Assembly (NCBI GenBank): GCA_026770575.1
Contig: MU657175.1
Coordinates: forward strand, 214,807 to 258,279
Source of the DNA: Pelagophyceae sp. CCMP2097
Lineage: Eukaryota > Sar > Pelagophyceae
Direction: 5' to 3'
Length of the DNA stretch: 43,473 bases
The notes under the pieces are model-generated. The model was not told the DNA's origin and made no database searches. It worked only from the letters and a program-made list of their open reading frames with translations. The position numbers were made by a program, and so were the translations under genes. Shown one piece after another: positions 1 to 43,473 of the stretch (within the stretch, counting starts at the first letter, position 1; every line of letters starts with the position of its first letter).

Positions 1-218
1 GGACACCCCGGGGGGCAGGGAGGCCCATAGCGACCACGCCCACCCCCGCAGGCGGCCTCTGGGAGGCACAAACTTGCGCCCATTGAGATCGGTTTTTATC
101 GCCGATACCCCTTGTAACGACCAAAAGGGCACCAAATCCATCCGCCTTTCCACGCCCTGCTCGTCCACGCGTCGCGCCGCGTAAGCCTTCCCCCAAAAGG
201 CATCCCCGACGACGCGAC
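1..218 (-). CDS. Partial reading frame at window edge, multicopy 'YATRVVDEQGV' family
   Basis: The minus strand is open from a plausible acceptor (CTCTTAG, exon from 218) to the window edge. It reads VVGDAFWGKAYAARRVDEQG, then VERRMDLVPFWSLQ and GVSAIKTDLNGRKFVPP. The core AYA-RRVDEQGV recurs on the minus strand near 1070-1160 (AYATRVVDEQGVDEQ then stop) and near 21806-21890 (DYATCVVDEQGADEQ). This is therefore a dispersed coding family, and the copy here is the least broken. I do not recognise the family. It could be part of a repeated host gene or of a mobile element. No start or full length can be given because the frame runs off the window. Confidence 0.4.
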
Positions 219-379
219 CTAAGAGTGTTGAGCTCCCATACTTGCACGCTCGAGGGGACAACGTTGTTTCGAGAACGGCCTTCGCCGGCATGGCATCCGG
301 CGCCTTTTGGACTGACTTTCTCACCGACTAGACGGGCATACCCTATATTGGGCCAGCCCCACCCAGGAGGGTGGATCTT

Positions 380-1260
380 AAGCAAGCAATGGTCTCATCG
401 AGTCGGAGGCCTCGCTCCGACGGTCGTCAAGAAAGGGCCTCTTCACACGCGAGAGCTTTCTCCGGCGTCAATTAGCCTGTGGGGACACCCGCGTGGACTC
501 GGAGAGCCCGGCAAAATTTCTCGGCTCCGAAGATGGCTTTGAACAAGTCCCCAAAGTTCAGTGGCAAATTTAAAGTCGCGAGCCACGCGCGCCGTATCGG
601 GTCATGAAGACTTGCGACACTGTTTGCGACTTGGAGCCGGCTTGGGAGGCGGTGGAGGCGCGCGGGCGGACGGCGATGACGTCGAGCCCCGGAACCTAGA
701 TGTTAGCAACTCGAAACGCATCTGCTGTCGGGGCGTGGGTGTCCTCCTATACCGCCTTCGAGATGTACCAAAGGAAGTTCTCGCAGAGGTGGCTCCGTCT
801 TGGAGCGAGTCAAGGGTGGCTTGCTTATCTCCTAGTCGTCGTCAAGAAAGGGACCTCAAAGGGTCTCTTTACACGAGTGAGTTTTCTCCGGCGTCTCTGA
901 GGCTGTCGGGACACCCGCGTGGGCTTAGGTGGGCGGAGCGCCCCCAGAGAGCTGTTTGAAATCTTTCTATACCGTAGGCCCGCGTCCTCGTTGGACGCGT
1001 CCCATCCGCCAGGTATACTCGGTGTCCTCTTTCTACGGAAATCTTCGGAGCTTTCTTTGTCACTGCTCGTCCACGCCCTGCTCGTCCACGACACGCGTCG
1101 CGTAAGCTGCCCCCAGATGGGTCTTGCTTACGGAGCCCTCGGCTCCTCCGTTGATGGCTTTGAACAAGTCCCAAGGTGGAAATCCCAAAGTCGATCGCGC
1201 GCACTGTCGCGATTATTGATGAGAGCATCATGATCGCAATAGTTTTACATCGCACTTTAG
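380..1260. repeat. Degenerate duplicated segments, no intact gene
   Basis: Two diverged direct copies lie at about 424-512 and 838-930. They share GTCGTCAAGAAAGGG, then CTCT/CTTC-ACACG-GAG, TTTCTCCGGCGTC and GGGACACCCGCGTGG. A second pair is ATGGCTTTGAACAAGTCCC at about 533 and 1154. On the minus strand the 1060-1160 part encodes the YATRVVDEQGVDEQ core followed at once by a stop. I read this stretch as decayed copies of the family seen at 1-218, not as working genes. Confidence 0.4.
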
Positions 1261-1303
1261 ATCCAACCTCGCACTTGACACGACCTGGGTCGCCGCGCAG
1301 TCT

Positions 1304-1735
1304 ATGGGCTTATGGGGTCCAGCCGACCCAATATGGGGTATGGGGCCCCATATGGGGCGGCGGGGTTCCAGCCGGCGCGCGTCGCCGGCCACGTGCCGGC
1401 CGGACCCTGACGCCCAACCTTTTCCGCCGCGCCGGCCCAAGTCTCCACGTGTCGAGTACTCGAGGTCCGTCGCGCTCAGCGCGCCGATGGGCCGGCGCGA
1501 CAAGTCTATCTCATCGACCTCGTCCACGTCGGCCATGCCAGTGCCAGTGGCCTCGAATTCTAATGGCGCGCGCTCGTCGGTTTCGTTAAACACACACCGT
1601 CAGCGTTTCGTTAACGGAAACTACTCGCCGAAAATCCACAGTGGCTTCCGTATGGGGCCCCACGGGGCCGTATGGGGTCCAACCTACCCAATATGGGCTT
1701 ATGGGGCCCAATATGGGGCCCCATACGGCGACCCA
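1304..1735. repeat. ATGGGGTCCAGCC / CCCATATGGGG dispersed repeats around a weak acidic exon
   Basis: About 1304-1375 and 1650-1735 carry near-identical palindrome-rich blocks (TATGGGGTCCAGCC-ACCC-AATATGGG, GGGGCCCCATATGGGG). Between them the minus strand reads ADVDEVDEIDLSRRPIG. The segment from 1363 (GGTTCCAGCCGGCGCGCGTC) is shared with 20249 onward. The motif AAAATC-CACAGTGGCTTCCG at about 1630 recurs at 14212. These look like copies of one dispersed unit, not unique sequence. Confidence 0.5.
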
Positions 1736-2031
1736 GGACACGACCGACCCCCACCGTGGGAACCCCACCTCGGCCGCAATGGACGCCTCTCTTCGTCATT
1801 GGCAAGGCCACGCTCGTGAAGGATGCTTGAATGAGCGACACCAGGCGGAGGCACCAGTGGGGGTCCGTGAGGAGCGTACGGAAGGGAGGGTCATGTGTCG
1901 TGGCGTCGTGGCGGCATCGCCGGCGTCGTAGCGGCATCTCTGCAAAGAAAGGACCCCGCCTTCTTGCGGGCTGCTCGATGTGGTGCGTTGCTCATGGCAC
2001 CGAAGTCGGTACTACATAGATCTTGAGCACG

Positions 2032-3821
2032 TCAATGCCGGTGGCGCGCGAGCACCTCAGTCGAAGATAAACTGCCCTCGAGCACGAGGACCCGTGCGTC
2101 TTCTCCAACAGCGTCGAGTCGAACGGCTGCGACGCCACTGCGCGCAGTCGGCATGGTCGGCCCGGGCGCAAACTCCATCGTCGCCACGTCGAGGAGCTCG
2201 GTCGTGGCCAATTTCGTGCCTGTCGAGTCCCGTCCACAGACAACAAGGACGTGCTGCGCGTCGACGACCACAGCCGCGCATCCCCAGCACGCCGAGCCCA
2301 TCGACGGGCCGGGTGCGAATGCCATGGTCCGGACGTCGAGGACCTCCGTCGTATCTAAATGCTCTGAACCCGAACGTCCGCCGGCCACCATGATGCGGTA
2401 CTCGTCGAGCGCGACGGTCGCGCAGCCGTTGCGAGGAGCGGCCAAGGTGGGGCCTGGCGCGAAAGCCATCGTGTCGAGGCTAAGAATCTCAGTCGTCGAT
2501 AAGAAAGACCTGCCATCGTGGCCGCCAACGACGAGGAACCTGCGAGCGTCGAGCGCGACAGCGGCACAGCTGGATCTTGGCGATAGTAACTCCGGCCCCG
2601 GCGTGAACGTGAGCGTCGAGAGGTGGAATATCTCCGTCGTGTTCAAAGGAGCACCACCGTGGCCGCCCACCAGAAGCACGCGGTACTTGTCGACCTGGAC
2701 GGCCACACAGCCATAGCGTCCCACGAGCATGTTCGGCCCAGCCGTAAAGGCCATTGTCCGTGTGTCGAGCAATAACGTCGAGTTTAAAGCAGACCCGCCC
2801 GAAAGACCGCCAAACACACGACGGCGCGCCCTCCAGCGAACACGACAGCACATGCAGAAAGTTCTGAGCCCATCCTCGGCCCCGGCCGGAACGCCGCTAA
2901 GTCGGTCCACGGCCGCGTGCCGAACACGGCGAACTCGAGGCCAAAGTAGTCCAGCTCCTTCATCATGGATTCTTGCGCGCCCTCGGCTAATGCGCGGATC
3001 GTCCTCTGCATGTGCGCACCGTCGAGGTCGCGAAGGAAGTCGAGGATCAGTCGGAACCGTTCGCCGTCGCGGTCGATGAAGATGGAGCCATCCTCTGGAT
3101 CGGACTGCAGCATCGCGTCGCAGCGGCCAAACATGCGGCCGAGCATCGAGTCCTCGACCTTTGTCAGCACAGTCCTTGAAGTTTCGAAGCGCGCGCCGCC
3201 GACATTCAGCTTGACCAGGTCGTCGGGCGGCGGCGCCGCCGCTCGCATGCGCGCCTTTTCGTCGTCCAACTCGGCGCGGTCGCGCTCGACGGCCGCGCGC
3301 TTGTCCTCGAGCGTGGCTTCACCGCGCGCGAGCTTCTCGTCCACTTGCCGCATCATGGCCGCGCGGTCGCCTTGGAGCGCCTGCCGGTCGCTCGCAAGCA
3401 GGGCCTGCGACGGATTCATGTCGAAAAAACACACGGCCGAGCTCGGGCAATCAGAGGTGCACGACGGATTTGCTCGTTGGAAAGCCTGGTGGGAGCCGCC
3501 CCGGGGCTCCACTGATGAAAAGACGCCGGTTCGGACCATCTCGGCATCAAAGGCCCGTTCAAGGGCGCAGAGCGCCGAGACGTGCGCCGCGTGCGTGCGC
3601 CGGACGGTCGCAAGGGCGTCGCGCGCGGCGGTGAAAGTGGCCGCGGGGGGGCCGCCCCGCCTCGACGAGCTTTGCGCCGGCAACCGCGCGTCGGTCACAG
3701 AATCGCTAAATTTGTCCCCGGGTTTTCCTTGTGGCCGTTGGGCACTTGAACGGCGCAAAGGGCTCGCCCAAAGCGCGGGCCTTCGTCCGTCCGGGCGTTC
3801 GGTCGGCGGGTGGTTGGGCAT
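2032..3821 (-). CDS. KCTD-type BTB domain plus kelch propeller protein, one frame break
   Basis: The first in-frame ATG is at 3821; another at 3419 starts just before the coiled coil. The order is: variable N-terminus; a charged coil (ALLASDRQALQGDRAAMMRQ, then EDKRAAVERDRAELDDEKAR); a T1/KCTD-like BTB domain (LVKLNVGGARFETSRTVLTK, MLGRMFGR, FIDRDGERFRLILDFLRD); and about six kelch blades (RYGCVAVQVDKYRVLLVGGH, TTEILSLDTMAFAPGP). BTB domains of this type oligomerise, often as CUL3 adaptors, and kelch propellers bind partners; the substrate here is unknown. The frame changes inside blade 1 at about 2811-2821, next to CACACACG. Upstream reads ACAVVFAGGRAVV and downstream reads VFGGLSGGSALNSTLLLD. 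One base is missing relative to a continuous blade. A sequencing indel or a recent mutation is likelier than programmed shifting. Confidence 0.9.
2811..2821 (-). other. Frame break inside first kelch blade
   Basis: On the minus strand the BTB frame continues into a stop at 2784 soon after GRAVV. The kelch frame only becomes sensible from VFGGLSGG. A single extra base in the GTGTG run restores one continuous propeller. No intron fits, because there are no usable splice sites and no spare length. Confidence 0.85.
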
Positions 3822-4133
3822 GTCATTATGCAAGCGCGACCCGTTTGCGGACCGCAAGGGCCTCTTTGAGCACCTGACGCCGCGCAATCTGTTTTTTAGT
3901 TCGTTGCACGCCCTTGCGTTCACTGCCGTTAAAAGCCGAGTCCAAACGCCGCCCGAAAGGCCCCTCGGAAAGAGCGCGTGACGTTAATGAGCGCTCGCCA
4001 CCTCGGAGAACGCTCGCCGCCACAGGGAGCGCTCCTCGCCCCGGCTGGAGCGCTCACCGCCACGGCAGGAGCTTCATGGCAGGAGCGCTCGCCTTCCAAC
4101 TCTCTCGACGTCTCCCGCCGACTTCTTCTTTAG

Positions 4134-4963
4134 GCCCCCATCGTGGCGGCGTGCACGCCGCCGCCGGGCGAGGATTTCGACGACGACGATGATATCGTGG
4201 ACTGGGAGCGGGTCGCAATTGAGATGCAGACGGTGAAGCCCAAGGCCGCTTTAGCATTTGCTCGAGTCGTCGGCTGCACGTCTCTAAAGCGCGCTCTAGA
4301 AGCCGCATGCATCAGGTCCGTGCATGCGCGCGTCGACGCGGCAAACGTTCTGCGCAGGTGCTTCTCGAGAAAGACGGCGGCTCGATTAATTAAGGAACCT
4401 TCAAAGTCGGCGGCGCGAAAGTTTGCAAGACTTGAAAAGTCCTACCTCGCCCGGCCGCGAATCGCCGCGCGCATGCTCCGCACCGCCGTGAAAGCCCGCG
4501 CCCGCCGCGAAAGCTGCTCGAGAGAGTCGTTTGTGAGCGCTGCTCGGTGTATTCTTTCGTCGGCAACCCACGCTTTCGTCAGCAACCCGCGCTCGCAGGC
4601 CTACGCCAACGTCTGCACGTACGCGGCCAACTTCCTCGTCGAAGAGGTGCGCTTTTTTTATTCGTCGAAGAGGTGCGCGGATGGGCGTACACAGGCCCTA
4701 TTTGTGGCGCAATACGTGCTCGCCAAACGACGAGAACCCCGAAACGTAAAAAAACACCGCGCCGCCCTGCGCAAGCAGACCAGAGCCACGCTCCACGGCT
4801 ACGCAGTCGCCTACGCCCTCGCCACGCTCGGTAATTTGGGCTCCGACGCAGAACCATTTGTATGACTCTTGTAGGTATGGGCCTCGGCACTCTAATCCGC
4901 CCGGGGTGGGGCACGACGCTCGGCGGCGCGTTTGGCGACCTCGCCGGCATCCTCCTCCTCTAA
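4134..4963 (+). CDS. Unknown protein with glycine-zipper C-terminal helix; 5' end incomplete
   Basis: Modelled exons are 4134-4646, 4695-4830 and 4875-4963, joined in frame. The first exon begins after TTCTTTAG and has no ATG before residue 31, so a 5' exon is probably missing from the model. The protein starts with an acidic stretch (GEDFDDDDDIVDWERVAIEM), followed by a basic helical region. The last two exons give TYAANFLVEE-ALFVAQYVLAKR and YALATLGMGLGTLIRPGWG, then TTLGGAFGDLAGILLL-stop. The GxxxG-rich hydrophobic end suggests a membrane-inserted or helix-packing segment. Introns are GTGCGC...TACACAG (48 nt) and GTAATT...TTGTAG (44 nt). The first contains a tandem copy of TCGTCGAAGAGGTGCGC and is also readable if retained. 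I do not recognise the family. Confidence 0.6.
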
Positions 4964-5092
4964 CACGTAAATCACTGCGCTTCCAAGGAGGGCCCTTTTG
5001 TGCGAGGTCGCGTGAATTTGGCGATTGGGTTGATTTGGCGATTGGAGAAAGAGGGCGAAGCCGAGAAGCGCACCTTCGAGAAGCCAGGGACC

Positions 5093-7997
5093 ATGTCCGT
5101 CGGCGAGCTCATCTTCGTGGTCCGCCGTGGCCTCAACATGGCCGGCGACGACGGGCGGCAGCTGCGGCGCGAGGGGGCGGCGGCCCTTGCTGGGGCTACC
5201 ATCGAAAAGCACCACATCGAAACGATTTACGAGGTCAGTCCCGACGCAACCCTCGACGAGGCACAGCGCCGCACCAGAGCAAGCGCCGACGCGGGCGGCC
5301 CCGACGAGGCGTGCCGTATTCGGTCCGTCCTTCTACGGACCCGAGGCGGACCCGAGGGTGCGGTCCCGAGGACAGGCCCTCTACGGCTCTGAGACGATCC
5401 CAAATGGACCCTCTACGGACCATCTACGGCTCTGAGACGGGCATGAGACGGGCCTAAGACGGGCCTTCGACAGACCCGTATTCGGTCTCTCTGCGGCCCC
5501 TCGACGCGAGAAGCGGCCCTTCGTCGACGGTCCCTCGACGACGCCCCCTGGCAGTCCCTCGACGACGACGCCCCCTGGCAGTTCCTCGACGACGCTCCCT
5601 CGACGCCTTGGACGTAGGCCGACGGCGGCGTGGAGCTGCTCTGCGCTTTGGCGGAGCCCAAGAACGAAGACGAGACGCGGAGCGACGCTCTGTCGGCGCT
5701 GGTGAACCTGACGGCGTGGGCGAATGAAAGGGGCGAGCTGTGGGAAGACAAGACGATCAAAGTGCTAATCGACGCCGGCGGTTTGGCCGCGGCGGCGCAG
5801 GCCGCCATCGGCGACGGCCACCCGGCAATCAAGGTCACCGCGCTCATGCTCCTCCAGCAAGGACCCGCGTCCCCTTGACACGCGTCCCGGGGCACGCAGA
5901 GCCGCGACGGACGCAGTGACTCGTAACTTAGGAACGTGACTCGCGTCGCCGCCGGCGCCGACGCTTTAGCCGCTCTGGCGGACGTCACGCGGCGTCTCCT
6001 CTTGGCGTTTGCGCGCCGGGCGCACGACGTCGATGATGATGATTGGGGGGTGGAGTTTTCGAGGTGTCTGCGGAATTTAACGGCAAACAGCTCCGAGTTC
6101 CGAAAAGTCGTGTTAAGACGCACCACCGGTGTCCTCGCCGCTCTGCTGCCGCAGCTCGTCTCGAAATGCCACGTCGAGCGGCGAAGGGGGGTGGCGGACG
6201 CGTTGCACAATTGCGTTTTGGCGGAAAAAGATGAGTTCTTCTTCCTGCTGGAGGAGCTGCACGTCGCAGAATTCATCCTCTTTGCGTTAATCCAAGGTGC
6301 TGAGATATAATCCACCCTGGGTGGGGCTCTACTTAGGAGGGTTCTATGTCAACAAACCTCGAAACGAAGCCAGGTGCTTCGTTATTGCAGGAGACGCCCC
6401 TCACTTTGTGACTAGGCAGCGACGTGGCCGCTTCCGACGAAGCTTCCAAATCGGCGTTGCAGCTGCCGTCGGGCGCCGTCTGGGCCAACGAGCGCCTTCC
6501 CGCGGAGCTCAAGGCGGTGGTCGAATTAAATGAGCCAAAGCTGCGCGAATCCGATTTCGCGGTGACGCACTCTTTGCTGGAGACGCTCTTGTGCTTTTGC
6601 AGCACTCGCAGAGGTGTGTTTTATTGGTATTACCTGGTATTTAATTAGTATTTAACCGGCATTTAACCGGCATTTAAACGGTTTCATTAGGCCGCCAGAA
6701 GCTCAACAGCCTCTCGACGTACAGCATCATCCGCGACACGGACTACTCCTTCGCGGGTGCGTCTCGGCGTACTTTGAGAACGCCACTCGAGACGACGACG
6801 TAGAGACGGCGCGTCGAGACGGCCCTTTGAGACAATCCTCCTCCGACTATTGAGACGGCCACTCGAGAAGACGACTCGAGACGGCGCGTCGAGACCGCCC
6901 CTCGAGACCGCCCCTCGAGACGGCCCTCCTCCGACCTTTGAGACGACGACTCGAGACGGCGACTCGAGACGGCGCCTTTGGACCGCCCCTCGAAAATTCC
7001 ACCCGAGACGGCCCTTTCACAGAGTCCTGTCTCGACGGCGCCGAAACGGCGCCTCGAGACGCTCCCGTAAGACGGCGACTCGAGGCATCGAGAAGGCGCC
7101 TCGAGACGGCCCTTTGAGACTGCCACTCGAGACGGCTCCTCGAAAAGGCCCATCTTGTCGGCCCCTCGAGAGGTCCCCAGGGCTCCCAAGGGCTTCCTAG
7201 GGCAACCCAGGGCTTCCTAGGGCTTCCTAGGGCTTCCTAGGGCTTCCAGGCCTCCCCTTCGAGACGGCGGCCCCTCTCTCGTTCCTTGACGGCCCTTCGA
7301 GATGGCCCCTCGAGACGGCCCCTCGAAAAGATTCCTCGAAACGGCCTTTCGAGGCGGCTCCTCTCGCCAGCCCCTCGAGACGGTCCCTTTGGACGGCCCC
7401 TGGAGACGGCCTTGAAACGGTCACTCGAGACGACCCCTCTCGCCGGCTCCTCGAGAGGGCCCTTTGACATGACACCATTCGCTGACCCCTCGAAAAGGCC
7501 CCTCGACAAGGCCCCTTTAGACGACAACTCGAGAGAAGGCCCCGCGAAGAGGCCCCCTCTTGCCGTTCCCTTTTCGAGGGCCCCGTCTCGACGGTTCTCA
7601 GCGCGGCCTTTCGTCAGGCGAGACGGCGCCGGTCCCTGGCGCGGCGCCTGCGAGCGTCATGGTCACGGTAGACGAGCACGCGGACGAGGAGCCCGTAGAC
7701 GAAGAGTCGGAAAAGATTTCCGCCGTCTGTGGCGAGCTTGCGGGCATGCTCAACCGCGACGAAGTGTCCGCCACAACCACCGCGGCCGCAAACGACGCCG
7801 ACGCTCTCGGCGTCGGGGCTCTGGACCTGGACGACGACGCATTGGATACGCCCCCGCCGCCCGCACCTGTCGAGACTCCTCCGCTCTCTGCACCGAGGCC
7901 GCGCCCCGCCGCGCCGTCCAAGACGCCGTCGGGCGAAAAGGCTCTGCCCGACGACTCCGCCGACGCCGTCGAGGACCAATACGACGACCCGGACTAG
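5093..7997 (+). CDS. HGH1: HGH1-like armadillo-repeat protein (eEF2 folding/CCT adaptor family)
   Basis: Six exons: 5093-5233, 5618-5856, 5932-6296, 6416-6613, 6691-6756 and 7672-7997 (1,335 nt, 444 residues). All phases match. The order fits HGH1/FAM203. An N-terminal ARM is followed by RSDALSALVNLTA. ALMLLQ-NVTRVAAGADALA corresponds to the family's MLLxNLTR. Next come CLRNLTANSSEFRKVVLRR, RRGVADALHNCVLAEKDEFF, LPAELKAVVELNEPKLRESD, LLETLLCFCSTRRGRQKLNS and TYSIIRDTDYSF. The C-terminal helix is DEESEKISAVCGELAGMLNR. Family members are near 390 aa; this one adds a disordered Pro/Asp tail. In yeast, Hgh1 helps fold eEF2 with CCT and Hsp90 in the cytosol; that role is transferred by homology. 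Intron 2 (5857-5931) appears to be GC-AG: CA|GCAAGG...TTAG|G. The ATG opens exon 1 directly. The last intron is a repeat array. Confidence 0.85.
5234..5617 (+). repeat. HGH1 intron 1 with short tandem repeats
   Basis: The donor is GAG|GTCAGT and the acceptor GACGTAG|GCC, both phase 0. The intron holds degenerate CTACGGACCCGAGG / CTCTACGGCTCTGAGACG units. It also has three CTCGACGACG-CCCCCTGGCAGT-like copies at about 5533-5605. Removing it joins HIETIYE to ADGGVELLCALAEP. Confidence 0.65.
6297..6415 (+). other. HGH1 intron 3
   Basis: Donor CAAG|GTGCTG, acceptor GACTAG|GC, phase 1. It contains ATAATCCACCCTGGGTGGGG, related in inverted form to CCCCACCCAGGGTGGAT at 20608 and about 360. A dispersed short element has therefore landed in this intron. 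Confidence 0.65.
6614..6690 (+). repeat. HGH1 intron 4, TATTTAACCGG repeats
   Basis: Donor AGAG|GTGTGT, acceptor TTTCATTAG|GC, phase 1. The body is AT-rich with tandem (G/C)(T/C)ATTTAA-CCGG units (about 6636-6680), unlike the GC-rich surroundings. Splicing gives STRRG-RQKLNS, matching the HGH1 pattern ATRxGRExL. Confidence 0.75.
6757..7671 (+). repeat. HGH1 intron 5, CTCGAGACGGCC repeat array
   Basis: Donor GCGG|GTGCGT at 6757, acceptor CACGGTAG|AC at 7671, phase 1. About 840 nt of the intron is a degenerate array of CCTCGAGACGGC units, 12-16 nt long, all in sense orientation. A run of about six GGGCTTCCTA units lies at 7186-7250. The array is open in several frames by composition only. The same unit fills introns of the C2 gene at 23.7-40.4 kb. 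Confidence 0.85.
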
Positions 7998-8490
7998 CCC
8001 CCCCTCCGCAGGCAAGTTTTTAACAAAAATTAACAGAACGCCCAAAATAGGGCAGCCGAGGACGGCGGGCAGGAGGAAGCGCGCGGACCGGCGCGCAGCG
8101 GCAGTCGACTCTTGCGGTGACGCACGGGGCGAGGCCCGCGACCCGGTGCGGCGGGGGTCGACCCCCCGCCGCCACGTTGACGGCAGGCGCAAAAGAGGTT
8201 GCATTTAAAAGCCCCGGGTGGGTTGAAGTAGCGGGGGCGTCGAGGGCGGGTCCGGCGAGGACGCGTGACTGGCGCGTTGTCGACGGCGAGGCCAGGAAAG
8301 AGGTCCGTCACTGCGAATCGACCACGAGCTCGGTGTCCTCGCCCTCCTACGTATAAGTTTGTCAAAACGGCACGCTAAGTCTTTGACGTCCACGCACTGA
8401 GTCTCCGGGAGCCTCGGACGACTGCGGGATCCGGTCGTCGGTCGCGCCGCCGTCGGACGGCGCGTCGGCCGAAGCTAAATCTGAAGAAAG
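7998..8490. other. HGH1 3' flank, no gene seen
   Basis: This covers the 3' region after the HGH1 stop. Its first part (about 8005-8115: AAGTTTTTAACAAAAATTAA, then AGGGCAGCCGAGGACGGCGG, then GACTCTTGCGGTGACGCA) recurs at 20005-20120 and, more diverged, at 9470-9590. I see no convincing coding sequence in it. Confidence 0.5.
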
Positions 8491-8496
8491 AGCCGC

Positions 8497-8992
8497 TTAG
8501 ACCTGTAAGAGCTGCCTCGCGGCGGCCGCGGCGTCGTGTGCCGCGCGCCGCGCGTACGTTTCGGTAATCACCGACACGTGCCTCGCGGTGCGAGCCGCGG
8601 ATTCATGCGCGTACTGCGTGGCGCGAGCCGCGACTTCTTGCATGAACTGCGCGGCACGAGCCGCGTCTTCTTGCGCGTGCTGCGCGGCAAGAGCTTCTTG
8701 CACGCGCTCCGCGGTGCGAGCCGCGTCTTCTTGCACGTAGGAATTCCTACTGCGCGGCAAGAGCCGCGACTTCTTGCACGTACTGCGCGGTGAGAACCGC
8801 CTCTTCTTGCTCGTACTGCGCGGTGAGAACCGCCTCTTCTTGCTCGTACTGCGCGGTGAAAACCGCCTCTTCTTGCGCGTACTGCGCGGTGAGAGCCGCG
8901 ACTTCTTGCGCGCGGGCAAAGGCCGTCGCGGCTTTCTCGATACTCGCGGCCGCCGCGGCAGCGGCCGCGTGCGAGGTTTGCTCCTGCATCAT
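8497..8992 (-). CDS. Coiled-coil protein of 11-residue repeats, frame broken by a 10-bp insertion
   Basis: The start is a double ATG at 8992/8989. The N-terminus is QEQTSHAAAAAAAASIEKAA, then helical repeats of about 11 residues (AQYEQEEAVLT, AQYAQEEAVFT). These are encoded by a 33-bp DNA repeat. The frame stops at 8747 inside CAG-TAGGAATTCCTA-CGTG. Removing the ten bases GGAATTCCTA restores AQ-YVQEDAARTAERVQEALA and continues to a stop at 8497 (AARQLLQV). Long amphipathic coils of this kind are structural or oligomerising; no specific function can be assigned. The broken allele would make an 81-residue product. Confidence 0.6.
8610..8935 (-). repeat. 33-bp tandem repeats
   Basis: Roughly ten units of CTTCTTGC-CGTACTGCGCGG-GAG-CCGC (plus-strand view) are seen. 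Units at about 8775-8880 are nearly identical; those at 8610-8740 are more diverged. The period equals 11 codons, so the array stays in frame with the coil gene. Confidence 0.85.
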
Positions 8993-9369
8993 CTCGCGTG
9001 TCGGTTAAGGCCGGGGCTGTTTGACCTAGACGGGGCCGAGTGCGTCGCGGCGCGGCATGTTTTTTTTCGCACGGGGGAGAGGGCGACGCTCGAGGCGCGC
9101 TTGAAGAGGCCAGCGTGGTTCGTCGCCGCCGCCGGCGCCGCCGGCGTCGCCGCCGACGTCGCGGCTGGCGTCGCGGCTGGCGCTTGCGCGCGTTGCCGCT
9201 CGGATGGCGACTCGTGCAAATCCTGCGCTAAGGTTTGACAGTGTTGATTTTTTTTCTCTCGAACACGCACCGGCCCCGCGGCGCGCGAGCGGCCTTGGCC
9301 ACTGACACCTTTGGGCTCGTCGAGGCCGCCAAGTCCGACTGGGGTCGCTGCGCGCATGGTGTTGGACAC

Positions 9370-9600
9370 GGCGGGCGTTCTCAAACGGATTTCCGGAAAT
9401 ATTTCAGCGCCCCTCTCTGGATCGTCAGCGCGCGATGTGCAGCGTGGGAGGAGGACGGCCCGCGGGCAAGTTTTAACGGAGCGTCTCGAAGGATGCCCGA
9501 GCCAGGGCAGTACGGCGGCCGCAGTGGGGCAGGTGGAAGCAGGCCGGCAGCCGAGGCCCGTTCTTGCGGTGCCGGCGCCATGAGTTGGAACACGAGAGCC
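9370..9600 (+). repeat. Dispersed repeat with AAACGGATTTCCGGAAATATTTCAG head
   Basis: The head motif at about 9392 recurs at 19803 (with an insertion) and 20719. Its follow-on sequence ATCGTCAGCGC-GATGTGCA-G-GGAGGA-G is shared with 20756-20800. Its tail (AAGTTTTAACGGA, GGGCAG, CTTGCGGTGCCGGCGCCATGA) is shared with 20000-20132. No gene is supported inside this copy. Confidence 0.65.
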
Positions 9601-9619
9601 GTGTTCAAAACGCCCGCAC

Positions 9620-9805
9620 CGCGCCAGACCCTAGACCCGGATCCGGATCCGAGGCAAAAGGCCCGGACCCGAGAACTGGACCTGCGCGGCCGAGGCTAGA
9701 CCCGAGACCCGGACCCTAACCCCGGGTCAGCCCGGATGGGCGGACCCGGACCCTACCCGGGGTTTCGCGGGTCCGAATCCGGACCCGGACCCTTTTGCTG
9801 CCCTA
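9620..9805. repeat. Degenerate ACCCGG(A/T) repeats
   Basis: GACCCGGATCCGGATCCGAGG is followed by scattered GGACCCGGACCCT, ACCCGGGG and CGGACCCGGACCC units. The composition resembles the Gly/Pro-codon-like repeats flanking the array in the C2 intron at 37-38 kb. It looks non-coding. Confidence 0.6.
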
Positions 9806-9975
9806 GTCTCGACGGTCGCCGTCGGAGAGCGCCCCTGCTCGAGTAGCGGCAGTCTCGCCGTCGAGGAAGATGGATGAAACGTTAATTTTCAGGTTGGGGT
9901 CTGGAACACTGGCGACGGAAGCTCCTGGGAGCAACCGGCGGCCCCGCGGCCGGCTTGCACCGCCGAAGCCCGACA

Positions 9976-11106
9976 TTAGAGCGCGGCGTCCCAGAGGCAC
10001 GCCGTCTTGTCGCGGCTCACCGTCACGACGCGCTTGCCGTCGGGCGAGAACGCGCAGCTCCAGACGGGACCGGTGTGCCCCTCGAGTGTCGTCAGCAGCG
10101 CGCCCGTCTTGGCGTCCCAGAGCCGCGCCGTTCTGTCGTCGCTCGCCGTGACGATGCTCTCGCCGTCTGGCGAGAACGCGCAGGCGTTGACGTCGTTGGT
10201 GTGCCCCTGCAGCGTCGTCAGCAGCGCGCTCGTCTCAACGTCCCAGAGCCGCGCCTTGTTGTCACAACTCGCCGTCGCAACGCGCGTGCCATCGGGCGAG
10301 AACGCGCAGCACATGACGAAGCCGGTGTGCCCCCGGAGCGTCAGCAGCAGCGCGCCCGTCTCGGCGTCCCAGAGCCGCGCCGTCCCGTCTATGCTTGCCG
10401 TCGCGATGCGCTTGCCGTCGGGCGAGAAAGCGCAGTTCACGACGCGGTCGGTGTGCCCCTCGAGCGTCATCAGCAGCGCACCCGTCTCGGCGTCCCAGAG
10501 CTGCACCGTCCCGACGTAGCTCCCCGTCTCGGCGTCCCAGAGTCACGCCGTCTCGTCGTAGCTCGCCGTCGCGAGGCGCTGGCCGTCGGGCGAGAACGCG
10601 CAGCTCAAGACGGGGCCGGTGTGGCCCTCGAGCGTCACCAGTAGCGCGCCCGTCTCGGCGTCCCAGAGCCGCGCCGTCTCGTCGTCGCTCGCTGTCAGGA
10701 GGCGCTCGTCGTCGGGCGAGAACACGCAGCTGTAGACGATGCCGGTGTGCCCCTCGAGCGTCAACAGCAGCGCGCCCGTCTCGGCGTCCCAGAGTTGCGC
10801 CGTCCTGTCCTCGCTTGCCGTCGCGAGGCGCTTGCCGTCGGGCGAGAACGCGCAACCCGTGGCGCCCTCGGTGTTCCCCTTGAGGATTGCGGTGCCTTTC
10901 AAAATCCAGTCCTGCCAGACGAGCTTGCGCAGGGCCAGCACCACGGCGCGCGCGTCGCGAGCGACGTGCTTCGTGACGAAGAGGCCGGTCGGCGAGGCCA
11001 CCAGCCGCAGGATGGGTGTGAGCAGGTCGTGCTGCTCAAACACGCGGAGTGCGAGCGCGGCAGCGCCGGCGCGCGACCGGGCGCGCCGCCCGGTGGCGGC
11101 CGGCAT
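9976..11106 (-). CDS. WD40-repeat beta-propeller protein with internal TGA
   Basis: The start ATG at 11106 precedes a helical N-terminus (ALRVFEQHDLLTPILRLVAS, RKLVWQDWIL). Seven full WD units follow, with blades such as GCAFSPDGKRLATASEDRTA, LWDAETGALLLTLEGHTG and SVSRDKTACLWDAAL-like ends. Propellers of this kind are protein-binding scaffolds; no catalytic domain is seen. In unit 3 an in-frame TGA (10543-10545) replaces the Arg codon of TARLWD (CGA to TGA). Directly after it, LWDAETG-SYVGTVQLWDAETG is a collapsed repeat, as if one unit had been lost by recombination between identical segments. The frame is otherwise open to the TAA at 9976. The gene may be a pseudogene, or this may be an assembly error in near-identical repeats. 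Confidence 0.88.
10543..10545 (-). other. In-frame TGA within WD unit 3
   Basis: Neighbouring units have ACG-GCG-CG(C/A)-CTC-TGG; here the third codon is TGA. The reading frame is unchanged on both sides. A single C-to-T change explains it. Confidence 0.9.
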
Positions 11107-11248
11107 GCCTTCTGAGCGGACCCGGGGGCGCTCCCGAGGCCCCGAGGCTCCTCGGGCCGAGGGCAGAGAACCCGCCGCTGCGACGCTCCGAACGGAGGCG
11201 CGACGCCGACGTCGCGTCTGCACACTGTTTAAAGTTACTGACTATTAT

Positions 11249-11362
11249 TAAATCAAACCCTCAAACAGCGCGGGGCAATCGCAAAACGAAATGGGGGAAG
11301 GGGAAGTTCGGAGGCGGAGGCGACGGACGGGCGCCAGGTCACCAGCAAGCAGCCCCAGCCGC
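11249..11362 (+). repeat. Dispersed repeat R, copy 1
   Basis: ATTAAATCAAACCCTCAAAC through ACCAGCAAGC-GCCCCAGCCG matches 19321-19435 at about 97%. At the second locus it abuts the right side of the split repeat around the transposon. Only two copies are visible here. The end of a larger element is plausible. Confidence 0.85.
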
Positions 11363-11725
11363 CTAGCCGCGGCCGACGAAAGCGTCGCCGCCGCGGCCGT
11401 GGACGTTGGGCCCGCTCGCACGTTCGTACGCGTGCTTCCGCGCGTCTTGCCGCGCGTCGCTCGCGGCGTGGACCGCCCCGGCCGGGTAGTAGACGCCTCG
11501 GCCGACACTGTCGATTTAGATTATCTTTGGAAATTATTTAACTTTTTTTTGCCCTTGAATGATGAGTGGCGCCACGCCAACCACTACCGCGAGACGCCCT
11601 GGAGGCGCTTGTTGGCTTTTCATGAACTACCCGTCTTTTGGCGAATCTCTGCGAAAGCTTCTTAATTTAGTAGTTAATCAAGTCTAAACCCTTAGGAATT
11701 CCTAGTGCCCAAATAAAAAGTCGAT
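11363..11725. other. Intergenic, nothing recognised
   Basis: A GC-rich part (11363-11510) passes into an AT-rich part with TTAGGAATTCCTAG at about 11693. That is the same GGAATTCC palindrome that breaks the coil gene at 8746. No supported gene. Confidence 0.4.
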
Positions 11726-12074
11726 TATTACAAGAGCGCGCCGGAGGCACACGGAGGACCCGAAGGATACAGCCAAATCCCATTGCAATGCCCACGTAAA
11801 TAATTGAAATTATTTAACTAATCGCTGAACTTTCAAATCCTCCTTATCTTTATTTTTATTATTTTATTTCTTATTGAGCTATTTATTTTTTCTTTTTTTT
11901 GCGGCCGACCAGATTCGAACCTGTGACCAAAAACTTCTTCTATGATGATTCCAATGAGGCTCCTGCTCGACCTCAACTCCAAATTTTAGCGATCGCATCA
12001 ACCACCAATCGCTAAATCGGCCGAGTTGCTGTTTTTTTCTTCCCAAGGTGGAACCTCGGATTTGCTGGGCGACG

Positions 12075-12078
<4 letters not shown>
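11726..12078 (-). repeat. Dispersed repeat P, copy 1 (tRNA-derived SINE-like)
   Basis: This shares about 90% identity with 17347-17712 over its whole length. In minus orientation it has: a GC-rich head; a tRNA-like core with A-box-like TAGCGATTGG and B-box GGTTCGAATC; an A-rich stretch (AAAAAAAAGAAAAAATAAAT); and an AT-rich tail. This is the layout of a tRNA-derived SINE or a similar Pol III repeat. Confidence 0.65.
11903..12022 (-). ncRNA. tRNA-like core of repeat P, copy 1
   Basis: The ends GGCCGA and TCGGCC can pair. AGCGAT...ATCGCT makes a D-arm-like stem. The T-arm is CAG-GTTCGAATC-TGG. The A-to-B-box spacing (about 100 nt) and the missing anticodon arm argue against a working tRNA. An identical-length copy is at 17525-17644. 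Confidence 0.5.
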
Positions 12079-12130
<52 letters not shown>

Positions 12131-12131
12131 T
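12070..12131. repeat. (GACA)n microsatellite
   Basis: An uninterrupted GACAGACAGACA/GACAAACA tract lies between repeats P and Q. The equivalent tract at the second locus (17700-17744 plus 19227-19236) is where the TIR transposon sits. Confidence 0.95.
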
Positions 12132-12158
12132 AATTGCCCCTGGTAATCCTTCAATCAA

Positions 12159-12221
12159 AGGACCCGAAGGGCCCTTGCCGTAAACTGACGTTGAATAAAC
12201 GGCAAGGACCCTTCGGGTCCT
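12159..12221. repeat. Long hairpin, 23-bp arms
   Basis: AGGACCCGAAGGGCCCTTGC... (12159-12181) pairs with 12199-12221 with one mismatch around a 17-nt loop. The same hairpin recurs after the gap (12303-12365), and a partly eroded form is at 19263-19318. It is part of repeat Q. Confidence 0.9.
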
Positions 12222-12231
12222 NNNNNNNNNN
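12222..12231. other. Assembly gap (10 N)
   Basis: Ten Ns. The 134 bases after the gap (12232-12365) repeat the 134 before it (12088-12221) essentially exactly. The gap probably joins two copies of the same contig end, so the duplication is likely artificial. Confidence 0.9.
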
Positions 12232-12239
12232 ACAGACAA

Positions 12240-12274
<35 letters not shown>

Positions 12275-12711
12275 TAATTGCCCCTGGTAATCCTTCAATC
12301 AAAGGACCCGAAGGGCCCTTGCCGTAAACTGACGTTGAATAAACGGCAAGGACCCTTCGGGTCCTGAATAAAGACGCCAAGGACAGTGCGTACAACTTGG
12401 ACAGTCGTGATGGGGCACCGTGCCCGATCGCGACTGTCCAAGTTGTACGACCTTTCCTTGCTTCCTTTAGTGGTTTTTGATTTTTCGCGGTTTGGGAAGT
12501 TTCTTCTTCGCGCGCTGGTCTCCGAGGCGGCAACTAGTACGACTGGAGGGGGCGGCAAGAACGCACGCGCTAAAAATAGTTAAATTTGGCGATTTCTGTT
12601 AGGCGACTCGGATCGACAGACGTCGGCCAGTGATGCCACGAATTTTCAAGGGGACTCGGACTCGGATTGAATTCGGGCGGATGCTTGCACACCGATGTTG
12701 GGGTCTTAAGG

Positions 12712-12741
12712 GTAATGTAATGTAATGTAATGTAATGTAAT
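12712..12741. repeat. (TAATG)6 microsatellite
   Basis: Six tandem TAATG units at 12712-12741, just 5' of the GC-rich block 12750-13050. No function is implied. Confidence 0.95.
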
Positions 12742-12886
12742 ACAAATCACAGGATGTCCAGTCCCGGAGGACCTTCTCCTGGCCTAGTCAGATCTCCTGA
12801 TAGAGGGGTGCCGTCCACAGCGAGGCGGCCTGTGGCGCCTTCCTTGGACGCATCCCGGTGGGCGCCGCAAGGAGCACGCCTGCCTC

Positions 12887-12935
12887 CTCGAGGTGCACTT
12901 TCGAGATTGCCGAGTCGCGCGAAGTGCACCTCGAG
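12887..12935. repeat. Inverted repeat, perfect 14-bp arms
   Basis: CTCGAGGTGCACTT (12887-12900) and AAGTGCACCTCGAG (12922-12935) with a 21-nt spacer. A related half-copy (GAGTCGCGC-AA) follows at 12950. It lies in a block with no convincing gene. Confidence 0.9.
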
Positions 12936-13106
12936 TCTTCGGCACCTCTGAGTCGCGCAAAGACACGAGCCACAGTCGAGCTGCGCACAAGGAATCAGGT
13001 GACGGGGCACTTGTGCGACGGCCCGTCGTGATGCGCCCGCGTCAAGGCTGATGGTCGGCAAAGCTGGAACATCCCGGAGGGTCTCCCCTCATCTGATCCG
13101 TAATCA

Positions 13107-13215
13107 GATGGCGCGCCCTTGGTGTCGCCAAAATCTTACAAAGCCTTCAGTATGGGGCCCTATGGGCCGCGTAGGGTCCAGCCTACCCTGCGTAGGATGT
13201 AGGGCCCTACTTAAG
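13107..13215 (+). repeat. Dispersed GTAGGGTCCAGCCTACCC repeat, copy A
   Basis: CCTTGGTGTCGCCAAAATCT through TATGGGCCGCGTAGGGTCCAG matches 20413-20500 almost exactly. Related blocks rich in CCCTACGTAGGG lie at 13905-13990, 14265-14335 and 20160-20235. They tend to flank short acidic coding stretches. Confidence 0.85.
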
Positions 13216-13300
13216 GCCCAACGCGGCAAATTCTATCAAAAAAAGGGCTGCAATAGGAAACCAAATAGGAATTTTGAGAGTATTTTGAGAGTATTTTAGG

Positions 13301-14216
13301 GTATTTTCATCGTAAGGGGCTGCGTAGAGGGTCGACTTGCGGTTTGGTAGCGATGAGAATCCAGACGGACTCGATGCTGAGAGCACTGCACCAAATCGAA
13401 GGTAGCGAGGCGATCTAGGACCCAAAACATCGGAAAGACGTCGACGTCCCTGCCCGCGCGTCGTCGCCGCACGTCCTCTTCGGCCGCGCCGTGCGCCGAG
13501 AGGGGCCACTGAGGCTCCAGCAGGTTCGGCGCGAGGCCCGGGCCGTCCTCGTCCGACGTCGCGGCCGGGACGGCCTCGATTCGGGTCGAGACGTTTCCAT
13601 CGAAAGACGTGCGCGCCCGTCTCTGTAAAAGTCGGCCGCCAAGAGCGGGCCGGGCCGGCCCGGCCGCTTCCAGGGGTCCACCGGCGGTTGTCCGCGGGCC
13701 AGAAGCGTCGATAAAAGAGGCCGAACACGCCGAACACGCCGAGCCGAAATCGCGCACTTCGACGGGCTATATACCATCAAACGCGCCGTCCAAAAAACGC
13801 TCCTGCTCCAGGCTTGTAGAGCGCGCCACGGGCTTTCGAACGCCCCGCTCGCGACCCGAATCCGACGCGTGTGTCGGGAGATATGCCCAAACAGGGTCGC
13901 CGCGTAGGGTTTAGGGCCGTAGGGTTCAGCCTACCCTACGTAGGGTCGTAGGGCCCTACGTAGGGTCCCACGTAGGGTACCGTAGGGTACCGTGAAATGA
14001 AGGGGTTTTGTAAGCACCATTTTGGCGTCGCCCGCGATGTCGTCGTCGTCGTCGTCGACGGCCCCGGGCTCGGCGGGCTCGTCGTCTGAGTCGTCCTGGA
14101 CGTCGAGGTCCGCGTCGGGGTCGCCGAACAGATCCTCGTCGGCGTCCTCCGTCTCGTCGACGAAGACGCTGCGTGGCTCGTCGGCGGCTCTCTCGCCGTC
14201 GGACTCGGACTCGCTA
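13301..14216 (-). CDS. Possible two-exon acidic hypothetical gene
   Basis: Tentative. On the minus strand an acceptor TTTTAG is followed by ESESDGERAADEPRSVFVDE, then TEDADEDLFGDPDADLDV and DDDDDDIAGDAKM at about 14216-14020, which is strongly coding-like. A second open stretch from about 13765 (acceptor TATATAG) reads PVEVRDFGSACSACSASF, then AGRDVDVFPMFWVLDRLATF, to a stop near 13299. Joining the two is inference. GTAGGG repeats lie between them, as expected for an intron. No family is recognised. Both halves could belong to a decayed repeated gene. Confidence 0.3.
13905..13990 (+). repeat. GTAGGG repeat block
   Basis: GTAGGGTTCAGCCTACCCTA, CGTAGGGTCGTAGGGCCC and twofold GGGTACCGTAGGGTACCGT. 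This is a member of the dispersed family described at 13107, inside the possible intron of the acidic gene. Confidence 0.8.
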
Positions 14217-14264
14217 AAATCCCACAGTGGCTTCCGTGGGAGTCACTGGGACCCTGTAGACGCG

Positions 14265-14335
14265 GTCGCGTAGGGTCCAGCCTACCCTACGTAGGGTCGT
14301 AGGGCCCTACGTAGGGCCCTACGCGGCGACCCTGT
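14265..14335 (+). repeat. GTAGGG repeat block
   Basis: GTAGGGTCCAGCCTACCCTA, then CGTAGGGTCGTAGGGCCCT and a second GTAGGGCCCTACG. It lies directly upstream (minus sense) of the acidic exon, after the shared CACAGTGGCTTCCG motif. Confidence 0.8.
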
Positions 14336-14512
14336 GCCCAAAGGCCTCATCATGACACTGTGGGACCCCGCCGTCACCCGGCCGTCCCGCGATCGTGCGA
14401 GAGGCCCAGCGCCGGCAGCGCGGGGCACATGGCACGAGGGCCGTGACGGGGCTGGCCAGTCTTAAAAAAAAATACGCGATTAGCACTGCGTGTGCTCACG
14501 GCGGCGGCGGGT

Positions 14513-17121
14513 TTAGGGCGAGCCGGCGGCCTTGGCGCTCGACTCCGATCTTCCGAGCGCGTCGAGGACCTCGTTGAACTTGGCGAGGATGGCCTCTTGG
14601 TACCTCCTAGCCCAGGCCGGAGCCGCGTCGCCGACCGACGTCGGCGCCGCCGACCCGCGGAGCGACGGCTGCGCCGTCGGGGCGAGCGACGGCCGCGATG
14701 TCGTCGGCACGCGCGTCGGTGACGCCGTCGTCGGCCCCGGCGTCGGCGCCGCCGTCGGCGCGAGCGTGGGATTCGGCGTGGGCTCCGTCGTCGGCGCGCG
14801 CGTCGCTGACGCCGTCGTCGGCCCCAGTGTCGGCGCTGCCGTCGGCTCGCGCGTCGGCGGCACCGTCGGCGCGAGCGTGGGATTCGGCGTGGGCTTCAGC
14901 GTCGGCTCGCGCGTCGGCGGCACGGTCGGCGCGAGCGTGGGATTCGGCGCTGGCTTCAGCGTCGGCGTGGTCGTCGGCGGCACGGTCGGCTCGCGCGTCG
15001 GCGGCATGGTCGGCGCGAGCGTGGGATTCGGATTGGGCTCCAGCGTCGGCGCGGTCGTCGGTGCGGTCGTTGGCAGCGTCGTGGGCCCCGGCGTCGGCAG
15101 CGCCCGGGCCGTCGGTGGCAGCGTGGGCTTCAGCGTCGGCATGGCCGTCGGGACCGTCGGGATCCTGTCGGGCACGGTGAACGTTGTAGAGTCCTGCCCG
15201 CCGAACTCGCCGCCGCTCGCGACCAGGACACCCTCGAGCTTGAGCTCGTAGCCACCCTCGCCGTAGGCGCAGCACATGCCGTCGCTGTAGGTGTCTTCAA
15301 CGGTAAAGGTGTAGTCCTCGCCCGCGCAGACGGTCGCCGAGAAGGTGTACGAGTAGTCCATGGCGGGCTCGGTGTAGTCGCCGCCCGTGACGTCGTCGAT
15401 GGTGCACGGCGACCCCGCAGACACGTGAGAGAGCTTCCACGACGTCTCCGCAGGGTAGTTGTCCGTCGTGAGCGTCAGCTTAAGCTCCTGGTCGCAGGGC
15501 CCGCAGCCCTCTGTCGGGGCCGGAGAAATCGACGGTTGCAGCGTCGGCCGCGTAGTCGTCGGCGCCGGTGAAGCAGTCGGCGCGGCACTGGGTGCGAGTA
15601 GGATGACGCAGGCCACGAACGCCTCGGCGTCCATGAAGCCGGCCCCGAGCGCGCCGCCTTGGTACTTGGCCGCGTTGAGCGAGTCCACGTCTCTCGCCGT
15701 CGAGTAGGCGCAGCCCAGGAGCTTTTCTTTGGAAGCGGCCGGGTCGGCCGACCACCCGAGCGCGAAGACACCGGCCACGTGCGGGCAGGCCATGGACGTG
15801 CCCGAGGCATAGCCGTACTCGTCCTTCGTCGTCGTCGAGAGGACGCTGACGCCCGGCGCGGCGATGTCGATCCAGGCGCCGTAGTTTGTAAAAGAAGCGG
15901 CGACACCGGAGTTGTCGACGGCAGCGACGCCGACTACGCCTTCATAAGCACCGGGGTTGTACTCGTCGTCGGAGCCGTCGTTGCCGGCCGCGAAGACGAC
16001 GATGCCGTTCTTCGAGTTGTAGTAGTCGATGGCCGCCTTTTCCGTCTGCGGCAACGGACCCGGCAACGTGTAACCCCACGAGTTGGACGAGATGCGCGCG
16101 CCATTGTTCGCGCCATAAATTAAAGCCTCGGCGAAGCCGCCCGTGGACGTCGTGCCGAAGCCGACGCTGATCATCAACTTGACACCGGGGCTGTCCGAAG
16201 TGCCGCCGGCGACGCCGGCGACGCCGACGCCGTTGTCCGTGTCCGCGGCAATCGTCCCCGCCGTGTGCGAGCCATGCCAGCCATCGCCCTGGAGGTCGCC
16301 GCCCGTGTCGTCAGCGTGGTTGTACCCATGACAATCATCAACGTAACCGTTGTCGTCGTCGTCGATGCCGTTGCCGCAAATCTCGAGCTCGTTGCGCCAG
16401 ATGTTGTTTTGGAAGTCCTCGTGCTCAAGGTCGATGCCGGTGTCGAGGACCTGGACGACGACGCTCGGCGAGCCGCGCTCGAGGTTCCACGCTTGGAAGA
16501 GGTTCATGGCGCCGTAGTGCGGCTGGTTGGTGAGCTCCGGGTCGTTGGACTGGATCGATGCCGACGGCTTGAGCTCGGGCTCCATGTACGCGACGTCGTC
16601 GGCGGCCTCGGAGGCTGTCCCAGCAAAGCTCTTCATCGCGGCGACGGCCAGCGCCTCCGTGTCGCACTGGGCCGCGAACCAGAGGTGCAGCCCCGCCGCG
16701 AGCTGGTCCACCTCGTGCTTGCCGGCGTGCCGGAAGAGCCGCTTCGTGCCGGCGCACCCAAGCGAGGCGCCGACGGCCACGGCGCGCTGCGCCCGGCGGC
16801 CTTCGTCGTCCTACGGGCGCTGAGTTGCCGCGTGGGGTATTGGCTTATAGGGTATGGGGCCCCATATTGGGTCCCGGCAACTCAGACGTGGCGCTCCGCA
16901 CGGTGAACGGGCGAAACGCATCATTGCAAATGTCGCCAAGGGCGGCGGCTCCGACTCACATGTGCGAGCTGTGGGCGCGTGGCGTCGAGCTTGAAGAGCA
17001 CGCGCCTGGTGACGCTCTCGGCGGCCGTATCGGACTCGAGCGCCGACAAGTCGACGATTGCCGCAGAGGCCGGGCCGAGGAGGAGCTGCGCGAGCAGCAG
17101 CGCCGAGATGGAAGAGCCCAT
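14513..17121 (-). CDS. Secreted subtilisin-like serine protease (S8) with P-T-rich tail
   Basis: Exon 1 is 17121-16960 and exon 2 is 16810-14513; the phase-0 intron is AT|GTGAGT...GTAG; 819 residues. Residues 1-21 are a signal peptide (SISALLLAQLLLGPASA). A propeptide follows (RRVLFKLDATRPQLAH, DDEGRRAQR). The S8 domain has Asp177 (VLDTGID), His233 (WHGSHTAGT), oxyanion Asn331 (FAAGNDG) and Ser393 (GTSMACPHVAG). An acidic Ca-binding-like loop (GIDDDDNGYVDD) is also present. A C-terminal beta domain (TTDNYPAETSW, SDGMCCAYGEGGYELKLEG) is of a type common in secreted stramenopile proteins. About 200 residues of (P/A)T(L/P)xPT repeats follow, probably O-glycosylated and wall- or matrix-associated, then a short helix. 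It is likely an active secreted endopeptidase. The ATG is chosen because it opens the signal peptide. Confidence 0.93.
16811..16959 (-). repeat. Subtilase intron carrying a 66-bp inverted-repeat insert
   Basis: Within this 149-nt intron, CTGAGTTGCCG (16820-16830) and CGGCAACTCAG (16875-16885) are perfect 11-bp inverted ends. They surround a TATGGGGCCCCATATTGGG core of the dispersed family seen at 1304-1735. The layout resembles a small TIR element forming or enlarging an intron. Confidence 0.65.
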
Positions 17122-17346
17122 AGGGCCGGCGGGTTGGATGGCGGGTGCGGTGGACGACGTAGGGACGTCGAACGAGAAGTCGACGGGAAAACTTGTTTCC
17201 GATAGCGCAACGACAATAATTGAAAAGCTGTAAATTTCCGGGAAATCCCGGAAAAAGACACGAACCGATTGAAGACCGATTGAAGAAGAAACCGATCTCG
17301 ACCAGTGAATTGAAAGTGCAAATGCAAGATGGCCTAACGCCCCTTT

Positions 17347-17712
17347 TATTACAAGAGCGCGCCGGAGGCACACGGAGGAACCGGAGGATACAGCCAAATC
17401 CCATTGCAATGCCCACGTAAATAATTAAAATTATTTAACTAATCGCTGAACCTTCAAATCCTCCTTATCTTTATCTTTATTTTTTTGTTTCTTAATGAGC
17501 TATTTCTTTTTTTGTTTTTTTTGCGGCCGACCAGATTCGAACCTGTGACCAAAAACTTCTTCTATGATGATTCCAATGAGGCTCCTGCTCGACCTCCACT
17601 CCCAATTTTAGCAATTGCATCAACCACCAATCGCTGAATCGGCCGAGTTGCTGCCCGGGCGCCCTTTTCTTCCCAAAGGTGGAACCTCACGGATTTACCC
17701 GGGGACGGACAG
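17347..17712 (-). repeat. Dispersed repeat P, copy 2
   Basis: This is collinear with 11726-12078, with a few small differences (for example GCCCGGGCGCCC in place of a T run). It ends in a GACGGACAGAAGG simple repeat, where the transposon follows. Its partner Q lies on the other side at 19237-19318. Confidence 0.75.
17525..17644 (-). ncRNA. tRNA-like core of repeat P, copy 2
   Basis: It has the same 120-nt length and the same B-box GGTTCGAATC as copy 1. The A-box differs by one base (CAGCGATTGG). GCAATT replaces GCGATC in the D-arm-like stem. It is not a credible functional tRNA. Confidence 0.5.
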
Positions 17713-17744
17713 AAGGACAGACGGACAGAAGGACAGACGGACAG

Positions 17745-17788
17745 CAAGGGGCACGCAAAAACGAAGCGCGAAACCACATGACACTAAC
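17745..17788 (+). repeat. Left terminal inverted repeat
   Basis: About 44 nt. The outer 17 nt match the right end perfectly; the inner part has a few mismatches and one or two gaps. Confidence 0.85.
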
Positions 17789-17890
17789 TAGACTAGAATT
17801 TTAAGCGCCGAACCCAATTATTGCTTGGTGGAAAATTTCGTTTTTTTAGATAACCCGAACCGTCACTGGGTTGCGCCCGGCGGTGACGAC

Positions 17891-18988
17891 TCAGCGCGGC
17901 CCCGTGTTCCATCGCTGGGCGGACTGCTGCTGGCGCGCTTTGTTCGCGGCCACCCCCGGCGCCGCGGCAGCGGCGCTGCGGCGGCGCTTCTTGGTCTGGG
18001 ACGCCGCCGACGCCGTCTTGAACTTCTTGAGCTCGGCGCGCTCATCGGCCCCGATCTGGAGGTCGGCCACCAGCGACGCGGGCATGGTGATCGTCGCGTG
18101 CATGCGCTCCCAGTGCTCCTGCATGCACCGGTACTTCCAAAAGTACTGCAGCATCGGCTTCAATGGGCACTCGGGGCACTGAATAAGGTGGTTCGTCGAC
18201 GGCTGGCCCTTGGAGTACTTCTTGGCGCACCCGTGCGAGTACGAGACCGCGCCGCCGACCTTGCAGATGTGGTGCGGCTTGAACGTCCCGGCCTTCTTCT
18301 CGAGCCACGCCGCACACCCGAGGTCCTCCCCGCCGTACTGCCCTGCGGAGTGCACGCCGCAGAGGCCGCACGGCGCCGGGTGCAACGCCAGCGGGTCGTG
18401 CTGTAGGTGATAGGCAGCGTGCTGGCGCATCAGCCCGGCCGCCACCAGCTCCGCGCAGTGCGGGAACGCGCACGGGATAAGCCGCGAATTGTTCTGGTGC
18501 GCCGGGGTCTGCTTGCGTGCCGAGTCCGCCACGATGTCGTCGGCGCTGCCCACGAGCAAAATAGGCTCATTTGCGACCAGGTACGGCAACGTCTCGGAAG
18601 CAGACCTAGCCGAGGCGAGCGGCGCGCGGCCCTCGGGTGGCACTGCGTGCCACGTCTCGTAAAGTAGAGACCCCGCGTCGCGGAAGTCGTTTAGCAAGAG
18701 CGAGCACCGCAGCTGCGTCTGCCTCGGCTCGTCGGCGGCAGCAGTGTCTTCGACCACCAGTGTCGGGTTGATCAAGCACGTATGGGCCGCCGCGACCTCC
18801 AGCGTCTCTCCGACGGCGCCGCCGACGAGCCACGAGAGCTCGTCCGACGACGCCGCGGGGACGAGCACCTTGACGACGGCGCCGGAGACCATCACGCCTT
18901 TGGCGTTGAACTGCTCGACGCCGATGCACGCCTTCGCCACCTCGCCCGCGACGGCGAATTTCGTCGGCAACAAAACAGCCACAGTCAC
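17891..18988 (-). CDS. Transposon-borne Cys/His-rich protein, 5' end unclear
   Basis: This is the only long ORF inside the TIR element. The given start is a GTG. The frame stays open upstream to about 19103 (LKDEARGYAPGAAEAQLHAG, then ENTLLALVSTSRG) without an ATG, so a 5' exon or a truncated N-terminus is likely. The first internal ATG is at GVMVSGAVV. The N-terminal half is a beta-rich region (TVAVLLPTKFAVAGEVAKAC). The C-terminal half has spaced Cys and His: CAFPHC, then H-AAYH, CGLCGVH, HHIC, HGC, CPECPL, CMQEHWERMH. These could form two or three zinc sites. A basic tail KKRRR may be a nuclear signal. It could be a DNA-binding accessory protein or a divergent transposase. No DDE triad is visible. 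Confidence 0.65.
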   Translation of the reverse strand: MTVAVLLPTKFAVAGEVAKACIGVEQFNAKGVMVSGAVVKVLVPAASSDELSWLVGGAVGETLEVAAAHTCLINPTLVVEDTAAADEPRQTQLRCSLLLNDFRDAGSLLYETWHAVPPEGRAPLASARSASETLPYLVANEPILLVGSADDIVADSARKQTPAHQNNSRLIPCAFPHCAELVAAGLMRQHAAYHLQHDPLALHPAPCGLCGVHSAGQYGGEDLGCAAWLEKKAGTFKPHHICKVGGAVSYSHGCAKKYSKGQPSTNHLIQCPECPLKPMLQYFWKYRCMQEHWERMHATITMPASLVADLQIGADERAELKKFKTASAASQTKKRRRSAAAAAPGVAANKARQQQSAQRWNTGPR

Positions 18989-19182
18989 GCCGCGTGAGGT
19001 CGAGACGAGCGCGAGGAGCGTGTTTTCGCCGGCATGGAGCTGGGCCTCCGCTGCGCCGGGGGCGTACCCGCGCGCTTCATCCTTCAGCGCCTCGGCCGAC
19101 CCAGTCGCGGGCTATGGGCTCCATTTGTAGCCGTTATATGGCCGTTAGGGACTAGACTAACTAGATTTGCAAGGTGAACCGG

Positions 19183-19226
19183 GTTTGTGTCATGTGGTTC
19201 CGCACTGTTTTTTTGCGTGCCCCTTG
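19183..19226 (-). repeat. Right terminal inverted repeat
   Basis: Its reverse complement reads CAAGGGGCACGCAAAAAA, then C-GTGCGGAACCACATGACAC, matching the left end. Confidence 0.85.
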
Positions 19227-19236
19227 CGGACAGACA

Positions 19237-19318
19237 AAATTGCCCCTGGTAATCCTTCAATCAAAGGACCCGAAGGGCCCTTGCCGTAAACTGACGTTGA
19301 TTAAACGTCAAGGGTCCT
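19237..19318. repeat. Repeat Q, copy 2 (eroded hairpin)
   Basis: AATTGCCCCTGGTAATCCTT through AAAGGACCCGAAGGGCCCTTG matches 12132-12221. The right arm of the hairpin is altered to AACGTCAAGGGTCCT. At 11-12 kb it follows repeat P directly. Confidence 0.85.
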
Positions 19319-19320
19319 CA

Positions 19321-19435
19321 ATTAAATCAAACCCTCAAACAGCGCGGGGCAATCGCAAAAGGAAATGGGGGAAGGGGAAGTTCGGAGGCGGAGGCGACGG
19401 ACGGGCGCCAGGTCACCAGCAAGCTGCCCCAGCCG
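19321..19435 (+). repeat. Dispersed repeat R, copy 2
   Basis: This is a near-identical copy of 11249-11362 in the same orientation. Here it is immediately after Q, whereas at the first locus it lies about 360 bp before P. Confidence 0.85.
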
Positions 19436-19790
19436 AGGAACACTCGGATTAACTTCGCCAGCCGAGGCCGGCTGCGCCGCCCCGCACCCCCCCGCGGACG
19501 GTGCTACTGCGGCGGGGCCCCCGCGGCCCAGCGGGGCGGCTCTGCGGGACGGCCCTGCGGGGCTGCTGCGGCCGCAGGGTCGTCGGGTCGGATCGGCGGC
19601 GGGGGCCTACCGGACCTTAGGGAGGGGGCGCGGGCGCGGCGGGGGCCTGGGGAGGCTGGGGCGGGTCGGGTCGGATCGAACGGCCCTTAAATTATACCGG
19701 ACCTTATGACGAGCTTACATTTCACTTGGATTTTACCCTAGGATCCCGGGCCCAATAACTACTCAATAACTCTGAGGGGTCGCCAAAGTT
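19436..19790. other. Very GC-rich intergenic stretch, nothing recognised
   Basis: Runs of GGGGC / GCGGGG, and a GG(GA)GGGGGCGCGGGCGCGGCG tract at 19620-19660, then AT-richer sequence. ACCGGACCTTA occurs at about 19609 and 19698. No gene is supported. Confidence 0.4.
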
Positions 19791-19834
19791 AGAAAGTTGC
19801 CAAACGGATTTCAAGTTCCGGAAATATTTCTCTA

Positions 19835-20132
19835 ATGGACGCGCCCGCGCCGCCACCGCCGCCGTTTGAGACGCCGCCGCCCTCCGCGCCGAGGCCGCGC
19901 CCCGCCGCGCCGTTCAAGACGGCGTCGGCCAAAAAGGTCCCGCCCAACGACGCCGCGGCCACCGTCGACGACCCGGACTAGACCCGCCCCGCCCGGGCGC
20001 GGGGATTTTTTTAACAGAGACTCTTGAAGGACGCCCCGACTAGGGCAGCCGAGGACGGCGGCCGCGGCGGACAGGAGGAAGCGCGCAGCGGCAGCCGAAA
20101 ATTGTTCGCCTCTTGCGGCGCCGGCGCCATGA
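19835..20132 (+). pseudogene. Duplicated 3' end of HGH1 (last-exon tail plus 3' flank)
   Basis: A 48-codon ORF (19835-19981) ends PPSAPRPRPAAPFKTASAKK, then VDDPD-stop. It is collinear with the HGH1 tail (PPLSAPRPRPAAPSKTPSGE, then YDDPD-stop) at 7880-7997. Similarity continues past the stop into the 3' flank (AGGGCAGCCGAGGACGGCGG, GGAGGAAGCGCGC). Upstream of the ATG the sequence instead carries the AAACGGATTT-CCGGAAATATTTC head seen at 9392 and 20719. It is a partial duplicate lacking all ARM exons. Confidence 0.7.
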
Positions 20133-20159
20133 GGCCTCCGAGTCATCACGAGTTGCCGT

Positions 20160-20235
20160 GTGGGTCTTGGGTCGTAGGGTCTAGCCTACCCTACGTAGGG
20201 TCGTGGGGTCCCACGTAGGGCCCCACGTAGGGTAC
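20160..20235 (+). repeat. GTAGGG repeat block
   Basis: GTAGGGTCTAGCCTACCCTA, then CGTAGGGTCGTGGGG and a GGGTACCGTGA end, as at 13905. It is followed by TTCCAGCCGGCGCGCGTCGC, shared with 1367. Confidence 0.8.
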
Positions 20236-20412
20236 CGTGAGACGACAGGGTTCCAGCCGGCGCGCGTCGCCGCCCGCGGGCCGCCCAACCTTGAGCCAGG
20301 ATCCACGTCGGGGTCCTTGTTAGCATCACTTAGACGTCGTCCGGGCGGCTCGGTGTCGACGGCCTCGGCCTCGGCGGCTCGTCGACTTCGTCGTCGTCGA
20401 TGGCCGCCGGGC

Positions 20413-20505
20413 CCTTGGTGTCGCCAAAATCTTACAAAGCCTTCAGTATGGGGCCCTATGGGCCGCGTAGGGTCCAGCCTACCCTACGTAGGGTCGTAGG
20501 GCCCA
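20413..20505 (+). repeat. Dispersed GTAGGGTCCAGCCTACCC repeat, copy B
   Basis: Near-identical to 13111-13200. Before it, the minus strand reads AAIDDDEVDEPPRPRPS, a short acidic/proline stretch like those next to the other copies. Confidence 0.85.
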
Positions 20506-20537
20506 AGCAACTCAAAGTGTGACAGTGAGTCACGTAA

Positions 20538-20694
20538 CTAGCTGATAAAGTCCCAGCCTCTTTTCTTTTGGAAAAGATCTTTTCCAAAAGAAACCCTAAT
20601 GGGGCAGCCCCACCCAGGGTGGATCTTAAGCAAGCAAGAAAAGAGGCTGGGAGATCTTTTCCAAAAGAAAAGAGGCTGGGACTCTATCAGCTAG
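20538..20694. mobile_element. Fold-back element with 43-bp arms and a 32-bp perfect palindrome
   Basis: Left arm 20538-20580 (CTAGCTGATAAAGTCCCAGC...) and right arm 20652-20694 are inverted with one mismatch. Within the left side, 20562-20593 is a perfect palindrome centred on AGATCT. A third, shorter copy of AGAAAAGAGGCTGGG is at 20638. The spacer holds CCCCACCCAGGGTGGATCTT, also found at about 358-385 and inverted in HGH1 intron 3. It has the structure of a foldback or MITE-like element. No ORF. Confidence 0.8.
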
Positions 20695-20784
20695 GTTCGG
20701 TCACGTAAAAAGTCGCCAAACAACGGATTTCCGGAAATATTTCAGCCTCTCCTAGGATCGTCGTCAGCGCCCCCCCGCCCCGTG

Positions 20785-21804
20785 ATGTGCAAGGAGGAGG
20801 GCCCGCGGCCCGCAGCGCTCGCGGGCCGCCCGCGCAATGCGGGCGGGCCGGCGCAGGCTCAGTGGGACGAATTTCCGACGTCGCAGACGCGTGGGGACGA
20901 ATTTCCGGTTTCACCGGTGCAGGGTCCGGTGCAGTCTCCGACTCAGAGTCGGTGGGACGAGTTCCCCATTTCACCGCCGAGCACCGCCGACGAGGCCGAC
21001 GCCTGGTTCGCCGCCCTCGACGCTCGGCCGCGCGCGCGGCTGCCCGACGTCGGGCGGCAAGCCGGTTCGCCTTCGATGGGACGCGCACTGCAGCTGTCAG
21101 TGTCGGCGGCTGGGCGGACCGTTCGCGCATTGGCCACGTGGCCCGCACGCACGAGGCGCGCACCCGCGTCGCCGACGTCCGAGGCGCCGACGCTGACGAC
21201 GTCGGAGACTTCAGAGTCGGAGCCGCCGTTGCAGCCGCCGACGCCGGCTTCCGAGGCGGCGGCTCCCGAGGCGCCGGCGCTGCCCGACAGCGCCGCCGAC
21301 GCCGGCGACAGCCTGGACAGCTGGATGCGCGTTTTTGCGCGCACGTCGCCGAAGTTTTCGCGGTCGGTGCGGTCGGCACGGTCGGCGCAGTCTGGCGGCT
21401 ACCTTGGTGACGACGAGGACGACGCCGCCTCGGCCGCGCGGCGAATTGCGGCCGCCGACGTCGCTCTGCTCCGCCTCGCGCGCGACTGCGGCTCGGACGA
21501 ATCGCTCGACGCACGGCGAATTTTGTTCGCCGCGCGCCACCTTTCAGCGTCTTCGACCGTCTGCGTCTCGCGCGGCCGGCCGCACTACAAACGCCTCTCG
21601 CGCCTCGCGCTCTTCAGAGGCATGGGCCCGAATGATATCAAGGTACTCTTCCAAAAGCAAGTCCAGCAACGCGAGCAGCGGCCGAGGACCCCCGAAGACA
21701 GGCCCGAGGCGAGGCGCGACGCCCCCGCAAACGCGACGCCGATAACGCCTGAAGACCACCGAACTTCCCCCCCGACCTTTCGATCTCTGTGGCTCCTTGT
21801 CTGA
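20785..21804 (+). CDS. Hypothetical Pro/Asp-rich protein with DEFP motifs
   Basis: The ATG at 20785 opens a long GC-rich frame. Near the N-terminus there are three short repeats: QWDEFPTSQ, RGDEFPVSP and RWDEFPISP. Then come low-complexity Ser/Thr/Pro/Glu segments (TSEAPTLTTSETSESEPPLQ) and a more ordered C-terminal part (ARRIAAADVALLRLARDCGS, LSRLALFRGMGPNDIKVLFQ). It is likely disordered with a short helical domain; no family is recognised. The last part after NDIK may be intron read-through (AAG|GTACTC). The region just upstream of the ATG is the dispersed CGGATTTCCGGAAATATTTC repeat, so the gene may itself belong to a repeated family. Confidence 0.45.
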   Translation: MCKEEGPRPAALAGRPRNAGGPAQAQWDEFPTSQTRGDEFPVSPVQGPVQSPTQSRWDEFPISPPSTADEADAWFAALDARPRARLPDVGRQAGSPSMGRALQLSVSAAGRTVRALATWPARTRRAPASPTSEAPTLTTSETSESEPPLQPPTPASEAAAPEAPALPDSAADAGDSLDSWMRVFARTSPKFSRSVRSARSAQSGGYLGDDEDDAASAARRIAAADVALLRLARDCGSDESLDARRILFAARHLSASSTVCVSRGRPHYKRLSRLALFRGMGPNDIKVLFQKQVQQREQRPRTPEDRPEARRDAPANATPITPEDHRTSPPTFRSLWLLV

Positions 21805-21805
21805 C

Positions 21806-22075
21806 TCTGCTCGTCCGCGCCCTGCTCGTCCACGACACACGTCGCGTAATCCTTCCCCCCGACGCTTCCTGAGGCCACATTGATCAAGACGCTGCAAAGA
21901 CCCCACGCATCGCCGGCGGCCGTCGAGCTCCTGCCCATGACACATTTGCGAAGAAGCCCCCTACGAGCCCTCCTCGGCAGCGTCCGGCAGAATGAGGCCG
22001 GACGAAGAATATCCGAACAGCATCCTACACCTGGGCGACGCATCCTCCGAGGCCGTGTGGGCTCAACCTTCTTAG
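21806..22075 (-). pseudogene. Third copy of the YATRVVDEQG coding family, fragment
   Basis: Minus strand: VLINVASGSVGGKDYATCVV then DEQGADEQ. It aligns with 1-218 and with about 1060-1160. The nucleotide stretch GCCCTGCTCGTCCACGACAC-CGTCGCGTAA is shared by the 1.1-kb and 21.8-kb copies. The frame runs on into sequence antisense to the DEFP ORF, so only this core is credible. Confidence 0.4.
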
Positions 22076-22275
22076 GAACTCTGTGGGTTCGTCAGTGACA
22101 GCTGATCTGCCGTCACCCAGCGGTCCCCGGACCACGCCTCACGGAGACTTGGGAGGGGCCCCCTTTCCGATAAATTGAGATTCTACGGACCAACGCGAGG
22201 TCCCTTGAGTCGGCGCAGATTCTCGCCCGGGAGTGGACACGGTATATTATTGTAAACAGCGGGCCCAAAGGGTGG

Positions 22276-25200
22276 TTACGTCTTAGGCGGCCTAAACGGC
22301 GCCGCGTGCGCCGCGCGGCCGCCGGAGCGCGCCGGCGGCGCGAGCGGGAAGACCTGAGTGGTCCTTGAAGGTGCCCAGTTCCGGCTGTCGTCTGCAAGCG
22401 CCGATCGCAAGTCCCTCTCGCGATTAAGCCTCTCTTCCGCCTCGCGCTCCAGGCGCTGCGCCGTCGAACGCGCGAGCATTGCGGCGCGGCGCTTCGCCGC
22501 GTCGGCCTCGCGCTGGGTGGCGGCGAAGCGCCGGTCGTCATCCGCAGAACGCCTTAAGGCTTCGTCGTCGCTCCTGCGCAACCGCGACGCCGAGTGCCGG
22601 TCCGCCCGCCTTTTCGCCTCGTCGGCGAAACGCTGGGCCTCTGCCGCGCGCCTTTCTGCGTCTGCCTGGCGCTGCGCTTCCGCGCCGGCGTCGCGAAGTC
22701 CCGCGAGTCTCCGCCGTCGCGCATCTTCCTCCTCCAGCCTCCGCGCAGCGTCATCCGCGGCGTCCAGCCGCCTTCGCCGAGCCGCTCGGCGACGCGCGTC
22801 CAAAGCCAAAGCTTCGGCGTCTAAAGAAGCCTGACGTTTTTTTTGGAGCTCGTCTTCGGTCATTGTCTTGGCCGCATCGGTGAGCCGCAAAGCGACGTCC
22901 GCCGCTTTTCTCGCTTTGCCCGCAGCTCTAAAACGCTTCGCCGCGTCCTCCGCGCGCAAACGGTCCGCCTCGGCCTGGCGTCTTTTGCGCTCCTCCTCGG
23001 CTAGACGTAACCGTTCAGCCTCTGCCGCTTTACGCCTCGCCTCTTCCGCCGCCGCCGCTGCTTTGCGCTTCGCGGCGTCCTCCGAAAGGCGCTTCGCGCG
23101 GTCTGCGGCCTCGTTTGCTTCCCGTAAAGCGTCGACCTCTGCCTTTTTTCGCCGCTTCTCCTCGTCGGCGTTTGCGCGAGAGCCCTTTGCCTCTTTTCGA
23201 TCCGCTGAAACCGCCGCCTTTTCTGCATTGCTCTTATCCACCAAGCGCGCCGGGTTGTGCCGCAGCTGCACTATTAATTGCAGGCTGCCCTGAGCGAGTG
23301 GGTACCATGCCGTCCTTACACGTTGGTCCTCGATTTTTGTCAAGTCGACGACGCAGTCTCCCACAGGAGTCTTATCGCCCTCCAAGACGCATTGCAGCTT
23401 CCGGCCCGGCTGCAGCATCGGCAGTGCCCAGTGCTCCTTCCAGACTAAAGTTCGAGAGGGTTTGGACTCAAAGGGCTGCCCATCGAAGTCGAACTTCACA
23501 AGCAAGTCCTTCTTCACCGCGAGGCCTTTGCCGCGTACCAGCGCGACTCGCATTTCGTTTGGCTCCAAGTGGGCGAACTTGTTGGCGTCGTTTGCGTGAA
23601 AAGGGTCGTACTCTTGATCTGAAGCGAACGGGTCGTGATCTCGACTGTAGAAATGCTGCAACACCTACAACGCAACGTCACGCCTCCGAAGGAACCGCTC
23701 GACCGCTGCAAAGGTCCGTTTGAGAGGGCCGGCTCGAAAGGAGGGCTGCCCGTGTATCGGGGCCGTTTCGAATTGACCGACGGGGCCTTGCCATCGGGGT
23801 TGGCTCCTCGGGGCCTTTTACAGAGGCTGTACGTTCCCATCGTCGTCGCTCGGCGTCGGCCGTCCGGGCGCGAAATCCGTCGGGAGGGGCCGTTTCGAGG
23901 GGCCGGTCCGGCGTCGAGAAGGACCGCTGCCGTCTGCTGTGACCCGGGTCCGGGCCGGCCACATTCGAGAGTCCGGGCCGTCGACAAGGGATCTTCCAGA
24001 GGGACCCTCCAGAGGGGCCGTGAAGAAGGGCCGTTTCGAAGGACCTCGCATTCCGGGCTGTCCGGCTGTCTCGAGGGGTCCTTTCCAGAGGGCCCGTAGA
24101 CCGTCCAGAGGCGTCGTCGAGAGGATCACTGCCCGGTCCGCGTCTGCCTCATTCGAGAGGGCCCGCCCGTTTCAAAAGGACATTGCAGAGGGCCTTTTCG
24201 AGACAGGGCCCGTCTCCGTTCGAGGGCCGTCTCGATCGACTTTCGAGAGTGGCCGTTTCAAGGAGCCGTGATAAGGTTCCGTGACGAGGCCCCGCAGCGA
24301 GGCCCAGCGGGAAGGTCCCGTGGCAAGGTTCCTGTGTGACTATGTCCTTGTGACAAGGTTCCTACGACAACGTTCCCATGACAAGATTCCTGTGATTTTG
24401 TGGCAAGGCCCCGTGGCAAAGGCCCGTGGCAGGGTTCCGTGCAAGAACCCCGCGACAAAAAAACTGTGACACGGTGGAGACAGAGGTCCCCGTGGCAAGG
24501 TCCCGAATACAAATTCCCGTAAAACGGTCCCGTAACAAAGAACCTTGGACGAGGTCCCCGCGACAAGGCTCCGCGACAAGGACCCTGGCAAGGCCCCGTG
24601 GCAAAGGCCCATGGCAAGAATGCGCGACAACAACCCCTGTGCGACGGTCTCGACGGACACGGTCCCCGCGACAAGATCTCTGTGTGACACGGTCCGAGTG
24701 AAAAGGTCCTGTGACAAAAAGTCCCTGTGACTTCGGTCCCTGTGGTGAAAAGGTCCCAGAACGAGGTCCCGTGGCAAGGTACCAAGACAAGGTCCCCGTT
24801 ACATGGTTTCCACGACACGGTCTGTATGGCAGGGTCCCTGTGACGAGGTCCCGTGATACGGCCCCGTGACAAAGACCTTGGACAAGGCCCTGCGACAAAG
24901 CCCTGCGAGGAGGTCCCGTGACAAGGTCCCTGTGTGACAAAGGCTTTGTGACAAGGTCCCTATGACAACGTTCCTGTGACTTTGTGACAAGGCCCCGTGA
25001 TAGGGTTCCGTGCAAGAACCCCGTGACAAGAAACCTGTGACACGGTCCAAGTGACAAAGGCTCATGATTAAATTCCCCGTGACAAGTCCCTGCGACAAGG
25101 TTCCTGTGGAGACGACGTCCCCGTGACGAGGTTCCTGTAACACGGAGGTCTCCGAGACAAGGTCTCCATGGCAAGTTTCCGTAAAACGGTCCCGCGACAA

Positions 25201-28200
25201 GGACCTTGGACGAGGTCCCTGTGACAAGGCTCCGCAACAACAAGGCTTCGCGACAAGGACCGCGAGGAGGCCCCGTCGCGAGGTCCCTGTGACAAAGCCC
25301 GCGACAAGGTCCCAATCGGGGTCCTCATGACAAGGTTCCCGTAGCAAGATTTTTGCGGCAAGGCCCCTGTGACAAGGTTCCGTGACGGGGTCACTGTGAC
25401 GAGACCCTGGCCCTGTGACGAGGCCCCATGGCAAGGTCCCTGTGAGACAAAGTCACTGAGACAAGGTCACTGTGAGACAAGGTCCCTAAGACAAGATCTG
25501 TGTGACAAGGTCCCCGTGACAAGGTCCCCGTGACATTCCCGTGACATCGTCTCTGGAACAAGGTCCTTGTGACAAGGTCCCTATGACAAAGTCCCCGGGC
25601 CCGCGGCCTGTGACAAGGTCCTCCGACAAAGTCTCTGTGACAAGGTCCCCATGACGAGGTCCCTATGACGAGGTCCTTATGATAAGGTTGTTGTGGCGAG
25701 GCCCTTGTCACAAGAACCGTGCGACGGCACGGTCGCTGTGGCCAGGTATTTGGCAAGATTCCTGTGACGAGGTCGCTGTGACCCTGTGTGACGAGCCCCT
25801 CCGAGGCCCCCCCTCGAAGGCTCCTGGGCACTCTGAGGCTGCGGAGGATGCGGAGGCTGCGGAGGACGAATTGGAGCTGCAAAAAGGAAGTCGCAATTCC
25901 GAGTTTCCCCGACGGACGCGGCCCACGCGCGAGTTCAATCTCTCCTTGGCTGCCTTCCAAGTCGTACCACTTGCGCGAAATTGAATGCGCCTCGAGCGCT
26001 TCCAAGTCGACGGTCAAGGCGCCCATGGTGTCCGACGCAGATAACGAGTCGTGATCGTAGCACTCTACGGAAAGCAGAGGTAAAGGCTTGCCTTGCACTT
26101 TTGCCACCGGGCATTCAAACTCCTGCCTCCATACCGGATCCGTCGTCTTCGCCTTGACAGCCGACTTGAATTTAAACGCCGTCCCGAGGACGGCGAGTTT
26201 GCAATAGGGGTCGGAAGTGCCGCCCGAAGTGAAAACGTGAGAGTCGCAAATCTTCAGTTCTCGACCTTGAGATAAACCAATCCGGAGAAGGTTCGGCTGC
26301 TTCGTCGAATCGTCGACCGCAAAGGGCGCATACTTGAGAGCCGGGTTGTGCTTCCATTGCGAAATCACCTCGATGCACCCACCCTCTGAAAGCTTGTACC
26401 ATTGCCGTGTCCACCTCGCCTTCAGCAACGACCCCAAGTCGACGTCGACGCTGCCGATGGAGTCGTTTTTGAGAGCGTCGACGTCTTCGACTTTTATGGC
26501 GAGCGTGGGGTGTTTCCCGTCCGTCGCGGGCGAACACGCCCAAATAAACTGCTCTTGAAAGACCGGATCCAAAGATGTGATCGTCTTCGTCTTCCTCGAG
26601 ATGCGCGAAGAGGACAGCGCGACGGTGCACCGAGCGTCGGACGACGGCTTGGAGAGTAAATTTGCGTCTTTCGCAGGCAAGTCTAAAGCTCGGACGATGG
26701 CCACTCTGAGCTCGTTCGGCTCCTCTTTCAAAGAGTCGTCCTCTTGCCGAAACGGCGCGTAGTCCAGGTTCGGGTCGAACCGCCACTGGAGAACGAGCTC
26801 GACGTCTCCGGTTGTAGAGAGGGAATACCACTTTTTCGAAACTTTGCCGTCCAGCAACGCTTCCAAAGGCACGTCAACAAAGCCCATCGCGTCCGCCTGC
26901 GAGACGGCGTCGTAGTCCAAACATTCAATGCGGAGCACCGGGGCGGCGAGCCAGTCCGGGCCTCTGGATAATTCGACGTCAAAAATCTCTTTGTACACCG
27001 GTTCCAGCGTCTTCGACTTATGAGTAGACTTTGCAGACCACGTTGCCACGCTCAACTTGAAAAACGGGTCCGAGGACCCGCCTTGCGAGACGAGGTTCTT
27101 GTCCGCAATTTCTAAACTCCGAGCTCGAAAAAGCCCGATTCGCAGCTGATTGGGCTCTTGCCCCGCAAACTTCGAATCGTCCACAAACGGATCAAAACAT
27201 AAAGCCGGCTCGTGGCCCCACTGCAATATTAACTCCACGTAGCCTGAAACTTGTTGACCCTGGGTGGATTTCAATAGGTACCACTTCCGGACGACTTTAT
27301 GATCCGCGAGAGTCGCAATGTCGACTTCGAACTCGCCCATGGATTCATAACCCGTCATATCAGCATCTTCCACAAAACACCGAAGCTTCAAGTTGTCCAT
27401 CGGTGATAACGCTTTGGCAAACTGCTCCCGCCAAACCGGCTGAAGCGTCTTCTGCACTGCTCGAGAGTGGAAACCGGGCTGCCCCGTCAGCTCGAACCTG
27501 ACCCGAGGATCGGAAGAACCGCCCTTTGACAATACGTTCTTGTCCTTGATGGCCAAGCCGCGCGCTTGAAAAAGCGCGATCCTCAATTCAGTCGGTTCTT
27601 TCCCTTTATGCGTGTCGGCCTCGTGATGAAACCGTTGAAACGGGTCGTAATCCAAATCCGGGTTGAACCTCCACTGCAAAACCAACTCCACCTCGCCCTC
27701 GTCGAAAGAATGCCACTTCTTGTGCACTTTTCGAGTTTCGAAGAGAGCCTCAAGAGAAATCTGAATCGAGCCCATCTGATCTGCGGATGAGAAAGAGTCG
27801 TAATCCTCGCAAAGCACGGACAGTATCGGCATGGCCATTTCTGACGGGCCGCGCGGTAGAGCGAAGTCAAAAGTCTCCTTCCAGACGGGATCGAGAGTAT
27901 GCTTCTGCACGGAAGACGCCTTGGCAACCCCGCCCACTGAAAACGTCATCCGCGGGTCCGAAGACCCTCCGGACGAAACGAGGTTCTTGTCCGCTACGGG
28001 CAAACCGCGACCGCGGAAGAGGCCGATCCGCAACTCGTTTGGCGGCTTTTCTTTTGAAACTTCCTCGGCAAAGGGATCAAACGACTCGACTGGGTTGAAC
28101 CACCACTGCAGCGCGACTTGCACGTGGCCCGTCTCGAGAGCGTACCACTTCCGTGCCGCTTTCCGCGACTTGCCAAACGGGGCGAGATCAATAGTAAAGT

Positions 28201-31200
28201 CGCCCATGGCGTCCGCGCCCGACAAAGAGTCGACGTCCTCGCAAACGCACTTTAATGAAGCTTCGCCCTGCGGTGAAAACGGCATCACAAATTGTTCGTG
28301 CCAGATCGGGTCGAGGCATTTGGAAATGGTATGCGACTTCAATTCCGGTAATCCCGTCGCTAAAAAACGCATGCGCGGGTCGGAGGACCCGCCTTTGGAG
28401 AGCAAATTTTGGTCGCGGATCGCGAGGCCCAAACCGCGAACTAACGCGATTCGTAATTCGTTTGGAAGTTCGTTGGGATGATCGTCGACGGCCCCCTGAA
28501 ACGGGTCAAAATCCTTCAACGGATTGTACCGCCAGTGCAGCACCAGCTCCAGAGCCCCCGCCTCTTCGCCCAACGGCAGCCATAAGCGTTTGATTTTTTT
28601 ATCCGCTAAAGTGGAGAGATCGACTTCACATTTCCCCATCAAATCCGCAGCTGAAAGCGCATCGACATCCTCACAAACACAGTCCAAGACCATCTCCATG
28701 GGCCCGCGCGGAACGTCCAAGATAAAAATCTCCTTCCAGATGGGTTCGAGAGTCAGTTTCTGTGCCGTCGACACCGCTTTGAAAGACGTGTGCCGCACCG
28801 AGAATGCCACGCGGGGGTCGGAAGATCCTCCTTTCGAGAGTAAATTGTGGTCCATGATCTTGAGCCCGGCCGCCTGAAATAAGCCGATTCGGAGCTCGTT
28901 GGGTTCTGAATCACAGGCAACGTCATTTTCAAAAGGCGTGAACGCTCTGGATGGGTTATGCCGCCAGTCCACCACGACTTCAATCTCCCCGGAAACGTTC
29001 TGAGACCCTCCGATGTCGGCGAGGAGCGTGAGCCACAGTTTGACGGGCGTCTTCTTTCCGTTGAACAGTTCTTGGATATCTAAAACACGACGACCCATGA
29101 AATCAGCAGATGACACCGCATCGACGTCCTCGCACAGAACTACAAGCTTCGGCGTCGGAGAACCGTCTGGCCTTGCCGCGGATAAAGGGAGCGTGAAAAG
29201 CTCTTTCCAAACTGGGTCCAAAGTTTGAGAGATTGTTTTCGTCTTCCTCTTCAAACTGCCCTTGCCTTGTATAGACAGCGTCACCCTCGGATCGGAAGAC
29301 CCACCCTTGGTCAGCAAGTTCTTGTCTTTTATCGCTAAATTGCGGCCTCTGCAAACGGCGACTCGCAGCTCGTTGCGTTCTTCGTTCGGGTACTCGTCCG
29401 GTTCCGGAAATGGGTCGTAATCGAGCGTCGCATCGTACCACCACTGCAAAACCAGCTCGATGGAACCGGAGACGTTGGTTGTTTTGTCCAACTCGGAGTT
29501 TGCGGCGAGGTCGTACCATTGAGTCGAAACCGATTGGCCGTCCAGCTCGGCCAATGGAACCTCAAAGCTCCCCATGAAATCAGCACCGCTGACCGAGTCG
29601 ACGTCCTCGCAGACGCATCTGAGTTTCAAGGCGGAGCGGGCGGCGCCGGGCGCGCCCTCGGCGCATTCTAAAGAGAACGTCTCTCTCCACGACGGTTCTA
29701 AAGTCTTGTGTTTGACAGTCGATTTCAAAACCACGGCCTCGGCCGACGTCGCCGGCAGGATCTCGAATTTCATGCGCGGGTCTGAGGAGCCACCCTCCGA
29801 GACGAGGTTCTTATCTTTCACAGCAAGGCCTCGCCCGCGCCCCAACCCAATCCTCAAAGCATTGCGCTTCTTACCGAAAGTGCCGTCGCCGTCTTGAAAG
29901 GGCGAAAAGTCCAACGCGGCGTTGTAGCGCCAGCATACTATTAATTCGACGGCGCCCGTGACGTTTGTCGTCTTCTCGCCGTCCTTTGTTACCAAAGGGA
30001 ACCAGATCCCTCGCGGTTTTGAAACGTCCAAAAAGTCGCAGAGCTTCACAACAACAGAGCCCATAAAGTCGCGCTGTGTGACTTCGTCCCAGTCTTCCAC
30101 GATGACTTGCAGCGTCTCCTCGTCACCGGAAAACGGTTGAACAAACACCTCTTTCCACACAGGATTCAGCGACTTTTTCAAAACCGTCGACTCGAACTTC
30201 AAATCGCCGGCGACGAAGCGGACGACGGGGTCCGACGAACCGCCTTTTGAGACGAGGTTTTTGTCTTTTACAGCGAGGTCGCGACCCTGAACCAAAGCGA
30301 CGCACAATTCGTTCGGTTTCTTCCCCGCCGGCGCCACGCTGCCGCCGTCAAACGGTGAGAAAGATAACGCAGGATTGAAGCGCCATTGGAAGACCAATTC
30401 GACTTCTCCGGAAATATTCGAAGACTTTTCATTTGCCTCTAGAGTATGCCACTGACGATGCACCGAGCGATCCTTCCTCAAAGGCTCCAGCTCGATCAAC
30501 ACGCGGCCCATAAAGTCCGCCGAAGTGACTTCGTCGACGTCTTCTAGGACGACTTCCAGCTTTGGCGCTTCCGGGCCGGCGGAAAACGGCAGTTGAAAAA
30601 TCTCGCACCATCGCGGCTCGAGCGTCTTGTACTTGACAGTCGAGACGCCTTTGAAATCCGTGCCCGGCACGCTCACCGTCGCGCGCGGGTCTGAACTGCC
30701 ACCTAACACACGCCAGTGAAGATGGTGTCATATTTTCATGTCATTTGAACATTCCTTGGGTTGGTGCCCCCTTGGATCAAGTGGATTCGTACCCTTCGAA
30801 AAGAGATTCTTGTCCTTGATCGCCAAGCCTTTCGCCTGAACGATCGCCACCCGCAACTCGTTGGGCTCTTCAACACCGTCGTCTGCCGCGTCGCCGACGA
30901 AGGGGTCGAAATCTAAAGCGGGAGAGTACCTATTGAATTGCGTCGCGGCCGAGACGGTCCCTTAGGACATTTGACCGTCGCTCGAGAAGGTCCCCTGAGA
31001 TGGCCCCCGGCCTGTTCAACGACCCAGGGTCATTCGTCCCTCGAACGTGCCGAGACAATGACCCTCGAGACAGTCCCGAAAAGGTCCGTTCAACGACCCA
31101 GGGTCCTTGGAGACGCTCCCTCATACGGGCCGAGACAATGGCCCAAAGGGATGGTCCTTTCAGACTGGGCTATCCCGCAAACGAGGTCCATGAAAAGGTA

Positions 31201-34200
31201 AATCGATATGGCTCCTCTCGAGAGCCCGAGGCGGTCCCGCGAGACGGTTCTTCCTCCGGCCCGCTCAACGCAGCCCCTTGGAGGTGCTCCCTCGTACGGG
31301 CAAAAAAAATACCCAAAGGGGCGGTCCTTGGAGACGGGGCCTCGTCCCTCTACGAGGTCCGTGAAAACGTCCCTCTCCAGTGACTCTCGAGGGCGGCCCT
31401 TCTGGGCTCTCCCTCAAAGGCCCCTTGCCATTCGACGGCCCCAAGAAGGCGGTCCTTTGAGACTGGCCCGCGTACGGTCCTTCGAGACTGTGGGCGCTCC
31501 CTTGAAGGTCCCTCGAGACGGTACATTCAACGGCCCCGCGAAGCGTTTCTTCGAGACTGGCCCTCGGTCCTTTGAGACTCTCCCGAGGAGGCCCTCGGGG
31601 CGGTCCTTCGAGACAGTCCTTCGAGACAGTCCATCAACGGTCCCTCGTACGGGCCATGAATGGTCCCTCGAGGCGGCCCTTGGAGACGGTCCTTCGAGGC
31701 TGGCCCTCGGAGGTCCCTCGGGACGGTCCTCGTGCGGTCCCTCCTCGTGCGGTCCATCGAACGGTCTTTCGGGGCTTTTTTTTGAGACTGTAAAGGTTTT
31801 TTCTCGGGGCGGTCCTTTGAGACTGCCCCTAAAAGCGTCGCTCGGACGACCCGTGACAAGGCCCCGAGAAGGCTGCCCGTGGAAGACTGGCCCGTGAAAC
31901 GGCCCCTCTATACGGTTTTGCGGGAGGGACCCCGTCTCGAGGGCCCCTCCCGAGGGTCCTTGTTGACGGCCCCGAGGCGAGGCGCGGCGGGAGGCCCTTG
32001 GCCGGCGGCGGGGCCGCCAAAGCTCAAAGCAGCGACCCTGCCGTCGTGGAGCTCTCAGAGAGCGCCTTTCCAGGAGCTGTCGTAGAGCGCCTTTCCGGGA
32101 TGTGTTGTGCCCCGCCGTCAAGCCTTTCGAGGCGAATTTCAAAGGCCGGAGGTCCGAAAGAAGCTTCTCGAGCAGCGAGGGGCTCTTGGAACGCTCTCCG
32201 TCCTTCGCACGGGCCATCGCACAGCTCCTTGACCAGCCCCGACTCGTTGCACGCTTGCACGGATCCTCGCGCGGTCCCTCGTACGACCCCTTGAGAGGCC
32301 TCATTCACAAGCCCTTGCAAGGCCTCTTGTGAAGGCCCCTCGTATAGGGTCCTTGCACGGTCCCTTCAAGGCCCCTCGAAAAGGCCCCTCGCGCGGTCTC
32401 TGGTAAAGGCCCCTTGGGCCCGTGTTTCTGAAAGGTCCTCCGATGGGCCTGCCTGGAGGCAAGGCTCCCCTTGGAAAGACGGATTCTCGCAAGGTGCCCT
32501 CGCACACGCCCCGAGGAGGCCAGGGGCCCTTGCAAGGCGCCTCGCGCGGTCCCTCGCACGGTCTTCTCAAGGCGCCTCGTCTCCCCCGCGCCTCTGCGGC
32601 CTCTTCGAGGGCTCCAAAGTTCGGTCCTTTGGGCGGGCATTGAAGCCCTTGCAAGCCCTCCGCACGGGCCCTCGCGAGGCCCCTCGAAAAGGGCCTTGCG
32701 CACGGGAGGCCTCCGGTTCCAAGACGCCTTGCGTACATCCCTCGAATCTCACGAGCCCGTGCGAGGCTGTCCTGGACGCGCAAAGCCCTTTGACAGAACG
32801 AGCGCAGGGGCGCGCACGGGTCCAGCCGTACGGACCAAGAATCGATCTGGGCTCGTGGGAACCCAGATCGGACTCGAGACGGCCCCTCTACGGACACTCG
32901 AGACGACCCGAGACGGCCCCACGAACGCGGCCGCGGCGGCGATCCAGAGCGAGGCTCGAGCGCCACGCAAGGGATCGAAGACATCGAGGCCCGTCTCGAT
33001 GACCGCTTCGAGCCCGTCGGAGGCGTCGTCGGAGGCCGTCTGGAAGACCATCCAAAGGACCGTCTCAAAGGTTGTCGAGAGGGCCTTTTCGCGAGGGCCG
33101 TCTCAAGGACCGTTTCAAGGGCCGTCTTGAGGACCGTCTTGAGGATCGTCTCAAGGTCGTTTTAAGACCGTCTCGAAGGCCGTCTAGAGGACCGTCTCGA
33201 GAGCCGTCTCGAAGACCGTCTCGAAGGCCGTCTCGAGAGTCGTCTCGAAGACCGTCTCGAGGGTCGTTTCGAGGGCGTTTTCGAGGACCGTCTCGAGGAC
33301 CGTTTGGAGACTGTTTGAAGGGCCGTCTCGAGGACGGTTTGAAACCGTCTCGAGGGCCGTCCAGAGACCGTCTTGTAGAACGACCATGAAGAGGGGCAGA
33401 ATGAGAGCCGCAGAGGCCCCTCTGCCATCGCAAAGGTCCGAGTTTGCCACTCCAAAGGAACCTTTGGGAGGCCCTGGTCCCTTGTCACTCGGCGCGCGCG
33501 TGCCACCTTTGAGAGGCCAGAGGGGCCGTCGAGCGGAAAATTTGAGCGGAACTGTTTCGAGGGGCCGTGTACCCTCGAGGGGCCGTTTCGAAGAGCCGTC
33601 TCGTGTTTGTCAAGAAGTGGCCTTCTTGCGGGACCGTTTCAAGGGCCGTCTCGAGGGCGAGAGACCTTTGAGAGGACCGCTTCGCGGGACCATACAGAGG
33701 ATCAAGGGCCGTCGAGCGGACCCGTTTCGAGGGGCCGTCCAGTGACCAGAGGGGCTGTCGGGCGGGTCCATCTCTTCGGGGCCGTCCAGAGGGCCCGTGA
33801 CGGAGCAAGGCGCAGAGGTTGTTCGGTCTGTCGCCTTGGAGAGGGACCGCCTGTCTCGATCGACCGTTTCGAGGGACCCCCCAGACGGACCGTCTCGAGG
33901 GACCGGCCATCGAGGCCGTCTCGAGGCGTCGTCCAGAAAGGTGATCCGGCGAGATCGTCTCGAGGGACCGTCTCGCGGGATCGTCCTGAGAGGCCATCGA
34001 GGCGGGGCGGCAGTCCACCCGTCTCGAATGACAGTCGAGCGGGCCCGTCTCGAGGCGCCGCCCAGAGGGGCCTTTGTAGCAGGCAGAGGGCCCGGGTGGC
34101 GGGCGTGCCACTTTTGAGAGGGGCCGTGTCTAAGGAACCTCAAGAGAGACCGTGGCGAAGGACCCTCAAGGGAGACCGTGTTGAAGGACCCTCCAGATGG

Positions 34201-37200
34201 CTCGTTCAGAGGGATTCTCTCAAGCGGCCGCGGGCGGCCCACGAAAGAAGATGCGCGGGCCGCAGAGAGTCGAGGGCCATCCAAAAAGGACCCTGGACGA
34301 AGGTCGTCTTGCGGGACCGCCTCGCGGGACCGTTTCGAGGAGCCGTATCGTGAGTCTTCGTCAAAATCGACCTTGGAGCGGGCCTGTCTCGAGGGGCCGT
34401 CCAGGCGTGCGTCTCGAGGGGCCGTCCAGAGGGCCCGTCGAGGGGGGCCGTCTCAAGGGCCCGTCTCAAGGGCCCTTCTTAAGGACCCGTTCAAGAGGGC
34501 CCGTCCCGAGGGCCTGTCCAGAAGGGCCGTCGGGCGGGCCCGTTCCGAGCCGCCGTCTCGAGGGCCCGTCTCGAGGGCCCGTCTCGAGGGGCCTTCCAGA
34601 GGGGCCGTCTCGAGAAACCATCGAGCGGACCCGTTCCGAGCCGCCGTCAAGAGTGACCTTTCTCGAGGGACCTTTCTCGAGGCCCCGGTCCTTCTGCCTT
34701 GACACGGTGCGGTTCGGCCGCTCTCAAGCGGGGCCTTGCAGCGGGTTTGTCCAAAGGCAGCGTATAGCGGGACAGTTTCCGGGTTTGCCGCCAAGGTCGC
34801 GCGCCGCTCTTTACCACCACTGCAGCCAGACCTCCAAGTCGCCAGTGACGTTTGCCGACTGACCCTCTTCCGTTTTTAGGGCGTGCCACTTACGAGTTGG
34901 AAGGCCGGAAAAGCCGTCTTCTAAAAGTAAATTCAATTCAATCGAACACATGCCCATGAAATCAGCCGCCGAAACGTCGTCGTAGTCCTCCACGACCAGG
35001 CGCAGGCGCGGCTTCGCCTTCGAGTCGCGTTTCAACGGCATTTGAAATATTGCATTCCAAACGGGCGTCAACGTCTTCCTCTTCACGTCAGTCTGACACG
35101 GCGGCGCCTCCCCACCGCCTTCAATCGAGAGACGCACAAACGGGTCGGAAGTGCCGCCCTTTGACAAAAGATTCTTGTCCTTGACCGCCAAGCCGCGGCC
35201 TTGAACGATTGCGATTCGTAATTCATTTGGCCGCTTTTCAGAATACTTTGGATCCAGCAACTCCTCAAACGGCGAAAAATCTAAAGCAGGGTTGTACCAC
35301 AGCTGCACGACGAGGTCCACCTAGGAGCGTGGTTTGCGGCGCCGAATGGGCAAGGTCCCTCTCGAAAAGGCCCCGAAGAGACGGTCCTTGTACACGGTTC
35401 CTCGAGACGCTGACCCTCTCTCGAAAATGCCCCCCCAGAAAGGCCCCTCTCGAACGCGGCCCCTCCCTCTTCTCGACGGCATTTCGGAACGGGCCATTCT
35501 GGACTCTGGGTGGCCCTCGGGGCGGTCTCGAGTGAGTCGATCTAGACCGCTCTCGAGACGGGTCATCTGGAAGGCCTCTCGAAGCGGGTCCTCAAAACGG
35601 GCCTTTGGAATGGCCCCTCTTTGTGCTTCTCGGGACGCCCTCCGACGAAGCGGGGCGGCGGCCATGCAAAGACGGGCCCGTAGGCAACGTCACTCTGGCC
35701 CTTGGAACGGGCCCGGAGAGACCCGGTCCCGGAGAGACCCGGTCCCGGAGAGACCCGGTCCCGGAGAGACCCGGTCCCGGAGAGACCCGGACCCAAAGAG
35801 ATGGTCCCTCTAAATGGTCTCTCGAGTGAGTCGATCGACAAGGTCCCTCGAGACGTCTTCACGGCACCTCGAAGACAGGGCGGTTGCCTCTGGACGGCCT
35901 CATCTTGATGGTCCATGGCCTCTCGAGACAGTCTATCGAGACAGTTTCTCTCGAGAAAGTCTTCTGGCCGGTCCTTATGCAAAGTCCCACGAGTCCCTCG
36001 GGACGCCTTTCTGGGCGGTGGCCTCCCGCGGACCGGGCGGCGGCAGAGGGGTGTCGAAACAGTCCCTTTTCGACGGCCCCTCTGGGCGGTCTCGACGGTC
36101 ACTCCTCGAAGCGGCCCCTTGTCGAATGCCCTTTGACACGCGGCCCCTCCAAAAACGTACCTCGCCGGCCACATTCGAAGACGACTCGCCGTCGTTGGAA
36201 GCCCGCGCGACCAACGAATGCCACGAGCGCTGTCGGGAAGTGAGCGTTGCGAGTTCTATCTGGAAAAGGCCCATGAAATCCGCAGCCGTGACCTCGTCCA
36301 CGTCTTCAATTAAAACTTGCAAAAGCGGCGGCTGCGAGTCCTCCGGGCCTCTGTCAAAAGGGAGAGTGAAGACTTCGGACCATCTTGGGTTTAAGGCCTT
36401 GAACTTGGTCGTGGAGGCGCATTTGGATTCCGTGCCGGAGATGGAAAACGTCGCGCGAGGGTCCGAAGACCCCCCCTTGCTCAACAAATTCTTGTCCTTG
36501 ACGGCCAAGTTGCGCGCCTGCGCCAGGCCGATGCGGAGCTCGTTTGGGGCCTTGTCCGGAAACGGGCTTTCTTCTAAAAACGGCTCGAAATCGAGAGACT
36601 CGTTGTAGCGCCAATAGACGACCAATTCCACTTCGCCGTCCACGTTCGACGATTCCGCCCCAGAGTCCGCCTGCAAAGAATGCCACGCGCGGCCGCGCTT
36701 CTTGTCTTTCCCGAAAGGTAAAAGTGGGATATCGAGACGCCCCATGAAATCGGATGAGGTGACCTCGTCCACGTCTTCTACAACAACAGACAATAAAGGC
36801 CCGTGCTGCCCAAATTCCACAGGGGCGTCGCCCTCGCGGTAGTCGCTGGCGCGGAAGGGGAGCTCGAACGTTTGTCTCCAACAAGGTGCTAAAGTCTTTT
36901 TGCATGTCTTCGAAGTCGCTTTTAAATCCTTCGTCCCCACCACGCTCAACCGCAGGCGCGGGTCCGACGACCCGAGACCCCAAAGTAAGGCCTTGTCCTT
37001 GACGGCGAGGTTGCGACCTTGGATTACAGCGACGCATAGTTCCTACGTGTCAGGGCACGCGTCAACAGGAGCAGGTGTATTCGGGTTGCTCAATCTGTGC
37101 CGCACCCAAAGGGTCGCGGGTTTGTCGAGCCTCGTCTTCTCGGGTTGGGTTCGGGCCACGGCCAAACCCGCGGGTCAACGGATCGGCCAAAACGCGCAAA

Positions 37201-40200
37201 CCCGGCAAACCCGACAGGCGGGTTGAAGGGCAAACCCGCCGCTACTCCTATCTCCGGCTCCTCGAGACGGCCCTTGGAGAGGGCTCCTGGAGACGACCCC
37301 TGGAGACGACCCTTGGAGACGGCCACTCGAAACGGCGCCTTGGGACGGCGCTTCGAGAAGGCCCCTCGAGACGGCTCCTTTTGACGGCCATTCGAAACGG
37401 CGCCTTATGACGACCCATCGAGACGGTGCCTCGAGACGAACCCTCGAAACGGCGCCTTGAGACGGCGCCTTGCGACGGCCATTCGAAACGGCGCCTTGAG
37501 ACGGCCCGTTGAGACGGTGCCTGGAGTTGACCCCTCGAAACGGTGCCTTTCGATGTCCATTCGAAACGACGCCTTGAGACGGCCCCTTGGGACGGCCCCT
37601 CGGGAAGGCTCCTCTCTCCGGCCCCTCGAGACGGCCCCTGGAGACGGCCCCTGGAGACGGCCCCTCGAAAAGGCCCCTCGAGACGCCCTTTCGATGGCCA
37701 CTCGAAACGGCGTCTTGAGACGGCCCTTCGAGAGGCTCGGAAGGTCTCTCGGATGGTCGCTTGGGAAGTCCCTTGGAGAGTTCCTTTGGACGGTTATTTT
37801 GACGGTCCCTCGACGGGCCCTCTGTGACAGCCGCTTTGATTGGCGGCCCCTCGATGGTCCCTCGGACGGTCACTCGGCTGCCGGTCCCTCGACTGTAGCC
37901 CCCTCTGCGACGTCCCTGGACGGGCCCTCGGACGGTCGCTCGGACGGTCCCTCGGAGTCGCTGCAGCGGGCGGCCCGGTCTCTAGCAAGGAAGCCTGGGT
38001 GGGGACTTGAGAGGGGTCTTGAAAAAGGCCTCGCAAGCGACCGCGCAGAGACCTCGCAAGTGGCCACAAAAGAGGCCTTGCAGGGGCCGTCCAGAGGGCT
38101 CTTCAAGGGCCCTTGAAAGAGGCCGCCCAAGAGGCCTTGTCAGTGACCGTACGGAGGTAACTGGCCGCGAAAGAGGCCTCGCAGGGGCCCGGACTGTCGA
38201 ACACCCGGTGGCGGTGGTATTTCGGGTTTTCAATTTGTTCCGCACACTCGAGTCGCGTGTCTGACGACCAAACCCGTCTTCAAAAGGTCGGGTTCGGGCC
38301 ACGGCCAGACCCGCGGGAAAACGGATCGGCCAAAACGCACAAACCCGGCAAACCCGACCCGCGGGTTGAAGGGCAAATCCGAACCCGTCCATGCTCCTGC
38401 GCATCAAGCCCAAGCTCTCTCGGCGTTTCTTTGGTGCAAAAGTGCGGGCCCACGCTCGCAGCGTCCGACGGCACACGCCCTCGGCGGCCCCCGGCGTCGG
38501 ACGCCTCTCGGGACCCTTGGAAACCCGTCAGCACTCACGTTCGCCTCCTTGTCCTTGAACTTGGCCTCTTCCACCTCCTCCGCCCAGGGGTCAAAGTCGT
38601 AGACCGGGTTGTAGGCCCACATCACGATCAAGTTGAGATCGCCGGTGACGTTTGAAGAGTTGTCTATTTCCGAGACCAATGGATGCCAAGCGCGTTTCCG
38701 TTTCTTGTCTAAAAAGTCCGCGAGCTCAAAGTCCACTTTCCCCATAAAGTCCGCCGCGGAGAGCGAGTCGACGTCCTCGCAGACGATGTCGAGGATTGGA
38801 GGCTTTTCGAACTTTGACGAATCGAGCGGAAAAGACCACTGCTCGCACCAGCAAGGATTCAAACTCTTCTCCCGTGTCTTGGACATCCACGGCTTCACGC
38901 CGACGTCTGTTGCCGCGGAAGTCGAGACGAGCTTAAAGGTGCAGCGCGGGTCACTCGAGCCGGCGCCGAAGAGGAGAGGTTTGTCTTTTATACTCAAATT
39001 TCGACCCTTGACGAGTGCGACTCGGAGTTCCTAAAACGACAAGTGAGACGAGAATAAAACGCTTCATGAGTCGAAAAGGGGCCTGGGAATCCGCCCGCCC
39101 GCTTCCCGGTGAATCAACCCTCACACCCGCTCCTGACGGCGCCTTTCGACGGCGCCTTTCGAGAGCACCTTTTGACCGTCGCTCGAGACGACCCTTCTCT
39201 GATCTTTGAGACGGCCCTTCAAGACAACCCCTCGAGACGGCCCCCTTCTTTCGCCGGCCAACGGAGACGGCCCCTCAAAAAGGCGCCTCGAGACGGCGCC
39301 TAGACAGTGCCACTACACGGCGCCTTCTCCGACCTTTGAGACGGCCCTTCAAGACAGCCCCTCGAGAAGGCTCCTCGAGATGGCCCCCTCTCGCTGGCCA
39401 CTGGAGACGGTCCCTCAAAATGGCGCCTCGAGACGGCCCTTTTCCGACCTCTGAGACGGCCCCTCGAGACGGCCCTTCAAGACAGCGCCTCGAGAAGGCT
39501 CCTCTCGCCGGCCCCTTGAGAGGGCCCTTCGAGACGTGGCCCTCGAAGCGCCTCGAAGGGCCGTCTCAAGATACCGTTTCGAGGGGCCGTCTCGTGTGGC
39601 CGTCTAAAGGAGCCGCGTCGATGGGCCGCCTCGAGGGGCCGTCTCGAGGGGCCAGCGAGAGGGCCCTTCTCGAAGGGTCGGCGAGAGGCGCCGTGTCGAG
39701 TTGCCTTCTCGAAAGGGCTGTCTCGACGGATCGTCCGTCGTATCGAGGCGCCGTCTCGAATGGCCGTCCTGAGAGGCCATTTTGAATGCCCGTCTAAAGG
39801 AGCCGCCTCGATGGGCCGTCTCCAAGGGCCGTCTCGAGTGGCCGTCTAAAGAATCCGCTTCGAGGGGCTGTCTCGCGAGGCTGTCTCGAGACGCCGTCTC
39901 GAATGGCCGTCTCGAATGGCCGTCTCGAGTGGCCATCTCGAATGGCCGTCTAAAGGAGCCGTCTCGAGGGGCCGTCTCGAATGGCCGTCTCGTGTGGCCG
40001 TCTAAAGGAGCCGCTTCGGGGGCCCGCCTCGAAGGGCGATTAAAAGGGGCCGTCTCGAGTGGCCGGTTCGAGGGGTGGTCTAAAGGGGCCGTCTCAAAGG
40101 GCCGTCTCGATGTGCCTCGTCGAGGGGCCAGCGACAGGGGCCTTCTCGAAGGGCCCTTCGAGAGTGCCATCTTGAAGGACCGACGAGAGGCGCCGTCTTG

Positions 40201-42750
40201 AGTTGCCGTCTCCCCGTCCAAAGATACCGTTTCAAGGGGCCCTCTCGAGTGATCGGCTCGAGGGGCCGTCTCGAATGGCCGTCGAAAGGAGCCGTCTCGA
40301 GGGGCCGTCTCAAAGGGCAGTCTCGTGTAGCCGGTTCGAGGGCTAGTCTAAAGGAGCCGTCTCGGAGGGCCGTCTCGACATGCCTCGTCTTTGGGGCCCG
40401 CGAGAGGGGCGGTCGTTTGCCCAATACTATATTGCCCCTCTCGCACGAAACAAAAAGCACTCACGTTCGGCGGTTTCTCAGGAAACGCGTCAACCTCGGC
40501 CGCCCAAGGATCGTAGTCCAGATCCGCATTGTATCGCCACTGCAGCGAGAGCTGCAGCTCGCCGTGCACGTTCGAAGAAAGTTTGCCGTTTGGATCCGGC
40601 ATGAGAGGAAACCATTCGCTCCGAACTCGAGGCCGCTTCACCGTCAAAGCCTCGAGTGCCACCTCCACGAGCCCCATAAAGTCGGCGCCGCTCATTCCGT
40701 CGACGTCCTCGCAGACGCACCTCAAAACCGGCGGCGTCCACGCTTTCGTGGCCGCTAAATCGTCGACTGCGGGTAATCGCAGCTCAACGCTGTAAACTTC
40801 TCGCCAAACCGGTTCCAGCGTCTTGCTCCGCGTCGTCGACTGCCATTTCATCAGCTTGGCCTGGGCCTTTGCGAGAGTAGTATCGCCGTCTTTTTGTCCA
40901 CCGAGAATCTCGAAAGAGACTCGAGGGTCGGAAGTCCCGCCTTTTGACATGAGATTCTTGTCCTTGATCGCCAAATCTCGCCCTCGGAACAGCGCGATTC
41001 GCAGCTCGTTGGGCGGCGCCTTGATCGCGACATCGTCTTTTAAATGAAAAGGGGCGAAATCGAGATCCCTATTATATCTCCATTGAGCAACCACCAACAA
41101 CTGCCCCCGAGACCCGTCGCCACCGGCACGCTGCGCTCGCTCTCCGAGAGGGTGCCAGGCTCTCACGGCTTTGTGCTTTGCTTCTAAAAGAGCTTTTAAA
41201 GGGATTACAACAAGTCCTAAAAAGTCGTCGCTCCCGATCAAATCATGATCAAACACCGCCAGCTCCACCGACTGCGACCCGTCCGCCGAGACGCCAAAGT
41301 TCATCGAAGCGTTCCAGACCGGGGCGAGAGTCTTGTATAAAGTTTTCGTTTTTTGGGCTTTTAATTCCGTCCCCGCAATCTTCACAACGACGTACGGATC
41401 CGAACTTTTCCCCACGGAAGAAAACGGCACCGCCGAATCCATGGCCAGCAAACCGCGCGCTCTTGCAACCGCGATTCTCACTTCGTTTGGCGCTTTTAAA
41501 AGTTCGTCGGTTGTCAAGTCGAAATCTTCAAAGAATTCTCGGTCTTCCTTCTCATCTCGATCCGCGACGTACACGAGTTTTAAAGCCAGCTGCACCTGCC
41601 CGCGGTCCGCGGCGGCGTTGTTCTTAGAGTCGTGGAGGGGGTACCACGTCGATGGTGCGGCGCCGTCTTTTGCGAGGGCGGGTAACGAAGCAGGATCAAC
41701 CGTCACTTTGCCTAAAAAGTCCGAACCAACCAAGTCCTTGTCCTCCACAACAACTGATAAAGTCTCTGCATTCGTCGAGGCTTTTGCACCTTTTTTCACG
41801 GGCCGTTTTAGCGGAAACTCGAAAACTTCCATAAATGTGGGCTCGAGGCACTTCTCAACAACCTTCGTTCTAAACACTTCACCGCTCATCTCCAGCTTCA
41901 CGAAAGGGTCCGACGACCCGACGCCGTAAAGCACTGGCTTGTCCGCGATGATTAAAGCTCTTGCGCGGACGACTGCCACGAGTAGAGTGTTGGGCTCTTT
42001 CCCCTCCGACGCTTCATCAGAAACGTCGTTCACGAACCAGCGCGCAGCGTCTGCCGCCGCGGCGGCGTCTGTGTAAGCGTCGCCCGTTCCAGCTCTTAGA
42101 GCGAACCGGACTTCCACCTCACCCGCAGCGGCGCCGCCCCCCGCGTTCCTTAATTGCAACCACTGCGGCACCCCACCGCCGTCGGGCCCAAAATCTGGTT
42201 TTTCCGCGAAATGCTTGCCGAGCTCGACGTCTGCCAAGCCTAAAGCTTTGGGTTTTCCGGTGCCGACTCCCAACAGTCCTGCGTTCCAATCCCAAACTTC
42301 GAACCGGAGATAAGGCAAAGGCGCCGGCACGCCGTCATAAACGTACAGAGCGCCGGAAAAGCGCGGCGCTAACGTTTTTTTTTGGACGGAAGTCTTGTGC
42401 TTCTGGTGATGAGGCTTTGACATATCAGCACCATCTAGCTGCACTAAACGCACAGTAACGAACGGATCTGAAGTACCCGTCATATCCGCCGCCGCCAAAC
42501 CGCGCGCGCCCAAAACCTCGACCTGCAACCGGCCAGTGGCCCACTCTTTACCCGAAGTGCCTGCCGGCGCCGGTGCCTTTGCAGCCGGCGCCGCTGGTGC
42601 CGCCGCTGGTGCCTTTGCAGCTGGCGCTGCCGTTGCCGCCGCCTCTGGCGCCGCCGTTTGCGCCGGCGCCGCCGTCTCCTCGTCGGCCTTGTTGCCGCCG
42701 TCGTCGGCCTTCTTGCCGCCGCCAAACGCCGACGTCATAGACTTGAACAT
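22276..42750 (-). CDS. Giant tandem C2-domain protein: 20 C2 domains plus C-terminal coiled coil
   Basis: Seven exons: 42750-40465, 39030-38539, 37042-36161, 35320-34815, 30929-30793, 30702-25931 and 23664-22276. They total 10,464 nt and 3,487 residues, with matching phases throughout. The start at 42750 (MFKSMTSAFGGGKK) precedes an A/P-rich linker. Twenty C2 units of about 155 residues follow, each PNELRIxLxRGRxLAIKDKN, LLSKGGSSDPR, xEDVDxxSxADFMG, then LQWRYNPxLDxDPF. Most keep the loop-1 and loop-3 aspartates that bind Ca2+ in C2 domains. Unit 20 has lost them. Exon 7 ends in about 300 residues of Arg/Ala/Glu coil (EEERKRRQAEADRLRAEDAA). There is no transmembrane segment. By family, C2 domains dock to membranes or partners in a Ca2+-dependent way; a membrane-tethering scaffold is inference. 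Known multi-C2 families (ferlins, MCTPs, E-Syts) have far fewer. Confidence 0.92.
23665..25930 (-). repeat. C2-gene intron 6: two different arrays, probable GC donor
   Basis: The acceptor GTTGTAG|GTGTTGCAG at 23664 is clear. The best in-frame donor is CTC|GCGCGT at 25930, giving GEIEL-VLQHFYSRDHDPF like other units' VELVLQWRFNPDLDYDPF. No GT donor fits phase 0. The plus strand has GTGACAAGGTCCC units (24270-25800) and GAGAGGGCCGTTTCGA units (23700-24260). The frame stays open into the array as far as 25391, so a read-through isoform is possible. Confidence 0.75.
30703..30792 (-). other. C2-gene intron 5: short 90-nt intron
   Basis: Donor AAGG|GTACGA, acceptor GTGTTAG|GT, phase 1; it joins IKDKNLFSKG to GSSDPRATVSVPG inside the Ca-binding loop of unit 9. 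It is the only intron of the gene without a repeat array. Confidence 0.9.
30930..34814 (-). repeat. C2-gene intron 4: 3.9-kb array with central orientation switch
   Basis: Donor TGGTG|GTAAAG, acceptor TTCAATAG|GTAC, phase 2; splicing restores LQWWYSPALDFDPF. On the plus strand 30950-32960 has CCTCGAGACGGTCC units and 33010-34690 has GGGCCGTCTCGAGGGACC units. The two arms of about 1.7-2.0 kb are in opposite orientation, meeting near 32,990. Long open frames here are products of composition. Confidence 0.9.
35321..36160 (-). repeat. C2-gene intron 3: repeat array
   Basis: Donor GAG|GTACGT, acceptor CTCCTAG|GTG, phase 0; splicing joins SSNVAGE to VDLVVQLWYNPALDF. The array units are CTCGAGAC-GTC/GGCC types, all in one orientation, with no switch. 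It includes the 16-bp tandem block at 35712-35793. Confidence 0.9.
35712..35793 (+). repeat. 16-bp perfect tandem repeat, about five copies
   Basis: The unit is AGACCCGGTCCCGGAG. Copies are identical, unlike the degenerate array around them, so this block expanded recently. The unit is itself nearly palindromic (CCGGTCCCGG/GGGACCGG). Confidence 0.95.
37078..37247 (+). repeat. Direct repeat bracketing intron 2 array, copy 1
   Basis: GGTTCGGGCCACGGCCAAAC, then ACGGATCGGCCAAAACGC and AAACCCGGCAAACCCGAC-GCGGGTTGAAGGGCAAA match the copy at 38217-38389. They are about 85% identical over the 3' two thirds. Confidence 0.85.
38217..38389 (+). repeat. Direct repeat bracketing intron 2 array, copy 2
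   Basis: It begins CGGGTTTTCAATTTGTTCCG against CGGGTTGCTCAATCTGTGCC in copy 1 and ends in GGGTTGAAGGGCAAATCCG. Same orientation as copy 1, near the donor side of the intron. Confidence 0.85.
39031..40464 (-). repeat. C2-gene intron 1: repeat array with central orientation switch
   Basis: Donor AAC|GTGAGTGCT, acceptor TTTTAG|GAACTC, phase 0. On the plus strand, 39130-39545 is built of CCTCGAGACGGCCC units and 39550-40400 of the complementary GGGGCCGTCTCGAATGGCCG units. In the sense direction the donor half is CTCGAGACGG-type and the acceptor half CCGTCTCGAG-type, so the two halves can pair. Confidence 0.9.
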
Positions 42751-43473
42751 ACCTCCGCCAGACCGGCGCGACTCTGGCGCGGCAGACGCCGACCGCCGCC
42801 GCCGGCCGGACCACCGACTCGGGCGCCGCCGCGACCGAGGAACCGCAAAAAGGTTCGAGAAACCAACGTGATGTCCTATCAAGTTTCGGCGACGTTTTAA
42901 TTTTGAGCGGAGATCCGGCGCCTCATCGAAGCGCCGGACTGTGGCACAAGTAAAATCCCACGAGAGGCATGTTAGTAGAGAGCCGGGGGGACCCATCGCC
43001 AAACGACGGGTGGGGCGGAGTACAGGGTGAATGTGAGAGTAAGATAATGGATTTTATCTAAAGGCAAAGACGGTCTCTGCCACCAGTCGCATATTTTTTA
43101 AGAAGGCAAAAGGCACTGGCGGGCCGACGTTATCTTAAAATGGCGTTTCGCCCGCCGCGCGCGTGGTTGAGTGGTGGAAGACATAAAAAATAGAAAAATG
43201 TCTCATGAGGCGAAGGGCAAAAAAAATCATACCGGGATATAAATAATCAACCCTCACCTCACTCACCGGGGGATTCGAACCGGAACCAGAATGCTGGGCT
43301 TAGTTAGAGCACCCCGTACCTGCATGGGAGGCTGTTTTCTAAGGTGAACAACAGAGGCTTCAGTCAATATATAAAGTCTCGAAAGCACAAAGAAGCACAA
43401 AGAAGGGCCCATGCGCTTGGCTTAATGCATCGTCGTCCAAGGCGCGCCGTGTGTGCGCCGTACATTGCACTTG
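42751..43473. other. 5' flank of the C2 gene, no gene seen
   Basis: The frame upstream of the chosen ATG is open to 43002, with another ATG at 42996, but it is Arg-rich and unlike the protein. At 43266-43285 the minus strand has a B-box-like GGTTCGAATCC with no matching A-box or cloverleaf. No promoter motif can be defended. Confidence 0.4.

What the first reader, a model, noticed from the sequence alone, without database searches (positions are those of the whole stretch)
22276..42750. A 3,487-residue protein with 20 tandem C2 domains and a coiled-coil tail
The seven exons join with matching phases and each junction falls inside the C2 unit or its linker without loss. Twenty copies of PNELRIxLxRGRxL...SSDPR...EDVDxxSxADFMG...LQWRYNPxLDxDPF are visible. 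Known multi-C2 families carry roughly 2-8. The even spacing and conserved Ca2+-ligand aspartates suggest a very long Ca2+-responsive membrane zipper or scaffold, anchored or oligomerised by the C-terminal coil. The function is inference; the architecture is read directly.
Basis: partly seen in the sequence, partly recalled or inferred. Interest (0 to 1): 0.9.

Follow-up and report, generated by a model that had tools for sequence, protein, structure and literature searches.

The report
Giant protein of twenty C2 domains
An Arctic marine alga makes one very long protein built from twenty calcium-and-membrane-binding modules in a row plus a long charged helical tail, far more such modules than in the well-studied proteins of this kind, which suggests a calcium-triggered, many-handed membrane gripper.

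Summary
The minus strand of 42750-22276 carries a seven-exon gene for 3,487 residues with 20 tandem C2 units and a long helical tail. A JGI contig of 10,515 nt encodes a protein identical to the splice model over residues 386-3468, across all six junctions, so it is one transcript. The genome is Pelagophyceae sp. CCMP2097. Of 20 units, 17 keep all five Asp Ca2+ ligands, u16 has 4 Asp plus Glu, u01 keeps three, and u20 has lost both Ca2+ loops. An unnamed relative (P0001) has 15 units in the same order, so the array is old. Among 106 fetched homologues the highest counts, the same gene (P0104, 18) aside, are 15 and 12. The tail is predicted as two long helices with strong charge-pair enrichment and no clear heptad signal, which fits a charged single helix better than a coiled coil but excludes neither. 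Most likely mechanism (inferred): a soluble, Ca2+-switched, multivalent membrane gripper or tether. It lacks the defining extras of ferlins, E-Syts, MCTPs and synaptotagmins. It is a new variant of a known kind.

The parts
40465..42750 (-). Exon 1: Met start, Ala/Pro-rich N-terminus (residues 1-71), units u01-u04 (u01 41995-42537, u02 41491-41994, u03 41014-41490, u04 40471-41013)
   Evidence: (4 PF00168 stretches)
38539..39030 (-). Exon 2: nearly all of unit u05
   Evidence: junction after residue 762 read through by P0104
36161..37042 (-). Exon 3: nearly all of u06 and most of u07
   Evidence: junction after residue 926 read through by P0104
34815..35320 (-). Exon 4: end of u07 and most of u08
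   Evidence: junction after residue 1220 read through by P0104
30793..30929 (-). Exon 5 (137 bp): linker of u08 and start of u09
   Evidence: junctions at residues 1389 and 1435 read through by P0104
25931..30702 (-). Exon 6 (4,772 bp): rest of u09, u10-u18 complete, most of u19 (u10 29867-30316, u11 29378-29866, u12 28904-29377, u13 28466-28903, u14 28043-28465, u15 27596-28042, u16 27155-27595, u17 26720-27154, u18 26297-26719)
   Evidence: 11 PF00168 stretches, E 2.8e-173; predicted fold of u10-u13
22276..23664 (-). Exon 7: end of u19, degenerate u20 (23215-23562), charged helical tail, stop
   Evidence: junction after residue 3025 (GC-AG intron) read through by P0104
22381..23232 (-). C-terminal charged helix: two predicted helices of 121 and 159 residues separated by 4 residues

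Best explanation
A single expressed gene of Pelagophyceae sp. CCMP2097 encodes a soluble 3,487-residue protein that is almost entirely C2: 20 units joined by short linkers, 18 of them with a canonical or near-canonical Ca2+ site, followed by a long basic charged alpha-helix. Inferred mechanism: at resting Ca2+ the mostly acidic units are held off anionic membranes; when Ca2+ rises, many sites load, the hydrophobic tips of loops 1 and 3 insert, and the array binds anionic membrane with high avidity, gripping one surface along its length or cross-linking two. The positively charged tail helix (about 280 residues) probably acts as a spacer or a Ca2+-independent anchor. Likely role: Ca2+-triggered tethering or docking of vesicles and membranes. 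Shown: gene, spliced product, C2 sequence and fold prediction, ligands, conserved order in a relative. Inferred: membrane binding, tethering, tail role, cell process.
Against: No direct evidence of Ca2+ or lipid binding, location or phenotype. C2 domains can also act in protein-protein contacts. The interdomain arrangement is not resolved (pTM 0.60, aligned errors not seen). The tail was folded from a single sequence (pTM 0.26) and no orthologous tail was found. Four units (u03, u12, u18, u20) carry net positive charge, so the charge-repulsion step is not uniform. In the tree, P0001 units 05, 07 and 15 do not group with the same number.
Confidence: 0.5

Rival explanations
1. Flat one-membrane coat: all Ca2+-loaded units bind the same membrane, making a long strap under the plasma membrane or on a vesicle rather than a bridge between two membranes.
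For: Core units share the same loop chemistry and a conserved linker motif (N-P-x-L-D-F-x-P-F-like, matched in u03-u19) that could fix orientation; pTM 0.60 for four units hints at some preferred arrangement.
Against: Orientation of the Ca2+ loops between neighbours is not known; tandem Syt C2 domains cross-link two membranes (PMC2726287 abstract).
Confidence: 0.25
2. Ca2+-dependent protein scaffold or Ca2+ buffer: the C2 units bind proteins or simply many Ca2+ ions, and membrane binding is secondary.
For: C2 domains can bind proteins (Munc13-1/RIM entry 2cjt among the matches); related C2-array proteins carry LRR, ankyrin and WD40 accessions by precomputed Pfam (accession names recalled), which fits scaffolding.
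Against: Hydrophobic loop tips and full ligand sets are kept in nearly all core units, which protein-only C2 domains often lose (recalled).
Confidence: 0.2
3. Gene-model artefact: several shorter C2 genes joined by mistake.
For: Long introns rich in minisatellite and one non-GT donor.
Against: A 10,515-nt contig encodes the joined product identically over 3,083 residues through all six junctions; matching phases; collinear relative P0001.
Confidence: 0.03

Closest known systems
Ferlins (dysferlin, myoferlin, otoferlin)
   Same: Several C2 domains in one large protein; profile A5 matches them; myoferlin forms a composite membrane interface from several C2 domains (PMC12264198 passages).
   Different: Up to eight C2, a C-terminal TM, FerA/DysF domains; none of these extras was found here.
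Extended synaptotagmins / FAM62
   Same: Matched by sequence and predicted fold (E-Syt2 C2A-C2B, E-Syt1 C2A); up to nine C2 reported, for FAM62A2 (PMC1976326 passage).
   Different: SMP domain (recalled) and N-terminal TM not found here; array more than twice as long.
MCTPs
   Same: Tandem C2 units; MCTP2 C2 among fold matches; MCTP1 proteins among weak homologues.
   Different: Three to four C2 and two TM regions (plant MCTPs, PMC12262843 abstract start in the listing); no TM seen here.
Synaptotagmin-1 C2A/C2B
   Same: The five loop aspartates align with C2A.
   Different: Two C2 domains against 20; loop 1 here is five residues longer in that alignment.
Pelagophyte C2-array proteins (P0001, P0002, P0003, P0108, P0006 and own-genome paralogues)
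   Same: Same kind of unit and, for P0001, the same order of units. P0108 and P0003 of Aureococcus anophagefferens, annotated apart, lie on contigs of the same length, 88,101 bases, with best hits u02-u05 and from u06 on.
   Different: None fetched shows 20 units; several relatives add LRR, ankyrin or WD40 accessions.
Single alpha-helix (ER/K-type) domains (recalled)
   Same: Opposite-charge pairs at i+3 and i+4 and few large hydrophobic residues in the tail.
   Different: Alanine/arginine rich; charge pairs also raised at i+5; not tested physically.

Membership tests
C2 domain (PF00168) | Match above Pfam's gathering score and the C2 beta-sandwich | tested here: met
   (fold tested for u10-u13 only); u20 is the exception, found by the unit profile only
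Ca2+-binding C2 subtype | Five loop aspartates of the Syt1 C2A type | tested here: met
   17 of 20 units complete; u16 4 Asp + Glu; u01 three; u20 none
Ferlin | FerA/DysF/FerI domains | tested here: not met
   No such Pfam hit at E 0.01 in exons 1-4, 6, 7 (exon 5 not scanned)
Ferlin | C-terminal transmembrane segment | tested here: not met
   The six highest hydropathy windows all lie inside C2 units
Extended synaptotagmin / tricalbin | SMP domain and N-terminal membrane segment | tested here: not met
   No SMP Pfam hit; no hydrophobic window before u02 among the six highest
MCTP | C-terminal two-TM region (PF08372, recalled) | tested here: not met
Synaptotagmin | N-terminal TM followed by two C2 domains | tested here: not met
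   20 C2, no N-terminal TM seen
Coiled-coil tail | Heptad hydrophobic periodicity above composition | tested here: inconclusive
   Local heptad score 2.94 against 2.82 +/- 0.11 shuffled, best window 4.4 against 4.68 +/- 0.49; at 102.86 degrees no set exceeds the 95% level, but the Ala-inclusive set at 105 degrees (0.775 against 0.700) and Ala alone at 97 and 105 do, 3 of 20 tests; no coiled-coil predictor at hand
Single alpha-helix domain | i/i+3 and i/i+4 opposite-charge pairs, helical, stable as monomer | tested here: inconclusive
   Charge pairs and predicted helix met; monomer state not testable

The most novel reading that the evidence does not exclude
A dedicated C2 rod: about twenty Ca2+-loading units held in a regular orientation by the conserved linker motif make a long Ca2+-switched membrane strap or bridge carried on a charged helical spacer, a membrane-organising element with no counterpart among characterised proteins and an ancient, length-conserved feature of pelagophyte algae.
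Probability: 0.25. Interest if true: 0.75.

Novelty: new variant of a known kind. Interest (0 to 1): 0.52.

Why it matters
The characterised multi-C2 proteins I found numbers for stop at eight or nine C2 domains. A 20-unit C2-only protein with most Ca2+ sites intact, expressed, and with its unit order shared by a relative at about 50 per cent identity, would be a natural test of how avidity and Ca2+ cooperativity scale with domain number. It also points to an uncharacterised family of C2 arrays in pelagophytes, including the bloom alga Aureococcus.

Tried and rejected
Over-joined gene model: rejected by P0104. Recent tandem amplification or assembly artefact: rejected, core units u04-u19 are 41.6% identical on average and mostly match P0001 one to one. 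Two-unit duplication period: not supported over u04-u17 (lag-2 minus lag-1 identity 1.4 points, shuffle p 0.18); in u07-u17 the gap is larger (47.2 against 43.4, no p computed), in P0001 it is absent. Viral relatives: one pattern match in viral contigs, none confirmed. Coiled coil: not shown, not excluded. Solved relative of exon 7: none at E 0.01. Pfam MLVIN_C on exon 6 (31.7 bits against a cut-off of 29.2, no stretch passing on its own) is taken as spurious. Alignment A1 of overlapping four-unit windows slid onto identical sequence and was dropped; A2 was used for folding. Literature: five searches; one search found nothing, and in the listed rows of the other four I saw no C2 protein with more than nine C2 domains (number words tried: eight, nine, ten, twelve, sixteen, 20); most subscription papers are not held. 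Seen as passages: PMC12264198, PMC1976326, PMC9133084, PMC9333456; abstract: PMC2726287; the rest as listings.

Limits: C2 counts for homologues come from a unit-based profile that can split or merge domains. P0104's contig was not seen; that it is cDNA is inferred from its length. Model coordinates and aligned errors could not be viewed, so domain orientation is open. Homologue searches scored only the candidates sharing most words (7990, 2471 and 7995).

Full report
What is there. The window is C12:214807-258279 of a 66-Mb, 638-contig assembly. The organism is Pelagophyceae sp. CCMP2097: protein P0033, named M885DRAFT_506738 [Pelagophyceae sp. CCMP2097], matches contig C5 of this genome at 100% over its first 1,705 residues, up to the end of the fetched stretch, and its contig length (1,032,078) equals that of C5.

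Gene model. I rebuilt the gene from raw sequence. Introns are 1434, 1496, 840, 3885, 90 and 2266 bp. Five of six donors are GT; the exon-6 donor is GC (GAACTC|gcgcgt). The homology search with the full protein returned P0104, a 3,090-residue JGI protein on a 10,515-nt contig. It is identical to the model from residue 386 to 3468 (3,083 residues) and so spans the junctions after residue 762, 926, 1220, within 1389, within 1435 and after 3025, including the GC-AG one. The genomic stretch is about 19 kb, so this contig must be spliced (inference). Its last seven residues replace the model's last 19; the alternative residues occur in another frame of the same GC-rich stretch, so the final residues are unsettled.

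C2 units. Twenty units start every 157 +/- 11 residues. Pfam C2 scores in exons 1-4 and 6; the genome scan, a lower bound, counts 19 window matches among 122 in the genome; a profile built from the units finds 20 in the protein. Core units u04-u19 are 41.6% identical on average, too diverged for a recent expansion. A linker of the W-x-Y/F/H-N-P-x-L-D-F-x-P-F kind was matched by pattern in 17 of 20 units (u03-u19; u19 in a shorter variant, u12 cut short by the pattern though it goes on to TPF), not in u01, u02 and u20.

Ca2+ sites. Aligned to Syt1 C2A by HMMER, the five loop-aspartate columns match. Seventeen of 20 units have all five; u16 has four plus Glu; u01 has three; u20 has none, its loop regions being lost. 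Loop 1 is five residues longer than in Syt1 C2A and carries two adjacent hydrophobic residues in 16 of 16 core units; loop 3 has a hydrophobic residue two places after the second Asp in 15 of 16 (read). Sixteen of 20 units are net negative, four positive, and the tail is +18.

Tail. Exon 7 folds, from one sequence, as a poorly predicted u20 (pLDDT about 30) followed by two helices of 121 and 159 residues at pLDDT about 90, pTM 0.26. ILVMFYW make up about 11% of residues 3170-3460; the local heptad score is 2.94 against 2.82 +/- 0.11 shuffled; acid-to-base pairs at i+4, i+3 and i+5 are 33, 32 and 28 against 17.4, 17.6 and 17.7 (SD 3.2), base-to-acid at i+4 25 against 17.2. Against my reading, hydrophobic-plus-Ala periodicity at 105 degrees and Ala alone at 97 and 105 degrees exceed the 95% shuffle level (3 of 20 tests; none at the heptad angle 102.86). 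On balance this favours a single charged helix over a coiled coil without excluding the latter; the short break also leaves a helical hairpin possible.

Relatives. Of 106 homologues counted with the unit profile, the same gene (P0104) has 18 units; beyond it the most are 15 (P0001, which stops within its u15), 12 (P0006 Chrysophaeum taylorii; P0032, which also bears WD40-type accessions; P0105, a eukprot protein), then 11 and fewer. For P0001, 14 of 15 units have the same-numbered window unit as best BLAST hit (unit 07 tied with u05; unit 08 hits u09 best, u08 second); 200,000 random assignments never exceeded 6. In a tree 12 of 15 group with the same number, 10 with strong support; units 05, 07 and 15 do not. 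P0002 keeps the order in five of seven units by best hit. In Aureococcus the array seems annotated in pieces: P0108 (best hits u02-u05) and P0003 (from u06 on, with gaps) lie on contigs of equal length, 88,101. P0107, a 650-residue ENA protein, has a unit closest to u19 followed by two more C2 units, so the end of the array may vary. In the own genome I read 20 further stretches chosen from the hits; all 20 hold C2 pieces, from 1 to 12 each; adjoining stretches sum to 14 on C74 and 12 on C8, and C117 and C30 have 12 each (pieces, not checked gene models).

Mechanism. Shown: spliced product, C2 sequence, ligand sets, conserved order. Inferred: Ca2+ loading of many units switches the array from repelled to strongly membrane-bound. 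The precedent is that tandem but not single synaptotagmin C2 domains cross-link membranes in Ca2+ at about 9 nm spacing (PMC2726287 abstract). Whether this array lies flat on one membrane or bridges two is open. A salinity study of this strain reports C2-annotated (PF00168, KOG1028) genes overexpressed at low salinity (PMC9133084 passages); whether this gene is among them is unknown.

Classification. It is a C2 protein but fails defining features of ferlins, E-Syts, MCTPs and synaptotagmins that I could test. I file it as a new variant of a known kind.

Noticed in passing
window 31592-40378 introns and 6785-7516: A 13-bp minisatellite (CTCGAGACGGCCC-like) fills much of several introns of the C2 gene and a stretch outside it; CTCGAGACGG occurs 40 times in the window, 32 in the gene span, 1 of them exonic.
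   Followed up: partly
window 25931 (exon 6 donor): GC-AG intron with a weak donor (GAACTC|gcgcgt), used in the product P0104.
   Followed up: yes
window 22276-22340: The last 19 residues of the model are 7 others (RGARGAV) in P0104; the alternative is encoded in another frame of the same GC-rich stretch: allele, splice or cDNA artefact.
   Followed up: partly
P0107 (ENA, 650 aa): A relative has two further C2 units after its u19-like unit, where the window gene has degenerate u20.
   Followed up: partly
L014-L015 (C74:98000-117999), L011-L012 (C8), L016 (C117), L021 (C30): Other long C2 arrays in the same genome, up to 14 C2 pieces on C74.
   Followed up: partly
window 14516-16810: Subtilase-family peptidase frame (PF00082, E 2.2e-45), with GTCGGCGCC-type repeats at 14.6-15.1 kb.
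   Followed up: no
window 2035-3983: Kelch-repeat frame and a BTB/POZ frame side by side on the minus strand, probably one BTB-Kelch gene.
   Followed up: no
window 9984-10854: 126-bp (42-codon) tandem repeats that look like WD40 units by eye; the one frame scanned gave no Pfam hit.
   Followed up: partly
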